Assembly: GCF_025200715.1 (NCBI RefSeq)
Contig: NZ_CP104143.1
Coordinates: forward strand, 1,302,001 to 1,366,000
Direction of reading: 5' to 3'
Origin: Rhizobium sullae
Lineage (GTDB): Bacteria; Pseudomonadota; Alphaproteobacteria; Rhizobiales; Rhizobiaceae
Length of the DNA stretch: 64,000 nucleotides
In this document: positions 1 through 64,000 of the stretch, in pieces
Position numbering within the stretch: position 1 is the first letter of the stretch
How the letters are laid out: each line of letters opens with the position of its first letter
Position numbers and translations under genes: made by a program
The notes under the pieces: model-generated
What the model was told of the DNA's origin: nothing
Databases searched by the model: none
The model's input: the letters and a program-made list of their open reading frames with translations, nothing else

Positions 1-496
1 GATTGCTGTCCACTTCGTAGAGGTCGGCATAGACCTCCGCCTGCGGGAAGGCTTCGGAAAAGCCCGGCAGGTTTTCCCAGTGGATCGCGCAGCGCTTGCC
101 GTTCAGGAGCCCTGCCTGAGCAAGCACATGCGCGCCCGTACAGAGGCTTCCGACGGCAACGCCGCGGTTGTAGGATTCGCGAAGCCAGGCATTGACGGAC
201 TTGTTGTTGAAATCCTCGACATCAATGCCCGAACAGACGAGCACCATGCTTGGCCGGTTCTCGCCGCTGAGATGCCGGCGCTCTTCAGCGAGGGAGGAAT
301 TCGCCTCGACGCCGATGCCGCAGGAGGAATAAACTTTGTTGCCGTCGACCGAGGTCAGCCGCCAAGTGTAAGCCGCGTAGCCGAGCATGCGGTTTGCGAT
401 GCGCAGCGTGTCGATCGCCGCCGAAAAGGGCAGCATGGTGAACTGGGGAACCATGAAGAACACGAGAGAACGCTTCTTGGTCAGCATCTTGTTCAT
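1..496 (-). CDS. GlxA-family transcriptional regulator, N-terminal part (cut by window edge)
   Basis: The 165 codons present read as the DJ-1/PfpI-like (class I amidotransferase-like) sensory half of a GlxA/CdhR-type regulator. The visible hallmarks are an N-terminal MNKMLTKKRSLVFFMVP segment and the nucleophile-elbow stretch GSLCTGAHVLAQAGLL followed by AIHWE. In this family an AraC-type HTH follows; it would lie before base 1, so it is not seen. The start at ATG 496 is chosen because the protein begins directly with the conserved strand. Family members often control catabolism of arginine, carnitine or betaine, but the effector cannot be told here. Confidence 0.8.
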   Translation of the reverse strand, partial: MNKMLTKKRSLVFFMVPQFTMLPFSAAIDTLRIANRMLGYAAYTWRLTSVDGNKVYSSCGIGVEANSSLAEERRHLSGENRPSMVLVCSGIDVEDFNNKSVNAWLRESYNRGVAVGSLCTGAHVLAQAGLLNGKRCAIHWENLPGFSEAFPQAEVYADLYEVDSN

Positions 497-731
497 GAGA
501 AAAATCCATGCTCGAGGGCGATTGCCTATTCGTTGCGTGGAATGCGCCGTTCCGATGTCTCAAAAGCGACATTCGCATGGAAAAATGCGGCCGTGAAGAG
601 CTATTTTGCGACATTGACGAATTAGACCATTGTCAAATGACGAAGCCAGCCTGCAAAAGTTGCGCCACCGGCTTATTTGCGAAATATATGCGTCTGAAAT
701 TCAAGATTAAATTTTTGTAGGCTGAAACGAT

Positions 732-767
732 GAAGGCGGCGCCGCCGGTGGGCTGGGCGCCGCCTTC
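732..767 (-). terminator. Strong hairpin after the DUF1127 gene
   Basis: A perfect 12-base inverted repeat (GAAGGCGGCGCC and its complement) has a 12-base loop and lies 25 bases past the stop codon of the minus-strand small gene. No T-run follows directly on the minus strand, so it may stabilise the 3' end rather than terminate alone. Confidence 0.5.
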
Positions 768-791
768 AAGCGGGGAGGTATGTCGCATTCA

Positions 792-989
792 TTACATTAC
801 CTTGCGTTCATCCGCGTCGTCTGCAGACGGCCAGCCAATATCTTTGCGGATGTCGAAAGGCATGGATTCGATTTCCCGCGCGTTCTGCCACTGGTGCCAG
901 GAATGTACGAGCCTGCGGGCAACGCTTGCTACATCAAAATGTGCGTCGGAGGATGAACTCTTGCCATCCCGGTAACCGATCGTAGTCAT
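792..989 (-). CDS. DUF1127-type small protein (65 aa)
   Basis: The C-terminal half carries the DUF1127 pattern: WQNAREIESMPFDIRKDIG, i.e. aromatic and basic residues, then a conserved D-I-G followed by W-P. DUF1127 proteins in alphaproteobacteria are short, positively charged and often RNA- or phosphate-related; several are LysR-activated. ATG 989 is preferred over an in-frame ATG six codons upstream because AAAGGAAA lies at proper distance before it. The gene stands alone, with a strong hairpin after it. Its promoter region shares a 13-base motif with the second DUF1127-like gene near 11.9 kb. Confidence 0.7.
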   Translation of the reverse strand: MTTIGYRDGKSSSSDAHFDVASVARRLVHSWHQWQNAREIESMPFDIRKDIGWPSADDADERKVM

Positions 990-1048
990 CGCCGTTTCCT
1001 TTCTCACGCGGTTTGCGCTTGGTGCTTAATATGCTCCTTGGTCATTCA

Positions 1049-1061
1049 TCAAACAAACGAA
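1049..1061 (-). promoter_or_regulatory. Shared motif upstream of DUF1127 gene (copy 1)
   Basis: TCAAACAAACGAA (plus strand) lies 60 bases before the start of the small gene and is identical to 11912-11924. Read on the minus strand it holds TTGTTT, which can serve as a -35 with CATATT 17 bases further. A GGTGCTTA string (1021-1028) lies between motif and gene; a similar GGTGCTA occurs in the other copy. I infer an activator site overlapping -35. Confidence 0.5.
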
Positions 1062-1329
1062 TAGATTTTATGGATACGATCAGATTTATTGAACGTCTTT
1101 AGGACGGTTAGCATGTCGCTTCGGCAGTGATGAACCACTTGTCGCAGACTGAAAAACGTGACGCAGAGGCCAAACGATACTGATGCAACCCAGTGAAATA
1201 TTGACGCAGGTGAGTCGGTTCTTTTGGGCAGGCCACAATAAAACAACCGTCCAAGTTCCGCGTCGGGTCAGGGCTACCGCAAGGCCTAGTTTGAGAATAC
1301 GACGAACAGATCGTTGGCTAACATGAAAA

Positions 1330-1337
1330 ATCCTGAC
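1330..1337. repeat. Left 8-base target-site duplication
   Basis: ATCCTGAC immediately outside the left end of the IS21-type remnant; repeated exactly at 1935-1942 outside the right end. Confidence 0.7.
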
Positions 1338-1934
1338 TGCAGATTCCGAGGCAATCCGCCCTCGCATTCCGAAATGATGCCGCCCCCCAATTCCGAGAAT
1401 TAACCGCCCCCTTGTTCCGAAATCATTCCGCCCCTGATTGGGCTGTTTGTCGGGGTGTTCTGCTGGTGAGACGTTCGTCCTTCGATTGCGCTGAGAGGAA
1501 AGAACGCGATGCCAGCGGAGAGACTCAAGATGCGGCGTGTCCGCGAGATTTTAAGATACCGATTTAAGGACTGTCTTGGCCACAAGTCGATTGCGGTGCG
1601 CGTTGGTGCGGCGCCGTCGACGGTGCGTGAGACGCTGCGCCGTGCGGAGATTGCCGGGCTTTCGCGGGGCTGCAGCATTGCTTGTGCCTGACAATGCCAA
1701 GGTCGCCGTGATCAAGACTTGCCTCTTTGATCTGCAGGTCAATCGCAGCTATGCCGGGATGCCGGCTCACTACGGGAGCGCTGTTCTTCCGACGCGACCG
1801 AGAAAGCCTCGTGACGCGAATGAACTGACAACAATTAATGCCAGCAGAACCGCAGCCTCAAGGGGACGAGATCATCCCCGAATCCGGGGGCGCAATCATC
1901 TCGGAACAGAGGGGCGGCTTCATCGGAATCAGCA
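1338..1934 (+). mobile_element. IS21-family element, internally deleted, both ends kept
   Basis: Both termini start TGC(A/T)GATTCCGA in inverted orientation. Inside each end lie imperfect tandem copies of a roughly 24-base unit of the form (A/G)TTCCGA-n-AT-n-AT-CCGCCCC (about four on the left, three on the right), which matches the multiple terminal repeats bound by IS21 transposases. The interior holds only two pieces of istA and no istB, so the element is about 0.6 kb instead of about 2.5 kb. It is flanked by an 8-base direct repeat, within the range IS21 elements generate. It may be a full copy that decayed in place, or a short derivative moved in trans. Confidence 0.8.
1509..1828 (+). pseudogene. 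istA transposase remnant
   Basis: The first frame starts MPAERLKMRRVREILRY and continues with an HTH (GHKSIAVRVGAAPSTVRETLRR), the N-terminus of IS21 IstA. After about 55 codons the sequence jumps, in another frame, to VPDNAKVAVIKTCLFDLQ and then AHYGSAVLPTRPRKPRD, which belong to the DDE catalytic core of the same protein. It then runs into the right end of the element. The link region, most of the core and the C-terminus are missing, so no active transposase can be made. Confidence 0.8.
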
Positions 1935-1942
1935 ATCCTGAC
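1935..1942. repeat. Right 8-base target-site duplication
   Basis: ATCCTGAC directly after the right end of the IS21-type remnant, identical to 1330-1337. Confidence 0.7.
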
Positions 1943-2081
1943 GCAAAGATTCGAAGTTCTTGAACTACTCAAACAGGAAGGACGGCCTGTGGATTTTGAC
2001 GTTGGTCAGATGTAAAGTCGCGCAATTGAATGCGCGCACATCCACCCAACGATATTGTACGCCGCAGGAGCGGTCACCGCT

Positions 2082-3848
2082 GTGGATCGAAAGCTTGCAG
2101 CCATCCTTTCCACCGATGTGGCCGGCTTCAGCCGCCTCACGGCGATTGACGAGGAGAGCACGGTTCGTGCACTTAACTTGTGCCATAGTCGGATCGCCGA
2201 GTTAGTGCGCGAGCATGGCGGTCGTATCTTCGGCAGCGCAGGCGACGGCCTTGTCGCGGAGTTCCCAAGTGCAGTTCAGGCGGTCCGGTGCGCGGTTGAA
2301 ATCCAGCGTCGCGTTCTCAGCCTCTCGGAAGACCTCCCACTGGATCGCCGTTTGGAATTTCGCATCGGCGTCAATCTGGGTGACGTGGTTGTGTCAGGTG
2401 ACGATCTGCTAGGCGATGGCGTCAACATCGCGGCGCGCTTGCAGGAGATGGCGGCCCCATCAGGCATCTGCATATCCGGGTCGGTACGCGAACATCTCGA
2501 TGGCAAGGTGCCGTTCACGCTGACCAGCCTTGGCGATCGGGCCTTGAAGAACATCCCCAGGCCAATTTCTGCCTTTCGGGTCGACTGGCGGCAAGAGACG
2601 CCCGAGGGCCGTGACGCGGGGTCAGGGCCATCTCTTGCGACCCGCTTTGGCAGGGACCAGCCGTCGATCGTGATCATGCCCTTCGACAACCTCAGCGGTC
2701 AGAGCGATGGGTACTTTGTGGACGGCGTCGTGGAGGAAATCACCGCCGCCCTTTCCCGTGTTCGGGACTTCTTTGTGATCGCCCGCCAGTCCGCGTTCAC
2801 GTACAAGGGACGTTTCGTCGACGTGCGTGACGTTGGCAGGGAACTTGGAGTCACTTACGTGGTCGAAGGGACCGTTCGCCGGGGAGGGGATCGGCTGCGC
2901 ATCTCTGTACAACTGGTCGACGCCGAGATGCGGACCCAGCTTTGGTCCGAGCGTTATGAGGGCGCGACCCACGACATCTTTGAGTTTCAGGACAGGATCG
3001 CGGCGCAGGTCGCGGGCGCAATCCATCCAGCCATCCGCAGCGCGGAAATCGAGGTGTCGAAGCGTAAGCCGCCTAGCAGTCTGCGCGCCTATGACCTCGT
3101 CATGCGTGCCTACCCACACCTCTGGGGTCACAACAAAGATGCTGTCAGGCGGGCGATACCGCTACTTGAGGATGCCATCGCGATCGACTCTGCTTACGGC
3201 CGAGCCCATGCATTTCTCGCATGGTGCCATGCGCAGAACCTCGGCTATATCTGGACCGAAGAGCCGGAGCGGGACTTGGAACGCGCCCTTAGGGCCACCG
3301 AGGCTGCGGCGCGCTCCATCGACGATGATCCGGCTGCCCTGACAGCCGTAGGTGGAGCGTTGAGCCACTGCGGCGATCAGGAGCGTGCTTCGGCTTACCT
3401 TGAAAGAGCGCTGGCGCTCGATCCGAACAATGCCTGGGCATGGGCGAGGTTTGGATGGGTTGCAAGCTACAAGGGCGAGCCTGATCGCGCTAAGGAGCGG
3501 TTCGAGCGGGCGATGACGCTCAGTCCGGCGGACCCGCTTGCCTTCAACATGAGAATGGGCTTCGCTCTCGCATTAGCTCTGGCAGGCTCCCTTTCAGAGG
3601 CAGTCTCCATCGCCCGGGAGGTAGTCAACAAACATCCAGAGGTCACCTGGCCTTATCGGATGATGACTGCGTGGTCGTCAATGGCAGGCGACCAGGACAC
3701 CGCTCGATGGGCCGCGAAGAAACTCTTGGCAGCCGAACCGGACTTTACGATCCAGCGCTATCTGACTCGGCCCGTGTTTCGAGCCGTACCGAAATGGGCC
3801 GATCAAATGGCCGAGGGCTTGCGGAAGGCAGGACTGCCCGAACATTGA
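2082..3848 (+). CDS. Class III adenylate/guanylate cyclase with TolB-like and TPR regions (588 aa)
   Basis: Residues 1-170 form a class III cyclase domain: the first metal Asp is D12 in STDVAGFSRL and the second is D55 in GSAGDGLVAEF; GVNIAARL follows. The Lys usual four residues before the second Asp (KxxGD) is replaced by Gly, as in a common rhizobial subgroup, so activity and base specificity are uncertain. Residues about 190-310 are TolB-like (PSIVIMPFDNLSG, then GVVEEITAALS), and the C-terminal 270 residues are TPR-like helices. GTG 2082 is chosen because it gives the typical start MDRKLAAILSTDV and AGGAG lies 11 bases upstream; TTG 2055 is the alternative. It is soluble, with no membrane segment seen. 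No operon partner. Confidence 0.85.
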   Translation: MDRKLAAILSTDVAGFSRLTAIDEESTVRALNLCHSRIAELVREHGGRIFGSAGDGLVAEFPSAVQAVRCAVEIQRRVLSLSEDLPLDRRLEFRIGVNLGDVVVSGDDLLGDGVNIAARLQEMAAPSGICISGSVREHLDGKVPFTLTSLGDRALKNIPRPISAFRVDWRQETPEGRDAGSGPSLATRFGRDQPSIVIMPFDNLSGQSDGYFVDGVVEEITAALSRVRDFFVIARQSAFTYKGRFVDVRDVGRELGVTYVVEGTVRRGGDRLRISVQLVDAEMRTQLWSERYEGATHDIFEFQDRIAAQVAGAIHPAIRSAEIEVSKRKPPSSLRAYDLVMRAYPHLWGHNKDAVRRAIPLLEDAIAIDSAYGRAHAFLAWCHAQNLGYIWTEEPERDLERALRATEAAARSIDDDPAALTAVGGALSHCGDQERASAYLERALALDPNNAWAWARFGWVASYKGEPDRAKERFERAMTLSPADPLAFNMRMGFALALALAGSLSEAVSIAREVVNKHPEVTWPYRMMTAWSSMAGDQDTARWAAKKLLAAEPDFTIQRYLTRPVFRAVPKWADQMAEGLRKAGLPEH

Positions 3849-4351
3849 CTGCAGTTAAACGCAATTATGCAGCAACTGCCACCGGATGCCAGTTCTGTGA
3901 AATCTGAGGGCGATGTCTCGGATCATCTTTGCCCATGACAGAAGAATTGCAGGGCGGCGATCAGTAGGAGCTTTGCAATAGCCCGAGACTTGTCCGCCGC
4001 CGAGGTCGCCTTTCGGGCCCATGCGCGAACCCGCTTCGCGGGAGGGAGCTCGCGGTGGGGCTGGTTTGATTATCTGAGGTTCTAGGCAGGTAGAGGGCAA
4101 AGAGTGCGAACATAGGCAAGATTGATAGCTTGCGAAAAGGGGACTGCCTTACAGTGCTCTATCGGGACGGAGGAAGACACGAGGCGAGGTGCGCTGCGTT
4201 TCGCCCGCCATGGTGCGGATCAATTCCACCGACTATGCAGTCGACGTTTCGGCGCAGGCGGGAGCCGACTGGAAGCACGATCTCTGGGCAGCGCTCTGCA
4301 GCGCTCCAGTTTCCTGAGCGGCAGTACGGCACGGCTTGATCGATCGCGGCG
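3849..4351. other. Intergenic stretch, no supported gene
   Basis: About 500 bases between the cyclase and the copper cluster. Short frames exist on both strands but none has a convincing ribosome site, and no protein family could be recognised. A small CCCGC/GCGGG hairpin near 4027-4039 is not followed by T residues. Confidence 0.5.
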
Positions 4352-4813
4352 TCAGCCTTTTCGGGGACGGATCTCCATGAACACGTATGGTGCGCCGGTC
4401 TCCGACGGGATCGCATAAACGTCATAGGACGCCTCCGGGTCGTCGCCCATTCCCAACGAGCCAGACGGCATGCCCGGCACGGCCAGCCCTCGAACGGGTG
4501 GCCGCTCCCGCAACAGGCGCTGGACGGCCTCGAGCGGCACGTGTCCCTCAAGGTAGTATTCCTCGATGACGGCGGTGTGGCATCCCTCCAATTCGGCGGG
4601 CACGTGCAGTCGCGCCTTGACAGCGGCAAGGTCGCCGGTGTCGCGGGCGTCGACGGAAAATCCTGCCGCCGCCATCGCCTTCGACCATTCATGGCAGCAG
4701 CCGCAGTTCGGATCCTTATAGACGGTCATCTCGGCCGGGACAGTGGCATGGGCCCTTCCCCCAAGGAACACTAGGGCGGATGCCGCCATCGCGATGAAGC
4801 TTCTCCTGTGCAT
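4352..4813 (-). CDS. DUF411 periplasmic metal-binding protein (153 aa)
   Basis: An N-terminal signal peptide (MHRRSFIAMAASALVFLGG, cleavage near AHA-T) is followed by VYKDPNCGCCHEW with Cys 37, 39 and 40, the signature of DUF411 proteins, and by the conserved GHVP and RPPVRGLAVPGMP segments. DUF411 members occur in copper and other metal resistance clusters and are thought to bind metal in the periplasm. ATG 4813 has GAGGAG 8 bases upstream; a GTG three codons earlier is less likely. It is the last gene of the copper cluster, 57 bases after the CusF-like gene. Confidence 0.85.
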   Translation of the reverse strand: MHRRSFIAMAASALVFLGGRAHATVPAEMTVYKDPNCGCCHEWSKAMAAAGFSVDARDTGDLAAVKARLHVPAELEGCHTAVIEEYYLEGHVPLEAVQRLLRERPPVRGLAVPGMPSGSLGMGDDPEASYDVYAIPSETGAPYVFMEIRPRKG

Positions 4814-4870
4814 CGTCTCCACTCCTCGATGTCCCGCCGCCCGGATGCCTCCGGGCGGCGGGAGGCTGGC

Positions 4871-5158
4871 TTACTTTACCTCGGTGACGGTCAGCTTGCC
4901 ATTCACGCGTTCGGCAACGAACTCGATGTTCGAACCTTCCTTGAGCCTTTCGAGCAGAGCCGGGTCTTCGACGCGGAAGACCATCGTCATCGCAGGCATG
5001 TCGAGGCTCTTCAGGTCCTCATGCTTGATGGTGACCTTGTTGGTCTTGGTGTCGACCTTGTTGACGACACCCTTGGTGAATTCCTGGGCGAACGCACCGA
5101 AGGCTGCGCTGGCCGAAAGCAGGGCGGCTACGCCGATCTTGATCATTGCGGTTTTCAT
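4871..5158 (-). CDS. CusF-like periplasmic copper-binding protein (95 aa)
   Basis: A signal peptide (ending near AFA-Q) precedes a small OB-fold protein with H46 and the DMPAMTMVF motif. Compared with E. coli CusF, the Cu(I) ligands His, Met, Met keep their spacing (H46, M57, M59), while the position of the capping Trp holds M54, a variant seen in many CusF-like proteins. It probably ferries Cu(I) in the periplasm. ATG 5158 follows AAGGAG by 7 bases. It lies 22 bases after the cupredoxin gene, in the same direction. No RND pump (CusA/B) is encoded nearby. Confidence 0.85.
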   Translation of the reverse strand: MKTAMIKIGVAALLSASAAFGAFAQEFTKGVVNKVDTKTNKVTIKHEDLKSLDMPAMTMVFRVEDPALLERLKEGSNIEFVAERVNGKLTVTEVK

Positions 5159-5180
5159 CTCTGTGTCTCCTTGGTTTCGA

Positions 5181-5660
5181 TTATTTCCCGGCGACGGTGA
5201 CGTCGCCATGCATGCCAGCCTCGTAGTGGCCGGGGATCAGGCAGGCGAACTTGAACTGCCCGTCGGTGGTGAACTTCCAGACGATCTCGCCGGATTGGCC
5301 GGCCGGAAGTCGGATCGAATTCGGATCGTCGTGTTCCATCTCCGGGAACTTCTCCATGACCGCCTTGTGCTCAAGGATCTTGTCTTCCTGATCGAGCACG
5401 AACTCGTGGTCGACCGTCCCGGCATTCTTGATCGCGATCTTGACCGTCTGCCCCTTGCGGACGTTGAAGACGGCGGGGGTGAATAGCATCTTGCCGTCGT
5501 CGGTTTCCTTCATCGTGACGCGGATCGTCTGCGTGGCCTTGGCTTTATCGCCAGGTTCGCCGATGGCCATTTTCTCAGCGTGGCCGCCGGCATGATTGCC
5601 GGCAGCCAAGGCTGGGGTTGCAAGGGCGGCCAGCGCCAGTGCCAATACAAAGTTCTTCAT
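5181..5660 (-). CDS. Plastocyanin/azurin-like cupredoxin (159 aa)
   Basis: A signal peptide ends near LATPALA. The mature protein starts with a His-rich stretch (GNHAGGHAEK) and contains all four type 1 copper ligands: H85 in VDHEFVL, then C140, H145 and M150 in FACLIPGHYEAGMHG. Proteins of this kind bind or carry copper and can hand electrons to a multicopper oxidase, which is encoded just upstream. ATG 5660 follows AAAGGA at normal distance; longer upstream frames lack a signal peptide start. Confidence 0.88.
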   Translation of the reverse strand: MKNFVLALALAALATPALAAGNHAGGHAEKMAIGEPGDKAKATQTIRVTMKETDDGKMLFTPAVFNVRKGQTVKIAIKNAGTVDHEFVLDQEDKILEHKAVMEKFPEMEHDDPNSIRLPAGQSGEIVWKFTTDGQFKFACLIPGHYEAGMHGDVTVAGK

Positions 5661-5695
5661 GGGTAAATCCTTTTCTTGATGTGGAAGATGGAGCC

Positions 5696-7042
5696 TCAGC
5701 CGTTTGTCGGCTTCGGGGTGATTTGCGTCTTCGCGTCCTTGGCCTTGGTCGCCGCCGGCAGTTCGCCGGTCCATTCCCAGGCCTGCGTTCCGGGCGGGTT
5801 CTCGTACCAGCCCGGATCGGCGTAATCGTCCGCCGAGATGCCCTCGCGGACCTTCACGACCGAGAACATGCCGCCCATCTCGATGGGGCCGTGCGGCCCC
5901 CAGCCGGTCATCATCGGAACGGTGTTCTCGGGAATGGGCATTTCCATTTCGCCCATGTCGGCCATGCCCTTGGTGCCCATGGGCATGTATTCAGGCTGCA
6001 GCTTCCTGATCTTCTCGGCGACCTTCGACTTGTCCGCACCGATGAAGGTCGGAATGTCGTGACCCATGGCGTTCATCGTGTGGTGCGACTTGTGGCAATG
6101 GATCGCCCAGTCGCCGAGATACCTGGCGTCGAACTCGTAGGCGCGCATCGCGCCGACCGGGATGTCGATGCTCACCTCCGGCCATCGCGCTTCCGGCCGC
6201 ACCCAGCCACCGTCGGTACATGTCACTTCGAAATCGTAGCCATGCATGTGGATCGGGTGGTTCGTCATCGTCAGGTTGCCGACGCGGACGCGGACGCGGT
6301 CGTTCCTGGAAACCACCAGGGGGCTGATGTCCGGGAACACGCGGCTGTTCCAGCACCACATGTTGAAGTCGGTCATCTCCATGATGCGCGGCACGTAGGA
6401 GCCGGGATCGATGTCGTAGGCGTTGAGCAGGAAGACGAAGTCGCGGTCGACGCGCATGAACTTCGGATCCTTGGGATGGACGACGAAGAAGCCCATCATG
6501 CCCATGGCCATCTGCACCATCTCGTCGGAGTGCGGGTGGTACATGAAGGTGCCGGACTTCACGAGGTCGAACTCGTAGACGTAGGTCTTGCCGACCGGGA
6601 TGTGCGGCTGCGTCAGGCCGCCGACGCCGTCCATGCCCGACGGCACGAGCATGCCGTGCCAGTGGATCGTCGTGTGCTCCGGCAGCTTGTTGGTGACGAA
6701 GATGCGGACGCGGTCGCCTTCGACGGCCTCGATCGTCGGGCCGGGCGACTGTCCGTTGTAACCCCATAAATATGCGGTCATGCCGTCGGCCATCTCGCGC
6801 TCGACCGGTTCGGCGACGAGGTGGAACTCCTTGACGCCGTTGTTCATCCGGTGAGGCAGGGTCCAGCCGTTGAGGGTGACCACCGGCTGGTAGTCCGGAC
6901 CCGAGGCCGGATGAAGCGGCGGCTGCATGTCGGCCGATGCCATTGTCGGGGCGTCGGGCAGACCCATCGCCGATGTCTTTGTCCAGGCGCCGGCCGCCAG
7001 CAGCGCCGCGCTCGCACCGAACAGTTGTCGTCTGTTGAACAT
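5696..7042 (-). CDS. Multicopper oxidase, CopA/CueO-like (448 aa)
   Basis: The N-terminus (MFNRRQLFGASAALLAAG) looks like a Tat signal with NRRQLFG. All four copper-binding segments are present: HWHG (about residue 127), HPH (169-171), HPIHMHG (262) and HCHKSHHTMNAM (315-326), which holds the T1 Cys, His and Met. A Met-rich tail segment (YMPMGTKGMADMGEMEMP) resembles the Cu(I)-binding region of copper oxidases. It likely oxidises Cu(I) in the periplasm. ATG 7042 follows AAAGGAA; it starts 14 bases after the TolC-type gene ends and belongs to one cluster with it. Confidence 0.92.
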   Translation of the reverse strand: MFNRRQLFGASAALLAAGAWTKTSAMGLPDAPTMASADMQPPLHPASGPDYQPVVTLNGWTLPHRMNNGVKEFHLVAEPVEREMADGMTAYLWGYNGQSPGPTIEAVEGDRVRIFVTNKLPEHTTIHWHGMLVPSGMDGVGGLTQPHIPVGKTYVYEFDLVKSGTFMYHPHSDEMVQMAMGMMGFFVVHPKDPKFMRVDRDFVFLLNAYDIDPGSYVPRIMEMTDFNMWCWNSRVFPDISPLVVSRNDRVRVRVGNLTMTNHPIHMHGYDFEVTCTDGGWVRPEARWPEVSIDIPVGAMRAYEFDARYLGDWAIHCHKSHHTMNAMGHDIPTFIGADKSKVAEKIRKLQPEYMPMGTKGMADMGEMEMPIPENTVPMMTGWGPHGPIEMGGMFSVVKVREGISADDYADPGWYENPPGTQAWEWTGELPAATKAKDAKTQITPKPTNG

Positions 7043-7056
7043 GGTGAGTTCCTTTC

Positions 7057-8523
7057 TCAATGGCCGCCGCCGCTGCTGCTTTCGGAAGCAGCGGCGACCT
7101 CGGTCTCTGCCGACGCGTTCGTCGCGCCGCCGCCGTAGATCGCCGGCGCGAGGTTGGCTTCGGCGAGCCAGAAGTCGCGCTTCGCATTGACGGAAAGCAG
7201 CATGGCGTTGATTTTGTCGCGGGTGTCGGTCAGCAGCTCGAAGGTGTTGGTGATCATGCCGTTGTAGGTCAGCAGGGATTCTTCTTCGACCTTGGTGCGC
7301 AGCGGCACGACGGCGTTGCGGTAGTGCCGCGCGATGTCGTAGTTCGCGCGGTAGGCCTCATAGGCGGATCGTGCTTGCGAGCGGACATTGACGGCCTTCT
7401 CGGCGAGCTGGTTTGCCGCCCGCATATAGGCCACCTCGGCCTTGCGCATGCGGGCCTTGCCGGTGTCGAAGATCGGGATGGCGAACTCCAGCTCGACCTG
7501 AGCCGTCGTCCTTGTCTTCTTCTCGTCGTCCTCGATTTCCTGTTCGGTTTCGAAGCCCGTCAGGATTTCGAGGTCGGTGACGTAACGTGTGGCTTCGGTG
7601 AGCCCATAGGACCTGGCAGTGGCCTCCAGTTCGAGCTTCGCGACCTGCAGGTCGATCCGGTTTCGGAGGGCTTCGGCCTCGATGGTGTCGCGCCGGACGA
7701 CGGCCTTGGGTAGCGGTGGCAGGCTGTTGGGAACCTGGTAGTCCAGGTCGGAGCCCCACAGACCCATCAGCCGTGTCAGCTCCTCCTTGGCGAGACGGGC
7801 CGCCAGGCGGGCCTTCGCCGTTTCTGCGGCGAGTTCGGCGACGAACACATGTTCGCGGGCCTGGGCGCCCTTGGCCATCGCGCCGGTCTCGCCCAGCTTC
7901 TCGGCCAGTTCGGAAGCGGCGTCGGCCGCTGCCTGGGCACGCTGGAGCTGCCCGACGTTTTCCCAGGCCGCCACCGCGCCGATAAAGGCACGCCGCGTGT
8001 CGGCGGCGAGCTGGAGGGTCGTCACCGCCGCGGTCAACTGCGCCTGGCGGAAGCGGGTGTCGGCGATCGCCACGTCCCGGTTCTTCGTCGCGAGCGCCAG
8101 GATGTTCGTCGTGATCATCCCTTCGATCGTCTTGAACGCCTCGAGTTCCGGCGTCCCTATGCCTGTCGTGCCGATGGAGACGGTCGGGTTGATGAACAGC
8201 GTCGACTGCCAGGCGTCGGCGGCGCTGTCGCCGAGATCGGCATACGCCGCTTGCAGACCTTTGTTGTTGAGCAGGGCGATCTGGACGGCGGTTTCGGCGT
8301 CGAGTGCCTGCTTGCGGGCAAGAAGCGTCTTGACTTGGGCCGAGGCTGCCTGAGCCTGTTGCTGATTTTGTACCCAGACGGTCTGCTTGGCGGTTACCGT
8401 CGAGGTCTTCGCCGCGACGGTGCTGAAGCCCGCGTCGCGCTTTGCGTAGTCGGCTCCGCTCACACAGCTCGCCAAGACAACGGGAAGGGTCGCGACGGCA
8501 GCAAGTTTCCTGATCGTGATCAT
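7057..8523 (-). CDS. TolC-family outer-membrane efflux lipoprotein (488 aa)
   Basis: A lipobox LASC (C20) follows a short signal, so the protein is probably lipid-anchored like CusC/OprM. The long body has the paired coiled-coil pattern of outer-membrane factors (Ala-, Gln- and Glu-rich helices, with an RKAEVAYMRAANQLAEKAV stretch). Its ATG overlaps the stop of the preceding lipoprotein gene (ATGA), which shows translational coupling. No membrane-fusion protein or inner-membrane pump is encoded next to it, so the partner pump must be elsewhere or absent. Confidence 0.88.
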   Translation of the reverse strand: MITIRKLAAVATLPVVLASCVSGADYAKRDAGFSTVAAKTSTVTAKQTVWVQNQQQAQAASAQVKTLLARKQALDAETAVQIALLNNKGLQAAYADLGDSAADAWQSTLFINPTVSIGTTGIGTPELEAFKTIEGMITTNILALATKNRDVAIADTRFRQAQLTAAVTTLQLAADTRRAFIGAVAAWENVGQLQRAQAAADAASELAEKLGETGAMAKGAQAREHVFVAELAAETAKARLAARLAKEELTRLMGLWGSDLDYQVPNSLPPLPKAVVRRDTIEAEALRNRIDLQVAKLELEATARSYGLTEATRYVTDLEILTGFETEQEIEDDEKKTRTTAQVELEFAIPIFDTGKARMRKAEVAYMRAANQLAEKAVNVRSQARSAYEAYRANYDIARHYRNAVVPLRTKVEEESLLTYNGMITNTFELLTDTRDKINAMLLSVNAKRDFWLAEANLAPAIYGGGATNASAETEVAAASESSSGGGH

Positions 8524-8747
8524 GACGCATCTCCGCTCTTCGGAGCCTGCTGCTCATTCTGCTGACGCCAGGGTTTGGGGTCGACCGGTTGACGGGAAAC
8601 ATAGCCGGAAATGGGCGAGTGATATCGAACCGGACGCACAGAATACGTCTGTTCAACGTCCGTCGATGCAATGACATCGGGAGGTAATGTGGATGCGCAG
8701 CCACCTATGACAAGGGCCAGCCCCACCACCAATATGGAAGGTCTCAT
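8520..8747 (-). CDS. Small lipoprotein coupled to the TolC-type gene (75 aa)
   Basis: A lipoprotein signal with IGGC (C17) is followed by a Pro-, Gln-rich tail (VRPVRYHSPISGYVSRQ) without recognised domain. The stop overlaps the start of the outer-membrane factor by four bases. Its role is unknown; position suggests an accessory of the efflux protein or of copper handling. Confidence 0.7.
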   Translation of the reverse strand: MRPSILVVGLALVIGGCASTLPPDVIASTDVEQTYSVRPVRYHSPISGYVSRQPVDPKPWRQQNEQQAPKSGDAS

Positions 8748-8835
8748 TTTTGAAAATCCGAATAAAAGACTTCGAGCGGCAGACCCGGTGATACCGGGAA
8801 TGCCCTGCGGACCCGCAATGCGGGTTAGTCTCTAT

Positions 8836-9243
8836 TCAGATATTCGGGGGACGGTGCAGGGGCGGCAGCTCGCCAAAGGTTTGCTGATCGTCGACGAACT
8901 GCCGGATGGATGTCTCGACGGGTCCGCCGACGTCGGGGCCTTCACAAATCATGCCAAGCCCGCCGCAGAAATCGCTGCAGCATTCCTGCTTGACGAGCTT
9001 TGAGACACCATTGGCGTTATCGGAGATGTCGCCATGCGAATGATCGAGATGGGCCGCCTCCGCCACGTCGTGACCCCCGTGGGACGGCATCGTTTCCGAG
9101 GCAACGGCTTCCAGCTCGGGGACAGAGGAGCCATGCATCACCGCGTTGGCGTTGGATAGCGAGTACCCCGCCAGCGATACGATGATCACCAGCCGTATCA
9201 TCACGAGCAGCTTGCTCACTGTGATTCGGTACATCTTGCCCAT
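8836..9243 (-). CDS. Exported His/Cys-rich protein heading the copper cluster (about 135 aa)
   Basis: No family recognised. An N-terminal hydrophobic segment (LLVMIRLVIIVSLAGYSL) serves as signal or anchor; then comes a His-rich part (MPSHGGHDVAEAAHLDHSHGD) and a Cys-rich part (KQECCSDFCGGLGMICEG) that could bind copper. The start is uncertain: ATG 9243, or ATG 9234, or a further upstream ATG at 9279. It is the first gene of the cluster in transcription order, 88 bases ahead of the small lipoprotein gene. Confidence 0.6.
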   Translation of the reverse strand: MGKMYRITVSKLLVMIRLVIIVSLAGYSLSNANAVMHGSSVPELEAVASETMPSHGGHDVAEAAHLDHSHGDISDNANGVSKLVKQECCSDFCGGLGMICEGPDVGGPVETSIRQFVDDQQTFGELPPLHRPPNI

Positions 9244-10021
9244 TCCCAACGAGCTACATGCAAAGCAGCCCGATTTCAATTAGGGCCTACGTGTCTTCAA
9301 CATTCGAGTCCTTTATGTGGCGCGAACATCACGTTGTGGGTCTCCGTCATCAAATTTCCGATAAGTCGCCCCGTGGCGCTGGCCGATCCGTTCGACGGAA
9401 GCAAGTGACGAATCCTGTCGGGATCGCGGAGCCTGCCGCGTTCGACGACGCACGTGAAAGCGAGGACGCCATGAATACGGTGCGATGCTTCTCACGCAGA
9501 ACGTGTGTCACATCGATTTCACGCGACTGACGATGGGGGGCGTGCTTAGTCACAACGGGCAATTTCAGTCCATCTCTGGCTCCGCTCGTCCTGAGGGCGT
9601 CAGACATAATCCGGCCGGGATGAGGCGTCGGTCCGATGGGCGCGTTCTCCCCGGGGGCCGGTTCGTTCGAATTGACGCGATGTGGGGTATTTCATGACGA
9701 TCAAGACAGCATTGTTGAGAATGTCTCTGATTATCATCTCCGGGTGGGTCATGGTCGGCGCGATCACCTTGGTAATGTTCCATTGAACCGCGGGTTGCAT
9801 CGGTGCGGTTCCTGGTGCAGCGAAAACGATCGCTGAACTTGCGTATGACGAACAGAGACGCAGGTCTTGACGATCACCGACCCGACGGCCAACTGCGGTC
9901 CGCCCCCCCATATCGATCCCATGACCATGATGAAAATAGTCGCGCAGCGTCCTCTGGAACGATCCCTCTACCTGGTTGCAGGCCGCGATCCGACGTCGTG
10001 GCCGGGGCAGGGGCGCTGGCC
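9244..10021. other. Long intergenic stretch with at most one tiny gene
   Basis: Almost 800 bases between the copper cluster and the next convincing gene. A possible 30-codon membrane peptide frame (9694-9786) is the only thing I can point to; other frames look like chance. Confidence 0.5.
9694..9786 (+). CDS. Possible 30-aa membrane peptide
   Basis: The frame reads MTIKTALLRMSLIIISGWVM and continues VGAITLVMFH, a single hydrophobic helix with a basic start, preceded by GGGGTATTTC. It is too short to prove by sequence. It resembles other single-helix peptides only in general form. Confidence 0.3.
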   Translation: MTIKTALLRMSLIIISGWVMVGAITLVMFH

Positions 10022-10465
10022 TTAATGCATGGCCTCGATAAAGGCGCGGCGATAAAACACGCTGAGGTTGATCCGTTCTGTAGCGACTGCCGCAAGCTTC
10101 TTTTCAAGACGGCGCTCGAACTCTCGCGATTGGGCTGCCGGCGGCCTGCCGTGGGGCGTTGTGGGCTTTAACCTGATCCGTGGTCCGAGGTCGTCGCAAT
10201 ATTGGGCAAGCACCATCCCGGCGTTGACCAGCAGGGTTCTTATCTGGGGACGGTGCTCGGCGGCGATGACGAGGCCAAACGACTTGATCAGGACAGGCTT
10301 CGGGACTGGCAGCTCGATCTCGTCGACGATGTCGTTTCCCACTTGCGCTCCCTCGGCGAAGACGAGGTACTGGTCCACCAGATCACGGGCGGCTTTGAGG
10401 GTCTCTGTATCCGGGTTGTATCGGAACCAGGTTTCATTGAAAGGACTCAGTGATCCATATGTCAT
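10022..10465 (-). CDS. Conserved-type hypothetical protein (147 aa)
   Basis: No family recognised. The protein is soluble, with no signal or membrane segment. It starts MTYGSLSPFNETWFRYNPD, has a central region on electing helices (AARDLVDQYLVFAEGAQVG) and a basic C-terminus (REFERRLEKKLAAVATERI). A good ribosome site (GGAG, 6 bases) precedes ATG 10465. It is divergent from the universal stress protein gene, 235 bases away, which may mean a shared stress promoter region. Confidence 0.6.
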   Translation of the reverse strand: MTYGSLSPFNETWFRYNPDTETLKAARDLVDQYLVFAEGAQVGNDIVDEIELPVPKPVLIKSFGLVIAAEHRPQIRTLLVNAGMVLAQYCDDLGPRIRLKPTTPHGRPPAAQSREFERRLEKKLAAVATERINLSVFYRRAFIEAMH

Positions 10466-10700
10466 CAGGAACTCCTTCGCCCTTCAAAATGAACGTGGGG
10501 ACTGCCTGATTGTTCAAATGATGCCGCAGCTCGGCTGCCCGCCTGGCTGCGCCCGCGCAGGATATTCTGCCGCGGCGCGTTGCCTCTTTGCCATGGAAGT
10601 GGTCGACAAGTGCGCGGCGTTGCTAGGTATGGGGCGCAGGAGTAGACTTCAAATGTGATGGACCGGAGCGATGTGGGAGCATCGCGGAAGGAGGTCCGGT

Positions 10701-11603
10701 ATGAACAACGCGCCCGCAAACGACAACGCGCGGAAACCGCCCTCGGCAGAGGCCGGCGTCATCTTCGCCGGCCATGTGCATGAAGTGACCGTCCATGCCG
10801 ACGTTCTCGCTCTGCTGCCCGATCCGGCAACTGCGCGACCGTGCCTGGATATCGCCGAAGACGCCGCCCGCGCCATCCACGGCACCATGGCTGTGGCTCA
10901 TGTCGGTGCGGATCCGAAAGGGATGATTGCCGCACCGGAGGAGATCGACCTGCAGATGCTGCGAGACCGGACGGAAGGGTCGCCGCGCGAGCGGTTCGAG
11001 CAGGTCGCCCGCGCCTTCGAGGATTGGAAGCAGGACAAGCCCGGCCGGGAACGGCTCCTTCTCGATGACTGCCGCGGCGATCTCAGTCGCTGCGTGACCG
11101 CCGAAACCCATGAGGCGGCGCTCGTCGTCGCCCCGTGGCATGGCAACATGGATGCCCGCGATGCGTTTCACGATCTTCTTTTCCATGAGCGCAAGCTGGT
11201 GCTGACACAGCCTTGCGGTTCCTATGCCGGCAATCTGTTGGGCCATGTGGTGATCGGCTGGAAACCGCATGATCATGTGCAGGATGCCGCCACCGCCGCC
11301 AGACGCTGGCTGGCCGCGTCCGATCGCGTGACGGTTCTATGCGTCAACGACAAACCGGACGGAAGCTACCAGTTAACGGCAAGGGAACTGCTTGATCAGC
11401 TGGGGCTTGATGGCGACGTCGCCGCAATCAGCTCGGGAGGCCGGTCCGTCGGGGAGGCGATTCTCGATTTCGCCAAGTCGGCGAATGCGACGTGCCTGTT
11501 GATCGGCGCTTTCAAGCATGGCTATTTCCTGGAACTGCTGCTCGGCCGTGTCACTTATTACCTGCTGTCGCATGCGCCGCTTCCCTTAATGATGAAGCAT
11601 TAG
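10701..11603 (+). CDS. Universal stress protein, UspA family (300 aa)
   Basis: The length and two half-domains indicate a tandem UspA protein. The C-terminal half carries the USP nucleotide-binding end region: LLIGAFKHGYFLELLLGRVT followed by YYLLSHAPLPLMM, in place of the usual G-x-x-G-H-G. AAGGAGG directly precedes ATG 10701, which decides the start against a frame opening ten codons upstream. Such double USPs often respond to low oxygen or metal stress. The last four bases overlap the convergent small gene. Confidence 0.85.
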   Translation: MNNAPANDNARKPPSAEAGVIFAGHVHEVTVHADVLALLPDPATARPCLDIAEDAARAIHGTMAVAHVGADPKGMIAAPEEIDLQMLRDRTEGSPRERFEQVARAFEDWKQDKPGRERLLLDDCRGDLSRCVTAETHEAALVVAPWHGNMDARDAFHDLLFHERKLVLTQPCGSYAGNLLGHVVIGWKPHDHVQDAATAARRWLAASDRVTVLCVNDKPDGSYQLTARELLDQLGLDGDVAAISSGGRSVGEAILDFAKSANATCLLIGAFKHGYFLELLLGRVTYYLLSHAPLPLMMKH

Positions 11604-11860
11604 CGGCGATCACTGGAGGGCCAGCCGGGCGTGAATCGCATTTCATGTTGCATCGCCAACGCAGAACTCTGCTGAGAAGCGGAGTGTCGTGTGGATAATT
11701 CTCGAGTATTGTTACCCGGATAGGGGGCGACATCAGCGATCAGGTGGCTGGGCAGGGTGCTCATCTGCCGTATGGTGTTCTCCCAGGTCGTGCGCTGCAG
11801 TTGTGTTGCCCTGAATGCGAAGAAGGTGTCCAGAATGCTGTATGCTGTCCCGGTCATCAT
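11600..11860 (-). CDS. DUF1127-like small protein (86 aa)
   Basis: The N-terminal half (WENTIRQMSTLPSHLIADV followed by APYP) aligns by eye with the DUF1127 gene near 0.9 kb: W-(E/Q)-N, I, (L/M)-P, D-(I/V), P. The tail is Ser- and Gln-rich. AAGGAGG lies just upstream; ATG 11860 gives better spacing than the adjoining ATG 11863. It is divergent from the LysR gene and its promoter carries the same 13-base motif as the other DUF1127 gene, which supports it being real and co-regulated. Confidence 0.6.
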   Translation of the reverse strand: MMTGTAYSILDTFFAFRATQLQRTTWENTIRQMSTLPSHLIADVAPYPGNNTRELSTRHSASQQSSALAMQHEMRFTPGWPSSDRR

Positions 11861-11911
11861 GGCCTCCTTGGTTTGTCGAGCCATGGTGCTAAGATAGCCA
11901 CGCGTTGACTT

Positions 11912-11924
11912 TCAAACAAACGAA
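11912..11924 (-). promoter_or_regulatory. Shared motif upstream of DUF1127-like gene (copy 2)
   Basis: TCAAACAAACGAA, identical to 1049-1061, 52 bases before the small gene. On the minus strand TTGTTT and TATCTT are 17 bases apart and can form the promoter. The motif also lies 43 bases before the LysR start, so it may serve both directions. Confidence 0.55.
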
Positions 11925-11926
11925 AT

Positions 11927-11944
11927 GATATGGTGCTTAGTATC
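11927..11944. promoter_or_regulatory. Possible LysR box (GATA-N10-TATC)
   Basis: A short inverted repeat with LysR-like spacing directly next to the 13-base motif and just before the LysR gene. Short repeats of this size can occur by chance. Confidence 0.3.
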
Positions 11945-11966
11945 AGAAAAATTGAAAGATGCGACG

Positions 11967-12866
11967 ATGACGATACCCTTTCGGCGCCCGATCCCGCTGC
12001 TCGACAATGATGTTCTGAGAACCTTTGTCGCCATTGCGGAAACAGGCAATTTTTCGACTGCTGCCGAGGCCGTGTTCCGCACGCCGTCGGCGGTTTCCAT
12101 GCAGATCAAGAAGCTCGAGGAGCAGCTGGGCGCGACGCTCTTCATGCGCGATGCGCGTTCGGTCACGCTGACGCAGCACGGCGAGCTGTTGCTGACCTAT
12201 GCCCGCAACATTCTGGCGCTCTCCAACGAGGCGGTTTCCCGCTTCATCATGCCGGAACTCAGCGGCGTCGTGCGGCTGGGCGCGCCGGAAGATATCGGCG
12301 AGCGCCTGCTGCCAAGGATCCTGAAGAGCTTCGCGGAGAGCTATCCCGGCATCATGGTCGATGTGACGATCGACATGAGCCAAGGCCTCAAGAAGCGCAT
12401 GGAAGAGCAAAGGCTGGATCTGGCGCTGATCAATTGCGCAACGCGGCCGTTTCCGACAGGCGGAGAGATCGTTTTCCGTGAACGCCTCGTCTGGGCGGGT
12501 GCGAAATGCGGAACAGCTCACAGGCGCGATCCTCTGCCGATCTCGATCTGGGAAGACGGCTGCATCTGGCGCCAGGAGGCGCTGGCGCAGCTGGAGCGCA
12601 ACAAGCGGCCGTACCGCGTCGCCTATCTGAGCGGCCATACGATGGCGCAGCGTGCCGCTGTGCTTTCCGATCTTGCGATCGCGCCGCTGCCGCGCTCCTA
12701 TATCGGCGAAGACATGGTCATTCTCGACGCGCAGGAAGGCCTGCCCGAACTCGGCTCGTTCGATATCCGGCTGCTGACGGCCTCGCAGCTCTCAGGGCCT
12801 ATGGAGGCCGTGGCAGACAGCATCCGCTTCGCTTTCGCGGAAAAGGCAAAAGCTGTCGCTGCTTGA
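11967..12866 (+). CDS. LysR-family transcriptional regulator (299 aa), VtlR-like candidate
   Basis: The N-terminus is a LysR winged HTH (LRTFVAIAETGNFSTAAEAV, then RTPSAVSMQIKKLEEQLGA) followed by the two-lobe effector domain. ATG 11967 gives the usual start a few residues before LDNDVLRTF. Known VtlR of Brucella and Agrobacterium is a LysR activator of small DUF1127 genes and of an AbcR sRNA; the divergent DUF1127-like gene here and the shared promoter motif make this protein a candidate for that role. The assignment is inference; LrhA-like function is the alternative. Confidence 0.85.
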   Translation: MTIPFRRPIPLLDNDVLRTFVAIAETGNFSTAAEAVFRTPSAVSMQIKKLEEQLGATLFMRDARSVTLTQHGELLLTYARNILALSNEAVSRFIMPELSGVVRLGAPEDIGERLLPRILKSFAESYPGIMVDVTIDMSQGLKKRMEEQRLDLALINCATRPFPTGGEIVFRERLVWAGAKCGTAHRRDPLPISIWEDGCIWRQEALAQLERNKRPYRVAYLSGHTMAQRAAVLSDLAIAPLPRSYIGEDMVILDAQEGLPELGSFDIRLLTASQLSGPMEAVADSIRFAFAEKAKAVAA

Positions 12867-12970
12867 TCCGGACGGCGATGAACCTTATTGGATTCGGCGC
12901 GTTGAATGGCCGGAGCGGCGGAGGTTGCTTCGGCCAGGCGACGTTTAGTTTCCAAAAGAGGATTTCCAAA

Positions 12971-13126
12971 ATGACGATGACGGTCAAAATCGGCGCAGCG
13001 CTGATGCTGCTTCTGGCGCTTTCTTCGTGCGGCAATACCATCCGCGGTTTCGGCCGCGATACGGCAAATGCCGTCAACGCGACGCAGGACGCCGGCCGTT
13101 CGGTCAACCGCGCCGCAACCCGCTAA
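12971..13126 (+). CDS. Entericidin-like small lipoprotein (51 aa)
   Basis: MTMTVKIGAALMLLLALSSC is a lipoprotein signal with C20; the short mature part (GNTIRGFGRDTANAVNATQ, then DAGRSVNRAATR) fits the EcnA/EcnB family, in which entericidin peptides are linked to stationary-phase and osmotic responses. GAGGA lies 8 bases before ATG 12971. It is 104 bases after the LysR gene on the same strand. Confidence 0.8.
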   Translation: MTMTVKIGAALMLLLALSSCGNTIRGFGRDTANAVNATQDAGRSVNRAATR

Positions 13127-13131
13127 AACTT

Positions 13132-13482
13132 TCAGATCGCTGCGGCAGGGTAGGCGCGTTCGAGGCCGCCCGATCGGTTAAGGCCAGTGCGGAAGGCAAG
13201 ATAGGCCGGATGCTGGCTCGACTTGGCCGCCTCCATCAACTGAATCTGAAGCCGCGCCGGCGCGGCTTCGCCGATCCACAGTCCGGTACTTTCAAGTTTT
13301 AGCGAATTGAGAAAAGGAGCTGCCGCCGCCAGATCCAGATACCGATGCAAACCGTCGATCAGGCTGTCGTCCTGCGCCGTATTTTCCATGAGCAGCGAAA
13401 GATAGGATTTGTCCGCTTCGGAAGCGCCCGCAAACTTGCTGGCAACGGTCTCGCGATCGGGAAAGGAAGCGGCTGGCGTCAT
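13132..13482 (-). CDS. Hypothetical protein (116 aa)
   Basis: No family recognised. It is a helical, soluble protein (ESTGLWIGEAAPARLQIQLM near the C-terminal half) without signal peptide or membrane helix. It is convergent with the entericidin gene, five bases apart. The ribosome site is weak (GGATGACCG). Codon use looks like its neighbours. Confidence 0.55.
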   Translation of the reverse strand: MTPAASFPDRETVASKFAGASEADKSYLSLLMENTAQDDSLIDGLHRYLDLAAAAPFLNSLKLESTGLWIGEAAPARLQIQLMEAAKSSQHPAYLAFRTGLNRSGGLERAYPAAAI

Positions 13483-13582
13483 CGGTCATCCATTACATGC
13501 TGCCATGCTCACGGCAGCCTTCGATTAGAAAGTGAGCCGTCAGACTAGGCGGCATAGCCTTCGCGAGGCTGGAATTGCAGTC

Positions 13583-14578
13583 TCACAGAGCCGCTTTCAC
13601 CTTTTCTGCAACGTCGGCAGGCACCCATCGTGTCCAGAAGTCGGCGTAATTGCGCAGAAAATAGAGCGCGGCGTCCTCATTGTTTGCCCGGTTTTCGTCC
13701 TGCCATGCCAGAACGTCGTTTATGGTGTTGTTGTCCCAAGAGCGGGCGCGCAGATAGCCGAGCACTGGACCGGCACGGTCGGCAAACGCCTTGGTGACGA
13801 CGGTGAAGGCCTGGGAGACAGGATAGGCGTTGAGCTGCGGACGGGCACAGCCTTCGACCGAAGTGCAGGCAAGCCATTCCGCCTTGTCGTGGCTGACGCC
13901 CATACTGAGCAGCGTCATGTCATATTTGCCGAGGATCGCCGTTGGCGCCCAGTAATAGCCGAGCCAGCCGATCTTGGCGTCGAAGGCGTTGGCGATTGAA
14001 TCGTCCAGATCCTTCGGACTTCCGCTGTCAATCAGCTCGAAGCCTGCACTATCGCCTTTCAAGGCCTTGAAGATATTGGCGGTCGAAATCCTGCAGCTCC
14101 AGCCGGACGGGCAATTGTGGATGGCGCCCTTGGAGGCGCTTTTCGGCGAGGGGAAGAGGTCCGGCCGCTTCAGAGCATCCTGCACGGAACGGATATCGGG
14201 ATTTGCATCGGCGATGAATTTCGGGATCCACCAGCCTTCGATTGCGCCGTCTGCCAAAATCTCGGAGGCTTGAACCAGCCGACCGCTTGTTGCCGCCGCC
14301 TCGAGTTGAGTCCGGACGGACGCGGTCCAGAGTTCGGGCGCGATGTCGGGTTCGCCCTTCTGATCCATCGAAGCAAAGGTCGGCACGGTATCGCCGGCAA
14401 CGGTCGTGACATTGCAGCCGTAGCCGTTTTCGAGAATGAACTTGTCGAAATTGGCGGCAATCGCGGCGGATGCCCAATTCATCTCCGCGATCGAGACGTT
14501 ACCGCAGTCCGCCTGCGCGGCGCGGCCGCCGGCGAAGAGACATACGGCAAAAGTAAGCGAAGCCAGGATGATCTTCAT
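13583..14578 (-). CDS. Glycine betaine/proline-type ABC substrate-binding protein (331 aa)
   Basis: A signal peptide (cleavage near RAAQA-D) precedes an OpuAC/ProX-type fold: the N-terminal VSIAEMNWASAAIAANFDKF strand-helix, DIAPELWTASV, and the aromatic-rich GWWIPKF and GYYWAPTAIL segments that form the quaternary-ammonium pocket. Cys pairs (C153 and C160 region, and LACTSVEGC) may make disulfides. No permease or ATPase gene is adjacent, so it is an orphan binding protein or works with a transporter elsewhere. Confidence 0.85.
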   Translation of the reverse strand: MKIILASLTFAVCLFAGGRAAQADCGNVSIAEMNWASAAIAANFDKFILENGYGCNVTTVAGDTVPTFASMDQKGEPDIAPELWTASVRTQLEAAATSGRLVQASEILADGAIEGWWIPKFIADANPDIRSVQDALKRPDLFPSPKSASKGAIHNCPSGWSCRISTANIFKALKGDSAGFELIDSGSPKDLDDSIANAFDAKIGWLGYYWAPTAILGKYDMTLLSMGVSHDKAEWLACTSVEGCARPQLNAYPVSQAFTVVTKAFADRAGPVLGYLRARSWDNNTINDVLAWQDENRANNEDAALYFLRNYADFWTRWVPADVAEKVKAAL

Positions 14579-15180
14579 TCGCTCGTTCCCCAGTTTTTAT
14601 GTCTGATGTGCAGCCTTTGGATGCAATACTACCCGCCCAATCCGTCCGTTCAATGAATGCAAATGCAGCAGTCGGCCGCCGTAATCTCACGTGCCATGCG
14701 TTTTTTCGCATCGCGACTGCCGGTCTGAAACATTGCTATTATTTTCCAGCCTACGCCTTTGACGCGGTAATTGAAATCCGCCGGTGGTCGAATATTTTCG
14801 AGCTAAATAGCTGTTTTGAATGCACTAATATTCTCACCGACCCACCAACCAAAGCCTGCGTCGAGCCACAGGCGGGATGTCCCCAGTGAACTGCGTGCGG
14901 ATCGAAAATCGGCGAAAACTCAAAAAAAGCCGAAATTCGCCTCGCATAATTTTCTGCAATAACACTCCGGTAAGAATGTCACGCTATCAGTTGAACCACG
15001 GCGAGGGACAACCGCCGTTTCTCCGGATCAGGTATTGCGTCCCGGAGAATACGAGTTTCGCCGTGTATTGGCGAATACGCCAGAGTTTTCGGCAAACCGC
15101 GCGCGCCCGCCAGCCCGCGCGGTTTTCGCATTTCAGGCAGGCGATTGACCGCGGATCACGCCGCGTTGTAGGCCTCGTAC
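14579..15180. other. Intergenic stretch before cobQ with structured RNA potential
   Basis: No protein gene seen. The left part holds the promoter of the binding-protein gene. In 14990-15126 several inverted repeats follow each other on the plus strand (CTCCGG/CCGGAG at 15020-15046; GTATTGGCGAATAC near 15065) and end in a terminator-like hairpin. None of the B12 riboswitch boxes was found here. Confidence 0.45.
15094..15126 (+). terminator. Orphan intrinsic terminator 55 bases before cobQ
   Basis: AAACCGCGCG and CGCGCGGTTT form a perfect 10-base stem with a 12-base loop, followed by T. There is no plus-strand gene upstream for more than 2 kb, so it may end a small RNA or attenuate a cobQ leader. 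Confidence 0.55.
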
Positions 15181-16638
15181 ATGACCAAGGCGATCATGTT
15201 GCAGGGAACCGGCTCGGATGTCGGCAAGACGGTGCTCGTCGCCGGGCTCTGCCGGCTTGCGGCCAACCGCGGCCTCAACGCAAAGCCGTTCAAGCCGCAG
15301 AACATGTCGAACAATGCGGCCGTCGCGGACGACGGCGGCGGGGAGATCGGCCGGGCGCAGTGGCTGCAGTCGCTCGCGGCACGAACCCCATCTTCGGTTC
15401 ACATGAATCCGGTTCTCCTGAAACCGCAATCCGAAAACGGCAGCCAGATCATAGTGCAGGGCAGGGTCTTCGGGCAGGCGAAGGCCCGCGACTACCAGAG
15501 GCTCAAGCCGCAGTTGCTGGAGCATGTGCTGCAGAGCTTCGCGATCGTGTCCGAGGGCGCCGACCTTGTGATCGTCGAGGGTGCGGGATCGCCGGCCGAA
15601 ATCAACCTCCGTCCCGGCGACATTGCCAATATGGGCTTTGCCACCCGTGCCAAGGTGCCCGTCGTGCTCGTCGGCGACATCGACCGCGGCGGCGTGATCG
15701 CCTCCCTCGCCGGCACGCATGCGATCCTTTCGGATGGCGACCGGGCGATGATTTCCGGCTATGTCATCAACAAGTTCCGCGGCGATGTTTCGCTCTTCGA
15801 TGACGGCATTGCCGCGATCAGTCGCTTCACCGGCTGGCCGTGTTTCGGGGTCGTGCCCTGGCTGAAGGCGGCTTGCCGTTTGCCGGCAGAGGATTCCGTC
15901 GTGCTGGAGCGCCTTGCCAAGGGAGCATCCGGCGCATTGAAGATCGCCGTGCCGGTTTTGCCGCGCATCGCCAATTTCGACGATCTCGATCCTCTTCGTG
16001 CCGAGCCGGATATCGAACTCGTCTTCGTGAAACCGGGCGACCGGCTGCCGGGAGATGCCGCACTCGTGATCCTGCCCGGATCGAAATCTACGATTGCCGA
16101 CCTTGCCGACCTGCGCGCTGCCGGCTGGGACCGCGATCTGGATGCCCACGTCCGGCGCGGCGGCCGCGTCATCGGCATCTGCGGCGGCTATCAGATGCTA
16201 GGGCGCATGGTTCGCGATCCGCTCGGCATCGAGGGGGCGAGCGCCGAGACGCCGGGTCTCGGACTGCTCGATGTCGAGACCGAAATGGCGCCGGAAAAGA
16301 CCGTGCGCAACAGCCTGGCGGTCTCGGCCGAATATGACGTTCCGCTTGCCGGCTACCAGATCCACCTGGGTGTGACGGCCGGGCCGGACTGCGCCAGCCC
16401 ATCAGCGGTGATCGACGGCGTGGCGGATGGCGCGGTTTCCGCCGACCGGCGGATCATGGGCACCTATCTCCACGGCCTCTTCGGCAGCGACGCCTATCGC
16501 AGCAAGCTTCTCGAAAGTTTCGGCCTTTCCGGTGACAGGCGGAACTACAGACAAAGCGTCGACGAGGCATTGGATGAGGTCGCCTCCGAACTCGAAACCC
16601 ATCTCGACAAGGGCTGGTTGACCGCGTTGCTCGGCTAG
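15181..16638 (+). CDS. cobQ: Adenosylcobyric acid synthase (485 aa)
   Basis: CobQ amidates four side chains of adenosylcobyrinate a,c-diamide using glutamine and ATP. Residues 1-230 are the synthetase domain starting MTKAIMLQGTGSDVGKTVLV with a dethiobiotin-synthase-like P-loop. The C-terminal glutaminase domain has nucleophile C334 in GICGGYQMLG and H431 in GTYLHGLFG. Length is normal. No clear ribosome site precedes ATG 15181, but this is the family's usual start. It stands apart from the other cob genes by 3.4 kb. Confidence 0.95.
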   Translation: MTKAIMLQGTGSDVGKTVLVAGLCRLAANRGLNAKPFKPQNMSNNAAVADDGGGEIGRAQWLQSLAARTPSSVHMNPVLLKPQSENGSQIIVQGRVFGQAKARDYQRLKPQLLEHVLQSFAIVSEGADLVIVEGAGSPAEINLRPGDIANMGFATRAKVPVVLVGDIDRGGVIASLAGTHAILSDGDRAMISGYVINKFRGDVSLFDDGIAAISRFTGWPCFGVVPWLKAACRLPAEDSVVLERLAKGASGALKIAVPVLPRIANFDDLDPLRAEPDIELVFVKPGDRLPGDAALVILPGSKSTIADLADLRAAGWDRDLDAHVRRGGRVIGICGGYQMLGRMVRDPLGIEGASAETPGLGLLDVETEMAPEKTVRNSLAVSAEYDVPLAGYQIHLGVTAGPDCASPSAVIDGVADGAVSADRRIMGTYLHGLFGSDAYRSKLLESFGLSGDRRNYRQSVDEALDEVASELETHLDKGWLTALLG

Positions 16639-16667
16639 GGTGGCTGGCTTACGCCGCCCTCCCGCGA

Positions 16668-17219
16668 TCACTCCGGGCGAACATTCAGCCATCCGATTTT
16701 TCGCAGGATGACCTCCGCGAGTTCCGTCGGTGTCTTGCCGTCTGTCGGCACAACGAACACGCCATTGGCGTCTTGGTTTGCCATGCGCCTCGCTTGTCGA
16801 AGTGAACGCTGTGCCTGCTCATCCGCGCCAGAACCGATCTCACGCTGTACCAGCCGCGCCATCAGCGTCGGTTCAGACGCTATCAAGCGGATCACCGTGA
16901 TCGTCGCGTCCGGGATGGCCGCAAGAATCCATCGTCGGTCGAATTCAAGATGCACCATAACGCCTGACATGATCAGGCGGGTGTGCCCCAAAGCCCGATA
17001 TGTCGACCAAATCGCAGCCAGATTGAGGCTGCTGACATCCGTCGTTCCCGAGCGAATTCTCGCGAGATCCTCGGCACTCGGGCGCGGGAACACTCTATCA
17101 AGTTCATCTGTCTCGATGACGGTGTGAGCGACGTTCGCCGTGGCGAGTTGCAAGCTCATCTCCCAGCACAGCGTGGACTTGCCAACGCCGGCCGGTCCCG
17201 TAATCAATGTGATCTCCAT
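16668..17219 (-). CDS. P-loop kinase-like ATPase (183 aa)
   Basis: The start MEITLITGPAGVGKSTLCWE contains a Walker A motif (GPAGVGKST); ETDELDRVFPRP resembles the substrate-binding DxD segment of small-molecule kinases of the gluconate/AAA_33 type; LARLVQREIG-like lid residues (LMARLVQREIGSGADEQ) follow. The substrate is unknown. ATG 17219 is placed so that the first strand precedes the P-loop. It is convergent with cobQ; no operon partner. Confidence 0.65.
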   Translation of the reverse strand: MEITLITGPAGVGKSTLCWEMSLQLATANVAHTVIETDELDRVFPRPSAEDLARIRSGTTDVSSLNLAAIWSTYRALGHTRLIMSGVMVHLEFDRRWILAAIPDATITVIRLIASEPTLMARLVQREIGSGADEQAQRSLRQARRMANQDANGVFVVPTDGKTPTELAEVILRKIGWLNVRPE

Positions 17220-17393
17220 GCCGTTTCCATTGTCCTTCCAATCTTCAACCGACTGCAATTTGCTGGAGCTTGAACCGCGTTGGAAGTGGCAAGCGTCATT
17301 TCGCTCTGCGCGATCACATCTTATTAGCAACGATACTGGCCGCCGGCGGTCTGGGTCCCTGCAATCTAGGTTGGTAAGACTAGTTCGACATCA

Positions 17394-19184
17394 CTAGATT
17401 TCGCCCGAAACTTCGCGGCGCCTGCGATCGAGCTCTTCGCTGTAGCGGCGAAGCGTATAGCTTTCGCTGAGCTGGCCGACCACGCGGCGCTCGATCAGAT
17501 TGTTGAGCACGGCGAGCGCTTCGCTCTCCGTCTTGTCGAAGATCGCCGCCGCCTGCTTTGCGTTCATCTGCGGCTGCAGGAAATCGTTCCGGTAGCGGAT
17601 GAAATCCTTCAGACCCTTGCCCTCGTCGTCAGTATCGACCGGGCTCGCGTAGATTTCCGGAACGTGCACGATGCCGGCATATTTGTCGGCGTCGTCGACC
17701 AGGATGACGCGCTGCCGCGAACCGATCGGGAAGGCCTTCTTGAATTCGTCGATCGTGATATTGGCCTTTGCCGTCTTCACGTCCGAGCGCATCAGTTTGT
17801 CGACCGTCAGATTGCGGATCCAGCCGACATCATGGGCGCTGCGGATGCTCTCGCCGCGAAGATGAAAGCGCCAGGTGGCGAAGGAGTAACCGAAGGTGCT
17901 CCGCACGACGAGCGACGAGGTGATGACGGCCGCCAGCACCAGCGCGGTGATCGGAAAGTCGCCGGTTATCTCGAGCGCCAGGAAGGTCATCGTCAGCGGC
18001 CCGCCGATGACGGCAACGGCGAGCGAACTCATACCGACCACGGCATAGATCACCGGCGTCAGCGTCGCGTGCGCGAAATAGGGTGCCGAATAGGCGAAAA
18101 GCTTGCCGAGCAGCGCTCCCATGAAGAGTGAGGCGAAGAAGAGGCCGCCCCTGAAGCCGGAACCGATCGAGACGGCCGAAGCGAAAGATTTCAGCAGGAA
18201 GAGGCCGATCAGGACCGTGACGGCGACATCGCGGTCGAGATTGAGATGCAAGGCGCCATGGCCCGCCGAAAGCACCTGAGGCGTAATCATCGCCAGAAGG
18301 CCGACGACGATGCCGCCGAGTGCCGGACGAAGCGGCGTCGGAACCGAACTTTTACGCGCCAGTTCCTCGATGAAGGCTACGCCCTGCATGATCAGGATAC
18401 CGACGCCGGCGCAGAAGGCGCCAAGCAGCAGGGCAGGGATATAATCGGCCGGAACCACCGTGCCGAATTCACCGACGTCGATCATGAAGTCGCTTCCCGC
18501 CAGCAGGCGCGCGACGAGCGTCGAGACGAGCGCAGAAACGACGACCGGCGTCAGCGAAACGATCGTGTACGTTCCGATGATGAGTTCGAAAGCGTAGAAG
18601 GCGCCGGTCAGCGGCGCGTTGAAGGCGGCGGCGATCGCACCGGCTGCGCCGCAGCCGACAAGGACTCGCAGATCGGCGCGGCGAAGCTGCAGCTTCAGTC
18701 CGAGCTTGGAGGCGATGCCTGCCGCGAGCTGGACGTAGCCGGCCTCAAGGCCAACAGAGGCGCCGAAGCCGTTCGAAACCAGATTCTGGACAGCGACGAT
18801 GATGCTGTCCGTCAGCGACAGTCGGCCGCCATGCAAAGCATTTGCTTCGATCGGGTCGACCATGGGCTTCTTGCGGGTTCGCGCGAGAATAAAAAACACA
18901 AGGCCGAGAAGAATCCCACCGCAGACTGGCGCGATCAGAAGCAGGAATTTGTCGTTTATCTGCGACCCACTCAGCCTCTCGATCTCGCTGATGCCGAAGA
19001 TCAGGCGGTGCAGCTCGCGAGAGAGCAGGCTCATGCCGGTGACCGCAAGGCCCGACGTCACGCCGACGGCGATCCCGGCAAAGACCATGCCCATTTCGCT
19101 GCGGCGGGCAAGCGCGCGAATCCGCCCTGAATCAAGCAGGCGATAGAGCTGGTGGAGGCGCGGGAAATTCAATTTCGTGAGCAT
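17394..19184 (-). CDS. ClC-family chloride channel or H+/Cl- exchanger with CBS domains (596 aa)
   Basis: The first 430 residues have the ClC pattern of about 10-11 membrane segments with the signatures GASVGLEAGYVQLAAG (gating Glu in GLEAG) and SIGSGFRGGLFFASLFMG. The cytosolic C-terminus (from about residue 440, VDKLMRSDVKTAKANITIDE) forms a CBS-pair-like region. ATG 19184 is preferred over TTG 19190. The usual central Ser region at GSxP is not well conserved, so exchange stoichiometry cannot be told. It lies divergently upstream of the B12 riboswitch. Confidence 0.88.
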   Translation of the reverse strand: MLTKLNFPRLHQLYRLLDSGRIRALARRSEMGMVFAGIAVGVTSGLAVTGMSLLSRELHRLIFGISEIERLSGSQINDKFLLLIAPVCGGILLGLVFFILARTRKKPMVDPIEANALHGGRLSLTDSIIVAVQNLVSNGFGASVGLEAGYVQLAAGIASKLGLKLQLRRADLRVLVGCGAAGAIAAAFNAPLTGAFYAFELIIGTYTIVSLTPVVVSALVSTLVARLLAGSDFMIDVGEFGTVVPADYIPALLLGAFCAGVGILIMQGVAFIEELARKSSVPTPLRPALGGIVVGLLAMITPQVLSAGHGALHLNLDRDVAVTVLIGLFLLKSFASAVSIGSGFRGGLFFASLFMGALLGKLFAYSAPYFAHATLTPVIYAVVGMSSLAVAVIGGPLTMTFLALEITGDFPITALVLAAVITSSLVVRSTFGYSFATWRFHLRGESIRSAHDVGWIRNLTVDKLMRSDVKTAKANITIDEFKKAFPIGSRQRVILVDDADKYAGIVHVPEIYASPVDTDDEGKGLKDFIRYRNDFLQPQMNAKQAAAIFDKTESEALAVLNNLIERRVVGQLSESYTLRRYSEELDRRRREVSGEI

Positions 19185-19359
19185 ATGCAAAGAACTAGGT
19201 AACGGCCAACACCTTCAAGGGCGATTAGGGCACCTGCTCCCGAAATATGGCGAAAGGCCGGCGCGAACAGCACCGCGAACTTGAACCTGTTCTCCGCTGG
19301 TTCCGTTTGGCGTGCGTGATTGACTTCGACAGGCGGCTTGCCTAACGATGAACAATCTT

Positions 19360-19720
19360 ACGGATGGTTCCGGAACGGCAGATGCCGTGCCGGATGAAAA
19401 GGGAATGTGAAGGGACGGACCCAAGCCGGGCGTCTTCATCACAGCCGACCCCGCGACTGTAGAGCGGTCAGGGTCTTCCATCCGGCGTTCGGGCCAATTC
19501 ACGGCTGTTTCGCATGTCGCGGAGCGGGTGAAGCGGCAAGGCGCCGGAAAAGCCACTGGAAATGCATCGTGATCAGCCGGGGCAGGACGCCTCTATTTCT
19601 ACGAATCGTCCGCCTTTTCACGAAGACGCAGCCGGGAAGGCGAGGAAGACCCGCTGGCACGACAGGGCGACCGCAATGGCCGCCCTGTCGTGCCAATACC
19701 CGCGAGCCAGGAGACCTGCC
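19360..19720 (+). ncRNA. Cobalamin (B12) riboswitch, extended form
   Basis: The conserved boxes occur in order on the plus strand: GAAAAGGGAA (19396-19405), CCCCGCGACTGTA (19449-19461), GCCACTGG (19552-19559), GGGAAGG (19634-19640) and the 3' GAGCCAGGAGACCTGCC (19704-19720). This matches the B12 riboswitch consensus. It is longer than usual because of an insert between CACTGG and GGGAAGG and a perfect 14-base hairpin (19656-19669 with 19681-19694, loop 11) between GGGAAGG and the 3' box. It should repress the cobP-cobW-cobN-cobO run when adenosylcobalamin is plentiful. The 5' limit is approximate. Confidence 0.88.
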
Positions 19721-19783
19721 ATGCGTGCCGGGCGAAGAGCCCATTCTGGGGCATTGTTCCCCGCTGCCAGCACGGAGGTTGTC

Positions 19784-20050
19784 ATGGCTGAACGATGGAA
19801 TTTTATGCCGTATTTTGCGGCTTCTTTGCGGGACACCGCACTTTCGACTTCCCTCATTCCTGTCCTCGGACTTGTCCCGGGAACCAGCACAGAAATCCAG
19901 TGCGCCCAAGTCCTTGGGAGCAGAAGATTCCCAAAAACGAAAAAGGTCATTCACGGCGGAGACGCGCCGTGGCTGGATTCCTGTGACAAGCACAGGAATG
20001 AGGGACGGAGAGGTGGTGTGGTGCTATCCCTTCCGGGGTTTGCATCCTGA
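19784..20050 (+). CDS. Possible 88-aa leader frame coupled to cobP
   Basis: GGAGG lies 5 bases before ATG 19784, 64 bases after the riboswitch. The frame starts [20 protein letters not shown], runs through the whole palindromic repeat and stops at a TGA that shares its A with the ATG of cobP (TGATG). The protein matches nothing I recognise. It may be only the translated track that delivers ribosomes to cobP. Confidence 0.35.
19850..20005. repeat. Palindromic dispersed-type repeat between riboswitch and cobP
   Basis: The outer arms TCCCTCATTCCTGT (19850-19863) and its exact complement (19992-20005) enclose 128 bases with inner arms AGAAATCCAG (19891-19900) and CTGGATTCCT (19973-19982). The right half has its own CCTGTG/CACAGG hairpin. 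The form is that of rhizobial interspersed palindromes. Confidence 0.65.
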
Positions 20051-20574
20051 TGACCTCTCCTTCCCCCGGCACTGCCTTCGTCCTCGGCGGCGCGCGTTCC
20101 GGCAAATCCCGTTTCGCCGAGCGGCTGATCGCCGATAGCGACCTTGAGCGCCACTACGTCGCGACCGGCCGGGCGTGGGACGAAGAGATGCGTGCGCGCA
20201 TCGAGCAGCATAAGGCCGATCGCGGTCCGCTCTGGACGACACACGAGGAGCCGCTGGATCTCCTCTCCCGTCTCTCCGCGATCGACCGCGAGGGTCGGGC
20301 GATCCTCGTCGATTGCCTGACGCTCTGGGTCACCAATTTGATGATGGAAGAGCGCGACATGGCGGCGGAATTCGCTGCCCTTGCGTCGTTTTTGCCAAAG
20401 GCCAAGGCGCGGCTCGTCATCGTTTCCAATGAAGTCGGCCTCGGCATCGTGCCGGAAAGCCGGATGGCGCGGGATTTCCGCGATCATGCCGGACGGCTGC
20501 ACCAGATGATCGCGGCGGAAGCCGCGGACGTGTATTTCATCGCGGCCGGTCTGCCGCTGAAAATGAAGGGTTGA
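20050..20574 (+). CDS. cobP: Adenosylcobinamide kinase / cobinamide-phosphate guanylyltransferase (174 aa)
   Basis: CobP (CobU) phosphorylates adenosylcobinamide and adds GMP from GTP in the nucleotide-loop assembly branch. The P-loop GGARSGKS is at residues 13-20; the guanylylation region with conserved H (RIEQHKADR) and [11 protein letters not shown] are present. Length is normal. It is the first gene of a tight cobP-cobW-cobN-cobO run; only 4 bases separate it from cobW. Its start overlaps the stop of the leader frame, downstream of the B12 riboswitch. Confidence 0.95.
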
Positions 20575-20578
20575 ACCT

Positions 20579-21628
20579 ATGAACCAGCAGAAGATCCCCG
20601 CAACGGTCATCACCGGCTTCCTTGGCGCCGGCAAGACGACGATGATCCGCAATCTGCTTTCCAATACCGGCGGCAAGAAGATCGCGCTGATCATCAACGA
20701 ATTCGGCGATCTCGGCGTCGACGGCGACGTATTGAAGGGTTGCGGCGCGGAAAACTGCACCGAGGACGACATCATCGAGCTTACCAATGGCTGCATCTGC
20801 TGCACCGTTGCCGATGATTTCATCCCGACGATGACGAAGCTTTTGGAGCGCGCGCAGCGCCCGGACCACATCATCATCGAAACCTCCGGCCTTGCCCTGC
20901 CGCAGCCACTCGTTGCCGCCTTCAACTGGCCGGATATCCGCAGCGAGGTGACGGTCGATGGGGTCATCACCGTCGTCGACAGCGCGGCCGTCGCCGCCGG
21001 CCGTTTCGCCGATGACCACGATGCGGTGGATGCGCGCCGTGCCGACGACGCGTCGCTCGATCATGAAAGCCCGATAGAAGAACTCTTCGAGGATCAATTG
21101 ACCTGCGCCGACCTCATCGTGCTCAACAAGACCGACCTCCTTGACGGCGAGGGGCTCGGCCGCGTGCGCCGCGAAGTAACCTCCCGCATTGCCCGCAAGC
21201 CGGCGATGATCGAGGCGAGAAACGGCGAGGTTCCCGCAAGCGTGCTGCTCGGCCTCGGAATCGGCACGGAAGGGGACATCGTCAACCGCAAATCCCATCA
21301 CGAGCTGGAGCATGAGGACGGCACGCCGCACGACCATGACGAGTTCGACAGCTTCGTCGTCGAACTCGGTCCGATCACCGATCCGGCAGGCTTCGCCGAG
21401 AAGCTGAAAGGCGTGATTGCCAAGCACGACGTCCTGCGCCTGAAGGGCTTTGCCGATGTCGCGGGCAAGCCGATGCGTTTGCAGGTCCAGGCGGTCGGCA
21501 GTCGCATCGACCAGTATTTCGACCGCGCCTGGGCGCCAGGCGAAGCACGCGGCACGCGCCTTGTAGTGATCGGTCTGCATGAGATGGATCAGGGCACGGT
21601 CCGCAATGCCATCCAGGCACTCGTCTAA
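20579..21628 (+). CDS. cobW: CobW, COG0523 GTPase of cobalamin synthesis (349 aa)
   Basis: A G3E-family GTPase thought to deliver cobalt to the CobNST chelatase. Walker [10 protein letters not shown] (residues 13-21), the metal-binding GCICC (C72, C74, C75), and a His/Asp-rich linker (HHELEHEDGTPHDHDEFD) before the C-terminal CobW_C domain. AAGG lies close before ATG 20579. It is directly ahead of cobN, in line with its proposed metal-insertion role. A second COG0523 paralogue lies at the other end of the window. Confidence 0.95.
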   Translation: MNQQKIPATVITGFLGAGKTTMIRNLLSNTGGKKIALIINEFGDLGVDGDVLKGCGAENCTEDDIIELTNGCICCTVADDFIPTMTKLLERAQRPDHIIIETSGLALPQPLVAAFNWPDIRSEVTVDGVITVVDSAAVAAGRFADDHDAVDARRADDASLDHESPIEELFEDQLTCADLIVLNKTDLLDGEGLGRVRREVTSRIARKPAMIEARNGEVPASVLLGLGIGTEGDIVNRKSHHELEHEDGTPHDHDEFDSFVVELGPITDPAGFAEKLKGVIAKHDVLRLKGFADVAGKPMRLQVQAVGSRIDQYFDRAWAPGEARGTRLVVIGLHEMDQGTVRNAIQALV

Positions 21629-21637
21629 GGCTCGGCC

Positions 21638-24600
21638 ATGCATCTGCTTCTTGCCCAGAAAGGAACGATCAGCGATGGCGAGGAGGCGATCGACCTCGGC
21701 CAATCGCCGGGCGATATCCTGTTCTTGTCCGCAGCGGACACGGAGCTTTCGGCGATCGCCGCGGCTCACGCACAAGGCGGCAGGCCTTTTTCGCTCCGGC
21801 TCGCCAGCCTTATGAGCCTCAAGCACCCGATGTCCGTCGATGCCTATATCGAGCGGACTGCGCGGCATGCCAAGCTGATCATCGTCCGGGCGCTTGGGGG
21901 CGCGAGCTATTTCCACTACGCGCTGGAGGCGCTGCACACCTGCGCTGCGCGGCATGACGCGCTGATCGCGGTGCTGCCCGGGGATTCCAAGCCGGATGCG
22001 GGATTGGCGCCTTTTTCGAATGTGCCGCTCGATGATCTGAATGCGCTCTGGTCCTATCTGGTCGAAGGCGGCGACGGGAATTCGCGGGGCTTTCTCGATT
22101 ATGCCGCGGCGATGCTTGCCGGTGACGGGAAGCCGGGCGCGGCAGCGCCGTTGATGAAGGCCGGCATCTGGTGGCCGGGCAGAGGTGTGATTGGGATTGA
22201 GGAGTGGAAGGCCGCCGCAGCCTCCATCTTCTCTCCAGCGGGGAGAAGATGCCCTTCAGGGCAAATGAGGGGCGTGAGCGACGCAAGGAGCGAACAGGGC
22301 CGCGAAGGTGATGCTGGCGATTGCCGTGCTTCCCCTTCATCCGACCCTTCGGGCCACCTTCTCCCCCTTGGGGGGAAGGGAAGTTCCGGCGAACTCCCGA
22401 CCGTCGCCATCAGCTTCTACCGCGCCCTCGTCCAGAGCGGTGAAACGGCCCCCATCGAAGCGCTCATCGAAGCGCTGGCGGCGGAAGGCCTGCGTCCTCT
22501 GCCCGTCTTCGCCTATAGCCTCAAGGACCCGGTATCGACCGGCATTCTCGAACGCATCTTAACAGAAGCGCCGCCTGACGTGGTGATCAACACGACCGGC
22601 TTTGCCGTCTCCGCGCCCGGCGCCGATCGCGCGGCAACGGTCCTAGAATCCAACGGCGCCGTCGTTCTCCAGGCGATTTTCTCCGCTTCGTCCAAGGAAG
22701 CATGGGCCTTGTCGTCCCAAGGTCTTTCCGCCCGCGATCTCGGCATGAACGTTGCGCTGCCCGAGGTCGATGGCCGCGTGCTGGCGCGCGCCGTTTCGTT
22801 CAAATCCGCCGCCCGTTACGACGCGGCCGTTGAAGCCAATATCGTCGCCAGCGAGCCGGATGCCGATCGTATGCGTTACACGGCGAAACTCGCCGCCAAC
22901 TGGGCGTGTCTGCGAAGCAGGCAAGTTGCGGACCGCCGCATCGCGTTGGTGCTTGCGAATTATCCGAACCGCGACGGGCGCCTCGGCAACGGCGTCGGTC
23001 TCGATACGCCGGCCAGCACCATCGAGGTGCTGGAGGCGATGCGGGATGCGGGTTACACGGTTTCCTATTTCCCGGCCGATGGCGATGCGCTGATGCGGCA
23101 CCTCGCCGACGGGCCGACCAACTCCGGACGCGATGGAAGGGTGATCCGCGAGACGCTTTCATTGAGCGGATACAAATTGTTCCTCGCGTCTCTTCCGAAA
23201 AAGGTTCAGGACGAAGTTACCGCCCGCTGGGGCGATCCGGCATCCGATCCGTATTTCACGGATGGCGGTTTCGCCCTGCCTTTCACGCGTTTCGGTAATG
23301 TCCTCATCGGCATTCAGCCTGCACGCGGCTACAACATCGACCCGAAGGAAAGCTACCATTCGCCGGACCTCGTGCCGCCGCATGGCTATCTTGCCTTTTA
23401 TGCCTTTCTCCGTGAGGAGTTCGGCGCTGATGCCGTGATCCATATGGGCAAGCACGGCAATCTGGAATGGTTGCCGGGAAAGGCGCTGGCGCTGTCTGCG
23501 GAATGCTATCCCGAGGCAATCCTCGGCCCGCTCCCGCATCTCTATCCCTTCATCGTCAACGATCCGGGCGAGGGCACACAGGCCAAGCGCCGCGCGAGCG
23601 CCGTCATTATCGACCACCTGACGCCGCCGCTGACGCGGGCCGAAAGCTACGGTCCTCTCAAGGACCTGGAAGCGCTGGTCGACGAATATTACGAAGCCTC
23701 CGGCAGCGATCCGCGACGAATCCGGCTGCTCAGCAAGCAGATCCTCGATCTCGTCGCCGACATCGGCCTCGACCAGGATGCCGGGATCGCTAAGGGCGAG
23801 ACCGAGGATGAGGCGCTGAAGAAGCTCGACGCCTATCTCTGCGACCTCAAGGAAATGCAGATCCGCGACGGCCTGCACATCTTCGGCGTCGCGCCGGAAG
23901 GCCGGTTGCTGATTGATCTCACGGTGGCACTGGCGCGCGTCCCGCGTGGTTTGGGCGAGGGCGGAGATCAGAGTTTGCAGCGGGCGATTGCGGCGGATGC
24001 GTTTGCAGCGGAGGGGGATAAGCCCCACGCTCCACATTTCGATCCACTAGACTGCGATATGTCGGCGCCCTGGCTCGGTCCGCGGCCATCGCAGTTGGCA
24101 GAGACTTCCAACACCCCCTGGCGCACCAGCGGCGACACTGTCGAGCGCATCGAACTGCTTGCCGCAAAGCTGGTTTCCGGCGAACTTCCATGCCCGCTGG
24201 ACTGGGCCGCCACGCGCGCGGTGCTCTCCGAGATCGAAAACCGCCTGAAGCCCTCGATCCTAGCTTGCGGCAAGGCCGAAATCGCGGGCTTTCTGCGCGG
24301 TCTCGACGGCCGGTTCGTCGCGCCAGGCCCCTCCGGCGCGCCGACGCGCGGCCGGCCAGATGTGCTGCCGACGGGACGGAACTTTTATTCGGTCGACAGC
24401 CGCGCCGTCCCCACGCCTGCGGCCTACGAACTCGGCAAGAAATCGGCCGAATTGCTCGTTCGCCGCTACGCTCAGGATCACGGCGAATGGCCGGTCTCCT
24501 TCGGTCTGACGGCCTGGGGAACCTCGAATATGCGCACCGGCGGAGACGATATCGCCCAGGCGCTGGCGCTGATCGGCGTCAAGCCGCTCTGGGACATGAC

Positions 24601-25564
24601 CTCGCGGCGCGTCACCGGCTACGAGATCATTCCGCCGGCGCTGCTGCGGCGCCCACGGGTCGACGTGACGCTGCGCGTCTCCGGCTTCTTCCGCGATGCC
24701 TTTCCGGAACAGATCGCCTTGTTCGACCGGGCAATCCGCGCCGTCGGCGCGCTGGATGAAGATGCCGCCGACAACCCGATTGCCGCTCGCATGCGCGGCG
24801 AGGCTGCGCGGCTCGCCGCAGCCGGGCTCGACGAGGCATCCGCGCAGAAGCGCGCCGGGTACCGCATCTTCGGCTCCAAACCCGGCGCCTATGGCGCGGG
24901 CCTGCAGGCGCTGATCGACGAAAAGGGCTGGGAGCGTCGCGCCGACCTGGCGGAAGCCTATCTCGTCTGGGGCAGCTACGCCTATGGCGCGGCAGACGAA
25001 GGCAAGGCCGAACGCGGTGTCTTCGAGGAGCGCCTGCGCTCCATCCAGGCCGTGGTGCAGAATCAGGACAACCGCGAGCACGACCTGCTCGACAGCGACG
25101 ACTACTACCAGTTCGAAGGCGGCATGGCGGCGGCCGCAGAGCAATTGGGTGGGACGCGTCCCGCGATCTACCACAACGATCACTCGCGGCCGGAAAAGCC
25201 GGTGATCCGCTCGCTGGAAGAGGAGATCGGCCGCGTCGTGCGCGGGCGTGCCGTCAATCCGAAGTGGATCGATGGCGTTATGCGCCATGGCTACAAGGGC
25301 GCCTTCGAGATCGTCGCGACCGTCGATTACCTCTTTGCCTTCGCGGCAACGACGGGGGTCGTCGGAGACCATCATTTCGAAGCCGTCTACCAGGCCTTCG
25401 TCGCCGATCCGAAAGTCCGCGATTTCATGGCGGAAAAGAACCCGGCGGCTTTAAGGGAAATGAAGGAGCGGCTGCTCGAAGCGATCGAGCGCAGGCTCTG
25501 GACGCCGCGCAGCAATTCGGCGCGCTTCGATCTCGCGCCGTCACGTCACGCAGAAACGGTATAA
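21638..25564 (+). CDS. cobN: Cobaltochelatase large subunit (1308 aa) with in-frame repeat insert
   Basis: CobN is the Mg-chelatase H-like subunit that, with CobS and CobT, inserts cobalt into hydrogenobyrinate a,c-diamide using ATP. Typical stretches are all present: VALVLANYPNRDGRLGNGVG-like (here VLANYPNRDGRLGNGVGLD), IHMGKHGNLEWLPGKALAL, and near the end YYQFEGGMAAAAEQLGG. About 50 residues (roughly 197-250) are not CobN-like: they are the translation of a palindromic repeat placed between EEWKAAAAS and LPTVAISFYRALVQSG, and explain a length above the usual roughly 1270. The frame stays open, so a functional protein is likely. Confidence 0.95.
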   Translation: MHLLLAQKGTISDGEEAIDLGQSPGDILFLSAADTELSAIAAAHAQGGRPFSLRLASLMSLKHPMSVDAYIERTARHAKLIIVRALGGASYFHYALEALHTCAARHDALIAVLPGDSKPDAGLAPFSNVPLDDLNALWSYLVEGGDGNSRGFLDYAAAMLAGDGKPGAAAPLMKAGIWWPGRGVIGIEEWKAAAASIFSPAGRRCPSGQMRGVSDARSEQGREGDAGDCRASPSSDPSGHLLPLGGKGSSGELPTVAISFYRALVQSGETAPIEALIEALAAEGLRPLPVFAYSLKDPVSTGILERILTEAPPDVVINTTGFAVSAPGADRAATVLESNGAVVLQAIFSASSKEAWALSSQGLSARDLGMNVALPEVDGRVLARAVSFKSAARYDAAVEANIVASEPDADRMRYTAKLAANWACLRSRQVADRRIALVLANYPNRDGRLGNGVGLDTPASTIEVLEAMRDAGYTVSYFPADGDALMRHLADGPTNSGRDGRVIRETLSLSGYKLFLASLPKKVQDEVTARWGDPASDPYFTDGGFALPFTRFGNVLIGIQPARGYNIDPKESYHSPDLVPPHGYLAFYAFLREEFGADAVIHMGKHGNLEWLPGKALALSAECYPEAILGPLPHLYPFIVNDPGEGTQAKRRASAVIIDHLTPPLTRAESYGPLKDLEALVDEYYEASGSDPRRIRLLSKQILDLVADIGLDQDAGIAKGETEDEALKKLDAYLCDLKEMQIRDGLHIFGVAPEGRLLIDLTVALARVPRGLGEGGDQSLQRAIAADAFAAEGDKPHAPHFDPLDCDMSAPWLGPRPSQLAETSNTPWRTSGDTVERIELLAAKLVSGELPCPLDWAATRAVLSEIENRLKPSILACGKAEIAGFLRGLDGRFVAPGPSGAPTRGRPDVLPTGRNFYSVDSRAVPTPAAYELGKKSAELLVRRYAQDHGEWPVSFGLTAWGTSNMRTGGDDIAQALALIGVKPLWDMTSRRVTGYEIIPPALLRRPRVDVTLRVSGFFRDAFPEQIALFDRAIRAVGALDEDAADNPIAARMRGEAARLAAAGLDEASAQKRAGYRIFGSKPGAYGAGLQALIDEKGWERRADLAEAYLVWGSYAYGAADEGKAERGVFEERLRSIQAVVQNQDNREHDLLDSDDYYQFEGGMAAAAEQLGGTRPAIYHNDHSRPEKPVIRSLEEEIGRVVRGRAVNPKWIDGVMRHGYKGAFEIVATVDYLFAFAATTGVVGDHHFEAVYQAFVADPKVRDFMAEKNPAALREMKERLLEAIERRLWTPRSNSARFDLAPSRHAETV
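22226..22379. repeat. Palindromic repeat inserted inside cobN
   Basis: It begins with the hairpin ATCTTCTC/GAGAAGAT (22226-22250) and ends with CCTTCTCCCCC/GGGGGGAAGG (22357-22379). Between them lie GCCCTTCAGGG and GACCCTTCGGGCCACC strings typical of rhizobial intergenic mosaic repeats. It is read through in frame as a Gly-, Ser-, Arg-rich insert. Confidence 0.7.
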
Positions 25565-25578
25565 ACCAGGGAAGAACA

Positions 25579-26211
25579 ATGAGCGAAGAACCAGTGGAAC
25601 CCGGCCAGAAGGACGATGCACGTCACGCCGAAAAGATGGCTAGAAAGAAGGCCGCGCGCGACAAGATCATGGCGACGAAGACGGACGAGAAGGGTCTGAT
25701 CATCGTCCACACTGGAAAGGGCAAGGGCAAATCGTCCGCGGCCTTCGGCATGATCTTCCGCCATATCGCCCACCGCAAGCCGTCGGCCGTCGTGCAGTTC
25801 ATCAAGGGCGCGATGTGGACCGGCGAGCGCGACCTGATCGAGAAGCATTTCTCCGACGTCTGCCAGTTCCACACAATGGGCGAGGGCTTCACCTGGGAAA
25901 CACAGGACCGCGCCCGCGATATGGCCGCCGCCGCTGCTGCCTGGGAAAAGGCGAAGGAGTTGATCCGCGACGAGCGCAACTCCATGGTGCTGCTCGATGA
26001 GATCAACATCGCGCTCCGCTACGACTATCTCGACGTGAACGAGGTCATCGCATTTCTCAAGGCCGAAAAACCCCACATGACGCACGTCGTGCTGACCGGC
26101 CGGAACGCCAAGGACGAGTTGATCGAGATCGCCGACCTTGTCACGGAGATGGAACTGATCAAGCATCCGTTCCGCTCCGGCATCAAGGGACAGCCCGGCG
26201 TGGAGTTCTGA
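25579..26211 (+). CDS. cobO: Corrinoid adenosyltransferase (210 aa)
   Basis: CobO (BtuR type) transfers the adenosyl group of ATP to cobalt(I) corrinoids. The P-loop TGKGKGKSS (residues 45-53), VQFIKGAMWTGE, the Trp-containing GEGFTWETQDR and the C-terminal HPFRSGIKGQPGVEF end are family hallmarks. ATG 25579 is preceded by AGGGAAG and lies 14 bases after cobN. It ends 8 bases before the convergent transporter gene. Confidence 0.95.
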   Translation: MSEEPVEPGQKDDARHAEKMARKKAARDKIMATKTDEKGLIIVHTGKGKGKSSAAFGMIFRHIAHRKPSAVVQFIKGAMWTGERDLIEKHFSDVCQFHTMGEGFTWETQDRARDMAAAAAAWEKAKELIRDERNSMVLLDEINIALRYDYLDVNEVIAFLKAEKPHMTHVVLTGRNAKDELIEIADLVTEMELIKHPFRSGIKGQPGVEF

Positions 26212-26218
26212 CGGCGGG

Positions 26219-27073
26219 TCAATGACCCGGCAGGTAATCGACGGTCATAGCCAGGCTCCACAGGCGAAGGGGGTTCGTCGGATCGGACAGGAGCTTGATC
26301 GTGAACGCAATGCAGACCGTCACAAGCAGCGGCTTGATGAGCCTGGCGCCGGTGCGCATCGCAAGCCGTGAGCCAACCTGGGCGCCGAGGAACTGGCAGA
26401 CACCCATCATGAGCCCGATCGTCCAGAGCGTTGCGCCGAAGGAGGCGAAGACGATGAGTGCGCCGATGTTCGAGCCGAGGTTCAGAAGCTTGGTATGCGC
26501 CGTTGCCTTCAGCATGCCGAAGCCTGCAAGCGTCACGAAGGACAGCATGAAGAAGGAGCCCGTGCCGGGGCCGAAAACGCCGTCGTAGAAGCCGATCAGC
26601 GGCACGAAGGTCATGCCGAAGACGAAGGGGGTGATACGGCGGTGCTTATCGAGGTCGTTGAGGTTCGGCTTGAAGGCGAAATAGAGCGCGATCGCGATAA
26701 GCAGCACCGGCATGATGGCGCGCAGGACATCGCCGGGCACGATCGTCGCAAAAGCCGCGCCGAGCGCTCCGCCCATCGCCGCCATCATGGCCATCGGCAG
26801 TTGTTTGCGAAGGTTCACATGGCCTTTCCGCGCATAGGCGATGGTGGCGGATGCTGCTCCGAAAACGGATTGCACCTTATTCGTGCCGAGTGCCTGGAGC
26901 GGTGGAATCCCGGCGATCAGCATCGCCGGGACGGTGATGAGCCCGCCGCCGCCCGCGATGGCATCAACGAAGCCGGCGAAGAAGCCAGCGAGGCAAAGGA
27001 GAAGAAGCAGATGGGGAGCGATATCGGACAAGGCGAACTCGAAGGCGCGATTGAAGTCCGCGCCATGTTGCAT
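26219..27073 (-). CDS. TSUP (TauE/SafE) family membrane transporter (284 aa)
   Basis: Eight or so membrane segments with the duplicated TSUP pattern: GFVDAIAGGGGLITVPAML then GTNKVQSVFGA in the first half, GFYDGVFGPGTGSFFML then TKLLNLGSNIGAL in the second. Members move sulfite, sulfonates or other anions; the substrate here is unknown. ATG 27073 has GGAGACC upstream. It is divergent from cobE (59 bases) and sits inside the cob region, so a link to cobalt or precursor supply is possible but unproven. Confidence 0.82.
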   Translation of the reverse strand: MQHGADFNRAFEFALSDIAPHLLLLLCLAGFFAGFVDAIAGGGGLITVPAMLIAGIPPLQALGTNKVQSVFGAASATIAYARKGHVNLRKQLPMAMMAAMGGALGAAFATIVPGDVLRAIMPVLLIAIALYFAFKPNLNDLDKHRRITPFVFGMTFVPLIGFYDGVFGPGTGSFFMLSFVTLAGFGMLKATAHTKLLNLGSNIGALIVFASFGATLWTIGLMMGVCQFLGAQVGSRLAMRTGARLIKPLLVTVCIAFTIKLLSDPTNPLRLWSLAMTVDYLPGH

Positions 27074-27132
27074 TTCCGGTCTCCGGCTGCAATGGCTGGC
27101 AGGATACGCATGCAGTCTTTCAAAACGGGCTA

Positions 27133-27552
27133 ATGACCGAAATCACGTTCGATATTTCACGCCGCCACGTCCTCGGCCTCGGTTGCGAGCGCGGCACGCC
27201 GGCCGATGAGGTCATGGCGCTTGCGGCCGAGGCGTTGCGGCTGGCCGGTCTGGCGCCCGGTGAACTCGCCGCCATCGCGTCGATCGACGGCCGGGCCGGG
27301 GAACCTGCTATTCTTGAAGCCGCCAGACACCTCAGCTTGCCGATGCTGTTTTTCAGCGCCGCACGCCTTGAGGAGGAGACGCCACGCCTTAAGAATCCAT
27401 CCGATATTGTCTTTGCCCGCATCGGCTGCCACGGCGTTGCTGAATCCGCTGCGCTTGCTGCTGCCGGCCAGGTGGCGGAGCTCGCGGTGCCCAAGATCAA
27501 ATCCGCGCATGCAACCGCGGCGATCGCCCGCATGCGGTTGCAGAAAGAATAA
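27133..27552 (+). CDS. cobE: CobE, cobalamin biosynthesis protein (139 aa)
   Basis: It matches the small CobE protein, equal to the C-terminal domain of CbiG: the start region LGLGCERGTPADEVMALA, the IASIDGRAGEPAILEAAR segment, and the end GQVAELAVPKIKSAHATAAI-like (VPKIKSAHATAAIARMR). Its exact role in the aerobic pathway is unclear; it is proposed to assist CobG/CobM-stage ring contraction steps. The gene is alone on the plus strand between TSUP and the nucleoside hydrolase. Confidence 0.88.
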   Translation: MTEITFDISRRHVLGLGCERGTPADEVMALAAEALRLAGLAPGELAAIASIDGRAGEPAILEAARHLSLPMLFFSAARLEEETPRLKNPSDIVFARIGCHGVAESAALAAAGQVAELAVPKIKSAHATAAIARMRLQKE

Positions 27553-27622
27553 CGGGCGTTATGGTGCCCCATTTCGCTAGTCGTCCCTTGGACGGCAGCG
27601 GACAGCATAAAAAGGAAATCTC

Positions 27623-28573
27623 ATGCACAAGGTCATTTATGACACGGACCCGGGCGTCGATGACGCCATGGCGCTCCTTTTCCTGCATCGTCATCCGGAC
27701 ATCGATCTGATCGGCATCACGACCATCTTCGGCAATGCCTCGATCAAAGCGACGACGCGCAACGCGCTGTTTCTGAAGCGCGAATGGAATATCCCGGCAC
27801 CTGTTGCCAAGGGTGCTAGTATCACGATCGATCCTTCGCGCGAGGAAATTGGCTGGCCAACTTTGGTTCACGGCGACAACGGTCTCGGCAATATCGAAGT
27901 ACCGGAAACGGTGGATCTGCCGCTTGATCCGCGCCCGGCCTACCGATTCATCATCGACACGGTGCGCGCCAATCCGGGGGAAGTGACGCTCGTTGCCGTC
28001 GGCCGCATGACGAACCTTGCGCTGGCGCTCAAGGACGATCCGGAAATCGCCAAGCTCGTGAAAGCCGTCGTCATCATGGGCGGCAATTTCTATGTGGCGG
28101 GCAATGTCTCCCCGGTCGCGGAAGCCAATATTCACGGCGATCCCGAAGCTGCCGATATCGTCTTGACCGCGCCGTGGGAGGTGACCGTCGTCGGCCTCGA
28201 CGTGACCTCGATCACGACCATGAGCCGGAGCTATCTCGCCGCTGCCGCTGCAAAGGGCGACAAGGCCGTGAAGATGCTGAACGACCTCTCGCAGTTCTAC
28301 ATCGATTTCTACACGCATGCGGTTGATGACGGCATGATGGTGCATGACAGCTGCGCCTGCGTCTATGTCGTGGCGCCGGAACTCTTCACGACCATCACCG
28401 GCTCCGTTCGGGTCGTCTGCGGCGGCATTGCCGACGGTCAGACGATCGTCAAGCCGGATGGCCGCCGTTTCCCGCCGGGAAAGTGGGACGGCCTGCCGAG
28501 CCAGATCGTCTGCACCGGCGTCGAATCGGAAAAGGTCAACGACCTCATTCGTGAGACGCTGCTGCGCGTCTGA
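27623..28573 (+). CDS. Inosine-uridine-preferring nucleoside hydrolase (316 aa)
   Basis: The calcium- and ribose-binding motif DTDPGVDDAMALL is at residues 7-19, with VHGDNGLGN and the NPGEVTLVAVGRMTNLALAL segment typical of the IunH/RihA family. It splits nucleosides to base and ribose. AAAGGAAATCTC precedes ATG 27623. A terminator follows at once, so it is a separate transcript inside the cobalamin region; a link to base salvage is all that can be said. Confidence 0.9.
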   Translation: MHKVIYDTDPGVDDAMALLFLHRHPDIDLIGITTIFGNASIKATTRNALFLKREWNIPAPVAKGASITIDPSREEIGWPTLVHGDNGLGNIEVPETVDLPLDPRPAYRFIIDTVRANPGEVTLVAVGRMTNLALALKDDPEIAKLVKAVVIMGGNFYVAGNVSPVAEANIHGDPEAADIVLTAPWEVTVVGLDVTSITTMSRSYLAAAAAKGDKAVKMLNDLSQFYIDFYTHAVDDGMMVHDSCACVYVVAPELFTTITGSVRVVCGGIADGQTIVKPDGRRFPPGKWDGLPSQIVCTGVESEKVNDLIRETLLRV

Positions 28574-28579
28574 GGAAAT

Positions 28580-28614
28580 ACGGACCGGCCGACGGCTTCT
28601 GCCGGTCCGTTCTT
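28580..28614 (+). terminator. Intrinsic terminator after the nucleoside hydrolase
   Basis: ACGGACCGGC and GCCGGTCCGT form a perfect 10-base stem with an 11-base loop, followed by TCTT, 7 bases past the stop codon. Confidence 0.7.
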
Positions 28615-28728
28615 GCCGAGTCTAATCAATGGGATGGCTAAGAATTGAGTAGGATTCCATCCGGCAACCTGCAGTCGCGAGTTGTCCTCGCCGTTGACCT
28701 TGCCTGCAGCCGGGCATAGATCACCTGA

Positions 28729-29571
28729 ATGATCGAAAACGCGTTCTCACATCTGCCGGCGCTGGAGCCGGGCAGCGTCTGGCTCGTCGGCGCCGGGCCG
28801 GGCGATCCTGGCCTCCTGACGCTGCTTGCCGCCAAGGCGATGGCGGAAGCCGATGTGATCGTCCACGATGCGCTGGTGGACGAGGAATGTCTGAAGCTCG
28901 CGCGGGATGACACCGTTCTCGAATATGCCGGCAAACGGGGCGGCAAGCCTTCCGCGAAGCAGCGGGACATCTCGCTTCGCCTGGTCGAACTCGCGCGCTC
29001 CGGCAAGCGCGTTCTCAGGCTGAAGGGCGGCGATCCCTTCGTTTTCGGCCGCGGTGGCGAAGAGGCACTGACGCTGGTCGAGCACAACATCCCGTTCCGG
29101 ATCGTGCCGGGAATCACGGCCGGCATCGGCGGGCTTGCTTATGCGGGTATTCCGGTCACTCATCGCGACATCAACCATGCGGTCACGTTCCTCACCGGCC
29201 ATGATTCTTCCGGCATCGTGCCGGATGCGATCAACTGGGAGGCGATCGGCCGCGGTTCGCCGGTGATCGTCATCTATATGGCGATGAAACATATCGCCCA
29301 GATCAGCACCAACCTGATCGCTGCGGGCCGCAAGGCGTCGGAGCCGGTCGCCTTCGTCTGCAATGCGGCAACCAGCGGACAGCAGGTTCTGGAAACGACG
29401 CTTGGCGAGGCACCGGCGGCCATCATAGCCTCGGGCCTTGAGCCGCCTGCGATTGTCGTCGTCGGCGAGGTCGTGAGACTGCGCGCGTCGCTCGATTGGT
29501 TGGGCGCGCTCGCAGGCCGCAGGCTTGAGCCCGATCCGTTTCGCCGCACGGAAGGAAAGGTGACGGCATGA
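28729..29571 (+). CDS. cobA: Uroporphyrinogen-III C-methyltransferase (280 aa)
   Basis: CobA (SUMT) methylates uroporphyrinogen III at C2 and C7 to precorrin-2, using S-adenosylmethionine; this commits the tetrapyrrole to the corrin branch. The glycine-rich start VWLVGAGPGDPGLLTLLA, RLKGGDPFVFGRGGEE and VPGITAGIGGLAYAGIPVTH are family signatures. No strong ribosome site is seen. It heads the coupled run cobA-cobB-cobC-cobD, in which every junction overlaps by four bases. Confidence 0.95.
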   Translation: MIENAFSHLPALEPGSVWLVGAGPGDPGLLTLLAAKAMAEADVIVHDALVDEECLKLARDDTVLEYAGKRGGKPSAKQRDISLRLVELARSGKRVLRLKGGDPFVFGRGGEEALTLVEHNIPFRIVPGITAGIGGLAYAGIPVTHRDINHAVTFLTGHDSSGIVPDAINWEAIGRGSPVIVIYMAMKHIAQISTNLIAAGRKASEPVAFVCNAATSGQQVLETTLGEAPAAIIASGLEPPAIVVVGEVVRLRASLDWLGALAGRRLEPDPFRRTEGKVTA

Positions 29572-30875
29572 GCGGATTGCTGATCGCTGCGCCGTCCTCC
29601 GGCTCCGGCAAGACTACGATCACACTCGGCCTGCTTCGGGCGCTTCGCAACCGTGGCGTCGCGATCGCTCCCGGAAAGGCGGGCCCGGATTATATCGACC
29701 CTGCCTTTCACGCCGCCGCCAGCGGCACGCCCTGCCTGAATTTCGATGCCTGGGCCATGCGGCCCGAGCTGATTTCCGCCAATGCCGCGCTGCACCGGTC
29801 GGGCGATCGCATTCTCGTCATCGAGGCGATGATGGGCCTCTTCGACGGTGCCGCCGATGGCAAGGGGACAGCGGCCGATCTCGCCGCCATGCTCCGTCTA
29901 TCCGTCGTGCTCGTCGTCGACGCCTCGCGCATGTCGCATTCGGTCGCGCCGCTCGTCAGCGGCTTTGCGGGTTTCCGCGCCGATGTGCGGATCGCGGGCG
30001 TCATTCTCAACAAGGTGGGCAGCGAGCGACACGAGACGATGCTGCGCCAGGCCCTCGATGCCATCCGCATGCCGGTCATCGCGGTCATCCGCAGCGACAA
30101 GACGCTGGCGCTTCCCGAGCGGCATCTCGGCCTCGTCCAGGCTGGCGAGCATCAGGGGCTGGAAGCCTTTATCGAGCACGCCGCCAAGGCAGTCTCGGCC
30201 GAATGCAATTTCGAATTTCTTCTGCGCATCGCGCGGCAAGGCCTCAACGTCCCCTCGGCGGCGAACATCCATCGGCTGGCCCCGCTCGGAAGCCGGATTG
30301 CCGTTGCCCGCGACATCGCCTTCGCCTTTTCCTACGAACATATGCTGCTCGGCTGGCGGCGGCGCGGGGCAACGATCTCCTTCTTCTCGCCGCTGGCCGA
30401 CGAAGCACCCGCCGCCGATGCCGACGCGATCTACCTGCCGGGCGGCTATCCGGAACTGCATGCCGGAGAGATCGCAGGCGCGCAGAATTTCCGCCGGGGG
30501 ATGATCGAGGCTGCGGGACGCGGCACGCGCATTTACGGCGAGTGCGGCGGCTACATGGTCCTTGGCGAAGGATTGATCGATGCCGGCGGCGCACGGCACG
30601 ACATGCTCGGCCTTCTGCCGCTCGTCACCAGCTATGAAGAGCGCAGCCGGCATCTCGGCTATCGTCGCGTTCAGCCCGTCGACGGGGCACTTTTCGATCA
30701 TGCCATGACGGCCCATGAGTATCATTACTCCACTGTTGTTCGGGAAGGTGAGGCCGACCGGCTTTTCTATGTGAGTGACGCGCTGGACATCGATCTCGGC
30801 AAGGCCGGCCTTCGCCGCGGCCAAATCGCTGGCTCCTACATGCATCTGATCGACCTTGCCGGAGCGACTGCATGA
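29568..30875 (+). CDS. cobB: Hydrogenobyrinic acid a,c-diamide synthase (435 aa)
   Basis: CobB amidates the a and c acetate groups with glutamine and ATP. It starts LIAAPSSGSGKTTITLGLLR (P-loop), has GKAGPDYIDPAFH, and a C-terminal glutaminase domain with nucleophile C326 in GECGGYMVLG and a final GSYMHLI (catalytic His). ATG overlaps the cobA stop (ATGA). Length is normal. Confidence 0.95.
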   Translation: MSGLLIAAPSSGSGKTTITLGLLRALRNRGVAIAPGKAGPDYIDPAFHAAASGTPCLNFDAWAMRPELISANAALHRSGDRILVIEAMMGLFDGAADGKGTAADLAAMLRLSVVLVVDASRMSHSVAPLVSGFAGFRADVRIAGVILNKVGSERHETMLRQALDAIRMPVIAVIRSDKTLALPERHLGLVQAGEHQGLEAFIEHAAKAVSAECNFEFLLRIARQGLNVPSAANIHRLAPLGSRIAVARDIAFAFSYEHMLLGWRRRGATISFFSPLADEAPAADADAIYLPGGYPELHAGEIAGAQNFRRGMIEAAGRGTRIYGECGGYMVLGEGLIDAGGARHDMLGLLPLVTSYEERSRHLGYRRVQPVDGALFDHAMTAHEYHYSTVVREGEADRLFYVSDALDIDLGKAGLRRGQIAGSYMHLIDLAGATA

Positions 30876-31873
30876 GCGCTCCGATCATGCATGGCGGCGG
30901 GATCACGGCCGCTGCCGCTGCCTTCGGCGGAAGGCCGGAGGATTGGCTTGATCTTTCGACCGGCATCAATCCAAGCCCGGCCGCGCTGCCGGACATCCCG
31001 GCGGAATCCTGGCATCGCCTGCCGGATGAGCATCTGGTGCAATCCGCCGTTGCCGCTGCCCGCGACTATTACCGCAGCGGCGACCTCCTGCCGCTGCCTG
31101 TTCCCGGCACGCAGTCCGTCATCCAGCTTCTGCCGCGGCTGGTCGAGCCCGGCAGGCGCGTCGCGATTCTCTCGCCGACCTATGGCGAATACGAAAAGGC
31201 GTTCCGGTCGGCGGGCTTTGTCGTTGATGCGGTCAATGGGATCGGCGCTGTCGATGACCGGCATGCGCTTGCCGTCGTCGTCAGTCCGAACAATCCCGAC
31301 GGCCGAAGCCATCGGCCGGACGAACTGGCCGCTCTGCATGAACGGCTCAAAGGGCAGGGCGGTTATCTCATCGTCGACGAAGCCTTCGGCGATGCCGAGC
31401 CGAATTTGAGTCTCGTGCCGCTGGCATCCCGGCTTTCAAATCTCATCATCTTCCGTTCGTTCGGAAAATTCTTCGGGTTCGCAGGTCTACGGCTCGGCTT
31501 CGTTGTAGCGGCAAGCGATATCCGCGAGCGTTTCGAGGATTGGCTTGGTCCCTGGGCCGTGTCCGGCCCGGCGCTGTCGATTGCCGCGTCCTTGCTGCGG
31601 TCGGATAGCACTCCCATCATCCGCCGAATCGCCGAGCGCCAGGATGCCTTGCGGGACGCGCTAAAAAGTGCCGGTTTGAAAATAGCTGGCGGTACGCCGC
31701 TCTTCGCGCTTGTCGAAGACAGCCGCGCCGGCGGCATTCATCTGCATCTCTGCCGCCACCATATTCTTGTCCGCAAGTTCGACTATGCGCCGGAATGGCT
31801 GCGTTTCGGCCTCGCGCCCGATTCTGCTGCAGACAACAGGCTTGCGGCCGCTTTGGAAAGTTTTGACGGATGA
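30872..31873 (+). CDS. cobC: CobC, PLP-dependent threonine-phosphate decarboxylase type (333 aa)
   Basis: An aspartate-aminotransferase fold enzyme that supplies (R)-1-amino-2-propanol phosphate for the aminopropanol arm. The start HGGGITAAAAAFGG and DLSTGINP are typical; VVSPNNPDGR and the PLP lysine K199 in FRSFGKFFGFAGLRLGF are present. The start overlaps cobB by four bases. Confidence 0.93.
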   Translation: MSAPIMHGGGITAAAAAFGGRPEDWLDLSTGINPSPAALPDIPAESWHRLPDEHLVQSAVAAARDYYRSGDLLPLPVPGTQSVIQLLPRLVEPGRRVAILSPTYGEYEKAFRSAGFVVDAVNGIGAVDDRHALAVVVSPNNPDGRSHRPDELAALHERLKGQGGYLIVDEAFGDAEPNLSLVPLASRLSNLIIFRSFGKFFGFAGLRLGFVVAASDIRERFEDWLGPWAVSGPALSIAASLLRSDSTPIIRRIAERQDALRDALKSAGLKIAGGTPLFALVEDSRAGGIHLHLCRHHILVRKFDYAPEWLRFGLAPDSAADNRLAAALESFDG

Positions 31874-32850
31874 CGATCGACGAAAATCTCCTCGTGCTTT
31901 TGCTGGCGCTCCTTTTGGACCGGATCGTCGGCGACCCGGATTGGCTGTGGTCGCGGCTGCCGCATCCCGTAGTCATTTTTGGAAAGGCGATTTCGCATTT
32001 CGACCGGCAGTTCAACCGCGAGACGCTGACGAAGGCCGAGCGGCGGCTGAACGGCACGGTGTCGATCACTGTCCTGCTCGCATTCAGCGCCGTCGCCGGA
32101 CTCGTGCTGCACTGGTTCTTCGGCCTGTTCGGCTTTGTCGGCATTCTGCTCGAGGTTGTCTGCGTCGCGGTCTTCCTGGCGCAGAAGAGCCTAACGGATC
32201 ATGTCTCCGCGGTAGCAGAAGGCTTGCGCGGCGAGGGTATAGTCGGCGGACGCAGGGCCGTCTCCCGCATTGTCGGCCGCGATCCGGAAACACTGGACGA
32301 GCCAGGGGTCTGCCGCGCGGCGATCGAAAGCCTCGCCGAGAATTTCTCCGACGGCGTCGTTGCGCCGGCGCTCTGGTATGCCGTCCTCGGCCTGCCCGGC
32401 CTGTTCATCTACAAGATGCTGAATACCGCGGACTCGATGATCGGCCATAAGTCGGACAAGTATGTCGATTTCGGCTGGGCTTCTGCCCGCCTAGATGACT
32501 TGGCGAACTGGCCCGCGGCGCGTCTTACCATCCTGCTGATTGCCGCGGGCGCCTGGCTTCGGCGTGGTGCAAACGCCAGCCGTGAGGCCTTGCGGGTTGC
32601 GATCCGCGACGGCGGTCTGCATCGCTCGCCGAATTCCGGCCGGCCCGAGGCGGCGATGGCCGGTGCGCTCGATGTTCAACTGGCGGGCCCGCGCGTCTAT
32701 TCCGGTATCGTCGTCAGCGAACCGATGATCAATGGCGCAGGCCGCGGCACCGCGACCGTCAAGGATGTCGAGGACGGCGTTGCGGTCTTCAATGCGAGCT
32801 GCATGATACTGGCGATCACGGTGTTTCTGGCATTCGCTGTTCTGCTCTGA
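31870..32850 (+). CDS. cobD: Adenosylcobinamide-phosphate synthase, membrane protein (326 aa)
   Basis: CobD (CbiB type) joins adenosylcobyric acid with aminopropanol or its phosphate. It has several membrane segments and the signature GDPDWLWSRLPHPVVIFGK near the start, plus ESLAENFSDGVVAPALWY and MIGHKSDKYVDFGWASAR in the middle. It ends the cobA-D run; the following 79 bases lead to a convergent gene. Confidence 0.94.
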   Translation: MTIDENLLVLLLALLLDRIVGDPDWLWSRLPHPVVIFGKAISHFDRQFNRETLTKAERRLNGTVSITVLLAFSAVAGLVLHWFFGLFGFVGILLEVVCVAVFLAQKSLTDHVSAVAEGLRGEGIVGGRRAVSRIVGRDPETLDEPGVCRAAIESLAENFSDGVVAPALWYAVLGLPGLFIYKMLNTADSMIGHKSDKYVDFGWASARLDDLANWPAARLTILLIAAGAWLRRGANASREALRVAIRDGGLHRSPNSGRPEAAMAGALDVQLAGPRVYSGIVVSEPMINGAGRGTATVKDVEDGVAVFNASCMILAITVFLAFAVLL

Positions 32851-32929
32851 CGGCGGTTCCGCAAGGCCGCTTCGACTACCTGTTTGTGGAGCCGGCGGAT
32901 GCTTCGGTGCCGCTGCCGGCCGCCGATCC

Positions 32930-33559
32930 TCAGGTGGGACGGCGAATGGCCCGCACTTTCCCGCTTCGTCCGCCGCCGCAGTAGAATTGATCGCTGCCGT
33001 TCGACTCGAGCCCTGAAATGCCCATTCCAGGCGGCATTTCGACGCTCTCCAGAACCTTGCCCGTTTCCGGATCGATATGCCTCACCTCGCTTTCGTCGGC
33101 TTCCCAGGTGGCGTGCCAGAGCTCGCCGTCGACCCAGGTGACGCCGGTGACGAAGCGGTTGGAATCGATGGTGCGAAGAATAGCGCCCGTTTGCGGATCG
33201 ATCTGATGGATTTTCCGGTCCCGGTACTGCCCCACCCAGAGCGTCCCCTCGGCCCAAGCAAGCCCGGAGTCGCCGCCGCCGGGTGCCGGTATCGTGGCGA
33301 GCACGCGGCCGGTCTTCGGGTCGATCTTCTGGATTCTATCCTCAGCGATCTGAAACAGGTGCTCGCCGTCGAAGGCCGTCCCTGCGTGCGCGGCAACATC
33401 AATGGAGCGCACCATCTCTCCACTCCCGGGGTCGAGGGCGTTCAGTTTGTCTCCGGAGGCAAACCAGACGTGCTGGCCATCGAAGGTGACGCCGGCCACG
33501 TCCTCGGCACCCGGAAAGGGTCCATATTCACGGAGGATTTCAGCTGCGGATCTTTTCAT
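32930..33559 (-). CDS. Beta-propeller protein, glutamine-cyclotransferase-like (209 aa)
   Basis: It consists of repeated blade units with the pattern WFASGDKLNALDPGSGE, IQKIDPKTGRVLATIPAP, IHQIDPQTGAILRTID, VRHIDPETGKVLESVE. This is the YVTN/Vgb-like or glutaminyl cyclase-like propeller. There is no signal peptide, so it is cytosolic. It is 42 bases downstream of the HTH regulator gene and likely cotranscribed. Such a propeller may bind a ligand or a partner; no enzyme activity can be claimed. Confidence 0.75.
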   Translation of the reverse strand: MKRSAAEILREYGPFPGAEDVAGVTFDGQHVWFASGDKLNALDPGSGEMVRSIDVAAHAGTAFDGEHLFQIAEDRIQKIDPKTGRVLATIPAPGGGDSGLAWAEGTLWVGQYRDRKIHQIDPQTGAILRTIDSNRFVTGVTWVDGELWHATWEADESEVRHIDPETGKVLESVEMPPGMGISGLESNGSDQFYCGGGRSGKVRAIRRPT

Positions 33560-33601
33560 GATTCCACCCTGTCATTTCAGGTTTCAACTCAGGCCCTGAC
33601 C

Positions 33602-34822
33602 TTAATTACCCGGCAGCGGACCGGGGAGTAACAAGATTGTCGGGAATCCCGGCACAGGCGGGGTCATCCAGCGGCGCGCCCGTCCGCGGCCATAAGACTG
33701 CACCTTGCCTGCTGCCGCAAGCTGCTCAAGCGCCCTTTGCACGGTGCGAGGACTTGCTCCAAGCGCAATGGCGAGTGCCGAGCTCGACCACGACTCGCCA
33801 TCGGCGAGAAAGGCGAGCACCGCCGCATGCTGCTCTTCGATGGGCGGCACCAGCACGACGATCTCGCGGGTATGACGCGGTGCCAGCGCGAAGCCTCGCT
33901 TCGTTGCCCTAACATCTGCCAGCGCCCGAAGCTCAGCGCGCAGCCGGCCGATTTCCACCCTCAGCCGCGCGCGATGCGATTCATCGGCATGCTTTGCCCG
34001 GAACGTGCGAGCGAGAAGCGTGCCCCTCGACACGTCCCCGGGCCAGGCTTCGCTGAGCGCGCGGGCAAGCGCGAACAAGACCGGGCGTGTGGCGAGCGAG
34101 ACCGCCACGCCTGCGTTCCACACGACGCGGCGGCACGCATCCACGACGAGCGCCTCCGACGCCAGGAGCGTTTCGACCTCATCGAGCAGGAGCGGACGTT
34201 CCTCGCCACGCGAAATCAGGCGTGCCGCCGGCGTTATCAGGAGGAGGGACGCTCTTTCGACCTCCGCGCTCAGCGCCGGGATAGCCGCTTCGCGTGCGGC
34301 GTGTTCGGCACGAACGAGCGCGGCCCGCGCCTCCTTCGTCTGCAGGCGCCGGATCGCGATCCCCGCGGCTACCAACTCATGGGCGACCCTCGAAGCAGGC
34401 GGGAGCGACGTGGGATCGAGGCCTGCGAGAATGCGCTGAGCTTCGTCGAGGCGGCCGATCAGGAGCAGCCGCCGGACCTCGAGATTGCTGGCATGCGCGG
34501 CGTTGATATGGTCGCCGTGTGCTTCAAGTGTCGCCCGCGCGGCGTCGAGCGCCTTCGCCGGCCAGGTCAGGTCTCGCGAGACGAGCGCGATCTCGGCCTC
34601 GGCGACGACGCACCTCGCGCGGGCCATAGCTTCTCTCGGACCGAAGGCGCGCGCCGCACTCTTGAGCAGAGCCTTGGCCCGGTCGAGATCGCCGAGCTGC
34701 GCCATCGCGATGCCTCTGAGCGCAAGCGCCGGCGCGTCGTCACGGAGGGCGACCCGCTTCAGTGCGCCGAGGGGATCGCCCGCCGCGAGGGCGCGTGCCG
34801 CAGCAGTGATCAGCGAGTCCAT
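33602..34822 (-). CDS. TPR-type regulator with C-terminal helix-turn-helix (406 aa)
   Basis: The first 270 residues are Ala-rich helical repeats of TPR type. At about 275-310 a stretch LRVEIGRLRAELRALADVRA followed by KRGFAL resembles the winged helix of OmpR/SARP-like proteins. The C-terminus (SSSALAIALGASPRTVQRAL, EQLAAAGKVQSYGRGRARRW) is a DeoR/MarR-like winged HTH. It is divergent from the DUF899 gene, 121 bases apart, so it likely controls it. Confidence 0.75.
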   Translation of the reverse strand: MDSLITAAARALAAGDPLGALKRVALRDDAPALALRGIAMAQLGDLDRAKALLKSAARAFGPREAMARARCVVAEAEIALVSRDLTWPAKALDAARATLEAHGDHINAAHASNLEVRRLLLIGRLDEAQRILAGLDPTSLPPASRVAHELVAAGIAIRRLQTKEARAALVRAEHAAREAAIPALSAEVERASLLLITPAARLISRGEERPLLLDEVETLLASEALVVDACRRVVWNAGVAVSLATRPVLFALARALSEAWPGDVSRGTLLARTFRAKHADESHRARLRVEIGRLRAELRALADVRATKRGFALAPRHTREIVVLVPPIEEQHAAVLAFLADGESWSSSALAIALGASPRTVQRALEQLAAAGKVQSYGRGRARRWMTPPVPGFPTILLLPGPLPGN

Positions 34823-34943
34823 CGGAATCCCGTCACACTTGTAACTCCCACCATGTCGATAACCGGCCCTAGTCTATTCACGACCAGCAAGCAACACGCC
34901 GCACCGAAAATGGACGGCGACAAACAACCAAAGGAGAAGAACA

Positions 34944-35780
34944 ATGACGGCACACGTAACCGGAACACGCGAAGAGTGGTTGTCGGCACGGCTCGACCTG
35001 CTTGAGGATGAGAAGGAATTGACGCGGCGCAGCGACGCTTTGGCGCTGCGCCGTCAGGAATTGCCCCGGGTCCGGATCGACAAGGACTACCGGTTCGAAA
35101 TCGGCGAAGGAAGCGCCTCGCTGGCGGACCTTTTCGGCGGGCGCTCGCAGCTTCTCGTCTACCACTTCATGTTCGGCCCCGACTATACAGCCGGATGCCC
35201 GTCCTGCTCTTCGATCGCCGATGGGTTCAACGGCATCGTCGTCCATCTTGAGAACCACGACGTCGCCTTCTCGGCGGTCTCGCGCGCGCCCCTCGCAAAG
35301 CTGCAGGCGTTCAAGCAGCGGATGGGCTGGAGCTTTCCCTGGGCGTCGTCGAACGGCGGCGACTTCAACCGTGACTTCAGCGTCTGGTTCACCGAGGAGG
35401 AGCAGCGTGAGGGCAACATTGAATACAACTTCCGCCGTGAAGCGCCGGCACCCGAGCCGCTCGCCGGAAAGACCGTTCAGGAATGGCAGTTGCGCGGCAG
35501 TGAAGGGCCGGTCGCGCAGATCGCGGCCATGACCGGAACCGACGTTCCCACTTATACGCGCGACAGGCCTGGTCTCAGCGCGTTCGTGCTCGAAGACGGC
35601 ATCGTCTACCACACCTATTCCAGTTATGCGCGCGGATTGGACGGCCTGTGGGGCATGTACCAGTGGCTCGACCGTGCGCCCAAGGGGCGCAACGAGCATG
35701 GCGTCTGGTGGCGCCACAACGATGAGTACGGCAAGCAAGTTCGCCGGGAGGTTCAAAACCATGATTGCTGCTCAGCGTGA
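34944..35780 (+). CDS. DUF899 thioredoxin-like protein (278 aa)
   Basis: DUF899 proteins are thioredoxin-fold proteins of unknown role. Visible hallmarks: TREEWLSARLDLLEDEKELT at the start, the LVYHFMFGPDYTAGCPSCSS motif with a CxxC (Cys-Pro-Ser-Cys), then FSAVSRAPLAKLQAFKQRMG, and near the end VYHTYSSYARGLD. AAAGGAG lies before ATG 34944. The gene overlaps the next membrane-protein gene by 20 bases in another frame. Redox or detoxification function is possible only. Confidence 0.88.
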   Translation: MTAHVTGTREEWLSARLDLLEDEKELTRRSDALALRRQELPRVRIDKDYRFEIGEGSASLADLFGGRSQLLVYHFMFGPDYTAGCPSCSSIADGFNGIVVHLENHDVAFSAVSRAPLAKLQAFKQRMGWSFPWASSNGGDFNRDFSVWFTEEEQREGNIEYNFRREAPAPEPLAGKTVQEWQLRGSEGPVAQIAAMTGTDVPTYTRDRPGLSAFVLEDGIVYHTYSSYARGLDGLWGMYQWLDRAPKGRNEHGVWWRHNDEYGKQVRREVQNHDCCSA

Positions 35781-36042
35781 AACTGCGGCCACCTCCGGCG
35801 GAAGCGGCAACCTGGCCGCCCTCGGTGCCGCCGATTGGCTATCCCTTGCGGCGGCCCCGACCTTCGCGGTCATGGCGCTGCTGACAGGGGTCTCCGGCGG
35901 TGCGGACATGATCTGCTCTGCCGCAGCCGATGCATCACCGCTGACCGGAATGGTCCCGATGTACTTGCTCATGAGCGCGTTCCATTTGGCGTCGTGGCTG
36001 AAGCTGATCTCCAGCCGGCGAGGCGGCGCGCGCCGGTCTTGA
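35761..36042 (+). CDS. Small membrane protein following DUF899 (93 aa)
   Basis: Two hydrophobic helices (WLSLAAAPTFAVMALLTGV and GMVPMYLLMSAFHLASWLKL) with a short N-terminal polar stretch; the end is basic (SSRRGGARRS). The GGGAGG before ATG 35761 lies inside the end of the DUF899 gene, indicating coupling. No family name is recalled with certainty. Confidence 0.65.
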   Translation: MIAAQRETAATSGGSGNLAALGAADWLSLAAAPTFAVMALLTGVSGGADMICSAAADASPLTGMVPMYLLMSAFHLASWLKLISSRRGGARRS

Positions 36043-36323
36043 TCTGATGCTTGCCTCGCGGCAAGCATGGCCTCAAATTCACGGCGGAGTGACTACGCCG
36101 GCATGATCGGTATTAAAGCGACCTGCGGCGCAATCAACTGGTGGCATCTGCTGCCGAATATCGCGGGCAAGGCTGCCGGATCGACGTTCCGGGCCTTGCC
36201 CCGGACTGCTGTTTCGGCAACAGTTGTCCGTCAAATTTGAAAGCAGATTGTGCGAAAGCATTGGCTTTTGAAATGGATTTGCCTATGAGGGGGATAAATT
36301 CGTCATTCAAAGAGGTACAGTGC

Positions 36324-36602
36324 GTGACCGCTACATTCGATAAAGTTGCCGACATCATTGCAGAAACCAGCGAGATCGATCGCGAGACGATCACGCCGGA
36401 GAGCCATACGATCGACGACCTTGGTATCGACAGCCTCGATTTCCTCGATATCGTTTTCGCCATCGACAAGGAATTCGGCATCAAGATCCCGCTCGAAAAG
36501 TGGACGCAGGAAGTCAACGAGGGCAAGGTTTCCACCGAGGAATATTTCGTGCTGAAGAACCTCTGTGCCAAGATCGATGAGCTTCGCGCCGCCAAGGCCT
36601 GA
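36324..36602 (+). CDS. acpXL: Acyl carrier protein AcpXL (92 aa)
   Basis: This is the special acyl carrier protein on which 27-hydroxyoctacosanoate (27-OH-C28:0) for rhizobial lipid A is built. The sequence from [20 protein letters not shown] to DELRAAKA has the phosphopantetheine Ser37 in [13 protein letters not shown] 36324 is the start, 8 bases after AGAGG; this gives the 92 residues known for rhizobial AcpXL. A hairpin terminator follows before the next gene, which would let AcpXL be made in excess over the enzymes. Confidence 0.96.
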
Positions 36603-36624
36603 ACGACACAGCTATCTTTTTTCT

Positions 36625-36664
36625 CCGCCCTGCCTCTGCGAACCGTAGCGGCCGGGCGGTTTTG
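36625..36664 (+). terminator. Terminator between acpXL and fabZXL
   Basis: CCGCCC with an extended inner GCC pairs with GGC and GGGCGG (one mismatch), and TTTTGTT follows. It should end part of the transcripts after acpXL, with readthrough into the downstream genes. Confidence 0.65.
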
Positions 36665-36716
36665 TTCCTAACTAGGCGTATCCGGCGCTCTCTTCCCTGC
36701 CGGGCCGGAGGATCCG

Positions 36717-37199
36717 ATGCTGCTGGAATATTTCCAGATGATTGACCGCGTGGAAGCGGTCGACCTCGAAAAGGGTGTGCTCAAGGCGCGTTCCGTCGTG
36801 CCGGCGAAAAGCCCCGTCTTCGAAGGCCATTTTCCGGGGATGCCGCTCGTTCCGGGCGTGCTTCTCATCGAAACCATGGCGCAGGCTTCCGGCATGCTGG
36901 TGCTGGCCGCGACCGATTTTGCCGCGATGCCATTCCTGATGTCGGTCGACGGCGCCAAAATGCGCACCTTTGTCGAACCCGAGGCAGTTCTCGACATCGA
37001 GGCGTTTCTGGAGCATGACGGGTCCGGTTTTGCCGTGACCAGGGCAAAGATCACGAGCGGCGGCAAGAAGGTCTGCGATGCGCAATTGAAGCTGCGCACC
37101 ATGCCTTTCAGCGAGGTTCCGCTCGGCGATATCGTGAAGAAGCGTGCGGGCGAGGTTGGTTTGATGGATGCGATCGCCGCGCAGGGAGTAAAGGGATGA
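36717..37199 (+). CDS. fabZXL: FabZ-like 3-hydroxyacyl-ACP dehydratase (160 aa)
   Basis: A hot-dog fold dehydratase for very-long-chain acyl-AcpXL elongation. The catalytic motif is FEGHFPGMPLVPGVLLIE with H38 and E52. GGAGGATCCG precedes ATG 36717. It overlaps the next gene by four bases (ATGA), the first of the coupled fabZXL-fabF2XL junctions. Confidence 0.92.
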   Translation: MLLEYFQMIDRVEAVDLEKGVLKARSVVPAKSPVFEGHFPGMPLVPGVLLIETMAQASGMLVLAATDFAAMPFLMSVDGAKMRTFVEPEAVLDIEAFLEHDGSGFAVTRAKITSGGKKVCDAQLKLRTMPFSEVPLGDIVKKRAGEVGLMDAIAAQGVKG

Positions 37200-38401
37200 G
37201 CAAGGCTCAAAATGATGTCGTCATCACCGGCGTCGGTATCGTCACCTGTCAGGGCGTCGGCAAGGATGCGCATGTCGCGCTTTTGACGGCAGGCCGGGCG
37301 CCGGAGCCGATCGTCGAGACGGAGAAGTTCAAGCCCTATCCGGTGCATCCGCTGCCGGAAATCGACTGGTCGCAGCAGATCGCCAAGCGTGGCGATCAGC
37401 GGCAGATGGAGAACTGGCAGCGCATCGGCGTCTTTGCCGCCGGCCTGGCGCTCGATGACGCGGGCTTCAAGGAGAATGCGGAAGCCTGCGGCACGATGGA
37501 CATGATCGTGGCGGCCGGTGGCGGCGAGCGTGACATCAATGTCGATACGCTGATCGTCGACGAAGGCCTGAAGCGCAATGATCGCGAGCTCTTGCTCAAC
37601 GAGAAGCTGACCACGGAACTGCGCCCGACGCTCTTCCTGGCGCAGCTTTCCAACCTGCTCGCCGGCAATATCTCGATCGTCCACAAGGTCACCGGCTCCT
37701 CGCGCACCTTCATGGGCGAGGAGGCTGCCGGCATCTCCGCCGTCGAAACCGCGTTCCACCGGATCAAGTCGGGTGAATCCTCGCACGCACTCGTCGGCGG
37801 CGCCTTTGCCGCCGAGCGGCAGGACATGATCCTGCTGCCCGAAGCGATCGGCGCCCACCTGCAGGGCAAATGGGCGCCGCTTTGGTCGCGCAAGGATAGT
37901 GAAGGCGGCGGCATGATCCTCGGTACGGCCGGGTCGTTTCTCATTCTGGAATCGCGTGAGCATGCGGAGGCGCGGGGCGCGCATATCTACGCGACGATCG
38001 ATTCCATCGAAGGCGACCGCGGCAGTCGGAACGCCGGTAACCTCGAGGCCCGTCTCGAGCGCCTGCTACAGCCGGCCAAGGCGCTTGCGCCGGAAACGAC
38101 TGCGATCTTCTCGGGCTCGACCGGCATGCATGACCTGGCAGAGCGCGAGAAGGTTGTCCTGGAGCATCAGCTTCCGGGTGCGGCCGTCCGCGGCTTCAGC
38201 GGCGTGTCCGGCCATGCCATCGAAGCGCAGTTTACCCTTGGCCTTGCTTTTGCGGCACTCGCCGTCGACAGCAAGGCGAAGGTGCCGCCTTTCGACGCTG
38301 CCCATGAAAAGCCGATGAGTGCTGGTACCACGGCCGCAGTCGTGACCACGATCGGCCACCAGCGCGGCGAGGGTGTCGCCGTTCTTTCCGCGGATGCGTG
38401 A
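37196..38401 (+). CDS. fabF2XL: Beta-ketoacyl synthase-like FabF2XL without active Cys (401 aa)
   Basis: A thiolase-fold protein of the KAS II type by overall pattern (VVITGVGIVTCQGVGKDAHV at the start, GEEAAGISAVETAFHRIKSG, SGVSGHAIEAQFTLG near the end). The nucleophile position, which should read like T-A-C-S, reads KVTGSSRTFMG (about residues 164-174), and the first catalytic His motif is also absent. It therefore probably acts as a partner or chain-length factor to FabF1XL rather than as a condensing enzyme itself. Genes are translationally coupled. Confidence 0.9.
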   Translation: MSKAQNDVVITGVGIVTCQGVGKDAHVALLTAGRAPEPIVETEKFKPYPVHPLPEIDWSQQIAKRGDQRQMENWQRIGVFAAGLALDDAGFKENAEACGTMDMIVAAGGGERDINVDTLIVDEGLKRNDRELLLNEKLTTELRPTLFLAQLSNLLAGNISIVHKVTGSSRTFMGEEAAGISAVETAFHRIKSGESSHALVGGAFAAERQDMILLPEAIGAHLQGKWAPLWSRKDSEGGGMILGTAGSFLILESREHAEARGAHIYATIDSIEGDRGSRNAGNLEARLERLLQPAKALAPETTAIFSGSTGMHDLAEREKVVLEHQLPGAAVRGFSGVSGHAIEAQFTLGLAFAALAVDSKAKVPPFDAAHEKPMSAGTTAAVVTTIGHQRGEGVAVLSADA

Positions 38402-38412
38402 GGAGTGATCAT

Positions 38413-39699
38413 ATGACAGAAGCGACTTACAAGGATCATCTCGGCCGGCCGATCGTCGCGGTCACGGGTATGGGCATCATCACCTCGCTCGGGCAGGGTC
38501 TCAAGGACAACTGGGCCGCGCTGACCTCCGGCACCTCCGGGATCCACGGCATCACGCGCTTTCCGACCGACGGACTCTCGACCCGCATCGCCGGCACTGT
38601 CGATTTCATCGACATCCCGGTGCGGAACGCCGTCGAGCGCTCCTATGCCTTTGCGCGCGAAACGACGATCGAAGCGCTCACCGATGCCGGCATCTCCGGC
38701 GATTTCAACGGTCCGCTCTTCCTTGCTGCGCCGCCGATCGAGCCGGAATGGAGCGCCCGCTTCGATCTCGCCGACCGCTCGCCGCCGTCCGGTCATCCGG
38801 GTGACGCCTACGAGCGGTTCCTCGCCGCGATGCGCCAGCGGACGGATGCGGCCTTCCATGAAGCGGCATTGTTCGGCGCGATCTCCGAGCGTCTGGCCGA
38901 CCGTTTCGGTACGCGCGGGCTGCCGGTCACGCTGTCGACCGCCTGCGCCTCAGGCGCGACGGCGATCCAGCTCGGCATCGAGGCGATCCGTCAGGGCCGG
39001 ACCGATCGCGCCCTTGCCGTTGCCACCGACGGGTCGCTGAGCGCTGAAGCACTCATCCGCTTCTCGCTGCTGTCCGCGTTGTCGACGCAGAACGATCCGC
39101 CGACCAAGGCTTCCAAGCCCTTCAGCAAGGATCGCGACGGTTTCGTCATCGCCGAAGGTGCAGCAACGCTGGTCCTTGAATCGCTGGAAGCGGCAGTCGC
39201 GCGCGGCGCCAAGGTGCTCGGGATCATGAAGGGCGCCGGCGAAAAAGCCGACTCCTTCCACCGCACCCGTTCGTCGCCCGACGGCGGCCCGGCGATCGCG
39301 ACGATCCGTGCAGCACTTGCCGATGCGGGCATCGATGAAAGCGGCATCGGCTACATCAACGCGCATGGCACGTCGACGCCGGAAAACGACAAGATGGAGT
39401 ACGGCTCCATGCTTGCCGTCTTCGGCGAGCGGATGGCCTCCATTCCGCTGTCGTCCAACAAGTCGATGATCGGCCATACGCTGACGGCGGCCGGCGCGGT
39501 CGAAGCGGTTTTCTCGCTGCAGACCATGCTCACAGGCACGCTGCCACCGACGATCAACTACAACAACCCGGATCCGACGATCGTTCTCGATGTCGTGCCC
39601 AACAAGAAGCGCGAACAGCAGGTTTCAGCCGTGCTTTCGAACTCCTTCGGCTTCGGCGGACAGAACGCCAGCCTTGTCATGGCGCTCGAACCGGCTTAA
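38413..39699 (+). CDS. fabF1XL: Beta-ketoacyl-ACP synthase FabF1XL (428 aa)
   Basis: The condensing enzyme of the pair: nucleophile C178 in STACASGATAIQLG, then the two catalytic His regions NAHGTSTPENDKME and NKSMIGHTLTAAGAVEA. The end SNSFGFGGQNASLV is typical of KAS II. ATG 38413 is decided by AGGAG 7 bases upstream; an earlier in-frame start lies 5 codons before, near the fabF2XL stop. Confidence 0.94.
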   Translation: MTEATYKDHLGRPIVAVTGMGIITSLGQGLKDNWAALTSGTSGIHGITRFPTDGLSTRIAGTVDFIDIPVRNAVERSYAFARETTIEALTDAGISGDFNGPLFLAAPPIEPEWSARFDLADRSPPSGHPGDAYERFLAAMRQRTDAAFHEAALFGAISERLADRFGTRGLPVTLSTACASGATAIQLGIEAIRQGRTDRALAVATDGSLSAEALIRFSLLSALSTQNDPPTKASKPFSKDRDGFVIAEGAATLVLESLEAAVARGAKVLGIMKGAGEKADSFHRTRSSPDGGPAIATIRAALADAGIDESGIGYINAHGTSTPENDKMEYGSMLAVFGERMASIPLSSNKSMIGHTLTAAGAVEAVFSLQTMLTGTLPPTINYNNPDPTIVLDVVPNKKREQQVSAVLSNSFGFGGQNASLVMALEPA

Positions 39700-39754
39700 G
39701 CGGTTGCCGACAAAACAAGAGAGATAAACCGCCTTCAAGGCGAGAGGTTTTCGT

Positions 39755-40783
39755 ATGCGCGCTTTGCAATTGGTCGACGACCGTAAGCTTGAGATCACCG
39801 ACCTGCCGGAACCGGATGCTCCGGCTGCCGGCGAGGTGACGCTGCGCGTCAAGGCCGTCGCCCTCAACCATATTGATGTCTGGGGCTGGCGCGGCATGGC
39901 ATTTGCAAAGCGCAAGATGCCGCTCGTCATCGGAGCGGAGGCTTCAGGCGTCGTGGAGGCCATTGGTCCTGGTGTTGCGAATGTCCTGCCCGGCCAGCTC
40001 GTTGCGATCTACGGCGCGCGCACCTGCGGCCTCTGCCGTCCGTGCCGCGAAGGCCGCGACAATCTCTGCGAACACGTCTCGGGCGTTCACGGTTTCCATC
40101 TCGACGGTTTCGCGCAGGAGAAGGTGAACCTTCCTGCCCGCCTGCTCGTTCCGGCCCCTCCCGGCGTCGATGCCATAGGCGCGGCTCTGGCACCTGTCAC
40201 CTTCGGCACGGTCGAGCATATGCTTTTCGACAATGCCAAGCTCGAACCCGGTGAGACGATTCTCGTCCATGCCGGCGGTTCAGGCATCGGCACGGCTGCC
40301 ATCCAGCTCGCTAAGAAGATCGGCTGCACAATCATCACCACGGTCGGCTCGGACGACAAGATCGAGAGGGCGAAGGCACTCGGCGCCGATCACGTCATCA
40401 ACTACCGCACCGATCGCTTCGAGGGCGTCGTGCGCAAGCTCACGAAAAAGAAGGGCGTTGATGTCGTCTTCGAACACGTGGGCAAGGATACCTGGGCCGG
40501 CTCGATGCTGTGCATGAAGCGCGGCGGCCGCCTCGTCACCTGCGGCTCGACGTCGGGCGTTTCCACCGACATGAACCTGATGATGCTCTTCCAGCAGCAG
40601 CTGAAGCTGCTCGGCTCCTTCGGCTGCCGCATGGAGAACATGGCAAACGCCATGCAGAAGATGGGCCGCGGCCTCGTTCATCCGGTCATCGATACCGAAG
40701 TCGGCTTCGACGATATCGACCGCGCGCTTGAGCGGATGGAATCCCGGCAGATCTTCGGCAAGATCATCCTGAAGATGGACTGA
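39755..40783 (+). CDS. Zinc-binding alcohol dehydrogenase/reductase of the lipid A fatty acid cluster (342 aa)
   Basis: A medium-chain dehydrogenase: VGAEASGVVEAIG-type start region (IGAEASGVVEAIGPGV), structural zinc Cys set in GARTCGLCRPCREGRDNLCE, and Rossmann motif HAGGSGIGTAAIQLAKKIG. In rhizobia this gene always sits between fabF1XL and lpxXL; it may act as enoyl-ACP reductase or on the long-chain hydroxy group. GAGAGG lies upstream, and lpxXL follows after 4 bases. Confidence 0.88.
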   Translation: MRALQLVDDRKLEITDLPEPDAPAAGEVTLRVKAVALNHIDVWGWRGMAFAKRKMPLVIGAEASGVVEAIGPGVANVLPGQLVAIYGARTCGLCRPCREGRDNLCEHVSGVHGFHLDGFAQEKVNLPARLLVPAPPGVDAIGAALAPVTFGTVEHMLFDNAKLEPGETILVHAGGSGIGTAAIQLAKKIGCTIITTVGSDDKIERAKALGADHVINYRTDRFEGVVRKLTKKKGVDVVFEHVGKDTWAGSMLCMKRGGRLVTCGSTSGVSTDMNLMMLFQQQLKLLGSFGCRMENMANAMQKMGRGLVHPVIDTEVGFDDIDRALERMESRQIFGKIILKMD

Positions 40784-40787
40784 ACCG

Positions 40788-41723
40788 GTGAAGCTCTTCC
40801 TCACCCGGATCGTTCTGAAGCTCGAGCATTTCCGGCAATGGCTGATCGCTCAGGCTGCTTTCGGCTTCATGAATTTCCTGAAGCTGTTTCCGGCTGATGG
40901 TGCGATCCGGTTTGCTGATTGGCTGACCCGCAAGATCGGCCCGTACACGCCGCGTCACAAGCTGATGCTCTACAATCTGAAAAACGCCTTTCCCGAAAAG
41001 AGCGATGCGGAAATAGAAGAGACCGCCTTCGCAAGCTGGGGCAATATGGGCAGGCTCGCCGCCGAATACGTCTTTCTCGACCGGCTGTTCGATTTCGATC
41101 CGGAAAGAACCGAGCCAGGCAGGGTGGAGGTCTCTGGCATCCCGATCTTCCTCGACCTGCGGGACAATCCCCGGCCGTTCATCGTCTTTACGGCCCACAC
41201 AGGCAATTTCGAACTTCTGCCCGTCGGCGGCGCTGCCTTCGGCCTGCATGTGACGGTTCTCTTCCGTCCGCCGAACAATCCTTATGTCGCCCAGAAGGTC
41301 TTTGATTTCCGCAGCGCCCGCATGGGCAAGCTCGTGCCGTCGCATGCCGGCTCGTCCTTTGCGCTGGCGCGTCAGCTCGAAGCCGGGCAGGGCGTCGGCG
41401 TACTCGTCGACCAGAAGTTCCGCAAGGGCTTGAAGACCACCTTCTTCGGCCTGGACGTGAAAACGAACCCCTTGTTGCCGAAACTCGTCCGTCAGTTCAA
41501 CTGCGAGGTTTATCCTGCGCGCTGCATCCGGCTTCCCGGCAATCGCTACCGGCTGGAGATCGAGCCGAAGCTGGACATGCCGCGTGACGAAAAGGGCAAT
41601 CTCGACGTGACGGCGACTGCGCAGTTGTTGAATGACAAGGTCGAAAGCTGGGTGCGGGAATATCCAGCCCAATGGCTCTGGTACCACGACCGCTGGAAGA
41701 TAAAGCACGAATTGTTGAAGTGA
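40788..41723 (+). CDS. lpxXL: Lipid A very-long-chain acyltransferase LpxXL (311 aa)
   Basis: LpxXL transfers the 27-OH-C28 chain from AcpXL to the lipid A precursor at the inner membrane. The LpxL/HtrB family HX4E motif is in FTAHTGNFELLP; the N-terminus has one membrane anchor (ALQAAFGFMNFLKLF region). GTG 40788 is the start, close after the dehydrogenase stop. It is the final gene of the cluster, followed by a small hairpin. Confidence 0.95.
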   Translation: MKLFLTRIVLKLEHFRQWLIAQAAFGFMNFLKLFPADGAIRFADWLTRKIGPYTPRHKLMLYNLKNAFPEKSDAEIEETAFASWGNMGRLAAEYVFLDRLFDFDPERTEPGRVEVSGIPIFLDLRDNPRPFIVFTAHTGNFELLPVGGAAFGLHVTVLFRPPNNPYVAQKVFDFRSARMGKLVPSHAGSSFALARQLEAGQGVGVLVDQKFRKGLKTTFFGLDVKTNPLLPKLVRQFNCEVYPARCIRLPGNRYRLEIEPKLDMPRDEKGNLDVTATAQLLNDKVESWVREYPAQWLWYHDRWKIKHELLK

Positions 41724-41745
41724 AGAGGCGCCAGCCTCTCATATC
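41724..41745 (+). terminator. Weak hairpin after lpxXL
   Basis: AGAGGC and GCCTCT form a 6-base stem with a 4-base loop, then CATATCTT. It starts directly after the stop codon. Confidence 0.4.
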
Positions 41746-41912
41746 TTATCTACTAAAACCCATGTGTCGTTCGCGTTGAATGTGAACGCTGTTCATGTTA
41801 CCCATCGCTACTAGGGCGAGTAGCGGAATTCATATTAATGTCGTCTGCGTTGAATTCCGTAAAAGCGGGGAGAATATGAATCCCTCTGAAGAATGAGGGA
41901 CATGGAGGCGCC

Positions 41913-42626
41913 TTGCTCGAACTTTTGCAGGCTTTTTCGTTACGCTGCTCGCAGATCGACGAGGCGATTCGTCTCGGGGATGATGTGCGTGTTGCAACCC
42001 TTGACGGTGGAATCGATCGTTTGGTCCAGGCAATTGTGGGCCACGAGGCAGTCAACCTGATGGAGATGTACATGCAGCTTCAGTTTGTCGGCTATCTGCT
42101 GCAGCAGGAAGCAGACGATGCGGCCAGCGTCAGCCATTACGCAGCTGTTCTCACATCTCTTTTGGAGCGTTACTTCGGTGCGTCGCCGCGTCCGGAGTTT
42201 GCGCCACCCCCGGAATGGCCGCTGCCTGCGCCGAAGGCCTATGTGCCCAATGTCGACAACGGCAATTTTTTGAATTCGGCGATCTTGGAGACCTTGCCGG
42301 ATCGCGTCGCTGTGCTCACGCGCGACTACCGCTATCTTTATTCCAATCCGGTGAACTGTGCATATCTCGGACGAAAGCCGATCGAGATGATCGGCCGCCA
42401 TGTGATGGAGTTCATCGGCGAGGAACTGTTCCTGACGCAGGCGAAGGCCAATTTCGATGCCTGTTTTGCGGGGCAGCATGTCGAATACAACTACGCCCAG
42501 CGCGGAGAAACCAAGGCCACGCGTTGCCGCATGTCGCCGTTGCGCGACCTGTCCGGGCAGGTTTTGGGCGCGCTCGTCGTTCTGGAAGCTGCCGATGCCG
42601 GCGCGATTTCGACGATTGCGGCTTAG
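41913..42626 (+). CDS. PAS-domain protein (237 aa)
   Basis: The C-terminal half reads as a PAS fold (ILETLPDRVAVLTRDYRYLY, SNPVNCAYLGRKPIEMIGRH, then RMSPLRDLSGQVLGALVVLE). The N-terminal 100 residues are helical and unrecognised. There is no output domain, so it may be a stand-alone sensor that binds a partner. The start is TTG 41913 with GGAGG four bases upstream; the nearby ATG 41902 is out of frame. It lies 189 bases after lpxXL with its own leader region. Confidence 0.75.
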   Translation: MLELLQAFSLRCSQIDEAIRLGDDVRVATLDGGIDRLVQAIVGHEAVNLMEMYMQLQFVGYLLQQEADDAASVSHYAAVLTSLLERYFGASPRPEFAPPPEWPLPAPKAYVPNVDNGNFLNSAILETLPDRVAVLTRDYRYLYSNPVNCAYLGRKPIEMIGRHVMEFIGEELFLTQAKANFDACFAGQHVEYNYAQRGETKATRCRMSPLRDLSGQVLGALVVLEAADAGAISTIAA

Positions 42627-42765
42627 TCGCAAAAAATCTGGCGTTTGTTGCCCCCGAGCTGGAATACCGGTTCGATGCACGTCAGATGTCTGCATCCTAC
42701 GCTTGCTGATCCGCGCCCAGATTCGCTATTACTATTGGAATTCGCGTCCGATTTGGAGCTTCCCC

Positions 42766-43347
42766 ATGGCCGAGGTTCTACTGTTCCATCACGCACAGGG
42801 GCTGACCGCCGGTGTGCGTGCGTTCGCTGACGACTTGCGGATCGCCGGGCACACGGTGCACACGCCGGACCTGTTTGACGGACGCACCTTCCGAAACATC
42901 GACGAGGGCGTCGCATACATCGGCGATATCGGGTTCGACGACATGCGGGAGAAAGGCGTCCGCGTCGCGGACGAACTGCCCCCCGAGCTCGTATACGCAG
43001 GGTTCTCATTCGGCGTGCTGCCGGCGCAGAAGCTCGCGCAGTCACGGCCCGGAGCCCGCGGAGCCCTGCTCTTATATTCCTGCCTCCCGATTAGCGGCGA
43101 GTGGGCCTTCGGACCCTGGCCGGATGGCGTCCCGGTCCAAATTCATGGCATGGACAATGACCCGATCTTCGTCGGCGAAGGCGACATCGACGCCGCCCGC
43201 GAGATCGTGGAGAAGGTGGCCGATGCTGAGCTTTTCCTGTACGATGGCGACCAGCACTACTTTGCCGACAGCTCGCTGCCGTCGTACGATGCGGATGCCA
43301 CTGCGCTGCTTACCCGACGGGTGATTGAGTTCTTGAACCGTGTCTAA
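42766..43347 (+). CDS. Dienelactone hydrolase-family alpha/beta hydrolase (193 aa)
   Basis: Start AEVLLFHHAQGLTAGVRAFA; nucleophile Ser in AGFSFG (replacing Cys of classic dienelactone hydrolase); acid region MDNDPIF; His in GDQHYFAD. The substrate is unknown. TGGAG lies 8 bases before ATG 42766. It is a single gene ahead of a convergent VOC/SRPBCC pair. Confidence 0.85.
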   Translation: MAEVLLFHHAQGLTAGVRAFADDLRIAGHTVHTPDLFDGRTFRNIDEGVAYIGDIGFDDMREKGVRVADELPPELVYAGFSFGVLPAQKLAQSRPGARGALLLYSCLPISGEWAFGPWPDGVPVQIHGMDNDPIFVGEGDIDAAREIVEKVADAELFLYDGDQHYFADSSLPSYDADATALLTRRVIEFLNRV

Positions 43348-43427
43348 CCCGTACTGGCGAGGGCTTGGCTGAGGCGCAACCGGAAGCGTTGTACCAAGCG
43401 CCGGATTTTCAGTGCTGGCTTCTTACC

Positions 43428-43784
43428 CTAAGACTTGCTCCACACGGCCAACTCATAGCCGTCCTTATCGAGGAAATGAAAGCGCCGCCCGCCCGGAAAA
43501 TCGGCGATCGGCTTTGCGATCGTGCCTCCGGCACGTTCGACCTTGTCCAGGGCTTCCTCGAGTTTGTCGGCGTAAAGGATCACAAGCGGACCGCCACCGG
43601 GGCGCGGTGGTTGGATATTGGTGAAGCCGCCCGCCAGGCGGCCGTCGTTGAATTCGCAATAGCTGGAGCCGTAGTCGGTGAAACTCCAACCGAATGCACT
43701 GCCGTAGAAGTCCTTAGCCGCCTCTATGTCGGCGACGGTGAATTCGATGTAGTCGATCTTCAGGTCGTTTGCGCTCTTTTCCAT
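43428..43784 (-). CDS. VOC/glyoxalase-family protein (118 aa)
   Basis: One glyoxalase-type beta-alpha-beta-beta-beta unit pair: DYIEFTVADIEAAKDFYGSA, FGWSFTDYG, then FPGGRRFHFLDKDGYELAVW. Proteins of this size are often called bleomycin-resistance-like; metal ligands are not clearly placed. It follows the SRPBCC gene by 3 bases and is cotranscribed with it. Confidence 0.85.
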   Translation of the reverse strand: MEKSANDLKIDYIEFTVADIEAAKDFYGSAFGWSFTDYGSSYCEFNDGRLAGGFTNIQPPRPGGGPLVILYADKLEEALDKVERAGGTIAKPIADFPGGRRFHFLDKDGYELAVWSKS

Positions 43785-43787
43785 CGG

Positions 43788-44186
43788 TTATTTCTCCATC
43801 AGTGATTTCAAGGCGCCGAGATCCCTCTGCACATGGGCCGCATCCTCTGCGAACTGCTCGTCCGTCATGCCCGGCCGTTTCAACAGCGTGAACATTACCT
43901 CACAACCGTCGCCGTTCGGCACGATCCGCAGCGCGTTGTAAACCCGCAGTCCACTTTCGATCGTGACCGTATGGTCGATGACGCCGAACTCGTTGTGCGG
44001 AACGAAGCTCACGCGCACAGTTCCGAGAGGGCCGTAAGCGACCCAGTCGCTTCCTTCCGGTTCGAGGCCGGAGGCCAGCCCCGAGGCCCAGAGCGGCATA
44101 TTCTCCGGCTTGCCGGCAAAGTCGTAGACGTCCTTCCAGTGCCGGCTGATCGAGCAGTGGACGATTTTGGCGGGCAGGGTGCTCAT
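43788..44186 (-). CDS. SRPBCC-family lipid/ligand-binding protein (132 aa)
   Basis: The start VHCSISRHWKDVYDFAGKPE and the central VRVSFVPHNEFGVIDHTVTI resemble the START/Bet v1-like fold, used for small hydrophobic ligands. ATG 44186 has AAGGAAAA upstream; longer frames starting near 44342 lack support. First gene of a two-gene unit with VOC. Confidence 0.78.
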   Translation of the reverse strand: MSTLPAKIVHCSISRHWKDVYDFAGKPENMPLWASGLASGLEPEGSDWVAYGPLGTVRVSFVPHNEFGVIDHTVTIESGLRVYNALRIVPNGDGCEVMFTLLKRPGMTDEQFAEDAAHVQRDLGALKSLMEK

Positions 44187-44364
44187 CGGATTTTCCTTAG
44201 TGTCTCCGCAGACGATAATAGCAGACAGGAACGCGGCGTTGAAGGAAACGGCCGTTGTGCTTTCGAACTGCGCGCTGCCGAACTGATTGGCGCCCTCCCA
44301 GACTTGCCGTTTTACCTGGAGAATGCCACAACACCGGTCCAAAATGACTCATCGGAGGTGTATC

Positions 44365-45795
44365 GTGGAAAAGGCAGAAATCGGGCTGATCGGCCTTGCC
44401 GTCATGGGTTCCAACCTGGCGCTCAACATCGCGGAAAAAGGCAACAAGATCGCAGTCTTCAACCGCACTCCCGAAAAGACAGACGAGTTCTACGAAAGCG
44501 CCGGTGATCTCAAGAAGCAGATCATTCCCTGCAAGACCATCGAGGAATTCGTCGATGCGATCCGCCCGCCGCGCCCGATCATCATCATGATCAAGGCCGG
44601 CGACGCCGTCGACCAGCAGATGGAAGCGCTTCGCCCCCATCTTTCCAAGGGCGACATCATGATCGACGCCGGTAACGCCAATTTCCGCGATACCATCGCC
44701 CGGTTCGACCGCCTCAAGGATACGGACCTCACCTTCATCGGCATGGGTGTTTCCGGCGGTGAGGAAGGCGCCCGCCACGGCCCGTCGATCATGGTCGGAG
44801 GCACAGAGGATTCTTGGAAGCGCGTCGAAAAGGTGCTGACTTCGATCGCCGCCAAGTACAACGGCGATCCCTGCGTCGCCTGGCTAGGCAACGACGGCGC
44901 CGGCCACTTCGTCAAGACAATCCACAACGGTATCGAATATGCCGACATGCAGATGATCGCCGAAATCTACGGCATCCTGCGCGACGGCTTGGGTAAGAGC
45001 GCCGGCGAGATCAGCAAGATCTTCGGCGAATGGAACAAGGGCCGCCTGAACTCCTATCTCATCGAGATTTCCGAAAAGGTGCTGGCCGCGGCCGATCCCG
45101 TGTCGGGCGGCCCGATGGTCGACATGATCCTCGACAAGGCCGGCCAGAAGGGCACCGGCAAGTGGTCGGCGATCGAAGCGCAGAACATGGGCATTCCGGC
45201 GACCGCCATCGAGGCTGCCGTTGCGGCCCGCAGCATTTCGTCGATGAAAGACCAGCGCGAAGCCGCCGAGAGTATCTTCGGCAGGCCGAAATACGAGTTC
45301 CCGATCGCTTACGGTCCGGACCTCGACAAGGACCTTGAACTGGCGCTCTTTGCCGCCAAGATCGGCGCCTATGCGCAGGGCTTTGCGGTGATGGCCGAAG
45401 CTTCCCGCGAGTTCAATTGGTCGCTGCCGATGCCGGTGATCGCCAAGATCTGGCGCGCCGGCTGCATCATCCGCTCGCAGTTCCTGGACGAGATCACCTC
45501 GGCCTTCACCAAGGCCCCGGATGCCGCGAACCTCGTCGTCACGCCTGCCTTCTCGGAAATGGTCAAGGAGTCGATCCCGTCGCTCCGCCGCGTCGTTGCG
45601 GCAGCCTTGCAGGCAGGTCTGCCGGTCCCGGCGCTCACCTCGGCGCTCACCTATTTCGACGCCTACCGCCAGGGCCGCGGCACCGCAAACCTCATCCAGG
45701 CCCAGCGCGACTTTTTCGGCGCCCACGGCTTCGACCGCCTCGACGGCAAGGATTTCCACCACGGCCCCTGGGGCAGCGGTGCTTCGACGTTCTGA
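44365..45795 (+). CDS. gnd: 6-phosphogluconate dehydrogenase, decarboxylating (476 aa)
   Basis: NADP-dependent enzyme of the oxidative pentose phosphate branch. GLIGLAVMGSNLALNIAEKG (Rossmann start), GMGVSGGEEGARHGPSIMVG, VKTIHNGIEYADMQMIAEIY, and the C-terminal FHHGPWGSG region are conserved. GTG 44365 is chosen because CGGAGG lies 6 bases ahead and the enzyme's first strand starts at once. Monocistronic with a strong hairpin after the stop. Confidence 0.95.
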   Translation: MEKAEIGLIGLAVMGSNLALNIAEKGNKIAVFNRTPEKTDEFYESAGDLKKQIIPCKTIEEFVDAIRPPRPIIIMIKAGDAVDQQMEALRPHLSKGDIMIDAGNANFRDTIARFDRLKDTDLTFIGMGVSGGEEGARHGPSIMVGGTEDSWKRVEKVLTSIAAKYNGDPCVAWLGNDGAGHFVKTIHNGIEYADMQMIAEIYGILRDGLGKSAGEISKIFGEWNKGRLNSYLIEISEKVLAAADPVSGGPMVDMILDKAGQKGTGKWSAIEAQNMGIPATAIEAAVAARSISSMKDQREAAESIFGRPKYEFPIAYGPDLDKDLELALFAAKIGAYAQGFAVMAEASREFNWSLPMPVIAKIWRAGCIIRSQFLDEITSAFTKAPDAANLVVTPAFSEMVKESIPSLRRVVAAALQAGLPVPALTSALTYFDAYRQGRGTANLIQAQRDFFGAHGFDRLDGKDFHHGPWGSGASTF

Positions 45796-45816
45796 GGCGG
45801 AATATACTCGCTCACG

Positions 45817-45857
45817 CTGAAGCCGGACGCAGAACTCCGAATTCTGTCCGGCCTCAG
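45817..45857 (+). terminator. Hairpin after gnd
   Basis: CTGAAGCCGGAC-GCAGAA pairs with TTCTG-TCCGGCCTCAG around a 7-base loop, one mismatch and a small bulge. Few T residues follow. Confidence 0.5.
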
Positions 45858-45877
45858 CGGCGAAAATGCTCTTTGAA

Positions 45878-46085
45878 TTATAGAGGGCCACCCTGAGCGG
45901 ATATGACATCTCGCAGGATTTCATTTAGACGTTTGGGCCTCTCCAGCGGCACGTAATGCCCGCAATCCGGAAATAGTCAGTAAGCTGCCTTTGTGGGCGG
46001 AGTTTGCTTGTGCGGCGCTCACTTTAAGACCAGGTGCGATGCCCTCTGCACCTGAAATGATCATAACAGGCGCATAAAACATCGA
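45878..46085 (-). pseudogene. Alpha/beta hydrolase, decayed C-terminal piece
   Basis: On the minus strand a frame reads PVMIISGAEGIAPGLKVSAA, which fits the strand carrying the catalytic acid of an alpha/beta hydrolase; in another frame the last part reads FPDCGHYVPLERPKRLNEIL with the catalytic His in GHY, ending at TAA 45878. A frame shift and an in-frame TGA separate the two pieces and no N-terminal part exists. Confidence 0.65.
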
Positions 46086-46121
46086 GAGAGCGGTTGCGAA
46101 CCGTAGTGAGGCATGCGCAGC

Positions 46122-47162
46122 CTATCTGCGATCATTCGGCCAGACCGGTTTGCTGATGCTTTGCAGCAGTTCCGGCTCGATGCCGTCGATGCGGGCGATG
46201 ACGGCCTTGGCCAGTTCGCGGCCGGCGTGGCGAACGTCTTCATTGGCGGTGATGATCTCCGGCCTGATCCAGTTCAAGATCGGCGCTGACTGCTTGGAGA
46301 CCATATCGACATCGTAGCCGACGCGCTTACTTGCCGCCTCGATGCCGGCGTTGACGGCAATGGCCGCACTTCCGGCCGAACAGACAATCCCGTCGGGTGG
46401 GTTAAGCGAGCGCATCATCGTTTCGACTGCGTTCTTGACCTCTTCCAACGGCGTATCGGTGTTGACGCGCAGGGGAACTTCCTCCGCGCCATAGTCGTGA
46501 AGACCCGTCTGGAAGCCGATTCTCGTATGAGCATAGTAGGTGAGCTTGCTCGCCGGCTGGAGCAGGGCGATGCGCCGGCGGCCGCGCTCGACGAGCCTCT
46601 TCACCGCCTCGTGCGCGAAGGCTTCGTTGTCGAAATCATGATAGGGGTGAACCAGCCCGGCATCCGTCCGGCCGTGGGTCGCGAAGGGCATGTTCTGTTC
46701 GGCGAGCAACCGAACGCGCGGATCGTCGGGCTCGATGCGGGAAATTATGACGCCGTCGGCAGAGCCTGTATCGAGGATATAGCGCACCGGCGCCATCGGG
46801 TCGTTGCTGTGCGAGTGGGGCGTCACCACGATGTGGTAGGGCGTGCCGGTCAGCACTTCGGAGATGCCGAAGACCATCTGGCTTGAGAAACCCATGATCT
46901 CTTCATCGATGGAAAGGACGAGCGCGATGACGTTGGTCTTGCCGGTTCTGAGGCGCACGCCGGCGCGGTTCGGCTGGTAACCGAGCTGGCGCGCCACCAT
47001 GCGCACGCGCTCCTTGGTCTCCGCGCCAATATCCGGTGCGTCCTTGAGGGCCCGCGAAACGGTGGTAATGCCTAGGCCCGTCATGAAGGCGATCGTCTTC
47101 AGCGTCGGCCGCTCGCGCTGGATAGCGGCTGCCGCTCCTCCCGAATTTCCCTTGTTTTCCAT
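46122..47162 (-). CDS. LacI-family transcriptional regulator (346 aa)
   Basis: The N-terminal [23 protein letters not shown] and hinge ([20 protein letters not shown]) precede a periplasmic-binding-protein-like sugar domain. Position, divergent from the sugar ABC transporter genes, says it represses them until an oligosaccharide is present. It is preceded by a 456-base intergenic region with a candidate operator. Confidence 0.92.
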
Positions 47163-47618
47163 CCCTTTAGGTCACCTTCGCGCGATTTTGGTCCGCTTAT
47201 AGAATGTTTTTCGCAGCGCCGTAAGCGCATGTCCCGCTGAAAAACGCTCCTCCCTGAACAATGAAATCTGTAACGATACAGTAGAAATGTCGAGCACTTT
47301 TTATGACGGTCGCTCCATCGCTAGACGCTTAGGTTGAATCGCGGATTCCCGCTCAGATTTTTTGCAGTTGCGAAGACGATCCCTTCAGATGGCATGCGCC
47401 ACAATTAAAAATATGATTAAATCTCAATATGATGCTCCGTTATTCACCATGCGATCTTGAATGCCCAACTTAACACCATGATCGCGGAATTTGTGGAACA
47501 AGAACAGGCAATGGTAGCAATAGCGAGTTTCACAGAGAATTTTGCCGGCGGGCAGTTGCGCCAAAATGTCGATTGCACTAAGTTTTTCCGGCAACGTTTC
47601 AGTGAGGGAGGAAAACTC
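47163..47618. other. Regulatory region between LacI gene and sugar transporter
   Basis: No gene with support. AT-rich toward 47400-47450. It contains the candidate operator at 47268-47281 and should hold promoters in both directions; no perfect -35/-10 pair was fixed. Confidence 0.5.
47268..47281. promoter_or_regulatory. Candidate LacI-family operator
   Basis: CTGTAACGATACAG: 5-base arms CTGTA/TACAG around ACGA with the central CG typical of LacI-family sites. Only one copy was found. Confidence 0.4.
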
Positions 47619-48854
47619 ATGAATTTTCGTTCGATGGCGGCCGTACTTGCCGCTTCCGTCGTGTTGCCGCTAGGTGCGGCCAATGCGACCGATCTCGAAG
47701 TCACCCATTGGTGGACATCCGGCGGTGAAGCTGCTGCCGTGGGCGAACTCGCAAAGGCATTCGATACGACGGGCAATAAGTGGGTGGATGGCGCCATTGC
47801 CGGTTCGGGCAGCACCGCTCGTCCTATCATGATCAGCCGCATTACCGGTGGTGATCCCATGGGCGCCACCCAGTTCAACCATGGCCGTCAGGCGGAGGAA
47901 CTGGTCCAGGAAGGCCTGATGCGCGATCTCACGGCGGTTGCCGAAAAGGGCAAGTGGAAGGACGTCATCCGGCCGCTAAGCCTGCTCGATTCCTGCACCA
48001 TCGACGGCAAGATCTATTGCGCGCCGATCAATATCCATTCGTGGCAGTGGCTGTGGCTTTCGAACGAGGCCTTCGAAAAGGCGGGTACCGCGGTACCGAA
48101 GAACTGGAACGAATTTGTCGCTGCGGCGCCGGCGCTGCAGAAGGCCGGAATCCAGCCTCTGGCGCTCGGCGGACAGCCTTGGCAGGCCAATGGCCTGTTC
48201 GATGTGTTGATCATCTCGCTTGGCGGCAAGGACCTCTACGAGAAGGTCTACAAGGACAAGGACGCGGAAGTGGCTGCGGGGCCTGAAATGGCGAAGATAT
48301 TCGCGGCTGCCGCACAGGCCCGCGACATGGCAAAAGGCAGTAATGTCCAGGATTGGAACCAGGCCACCAACATGGTCATCACCGGCAAGGCCGGCGGCCA
48401 GATCATGGGCGACTGGGCCCAAGGCGAGTTTCAGGTTGCCGGGAAGAAGGCCGGTACGGATTATACCTGCCTGCCGGGTCTCGGCCTGAACGAGTTTCTG
48501 ACCACCGGCGGCGACGCCTTTTACTTCCCGCTCCAGAAGGACGATGCAAAGTCCGAGGCGCAGGACATTCTCGCCGCGACCATTGTCGACCCGAAGACGC
48601 AAGTTGCGTTCAATCTGAAGAAGGGCTCTTTGCCTATTCGCGGCGACGTTGACCTCGCAGCTGCCAACGACTGCATGAAGAAGGGGCTCGACATTCTCGC
48701 GAAGGGCAGTGTCATAACCAGCACCGACCAGTTGGTTTCCGCCGATACGACCAAGCAGAAGGAGGACCTGATGTCCGAATTCTTCGCCAATGCGTCGATT
48801 ACGCCGGAAGCTGCGCAGAAGCGCTTCGCGGATATCATCGGCTCGGCTGACTGA
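47619..48854 (+). CDS. Carbohydrate ABC transporter, substrate-binding protein (411 aa)
   Basis: Family 1 extracellular solute-binding protein: signal peptide (ending near GAANA-T), then LEVTHWWTSGGEAAAVGELA, HWWTSGGE being a common motif of sugar binders. C-terminal helices follow. GGGAGGAAAACTC precedes ATG 47619; earlier starts lack a signal. First gene of the transporter run under the LacI regulator. Confidence 0.93.
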   Translation: MNFRSMAAVLAASVVLPLGAANATDLEVTHWWTSGGEAAAVGELAKAFDTTGNKWVDGAIAGSGSTARPIMISRITGGDPMGATQFNHGRQAEELVQEGLMRDLTAVAEKGKWKDVIRPLSLLDSCTIDGKIYCAPINIHSWQWLWLSNEAFEKAGTAVPKNWNEFVAAAPALQKAGIQPLALGGQPWQANGLFDVLIISLGGKDLYEKVYKDKDAEVAAGPEMAKIFAAAAQARDMAKGSNVQDWNQATNMVITGKAGGQIMGDWAQGEFQVAGKKAGTDYTCLPGLGLNEFLTTGGDAFYFPLQKDDAKSEAQDILAATIVDPKTQVAFNLKKGSLPIRGDVDLAAANDCMKKGLDILAKGSVITSTDQLVSADTTKQKEDLMSEFFANASITPEAAQKRFADIIGSAD

Positions 48855-48947
48855 TTCCCTCCCGGATGCCTCGTACCGGTCCCACAGCGTAGGGGCCGGA
48901 CGAGGATTTGTTTTCAAGAAATGGTTCATTCCTGAAGAGGAGAGATC

Positions 48948-49850
48948 ATGGCGGCGCATGCCCCGACCGGCCGACCGAGCCAGCTCTTCCGCAACCTCAA
49001 TGCGAAGATCGCTTCCATTCCGATGATGCTCGTCGCCTTGGTCATTTTCCTCGGCGGCACCCTGTGGACGGTGTTTTATTCCTTCACCAATTCAAGGCTG
49101 CTCCCGCGTCTCAATTTCGTCGGCCTTGACCAATACGAGCGGTTATGGGCCTCGTCGCGCTGGATGATCTCGATCCAGAACCTCGCGATCTACGGCATCC
49201 TGTCGCTGATCTTCAGCCTGGTCATCGGCTTTATACTGGCGGCGCTGATGGATCAGAAGATCCGGTTCGAGAACGCCTTCCGGACGATCTTCCTCTATCC
49301 CTTCGCTCTTTCCTTCATCGTCACGGGGCTCGTGTGGCAATGGATGCTCAACCCCGAATTCGGCATTCAATCTGTCATTCGATCGCTCGGTTGGACCTCG
49401 TTCGCCTTCGACCCGCTCTATGATCCCGATATCGTCATCTATGGCATCCTGATCGCCGCTCTCTGGCAGGGCACGGGCCTCGTCATGTGCCTGATGCTGG
49501 CGGGTCTGCGCGGCATAGACGAGGACATCTGGAAGGCGACCCGCGTGGACGGCATCCCGATGTGGAAGACCTATCTTCTCATCATCATTCCCATGATGCG
49601 CCCGGTGTTCATCACCACGCTCGTCATCATCGCGAGCGGCATCGTCAAGGTCTACGACCTCGTCGTCGCCCAGACCAGCGGCGGCCCCGGAAACGCGTCG
49701 GAGGTGCCGGCAAAATACGTCTACGACTACATGTTCCAGGCCCAGAACCTCGGCCAGGGTTTTGCCGCCTCGACCATGATGCTGCTGACGGTCGCCATCA
49801 TCGTCGTTCCGTGGGCCTACCTCGAGTTCGGAGGACGCAAGCGTGGCTAG
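48948..49850 (+). CDS. Sugar ABC transporter permease, MalF-like (300 aa)
   Basis: Six membrane segments and the EAA loop LRGIDEDIWKATRVDGIPMW, which contacts the ATPase. GAGGAGAGATC precedes ATG 48948. The stop overlaps the start of the second permease by eight bases, so both are made together. Confidence 0.93.
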   Translation: MAAHAPTGRPSQLFRNLNAKIASIPMMLVALVIFLGGTLWTVFYSFTNSRLLPRLNFVGLDQYERLWASSRWMISIQNLAIYGILSLIFSLVIGFILAALMDQKIRFENAFRTIFLYPFALSFIVTGLVWQWMLNPEFGIQSVIRSLGWTSFAFDPLYDPDIVIYGILIAALWQGTGLVMCLMLAGLRGIDEDIWKATRVDGIPMWKTYLLIIIPMMRPVFITTLVIIASGIVKVYDLVVAQTSGGPGNASEVPAKYVYDYMFQAQNLGQGFAASTMMLLTVAIIVVPWAYLEFGGRKRG

Positions 49851-50787
49851 TATCAGCACTCTCAACACCGCTGCCGCAAGCTTTGATGCGGTTTCTTCGC
49901 AGCTCGCCAGCGGTCCCAGCGGCCGCAAGCCTCGCCGCATCTTTGCGCCGCGCAACATCATGCTTTATGGTGCGCTGACCGTTGCGGCGCTCTACTACCT
50001 CCTGCCGCTTTACGTGATGGTCGTTACATCGCTCAAGGGCATGCCCGAAATCCGTCTCGGCAATATCTTCTCGCCGCCGATGGAAATCACCTTTGAGCCC
50101 TGGGTGAAAGCCTGGGCGCAGGCTTGCACCGGGCTGAATTGCGATGGTCTTTCCCGCGGGTTCTGGAACTCCGTGCGCATCCTGGTGCCCTCCGTCGTCG
50201 TTTCGATCGCGATTGCCTCGGTCAGCGGCTACGCGCTCGCCAACTGGCGGTTCAAGGGAGCGGAACTGTTCTTCTCGATCCTCATCATCGGCGCCTTCAT
50301 TCCCTATCAGGTGATGATCTATCCGATCGTCATCGTGCTCAGGGAATTGGGGATTTACGGCACGCTCACCGGGCTCGTCATCGTCCACACGATCTTCGGC
50401 ATGCCGATCCTGACGCTGCTCTTCCGGAATTATTTCGCTTCGCTTCCGGTGGAACTGTTCAAGGCGGCTCGTATCGACGGGGCAGGGTTCTGGCAGATCT
50501 ATTTCCGGATCATGCTTCCCATGTCTCTGCCGATCTTCGTGGTCGCGATGATCCTGCAGGTCACCGGCATCTGGAACGACTTCCTGTTCGGTGTCGTCTT
50601 CACACGGCCGGATACCTATCCGATGACCGTGCAGCTCAACAATATCGTCAATTCGGTTCAGGGCGTGAAGGAATACAACGTCAATATGGCGGCAACGCTG
50701 CTGACGGGCGCGGTTCCGCTCATCGTCTATTTCCTGTCCGGTCGGCTTTTCGTTCGCGGTATCGCCGCCGGCGCAGTCAAAGGGTAA
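49843..50787 (+). CDS. Sugar ABC transporter permease, MalG-like (314 aa)
   Basis: An extended N-terminal cytosolic tail of about 40 residues, then six membrane segments and the EAA loop LPVELFKAARIDGAGFWQIY. Start GTG 49843 lies in the end of the first permease. The ATPase gene follows after 5 bases. Confidence 0.93.
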   Translation: MASISTLNTAAASFDAVSSQLASGPSGRKPRRIFAPRNIMLYGALTVAALYYLLPLYVMVVTSLKGMPEIRLGNIFSPPMEITFEPWVKAWAQACTGLNCDGLSRGFWNSVRILVPSVVVSIAIASVSGYALANWRFKGAELFFSILIIGAFIPYQVMIYPIVIVLRELGIYGTLTGLVIVHTIFGMPILTLLFRNYFASLPVELFKAARIDGAGFWQIYFRIMLPMSLPIFVVAMILQVTGIWNDFLFGVVFTRPDTYPMTVQLNNIVNSVQGVKEYNVNMAATLLTGAVPLIVYFLSGRLFVRGIAAGAVKG

Positions 50788-50792
50788 GCCTG

Positions 50793-51902
50793 ATGCACAA
50801 CACGGTTTCCATCGACAAACAGAACAGCGTTTCCATTCGCGATCTGTCCCTTTCTTTCGGATCGGTAACGGTGCTGGAGAACCTCAATCTCGACATCCAC
50901 GATGGGGAATTCCTGGTCCTGCTCGGCTCGTCCGGCTGCGGCAAGTCCACGCTGCTCAACTGCATTGCAGGGCTTCTTGAACCCACCGAAGGCCAGATTT
51001 TCATCAAGGACAAGAACGTCACTTGGGAAGAGCCCAAGGACCGCGGCATCGGCATGGTGTTTCAGTCCTATGCGCTCTATCCGCAGATGAGCGTCGAGAA
51101 GAACCTCTCCTTTGGTCTTCGCGTCGCAAAGGTGCCGCAGGCCGAGATCGACAAGCGCGTGGCGCGTGCCTCCGAAATCCTGCAGATCCAGCCGCTGTTG
51201 AAGCGCAAGCCCGCCGAACTTTCCGGCGGCCAGCGCCAGCGCGTGGCGATCGGCCGTGCCCTGGTGCGCGATGTCGATGTGTTTCTGTTCGACGAGCCGC
51301 TGTCCAACCTTGATGCCAAGCTGCGTTCGGAGCTGCGCGTCGAGATCAAGCGCCTGCACCAGTCTCTGAAGAACACGATGATCTATGTCACCCACGACCA
51401 GATCGAGGCGCTGACGCTGGCAGACCGCATCGCGATCATGAAGAACGGCATCATCCAGCAGCTCGGCGACCCGACGACGATCTACAATAGGCCGCGCAAC
51501 CTTTTCGTCGCAGGTTTCATCGGCTCGCCGTCTATGAACTTCCTGCATGGCGAATTGACCAAAAACAGCGACAAGATGGTGTTCAGCTCGAATGGCGTCA
51601 GCTTCTCGCTTGACGGCTACGATGCGGCCCAACCGCTACAGGCAGGACGCAAGGTTGTGCTCGGCGTGCGTCCGGAGCACATCAAGGTCAACGAAAATCT
51701 TGGCCCCGAGGTGCATGATGCGACCGTCGATATCGAGGAGCCGATGGGCGCCGACAACCTCCTCTGGCTGAAGCATGCCGGCCATACGATGTCGGTGCGC
51801 ATCAACGGCGCGCGCCGCTTCAACGTGGGAACGCCGGTGAAGCTCAGCTTCGACATGTCGCTGGCATCGATCTTCGATGCAGAGACCGAAGACCGGATCT
51901 GA
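50793..51902 (+). CDS. Sugar ABC transporter ATP-binding protein, UgpC/MsmK-type (369 aa)
   Basis: Walker A GSSGCGKST, signature ELSGGQRQRVAIGRA, Walker B VFLFDEPLSNLD, H-loop YVTHDQ, and a C-terminal TOBE/OB regulatory region with LGVRPEHIKV. Energises uptake by the two permeases. A hairpin separates it from the beta-mannosidase gene. Confidence 0.94.
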   Translation: MHNTVSIDKQNSVSIRDLSLSFGSVTVLENLNLDIHDGEFLVLLGSSGCGKSTLLNCIAGLLEPTEGQIFIKDKNVTWEEPKDRGIGMVFQSYALYPQMSVEKNLSFGLRVAKVPQAEIDKRVARASEILQIQPLLKRKPAELSGGQRQRVAIGRALVRDVDVFLFDEPLSNLDAKLRSELRVEIKRLHQSLKNTMIYVTHDQIEALTLADRIAIMKNGIIQQLGDPTTIYNRPRNLFVAGFIGSPSMNFLHGELTKNSDKMVFSSNGVSFSLDGYDAAQPLQAGRKVVLGVRPEHIKVNENLGPEVHDATVDIEEPMGADNLLWLKHAGHTMSVRINGARRFNVGTPVKLSFDMSLASIFDAETEDRI

Positions 51903-51911
51903 ACCGCAATA

Positions 51912-51936
51912 CGGGCGGGGCCGAAAGCTCCGCCCG
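51912..51936 (+). other. Intercistronic hairpin after the transporter genes
   Basis: CGGGCGGGGC and GCTCCGCCCG pair over 10 bases (one G-T) with loop CGAAA, 10 bases after the ATPase stop; a few T residues follow. It may lower expression of the enzyme genes behind it or protect the transporter mRNA. Confidence 0.55.
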
Positions 51937-52025
51937 ATCTTCAATGCGGCCATCCGGCCGTCCAAGTTCGGCCATGGTCCGGTATCGTCCGGCACCTCCC
52001 AAGGCGGCCTGATCGGGATAATGCT

Positions 52026-54491
52026 ATGACTTCCTTGCCGCAGACTGCGTCCAGCATCGATCTTTCCGGTTCCTGGCAACTCACGTCAGCCGACGGCGAA
52101 GTCACCACAGTGATCACGCTTCCAGGCGACGTCCATACGGCGCTTCACGCAGCAGAACTCATTCCGGAACCCTATTTCGGCCGCAACGAAGAACAGGTGC
52201 AGTGGGTCGCGCACCGAGATTGGGCGCTCGAGCGGAGCTTCACGCTGCCGCAGAGCGACGGCGACTGGTATCTCGACATCGATTACCTCGACACCGTCGC
52301 CTCGGTCTTCGTCAACGGCTTCCTGGTGCTCGCGGCCGACAACTGCTTCCGCCGCTACCGGCCGGATGTGTCAAGCGTGCTGAAGGCCGGCAAAAACACG
52401 ATCCGCATCGTGCTGCATTCGAGTATCGCCGCCGGCGCTGAACGGCAGGCCAAACAGCCCTTTTACATTCCTTACCACCCTGGCAATTCACCGATCGCCA
52501 ACGGCAATATGCTACGCAAGCCGCAATGCCATTTCGGCTGGGACTGGAACACCGCGATCGCGCCGCTCGGGCTTTACGGTACGATCACGCTGAAGAAGCT
52601 CGAAACCGCGCGCATCGATCACGTCACGACCCGCCAGGCGCACAATCTTGACGGTAGCGTCGAGCTGCAGGTCACGGCAACGCTCTTTGCGAAGGATCCG
52701 GGCATCGTGCCGGTGCATTTTTCGCTGGATGGCGACCGTGTCCGGCTCGATGTCGGCGTCAGCGCCGGCGAGACGGTGGTCAATCATATCTTCCTTGTCG
52801 AGAAGCCGCGCCTCTGGTGGCCCGCCGGCAGCGGCGAGCAGGCGCTTTATGCGCTCGCTGTCGACCTGCCGTCAGATGAGGTGACGAAGCAGATCGGCCT
52901 TCGTACCGTCGAGCTCATCACCACGCCGGATGCCGCAGGCAGCCGTTTCGCCTTCAAGGTCAACGGCCGCGAAATCTTTTGCCGCGGCGCCAACTGGATT
53001 CCGGCGGATGCGCTCTTTTCACTGTCGTCGCCGGAGAAGACCGAAGACCTGCTGCAATCGGCAAAAGCAGCCAACATGAACATGATCCGTGTCTGGGGCG
53101 GCGGCTTCTACGAGCACGACTGGTTCTACGATCTGTGCGATCGCCTCGGCCTCATGATCTGGCAGGATTTCATGTTTGCCTGCAATCTTTACCCGTCGAC
53201 TGAGGATTTCCTCGATGGAGTCGCGCTCGAAGTCGACTACCAGGTCAAGCGGCTCTCCTCCCATCCGTCGATCGCGCTCTGGTGCGGCGACAACGAGCTG
53301 GTTGGCGCGCTCACATGGTTCGATGAACCGAAGAAGAACCGCGACCGCTACCTCGTCTCCTACGACCGGCTGAACCGCACGATCGAGCAGGCGATGAAGA
53401 AGGCGGCACCCGATGCCATCTGGTGGCCGTCCAGCCCGGCCTCCGGCTATCTGGATTTCGGCGATGCTTGGCACGCCGATGGCTCCGGCGACATGCACTA
53501 CTGGTCGGTCTGGCACGAGAACAAGTCGTTCGACAATTACCGTTCGGTGCGCCCGCGCTTCTGCTCGGAATTCGGATTCCAGTCCTACACGTCGCTTCCT
53601 GTCATCAAGACTTATGCCGACAAGAAGGACATGAACGTCGCGTCTCCGGTCATGGAATTGCACCAGAAGAACGCTGGCGGCAACGAACGCATCGCGGGCA
53701 CGATGTTCCGCTATTTTCGCTTCCCCAAGGACTTTCCGAACTTCGTCTATCTGAGCCAGATCCAGCAGGGGCTGGCGATCAAGACGGCGGTGGAGTACTG
53801 GCGGTCGCTCAAACCCCATTGCATGGGCACGATCTACTGGCAGCTCAACGACACCTGGCCGGTGGCGTCCTGGTCGAGCCTCGACTATGGCGGGCGCTGG
53901 AAGGCGATGCACTATCTCGTCAAGCGCTTCTTCCAGCCGGTCGCCGTCGCCGCCATCCCGTCCGAGGACGGCAAGTCGATCGGTTTCTCACTGGTCAACG
54001 ACACGCTTTCGGAAATCAGCGCCGACCTTTCGATTTCCATTCTGACGATGAAGGGCGAGCGCAGGCACCTGAAGGATGTCCAGGCCGTCTGTACCCCGGA
54101 TGCCGCCGTGACGGCATCGACGATCGATGTGTCGGACATTCCGGAAGGCACGCTGCTTGCCTGGCGCTTCACCGCGTCGAACGGCATGGGCGGCGAGGGG
54201 CACTACGTCCACGGCACCTACAAGGCGCTCGAATTGGAGCCTGCCGGTCTCCAGGTGACCCGTGAATATGTCGAGGAAGACGGCTCGATTTGCCTCAACG
54301 TCACTGCCAAGGGACTGGCGCTATTCGTGATGATCGAGACCGAGACGGATGGCAAATACTCCGACAACGCCTTCGATCTGGCGGCTGGCGAGACCCGCCG
54401 CATCCTCTTTACTCCGGCAAAACCGCTTGAAGGCAACACGCTGCCGGACTTCCGCTTCTACGACCTGCATTCCTGCCAGTCGGCAGATTGA
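52026..54491 (+). CDS. GH2 beta-mannosidase (821 aa)
   Basis: Domains of family 2: N-terminal sugar-binding beta-sandwich (LSGSWQLTSADGEV, then WYLDIDYLDTVASVFVNG), immunoglobulin-like middle and TIM barrel. The acid/base Glu is in WCGDNE, the nucleophile Glu in RFCSEFGFQSY, and RVWGGGFYEHDWFYDLCD is typical of beta-mannosidases. No signal peptide: it acts inside the cell on imported oligosaccharides, probably mannosides. Confidence 0.9.
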   Translation: MTSLPQTASSIDLSGSWQLTSADGEVTTVITLPGDVHTALHAAELIPEPYFGRNEEQVQWVAHRDWALERSFTLPQSDGDWYLDIDYLDTVASVFVNGFLVLAADNCFRRYRPDVSSVLKAGKNTIRIVLHSSIAAGAERQAKQPFYIPYHPGNSPIANGNMLRKPQCHFGWDWNTAIAPLGLYGTITLKKLETARIDHVTTRQAHNLDGSVELQVTATLFAKDPGIVPVHFSLDGDRVRLDVGVSAGETVVNHIFLVEKPRLWWPAGSGEQALYALAVDLPSDEVTKQIGLRTVELITTPDAAGSRFAFKVNGREIFCRGANWIPADALFSLSSPEKTEDLLQSAKAANMNMIRVWGGGFYEHDWFYDLCDRLGLMIWQDFMFACNLYPSTEDFLDGVALEVDYQVKRLSSHPSIALWCGDNELVGALTWFDEPKKNRDRYLVSYDRLNRTIEQAMKKAAPDAIWWPSSPASGYLDFGDAWHADGSGDMHYWSVWHENKSFDNYRSVRPRFCSEFGFQSYTSLPVIKTYADKKDMNVASPVMELHQKNAGGNERIAGTMFRYFRFPKDFPNFVYLSQIQQGLAIKTAVEYWRSLKPHCMGTIYWQLNDTWPVASWSSLDYGGRWKAMHYLVKRFFQPVAVAAIPSEDGKSIGFSLVNDTLSEISADLSISILTMKGERRHLKDVQAVCTPDAAVTASTIDVSDIPEGTLLAWRFTASNGMGGEGHYVHGTYKALELEPAGLQVTREYVEEDGSICLNVTAKGLALFVMIETETDGKYSDNAFDLAAGETRRILFTPAKPLEGNTLPDFRFYDLHSCQSAD

Positions 54492-54526
54492 TTTGAAGAA
54501 AGGGCACGAGGCCCGAGGAGAAAGTG

Positions 54527-55288
54527 ATGACGAAACTGAGTTTTCAGCTTTACAGCGCCCGCAATTTCCAACCCTATTCGACAATCTTCGAAAAGCTCGG
54601 CAAGGCCGGTTATTCGGAAGTCGAAGGTTTCGGCGGCATCTATGCCGAGCTCGATGATGCCGGTTTGAAGAGCCTGCGCGCCGATCTCGACAAGAATGGC
54701 CTCGTGATGGCAACTGGCCATTTCAGCCCGGATTTCCTCGAGAACAATGTCCAGCAGTCGCTGCTGATCGCCAAAACGCTCGGCATGGATTCGATCTACG
54801 CACCGCATCTTGCCGCAGACCAGCGCCCGGCGGACGGCGCCGGCTGGCTCGCCTTCGGCAAGCGCCTGCAGGAGATGGCCAAGCCCTACAAGGATGCCGG
54901 CTACGCGTTCGGCTGGCACAACCACGACTTCGAATTCGTGAAGCTTGCCGACGGTTCGCTGCCGATCGAGCGCATCTTCGAAGGCGCGCCCGGTATTTCC
55001 TGGGAAGCGGACATCGCCTGGGTCGTCCGCGGCGGCGGCGATCCCTTCGCCTGGATCGAAAAGCTTGGCTCCCGCATCACCGCTGTCCACGTCAAGGACA
55101 TCGCGCCGGTCGGCGAGAACAAGGACGAGGACGGCTGGGCCGATGTCGGTCACGGCACGCTTGCCTGGCCGAAGCTGATCGCGGCGCTGAAAGCCACCAA
55201 CGCGAAGCATTACGTCGTCGAACACGACAATCCGAGCGACATCGACCGCTTGATTGCCCGCTCGATCGCATCCTTCAAGACCTACTGA
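54527..55288 (+). CDS. Sugar phosphate isomerase/epimerase, xylose-isomerase-like TIM barrel (253 aa)
   Basis: The AP2Ec-type barrel with metal-binding residues in FGWHNHDFEFV (His, Asp), ISWEADIAWVV and AVHVKDIAPVG. ATG 54527 is chosen since GGAG lies 6 bases upstream. Following the mannosidase by 35 bases, it likely acts on a keto intermediate made by the neighbouring oxidoreductase. Confidence 0.88.
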   Translation: MTKLSFQLYSARNFQPYSTIFEKLGKAGYSEVEGFGGIYAELDDAGLKSLRADLDKNGLVMATGHFSPDFLENNVQQSLLIAKTLGMDSIYAPHLAADQRPADGAGWLAFGKRLQEMAKPYKDAGYAFGWHNHDFEFVKLADGSLPIERIFEGAPGISWEADIAWVVRGGGDPFAWIEKLGSRITAVHVKDIAPVGENKDEDGWADVGHGTLAWPKLIAALKATNAKHYVVEHDNPSDIDRLIARSIASFKTY

Positions 55289-55296
55289 GGCAAACC

Positions 55297-56430
55297 ATGA
55301 CCAAGGAACTTGGCGTCGGCATCATCGGATGCGGCAACATCTCCACGACCTACCTTTCGCTTGCGCCCCTTTTCAAGGGGCTGAAAATGCTCGCCTGCGC
55401 GGATATCAACGTGCAGGCGGCCGAACTGCGTGCCGAGGAATACGGCGTCACCGCCCAGACGATCGAGCAGCTTCTCGCCAATGACGAGATCGACGTCGTC
55501 GTCAATCTGACGATCCCCGATGCGCACTATCCGGTCTCGAAGGCAGCGCTTGAGGCCGGCAAGCACGTCTTTTCCGAAAAGCCGCTCGTTCTGACGCTGG
55601 AACAGGGCGAGGATCTGCGCCGCATCGCCAAGGAAAAGAAACTCTCCGTGGGCTGCGCGCCGGATACCTTCCTCGGCGGCGCGCACCAGCTTGCCCGCAA
55701 ATATGTGGACGAGGGTGGCATCGGCCGCATCACCTCCGGCTCCTGCTATGTCATGGGGCCGGGGATGGAGATGTGGCATCCGAACCCGGACTTCTTCTTC
55801 CTGCCGGGTGGCGGTCCCATCCTCGATATGGGGCCGTACTACATCGCCAATCTCATCAATTTCATCGGCCCGGTGAAGCGCGTCGGTGCGATTACGTCCA
55901 TGGCATCGGAGACGCGCACGATCACCAGCCAGCCGCGCCACGGCGAGACGATTCCGGTCAAGACGCCGACGACCGTCCAGGCACTGCTGGAATTCGTCAG
56001 CGGCGCGACGGTGACGCTGACGGCAAGCTGGGACGTCTGGTCGCATCGCCATGCCAATATGGAGCTTTACGGCACCGATGGCACCCTTTTCGTGCCGGAC
56101 CCGAACTTCTTCGGCGGCGCCGTCGAGGCCAGCGGGCGCGACAAGGAGATCAAGCCGCTTGAAGCCTGGGAGCATCCCTTCGGCAAGTTCAACCAGGAAA
56201 GCCCGCAGGGCCCGCGCGCCAACTACCGCACGGCAGGCCTTGCCGATATGGTGGCCGCGCTCATCGACGGTCGCGACGCTCGCTGCTCGCTTGAGCGCAC
56301 GCTGCATGGCGTCGATGTCATGACCTCGATCCTGAAATCGGGCGAGGAGGGCAGGTTCGTTGAACTGACGACGACCTGCACGCAGCCGGCCGCGCTCGGC
56401 ATCGAAGAGGCCCAGGCGCTCTTGAAGTAG
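55297..56430 (+). CDS. Gfo/Idh/MocA-family oxidoreductase (377 aa)
   Basis: NAD(P)-binding start LGVGIIGCGNISTTYLSLAP and the EKPL motif (HVFSEKPLVLTLEQG) with catalytic Lys, then PGGGPILDMGPYYIANLINF typical of this family. The pair of this enzyme with a sugar isomerase-like barrel suggests an oxidation route for a monosaccharide. It begins 8 bases after the isomerase. Confidence 0.92.
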   Translation: MTKELGVGIIGCGNISTTYLSLAPLFKGLKMLACADINVQAAELRAEEYGVTAQTIEQLLANDEIDVVVNLTIPDAHYPVSKAALEAGKHVFSEKPLVLTLEQGEDLRRIAKEKKLSVGCAPDTFLGGAHQLARKYVDEGGIGRITSGSCYVMGPGMEMWHPNPDFFFLPGGGPILDMGPYYIANLINFIGPVKRVGAITSMASETRTITSQPRHGETIPVKTPTTVQALLEFVSGATVTLTASWDVWSHRHANMELYGTDGTLFVPDPNFFGGAVEASGRDKEIKPLEAWEHPFGKFNQESPQGPRANYRTAGLADMVAALIDGRDARCSLERTLHGVDVMTSILKSGEEGRFVELTTTCTQPAALGIEEAQALLK

Positions 56431-56450
56431 ACCTCCAAAGGGCTATTTTC

Positions 56451-56475
56451 CGCGCGGGCTTTTCCAGCCCGCGCG
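56451..56475 (+). other. Intercistronic hairpin before the aldo/keto reductase gene
   Basis: CGCGCGGGCT and AGCCCGCGCG form a perfect 10-base stem with loop TTTCC, 20 bases after the oxidoreductase stop; no T-run directly follows. Confidence 0.5.
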
Positions 56476-56498
56476 CACTTTTCCAAAGGATCAGGACC

Positions 56499-57530
<1,032 letters not shown>

Positions 57531-57614
57531 GGAAACGGCAGCGTCCGGAAGGAAACGACCGGGCGCTGGCGAATTGAGTATGATGCACGTGCCGCATTCC
57601 GGAGGAGAAGTCTC

Positions 57615-59228
57615 ATGATCCGCAATCCCATTCTGCCCGGTTTCAATCCCGATCCATCCATCTGCCGCGTGGGAGAGGACTATTACATCGCGACCTCGAC
57701 CTTCGAATGGTATCCGGGCGTGCAGATCCACCATTCGCGCGACCTTGTGAACTGGACACTGGAGCGCCGTCCACTGGAGCGCCAATCGCAGCTCGACATG
57801 CGCGGCAATCCCGACAGCTGCGGCATCTGGGCGCCGTGCCTCTCCTATGCCGACGGGCAGTTCTGGCTGGTCTATACCGATGTCAAGCGCTTCGACGGCA
57901 ACTTCAAGGACGCGCATAACTACATCGTCACCTCGCCGACGATCGAGGGCGAGTGGTCGGAGCCAGTCTACGTCAACTCCTCGGGCTTCGATCCCTCGCT
58001 CTTCCATGACGATGACGGCCGCAAGTGGTTCCTCAATATGCAATGGAACCACCGCACGGAGAGCTATGGCGGCGCGCCGAAGCATCCGGCCTTTGATGGC
58101 ATCCTGCTGCAGGAATGGGACCCGGTCACGAAGGCGCTGAAGGGGCCGATCAAGAACATCTTCGCTGGTAGCCCGCTCGGCCTCGTCGAAGGCCCGCATC
58201 TCTTCAAGCGCAATGGCTACTACTATCTCACGACCGCTGAAGGGGGCACCGGCTATGACCATGCGGTCACCATGGCGCGTTCGCGCACCATTGACGGCCA
58301 CTATGAGATGCACCCGAACATGCATCTCATCACCTCCAAGGACAATCCGGAGGCCGTTCTGCAGCGGGCAGGGCATGGCCAGTATGTCGAGACGCCGGAC
58401 GGGCAGGTCTATCACACCCATCTTTGCGGCCGCCCGCTGCCACCGAAGCGCCGCTGCACGCTCGGCCGCGAAGCCGCCTTGCAGAAATGCGCCTGGAAGG
58501 AAGACGGCTGGCTCTATCTCGAAAATGGCACGGCGGTGCCAGACGTCGAGGTTCCGGGTCTGATGGGCGCAGTCTGCATCGAAAAGCCGGTTCGCACCGA
58601 ATACAGTTTCGATGGCGGCAAGCTGCCTGCAGATTTCCAGTGGCTGCGCACGCCGCGGCCGGAACGCATCTTCAACCTCACCGACCGCCCCGGCCATCTG
58701 CGCCTCATCGCCCGAGAAAGCATCGGTTCATGGTTCGAGCAGGCGCTCGTCGCCCGCCGTCAGGAGCATCACAGCTTCCGCGCCGAGACGGTCGTGGAAT
58801 TCGATCCCGACACCTACCAGCAGGTCGCCGGGCTGACGCATTACTACAATCGCCACAAGTTCCACGCCGTTGCCGTGACGCTGCACGAAAAGCTCGGCCG
58901 CTGCGCCACGATCCTTTCCTGCAACGGGGACTATCCGAACGGCCGCCTCAGCTTCCCCGCGGGCAGCGGCGTCGCCATTCCGGCGGGAGGCCGCGTCCAG
59001 CTTTCCATGGAAATCCGCGACAACGACCTGCGGTTCTTCTGGCAGACGGAAGGCAAGGGCGCCTGGCAACCTATTGGCCCGGTTCTCGATGCCGGTGTCG
59101 TCTCCGACGAGGGCGGGCGCGGCGAGCACGGCTCCTTCACCGGAGCCTTTACCGGCGTCTTCGCCTTCGACACATCGGGCCGCGCCAAGACGGCCGATTT
59201 CGATTGGTTCAATTACGAAGAGCTTTGA
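57615..59228 (+). CDS. GH43 beta-xylosidase / arabinofuranosidase type (537 aa)
   Basis: Five-bladed propeller with base Asp 13 in GFNPDPSICRVGEDYY, the pKa-modulating Asp in SGFDPSLFHDDDG, and acid Glu in LGLVEGPHLFKRNGYYYLTT. The C-terminal sandwich domain (from about 330) is like that of XynB3. No signal peptide. GGAGGAGAAGTCTC precedes ATG 57615. It widens the locus from mannosides to xylosides or arabinosides. Confidence 0.92.
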   Translation: MIRNPILPGFNPDPSICRVGEDYYIATSTFEWYPGVQIHHSRDLVNWTLERRPLERQSQLDMRGNPDSCGIWAPCLSYADGQFWLVYTDVKRFDGNFKDAHNYIVTSPTIEGEWSEPVYVNSSGFDPSLFHDDDGRKWFLNMQWNHRTESYGGAPKHPAFDGILLQEWDPVTKALKGPIKNIFAGSPLGLVEGPHLFKRNGYYYLTTAEGGTGYDHAVTMARSRTIDGHYEMHPNMHLITSKDNPEAVLQRAGHGQYVETPDGQVYHTHLCGRPLPPKRRCTLGREAALQKCAWKEDGWLYLENGTAVPDVEVPGLMGAVCIEKPVRTEYSFDGGKLPADFQWLRTPRPERIFNLTDRPGHLRLIARESIGSWFEQALVARRQEHHSFRAETVVEFDPDTYQQVAGLTHYYNRHKFHAVAVTLHEKLGRCATILSCNGDYPNGRLSFPAGSGVAIPAGGRVQLSMEIRDNDLRFFWQTEGKGAWQPIGPVLDAGVVSDEGGRGEHGSFTGAFTGVFAFDTSGRAKTADFDWFNYEEL

Positions 59229-59230
59229 AG

Positions 59231-59737
59231 ATGGCACCCGATATCATTATTGAGCCGATCGCCGTCCGGCACATCGAGAACTATCGCCTGGCTGTCGACG
59301 TTGTCGCGCGCGAACGCAGATATCTAACCTTCCTGGAGGCACCGCCGCTCGAAGACACGCGGAAATTCGTTCTCGGCATGATCGAGAACAAGCATCCGCA
59401 GTTCGTCGCGGTGAAGGATGGCGAGGTGATCGGCTGGTGCGATATCCGCCGGCACCTCTTTCCGTCGCATGCGCACCGGGGATCGCTCGGTATGGGCATC
59501 ATCCCTGCCCACCGCGGACAAGGCCTCGGATTGCGCCTCATGGAGACGACGTTGAAGCAGGCGAGGGAATGCGGAATCAGACGCGTTGAGCTCAGCGTCC
59601 ATGCCGACAATGCCCGCGCAATCCGCCTCTACGAGAAGGTCGGCTTCGTCAGCGAGGGCGTAAGCAAGGACGCCGTTCATATTGATGGCCGCTATCTCGA
59701 CGTCGTCAATATGGCTTTGATCTTCAGTCAGGCTTGA
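59231..59737 (+). CDS. GNAT-family N-acetyltransferase (168 aa)
   Basis: The acetyl-CoA-binding motif is LGMGIIPAHRGQGLGLRLM (Q/R-x-x-G-x-G/A form), followed by VELSVHADNARAIRLYEKVG and FVSEG. Similar to RimI/YhhY-type enzymes. ATG starts 2 bases after the GH43 stop, so it is part of the same run, though a role in sugar use is not obvious. Confidence 0.88.
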   Translation: MAPDIIIEPIAVRHIENYRLAVDVVARERRYLTFLEAPPLEDTRKFVLGMIENKHPQFVAVKDGEVIGWCDIRRHLFPSHAHRGSLGMGIIPAHRGQGLGLRLMETTLKQARECGIRRVELSVHADNARAIRLYEKVGFVSEGVSKDAVHIDGRYLDVVNMALIFSQA

Positions 59738-59885
59738 ATGCGCGGCCGCTTTAAAATGTGAAGCTAAAATATAAGCATATGCTCGTAAGCTTCGATTTTC
59801 ATTACGAAAGTTTAACTTAATTTTCAGATTAGGTTCACCTTCGCAGGCCTAGTTTCGGGGCGTATTCAGCACAAGGGATCCCCCG

Positions 59886-60200
59886 ATGAAAAAGATATTC
59901 GCAGCCCTGCTTTCCGCCTCCTTCCTGCTTACGCCGATTGCTTTCGCATCGCAGGCGAGTGCCGCCGAACACCGCCGACCGGTCATCGTCGAGAAGAAGG
60001 TCGTTGTCCACAAATACCGCTGGACGAAGGGTCATCGCATGACCGCCGCAGAGCGCCGGCACATGGCCGAGGTCCGCGACTACCGCCGCTACCGCCTGTC
60101 GCCACCGCCGCGCGGCTACCGGTGGGTCAGGGCCGACAACGACTTCCTGCTCATCGGCATCACGAGCGGCATCGTCTCGAGCATCATCGCGGCTCGATGA
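59886..60200 (+). CDS. RcnB-like periplasmic protein (104 aa)
   Basis: A signal peptide ends near ASQASA-A. The mature part is basic and contains the RcnB pattern DYRRYRLSPPPRGYRWVRAD, then NDFLLIGITSGIVSSIIA. RcnB modulates nickel/cobalt export in E. coli; in rhizobia the family is large and mostly uncharacterised. The promoter region 59738-59885 is AT-rich. Confidence 0.82.
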   Translation: MKKIFAALLSASFLLTPIAFASQASAAEHRRPVIVEKKVVVHKYRWTKGHRMTAAERRHMAEVRDYRRYRLSPPPRGYRWVRADNDFLLIGITSGIVSSIIAAR

Positions 60201-60373
60201 GCGAGTGACTTTGGGAGAGGCGCGGGTTGCCTGACCCAGCCCTAACTTAAATGAACCACCTTTGGGCTCTAAAGTCGCTCGCAGCAAAACGCTGCGGGCA
60301 GCTTGACCTGCAGCAGAAGAAGACTGTTGCGCGACCACTGCCGACCATGGCCGCAGTCCTCCGAGAGGAAATC

Positions 60374-60805
60374 ATGGAGCCCAGCGTAAGGAAGCTCTTC
60401 CAGCGATACGAGAGCCTTTTCAATCGGTCCCTCGGCGGCGACACAAACATGGACGAAGTCGCATCGCTTTATGCTTCCGAGTTCATAGGTGCCGCGCCTG
60501 CCGGAGTTATGACCGGGAAGAACGACGATCAATTCAAGCAAGCCATGGCGCAAGGCTATCAGCGCTATCGGGCGATAGGGACGAAGGAGATGCGGATGCG
60601 TAATGTCCGCCTCTCGCCCATAGACGCGCATCATTGCGTGGCCCGTGTTGCTTGGACGGCAACCTATGCCCGCAAGGATCAACCGGATGTAGCGATAGAT
60701 TTTGATGTTCACTACTTCGTCCAAGAGCTGGATGGGGAGCCGAAAGTATTCGGCTGGGTGTCAGGCGACGAGCAGGCGCTTTTAAGGAAGCACGGCATCA
60801 TCTGA
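60374..60805 (+). CDS. NTF2-like/SnoaL-like domain protein (143 aa)
   Basis: The alpha+beta cone fold is suggested by MDEVASLYASEFIGAAPAGV and WTATYARKDQPDVAIDFDVH, then YFVQELDGEPKVFGWVSGDE. Such proteins bind small ligands or act as isomerases; no catalytic set is clear. ATG 60374 has AGAGGAAATC upstream; earlier ATG 60251 lacks a ribosome site. Confidence 0.7.
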   Translation: MEPSVRKLFQRYESLFNRSLGGDTNMDEVASLYASEFIGAAPAGVMTGKNDDQFKQAMAQGYQRYRAIGTKEMRMRNVRLSPIDAHHCVARVAWTATYARKDQPDVAIDFDVHYFVQELDGEPKVFGWVSGDEQALLRKHGII

Positions 60806-60841
60806 AGTCCGACCGACCACTCGAGCCCAGAACGGCCTTTG

Positions 60842-61492
60842 TCAGCCGGAGGATGCGGCGGTGAACACCGCCAACTGAGCGTCGAAAGCACGCTTGTAGG
60901 CGGGCCGCGCTTCACCGCGGGCGACATAGGCGGAGAGGTTTGGATATTCCTCCAGCAAACTCGATCCTTTCAACCTGCGCAGCACCGTCACCATCAGCAG
61001 GTCACCGGCGCTGAACGCGCCGTCGAGCCAATCGGCATCGCCAAGGCGACCGGAAAGGCTGCCCAGCCGTTTCCGGATGCTGTCCTCGAGAAAACGGAGG
61101 CGTTGCTCGTACCAAGGCTCGTCGCGCTCGAGGATATTGGCGAGGGCGCGGTCGAAGATCGGCGGCTCCAGCGTGTCGAGCGCGGCAAACATCCATGTGA
61201 TCGCGCGCGCCCGGGCATTCGCATCGTCTGGCAACAGGCCCGCATGGCGCTCGGCGATATGGAGCACGATCGCCCCCGACTCGAACAGGGCGAGATCGCC
61301 TTCTTCGTAGGTTGGAATCTGCCCGAACGGTTGAAGCGCGAGATGCGCGGGTTCCTTCATCGCTTTGAACGAAAGAAGACGAACCTCGTAAGGCTGGCCT
61401 ACTTCTTCGAGCGCCCAGCGAACGCGCATGTCACGCGCCAGACCCTTGCCGCGATCGGGCGACCGTTCAAATGCGGTAATCGTGATCGTCAT
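60842..61492 (-). CDS. Glutathione S-transferase family protein (216 aa)
   Basis: N-terminal thioredoxin-like domain with RVRWALEEVGQPYEVRLLSF and the conserved cis-Pro FGQIPTYEEGDLALFESGAI; C-terminal helical domain. The catalytic Ser/Tyr at the start is not certain (ERSPDRGKG). Single gene, convergent with the NTF2-like gene. Confidence 0.88.
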   Translation of the reverse strand: MTITITAFERSPDRGKGLARDMRVRWALEEVGQPYEVRLLSFKAMKEPAHLALQPFGQIPTYEEGDLALFESGAIVLHIAERHAGLLPDDANARARAITWMFAALDTLEPPIFDRALANILERDEPWYEQRLRFLEDSIRKRLGSLSGRLGDADWLDGAFSAGDLLMVTVLRRLKGSSLLEEYPNLSAYVARGEARPAYKRAFDAQLAVFTAASSG

Positions 61493-61717
61493 TTCTGTTC
61501 TCCGTAGCTTGTCTATCTTGAAGACGATTGGCTAAACGAGATTCCGACACTCCATGTCTGCGATCGTCGCTTCATCCGATGAATTTCTCCAGTTTGTATT
61601 GTCGCAGATCGTGGAATGGGATGCGGTCCTAGTTGCAAAGCAACTGCAGGCTTTTCTGGAGATTTTCTGGCGCGGATGTGCGAAAGTCGCGGAACGGCAC
61701 GCAAACAGGGCGGCAAC

Positions 61718-62455
61718 ATGTCGGTTTCTCAATCCAGGATTTGCAAGGGCTGCTGGGAGCAGATGCGTCTGCCGGTGCCTCTGCGCGGACCGGCTTCCAT
61801 TCCCTTCCGCGCCTTCGGCATCCGCCCGAGCCGGATGAATCCGAACACCTGCACGATTTGCGAACTCATGTTCACTCGCGTCATGAAAGCCCGCAAGATC
61901 ACGGTTGATGTGTCCGTGCTTTTTGCAGATCTGAGAGGCTATACGACGCTTTCGCAGTCGCTTTCGGCCGATGCCGTCTCGTCGCTGCTGGATGATTTCT
62001 ACGATGAATGTGCCACAGCCATTTGGGAATACGACGGCCTTCTCAACAAGACGGTCGGGGACGCCATCATGGCAATATTCAACTTTCCGATCCGCCGCCA
62101 GGACCACGCCGAATGCGCCGTGCGCGCCGCGCGGGAGATTCAGCGCCGCTGCCGGTTGCGTCGTGAACGTCACGTGGCTGAAGGCGCTGGCCTGGACGGA
62201 AGCGAACTCGGCATCGGTATCGGCATCGATTCGGGCGAGGCCAGCTTCGGAGAGTTCGGCCGATCGCATCGCGACCTCACTGCGATTGGAACGGTTGTGA
62301 ATACTGCCGCTCGCGCGCAGTCGGTTGCTGACGCCGGACGGATTCTCGTCACCAAGGCCGTTTGCGAACGGGCGCAGAGCCAAACGGCTGAAAGCGAAGG
62401 CCGGGCATACCACCTGAAGGGCTTTGAGACGCCGATTGAGCTTTACTCGATCTGA
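61718..62455 (+). CDS. Class III adenylate/guanylate cyclase with N-terminal zinc-ribbon-like Cys pairs (245 aa)
   Basis: Residues 1-60 hold two CxxC pairs (C9/C12 in ICKGCWEQ and C45/C48 in NPNTCTICELMF), which look like a zinc ribbon. The cyclase domain has metal Asp 71 in LFADLRGYTTLSQ, substrate Lys 111 and Asp 115 in NKTVGDAIMAIF, and later IGTVVNTAARAQS. So the catalytic set looks complete, unlike the cyclase near 2-4 kb. The start at ATG 61718 is uncertain; upstream frames lack the Cys pattern. Confidence 0.8.
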   Translation: MSVSQSRICKGCWEQMRLPVPLRGPASIPFRAFGIRPSRMNPNTCTICELMFTRVMKARKITVDVSVLFADLRGYTTLSQSLSADAVSSLLDDFYDECATAIWEYDGLLNKTVGDAIMAIFNFPIRRQDHAECAVRAAREIQRRCRLRRERHVAEGAGLDGSELGIGIGIDSGEASFGEFGRSHRDLTAIGTVVNTAARAQSVADAGRILVTKAVCERAQSQTAESEGRAYHLKGFETPIELYSI

Positions 62456-62688
62456 GCACCGTCGATGTCGGGTCGTTTGAATGCCGCGCATTTAAGAGCC
62501 GGGACCGTGACGCGCTTAGCCGGCCTTCCGTTTCCGACGCATCTTTTTGCGCTACAGATAGCCAAGCCTCCTTTGGCGAGCCTCCGCGGGACGCAGCCTC
62601 GTTATCAAGCGGCTCGCTCAGCCCCTCGATCGGCGGCAGCGGTTCGCATTCCTCGCAAACGCAACGGAACGGCTTGATTGCTGCGCTC

Positions 62689-63894
62689 TCATGCGGCACG
62701 CAGCGCCCAGCTTGCGAAGGGGTCCGGCAGGTTTCGCCATTTCTCGGGCGTGAAGTTCTCCGATCTGATCAGACAGGCATCGAGTTCGCTTCGGATCCAG
62801 TCCTCGTCCATCGGATCGGCGCCGATGAAGACGAGCTCCTGCCTGCGGTCGCCCCAGACGGGGTCGAGATAGGGGCCGATCGCCTTCTCAAAGCCCGGTT
62901 CGCGCGGCCACTGCTCCTTCGGAACGGCCGACCACCAAAGCCCCATTTTGCCGGTCCTGACGATCGCGCCCGCCTGGCTGATCTCCCCGACATAATGCGG
63001 CCGCGTCGCCAGCCAGAAGAAGCCTTTTGCGCGGATGACGCCCGGCCATGTCCGGTCGAGAAAGGCCTGCAGCTTCATCGGGTCGAACGGCCGCCTTTCG
63101 CGATAGACGAAAGAGGTGATGCCATATTCCTCGGTTTCCGGCACATGGTCCTTGAAGCCGTGCAACTCCTTGTACCAGAGCGGATGGGTTTCGGCCTTGT
63201 CGATATCGAAACGGCCGGTTCCCAGCACATCCTTCAACGGAACGCGGCCGAAATCTGTCTCGATCAGCTTCGCATCTGGATTGAGCCCGGCGACGATCTT
63301 GCGTGCCGCTTCGCGCTGTTCAAGCGTTGCCGTTTCGACCTTGTTCAGCACGACGATATCGGCAAATTCGATCTGTTCGACAAGCAGATCGACGATGGTG
63401 CGGTTGTCGCCGTCGCCCGCCGTCTCGCCGCGGTCGGCGAGGAAATCGGTGGAGGCATAGTCAGCCAGGAGATTGGCGGCGTCGACCACCGTCACCATCG
63501 TGTCGAGCCGGGCGACATCCGAAAGGCTTGCACCATCCTCGTCGCGGAATTCGAAGGTGGTCGCGACGGGCAGGGGCTCGGCAATCCCGGTCGATTCGAT
63601 GAGCAGGTAGTCGAACCGTCCTTGGACGGCAAGCTGCCTGACCTCCTTCAGGAGATCGTCGCGCAGGGTGCAGCAGATGCAGCCGTTGGTCATTTCGACA
63701 AGCTGCTCTTCGGTGCGCGAGAGGTTCGCTCCGCCGTCCCGCACCAGCGCTGCGTCGATATTCACCTCGCTCATGTCGTTGACGATTACCGCAACGCGCA
63801 GGCCTTCGCGGTTGCCGAGCACATGGTTGAGCAGCGTCGTCTTTCCCGCTCCGAGGAAGCCGGACAGCACTGTGACGGGAAGTCTCTTATCCAT
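62689..63894 (-). CDS. COG0523 (CobW/ZigA/YciC-like) GTPase, Zur-type promoter (401 aa)
   Basis: Walker [10 protein letters not shown] (residues 12-20), metal site GCICC (C72, C74, C75), GTP-base motif VLNKVE, and a C-terminal CobW_C domain ([16 protein letters not shown]). No His-rich linker as in cobW. The perfect palindrome AATGTTATAACATT 15 bases upstream of the start is like alphaproteobacterial Zur sites, so it is likely a zinc-starvation metallochaperone (as yciC of Agrobacterium) and not a cobalamin gene. ATG 63894 has GGAGAG upstream. Confidence 0.9.
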
Positions 63895-63909
63895 CGTTCT
63901 CTCCATATA

Positions 63910-63923
63910 AATGTTATAACATT
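63910..63923. promoter_or_regulatory. Candidate Zur operator
   Basis: AATGTTATAACATT is a perfect 14-base palindrome with the TGTTATA core of Zur boxes in Rhizobiales, placed between the promoter region and the ribosome site of the COG0523 GTPase gene. Confidence 0.65.
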
Positions 63924-63938
63924 ACGCTGTGATATCTG

Positions 63939-63962
63939 AAAAAGGCGAGCCGAGGCCCGCCC
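63939..63962 (-). terminator. Intrinsic terminator of a gene upstream on the minus strand
   Basis: Read on the minus strand, GGCGGGC-CTCG-GCTCGCC (one G-T pair) is followed by TTTTT. Just before it a TGA at 63971-63973 ends a frame that enters from beyond the window edge (last residues KDCLSRES), so a minus-strand gene probably ends here; its identity is not visible. Confidence 0.65.
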
Positions 63963-64000
63963 GTTTGGTCTCAGCTTTCACGCGAAAGGCAATCCTTCAT

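Follow-up and report, generated by a model that had tools for sequence, protein, structure and literature searches.

Two small minus-strand genes of Rhizobium sullae are each preceded by the same 13-base string, TCAAACAAACGAA, on the plus strand (positions 1049-1061 and 11912-11924), and the second copy also lies just ahead of a lysR gene, which raises the question of whether this LysR controls both small genes and through what sequence. The DNA studied is the forward strand of NZ_CP104143.1 (assembly GCF_025200715.1) from 1,302,001 to 1,366,000, a stretch of 64,000 nucleotides that we call the window. An initial annotation had read the small genes as DUF1127-type, the LysR as a VtlR-like activator and the 13-mer as its box in a regulon of two members. 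Small proteins of the DUF1127 kind are widespread, and how they are controlled and what they do is, to our knowledge, largely open. Some of them act on a sensor kinase or an RNA target.

The repeat itself holds up well. The 13-mer appeared in none of 100 shuffles of the window, and a search of the whole 7.6-Mb genome (labelled G000) returned two exact copies, both in the window, with no sign of random scatter. Five further sequences differ from it by one mismatch, and the reversed 13-mer, used as a control at up to one mismatch, gave two matches. Also correct at both copies was the earlier reading of TTGTTT followed, 17 bp on, by a possible -10. For the small gene farther from lysR (gene 1, 792-989), the reverse complement of the 13-mer holds TTGTTT at 1051-1056 and CATATT lies at 1028-1033; for the gene beside lysR (gene 2, 11600-11860), the minus strand reads TTGTTT at 11914-11919 and TATCTT at 11891-11896. 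All -35 and -10 hexamers given here are predicted from consensus alone, and the transcription starts are likewise predicted. The -35/17 bp/-10 spacing is conserved in distant and in separated sites: CATATT recurs at equal spacing in 16/20 separated homologous sites, and the gene 2 hexamer keeps A as its second base and T as its sixth in 23/24 distant sites, again at equal spacing.

In both places the 13-mer has a partner, a TCA-N6-TTGAA dyad that begins 18 bases past it. The two form a composite element of two T-N11-A boxes with centres 31 bp apart, of which the 13-mer is one half. At site B, before gene 1, the candidate activation-type half is the 13-mer at 1049-1061 and the candidate recognition-type half is TCAGATTTATTGAA at 1080-1093; at site A, from which gene 2 and lysR diverge, the corresponding halves are the 13-mer at 11912-11924 and TCAGAAAAATTGAA at 11943-11956 (all plus strand). 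The 13-mer covers the -35 of each small gene, and the dyad is centred at about -64 from the predicted starts. Its arms TCA and TGA were invariant in 24/24 distant sites. Within the genome we found exactly two composite sites at up to 3 mismatches and none with the reversed sequence; G000:C1:3428548-3428591, with 3 mismatches to the composite, was taken as a chance resemblance. The five one-mismatch copies of the 13-mer were rejected as further operators, since 31 bp on they match the partner dyad at 0, 4, 1, 3 and 0 of 8 arm bases.

The initial annotation had missed these dyads, which are more telling than the second string, GGTGCTTA/GGTGCTA, that it had noted between motif and gene. That string is not conserved: its gene-side copy occurs in 1/77 lysR-side sites of relatives, on which ground we rejected it there as a second shared element, and its lysR-side copy is present in 20/77.

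Site A also sits within the predicted promoter of lysR. A putative lysR -35, TTGACT (11905-11910, plus strand), adjoins the 13-mer, which falls in the promoter spacer; the predicted -10 region, TGATATGGT (11926-11934, plus strand), is placed by sequence and conservation, and the dyad lies within the lysR leader. The TTGAC adjoining the 13-mer was found in 77/77 lysR-side sites counted versus 0/46 other sites at those loci. In distant orthologues TTGAC does not adjoin the 13-mer, so lysR must have another promoter placement in them, and autorepression is less evident for these loci.

We searched 61 genomes, 37 of them congeneric, for the composite site, with the reversed sequence as control. 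Both sites were recovered in 36/37 congeneric genomes, the remaining one (G025) having the lysR-side site alone, and the control gave 0 in all 61 genomes; a second match in G025 and a third in G004 were left out as chance, as judged from sequence and strand. One genome of another family (G045) also had a match. The two sites lie 307-315 bp apart in 15 congeneric genomes; in 21 others the distance ranges from 2.9 kb to 1.05 Mb, or the sites fall on separate contigs. Site B is followed by a homologue of gene 1 both in the loci where it lies 300-400 bp from lysR (21/21) and in the separated relatives fetched (20/20). That site B is kept without its old neighbour in the separated genomes fits a factor acting in trans. 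In genomes with neighbouring sites, the 3' end of the gene 2 coding sequence runs into site B, and some of the conservation of site B in them may reflect coding constraint.

Comparison of lysR loci, 80 from relatives and 26 more distant (LysR 59-82% identical), gave a similar picture. A composite with no more than 2 mismatches lies within 130 nt of lysR in 78/80 loci, while 2120 shuffles of these stretches all had at least 4 mismatches; the two failures, L038 and L042, have 17 rather than 18 bases between the boxes. Among the more distant loci, 24/26 carry a composite with no more than 2 mismatches, and L151 and L152 have a decayed 13-mer beside lysR (5 and 6 mismatches). A small divergent gene accompanies lysR in 74/80 loci (not L038 or L040-L044) and in 25/26 distant ones (not L152). 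Sequence and comparison establish the composite element, with its fixed geometry, and show that it is conserved.

The separation of the two sites in the window is probably secondary. Some 10.6 kb of DNA (1094-11719) splits site B and gene 1 from gene 2 and lysR, its left edge abutting the site B dyad, and contains, by Pfam, a mobile-element-like remnant, a cyclase-TPR gene, a copper cluster and a Usp gene. Window positions 1-1093 and 11720-14660 align to L021 at 8633-9715 and 9755-12695, only about 40 bp apart there. Overlapping site B on the minus strand (1049-1096) is an apparent remnant of the former 3' end of gene 2, TFNKSDRIHKIYSFV, which resembles the C-terminus of gene 2 in L021, SFNKPDGINKIYSFE; the last ~120 of the 261 bases of gene 2 in the window do not align to L021. 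The ancestral order would have been lysR, site A, gene 2, site B, gene 1, with a later insertion carrying the copper genes parting gene 2 from site B. Because the sites are adjacent in 15 congeneric genomes and a gene 2 tail is left beside site B, we favor an insertion in the window and rejected the converse, in which the window is the old state and L021 carries a deletion.

The assignment of the small genes to DUF1127 needs qualifying. Neither the 65-aa gene 1 protein, which carries an RKDIGWP motif, nor the 86-aa gene 2 protein matched DUF1127 (PF06568) or any other Pfam or NCBIfam family at E up to 5, but a minority of their relatives do match, weakly. At E up to 1, PF06568 was matched by 5/17 relatives of gene 1 (alignment A1; best 4.3e-5), by 4/17 of gene 2 (A2; best 6e-6) and by 1/13 in a third set of relatives (best 5e-4); hhalign among the three sets gave probabilities of 97%, 96% and 17%. 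Gene 1 has 31 homologues, at least 2 of them named 'DUF1127 domain-containing' in the source, and gene 2 has 8, of which 7 are named, all Rhizobium. Both proteins may be remotely DUF1127-like.

The regulator itself is encoded at 11967-12866 (plus strand; 299 aa; PF00126 and PF03466). In Brucella melitensis, VtlR is an activator of small DUF1127-type genes (PMC12595884), and in Agrobacterium its target is a small gene annotated as hypothetical (PMC7486931); a remote likeness of the present genes to DUF1127 would suit a VtlR/LsrB-type activator with the 13-mer as its box. The best matches of the window LysR, however, are to LrhA, both in NCBIfam (162 bits) and in the PDB (7yhj and 22xo, E about 1e-41). 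It is like E. coli LrhA in this respect, with a score far under the LrhA equivalog cut-off (NF011673; 162 versus 530 bits), and is best called LrhA-like. Linkage of trxB and lsrB marks the VtlR/LsrB orthologue (PMC11975290). The single trxB above cut-off lies at G000:C1:2176526-2177446 and the next gene encodes another LysR (L131:2478-3377), whereas the window lysR is not in a trxB operon; judged by this linkage, the LsrB (VtlR) orthologue of the genome is a separate gene outside the window locus. When aligned with that LsrB, the window LysR is 33% identical over 152 residues and falls outside VtlR; to its own orthologues it is 48-100% identical over most of its length, among the matches listed. 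The published VtlR box, GCAT-N3-TG-N3-T (PMC7486931), is at neither promoter and is no more frequent in the window than expected (7 found, 8.41 expected), and the VtlR motifs given in the accessible parts of PMC7486931 and PMC12595884 are unlike the 13-mer. No AbcR or other Rfam family reached the gathering score in window positions 1-14000. A VtlR identity is refuted on these grounds, and we regard a VtlR box here as highly improbable. What survives of the original proposal, on comparison, is that the motif belongs to a LysR-type box, that both small genes stand under one kind of operator, and that the lysR at 11967 is the likely source of the regulator for both sites.

Other explanations of the shared 13-mer have to be weighed. 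It could be no more than overlapping core promoter sequence that is maintained for RNA polymerase rather than for a LysR: both copies contain a -35 with a -10 17 bp away, and TTGAC adjoins the lysR-side sites. But the conserved stretch extends well past the -35 hexamer, a separate dyad without evident promoter role stands at a fixed 31 bp, a genome search allowing up to 3 mismatches gave no further composite, and 46/46 B-type rows lack the lysR -35 yet keep both boxes; we consider this quite unlikely. Recent copying of one 13-mer from the other, whether a promoter was duplicated or gene conversion took place, would account for the 13 identical bases with no common control. It is hardly credible, given that flanks and spacers differ and that each of the other 35 congeneric genomes with the pair has one to four differences between its two 13-mers. 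Moreover, a second site (no more than 3 mismatches) lies upstream of lysR in 13/26 more distant loci, so the pair is old. The exact identity of the two copies in the window is, on this comparison, partly an accident.

The sites might instead be bound by another LysR, alone or with that of the window. The genome has a second LysR/DUF1127 pair, with the DUF1127 gene at G000:C1:392418-392714 and, beside it, a related LysR that is 36% identical to the window LysR over 259 aa. A related composite site accompanies this pair, with 2-3 mismatches in 23/23 congeneric genomes examined, and the two regulators may share similar recognition. The 13-mer there, however, reads TCAGTCCAACGAA in 23/23, not TCARWCAAAYRAA, and site A directly precedes a window-type lysR in 78/80 and 24/26 loci, which makes binding by the other LysR unlikely. 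A further DUF1127 gene with a LysR nearby (L013, C2:220512) was set aside, its LysR being 31% identical over 164 residues and its best match to the composite having 7 mismatches.

We return to the window LysR. Geometry, linkage and co-occurrence point to it as the binder of sites A and B, and we think it probable that each 13-mer is the activation-type half of an operator for the LysR at 11967-12866, the two operators defining a small autoregulated regulon. The dyad, the recognition half at about -64, would serve as anchor for a LysR tetramer, which would also contact the 13-mer over the small-gene -35; the 31 bp between boxes correspond to three helical turns. Geometry and linkage suggest that, with a co-inducer, the tetramer could activate gene 2 when bound at site A and gene 1 when bound at site B. 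Occupying site A would also place it on the spacer and leader of the lysR promoter, where it would repress its own gene.

This arrangement resembles the classical LysR divergent promoter, in which, according to PMC8407307, a T-N11-A box near -65 is combined with a second site at -35, a divergent target and autoregulation; the predicted layout here has its dyad near -65, its second site over -35 and a target divergent from the regulator. It differs in having a second putative operator before a further small gene and in its predicted targets, small proteins that may be DUF1127-like. The TCA-N6-TTGAA arms and their spacing in the recognition half are also those of the motif proposed for the E. 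coli LysR protein YhaJ, TCAAATTTTTTGAAGA (PMC11739112); regulator and target are others here, and that paper states that YhaJ activation sites are not assigned. Like the VtlR/LsrB regulons of Brucella and Agrobacterium, the locus is a putative case in the Rhizobiales of small genes, here perhaps DUF1127-like, under a LysR-type regulator; unlike those regulons (PMC7486931, PMC11975290 and PMC12595884), it has a different LysR and box and no trxB linkage. In a limited look at open-licence literature, the operator was not described in the available parts of reports on DUF1127 and LysR (PMC11975290, PMC12501420, PMC12595884), and nothing on the present system was found for LrhA in Rhizobium or for DUF1127 operators.

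We tentatively suggest that, in the Rhizobiaceae, the pairing of an LrhA-like LysR with DUF1127-like small proteins recurs as a module: a two-box operator with 31-bp spacing joins two related pairs in one genome, and the regulators work mainly through the small proteins, which perhaps feed back on the regulator or act on a sensor kinase or an RNA target. A regulator whose few predicted targets were all such small proteins would offer a clean handle on the role of DUF1127 proteins. The persistence of both operators, intact across related genomes at distances from about 310 bp to 1 Mb, suggests a route by which a local gene pair may become a trans-acting regulon.

The 13-mer TCAAACAAACGAA, which the initial annotation had singled out as a shared promoter motif, occurs twice in the window: at 1049-1061, upstream of the small-protein gene 1 (792..989, minus strand), and at 11912-11924, between the small-protein gene 2 (11600..11860, minus strand) and lysR (11967..12866, plus strand). 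A search of the whole genome (7,595,929 bases) returned only these two exact copies, both at the small-gene promoters, and 100 dinucleotide shuffles of the window produced the 13-mer 0 times. When one mismatch was allowed, 5 extra places were found, versus 2 for the reversed control. The promoter reading was likewise correct at both genes, as TTGTTT within the 13-mer is followed on the minus strand, after a gap of 17 bases, by a predicted -10 element (CATATT, 1033-1028, for gene 1; TATCTT, 11896-11891, for gene 2). A second string reported between motif and gene did not hold up, its gene-side conservation in relatives being just 1 of 77. What had been missed is a dyad located 18 bases past each 13-mer, on the side away from the small gene: TCAGATTTATTGAA at 1080-1093, which completes site B of gene 1, and TCAGAAAAATTGAA at 11943-11956, which completes site A next to lysR. 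A T-N11-A box is present in each dyad and also in the 13-mer, with a centre-to-centre distance of 31 bp at both sites. Searching the genome for this composite (13-mer, 18 bases, dyad) with up to 3 mismatches recovered the two window places only (control 0), and the full dyad was absent at all 5 one-mismatch 13-mers elsewhere in the genome.

We found that the composite is well conserved beside lysR. Among the best 80 of 569 relatives, whose LysR orthologues are 76-100% identical, it lies within 130 nt of lysR with no mismatch in 67 loci, one in 10 and two in 1; L038 and L042 failed the match, with 17 bases between their boxes. The best match in 2120 shuffles of such lysR-side stretches had at least 4 mismatches. 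In a more distant set of 26 loci (L143-L168, LysR 59-82% identical), the composite was found without mismatch in 20, with one in 3 and with two in 1, and in L151 and L152 (5 and 6 mismatches) the dyads are kept and the 13-mers have decayed. The TCA and TGA arms of the dyad are unvarying over the 24 good distant loci and its centre is variable, as expected of a dyad that is bound by protein, binding itself being predicted. Across the family, 154 of 199 genomes and 85 of 109 genera have a LysR orthologue (E up to 1e-80); the best 30 matches of this survey were taken as loci.

The proposal of a small regulon was supported, and sharpened, by comparison. We searched 61 genomes (37 of this genus and 24 others) for the composite with up to 2 mismatches and obtained matches in all 37 congeneric genomes and in 1 of the 24 others, with 0 control matches in all 61. 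By reading of the match rows, 36 of the 37 carry site A, next to lysR, as well as a second site, B; the other, G025, has site A alone, plus a seemingly chance match. Sites A and B are 307-315 bp apart in 15 genomes; in another 18, R. sullae (10.9 kb) included, they are separated by 2,884 bp to 1.05 Mb, and in 3 they fall on separate contigs. A correctly oriented homologue of gene 1, with the motif RKD-[I/L/F/V]-G-[W/Y]-P, lies downstream of site B in all 20 separated genomes other than R. sullae; CATATT stands at exactly 17 bp in 16 of these B sites and is one or two letters off in the remaining 4. Besides their lysR-side sites, the best 80 of 569 lysR loci contain 46 more sites. The gene 1 motif comes after 40 of these, including 21 of 21 lying 300-400 bp from lysR, and the remaining 6 are the gene 2 sites of L038 and L040-L044. 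Because sites are conserved across such A-to-B distances, these results argue for a factor acting in trans. In the latter six loci, as well as in genomes G014, G027 and G033, gene 2 and lysR are about 5-9 kb apart and gene 2 bears its own composite, distinct from that of lysR, giving three sites each.

The order lysR, site A, gene 2, site B, gene 1 is found in Rhizobium sp. P32RR-XVIII (L021) and R. tropici-like loci, where the tail of gene 2, for example FNKPDGINKIYSFE, extends into site B. Window positions 1-1093 and 11720-14660 align to L021, and since these flanks are only about 40 bp apart there, roughly 10.6 kb was most likely gained here between the site B dyad and the middle of gene 2. 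A gene 2 tail is still readable beside site B (TFNKSDRIHKIYSFV, ORF 1049-1246), and the present-day end of gene 2 is sequence without alignment to L021. The intervening stretch (1094-11719), absent between the aligned flanks in L021, abuts the site B dyad at its left edge and carries genes for cyclase-TPR, DUF411, CusF, cupredoxin, multicopper oxidase, outer-membrane efflux and Usp proteins. Short ORFs near that edge (1509-1941) look like mobile-element remnants and may resemble IS21-type proteins; the one Pfam match for them, to sigma-70 region 4, was sub-threshold. If the 10.6 kb did come in by insertion, the 11-kb gap between the 13-mers would be a historical accident. The two-site arrangement itself looks old, since second sites and second small genes occur in distant loci: a second site (up to 3 mismatches, in a scan without shuffle baseline) is also upstream of lysR in 13 of the 26, and in L143, L148 and L154 another small gene, bearing a gene 1-like motif, lies past the first. 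In eight distant loci (L156, L158-L161, L163, L165 and L167) the second site lies past the divergent small gene, and a gene 1 homologue was not recognised within the roughly 1.5 kb examined.

Neither window small protein, both initially described as DUF1127-type, had a match in Pfam or NCBIfam. DUF1127 matches at E up to 1 were obtained for 5 of 17 gene 1 relatives (best 4.3e-5) and 4 of 17 gene 2 relatives (best 6e-6), each set including the window protein itself, a non-matcher, and for 1 of 13 divergent small proteins of the distant loci (best 5e-4). The distant-loci set aligned with the gene 1 and gene 2 sets at hhalign probabilities of 97% and 96%, versus just 17% between the latter two. 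As far as this goes, the small proteins appear remotely DUF1127-like, and no further. A looser composite search (control 0) uncovered a three-mismatch site at C1:392226-392269, along with one other extra hit. The C1:392226-392269 site precedes a true DUF1127 gene (L012, E 8.5e-8), and on its opposite side is a LysR gene whose product shares 36% identity with the window LysR over 259 residues; this product can be called LrhA-like only by that resemblance. This pair (G000:C1:392226-392714; L012, L189) has orthologues in L190-L211. A search of 37 genomes recovered the DUF1127 gene in 23, namely every one of the 23 congeneric genomes among them, and the gene is preceded in 23 of 23 by a site with 2-3 mismatches (at least 4 in 1150 shuffle trials) and an unvarying core, TCAGTCCAACGAATGTTTCTAATG; the check for the neighbouring LysR gene covered L012, L189 and L190. 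Thus, the same architecture seems to recur in a related regulator and small-protein pair.

The window LysR had been taken to be VtlR-like. Its product has LysR helix-turn-helix and substrate domains (Pfam), its top NCBIfam model is LrhA (162 bits, far under the 530 cut-off), and its closest solved structures are LrhA structures. VtlR/LsrB is encoded with trxB in Rhizobiales, according to a passage of PMC11975290. Downstream of the sole trxB over cut-off in this genome lies another LysR gene, the product of which is 33% identical to the window LysR over 152 residues, and the VtlR box is at neither small-gene promoter; for these reasons, a VtlR identity was rejected. In an excerpt of PMC12595884, the VtlR motif is described as missing from a fourth DUF1127 gene of Brucella (RS13730/BAB2_0473).

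Assuming that transcription starts about 7 bases past the -10 element, the centre of the dyad falls near -64 and that of the 13-mer near -33 at both small genes. According to passages of PMC8407307, a common LysR pattern is a recognition site of the T-N11-A type near -65 together with an activation site at -35/-10, with activation of a divergent target and autorepression. The dyad is also similar to a motif that a portion of PMC11739112 proposes for E. coli YhaJ. The predicted lysR -35 element, TTGACT (11905-11910), is at site A, and TTGAC adjoins 77 of 77 lysR-side sites counted and 0 of 46 other sites. Given this geometry, a tetramer on site A would lie over the spacer and leader of lysR, and the small genes would be activated and lysR autorepressed. 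TTGAC is not beside the 13-mer in more distant orthologues, so the lysR promoter is probably placed differently there. We found no description of the two-box operator in the literature searched, as judged from result lists, the starts of abstracts and a few passages. Together, these comparisons support a system of the autoregulated LysR type, a kind already known, with a predicted operator that is two-box and widely conserved.
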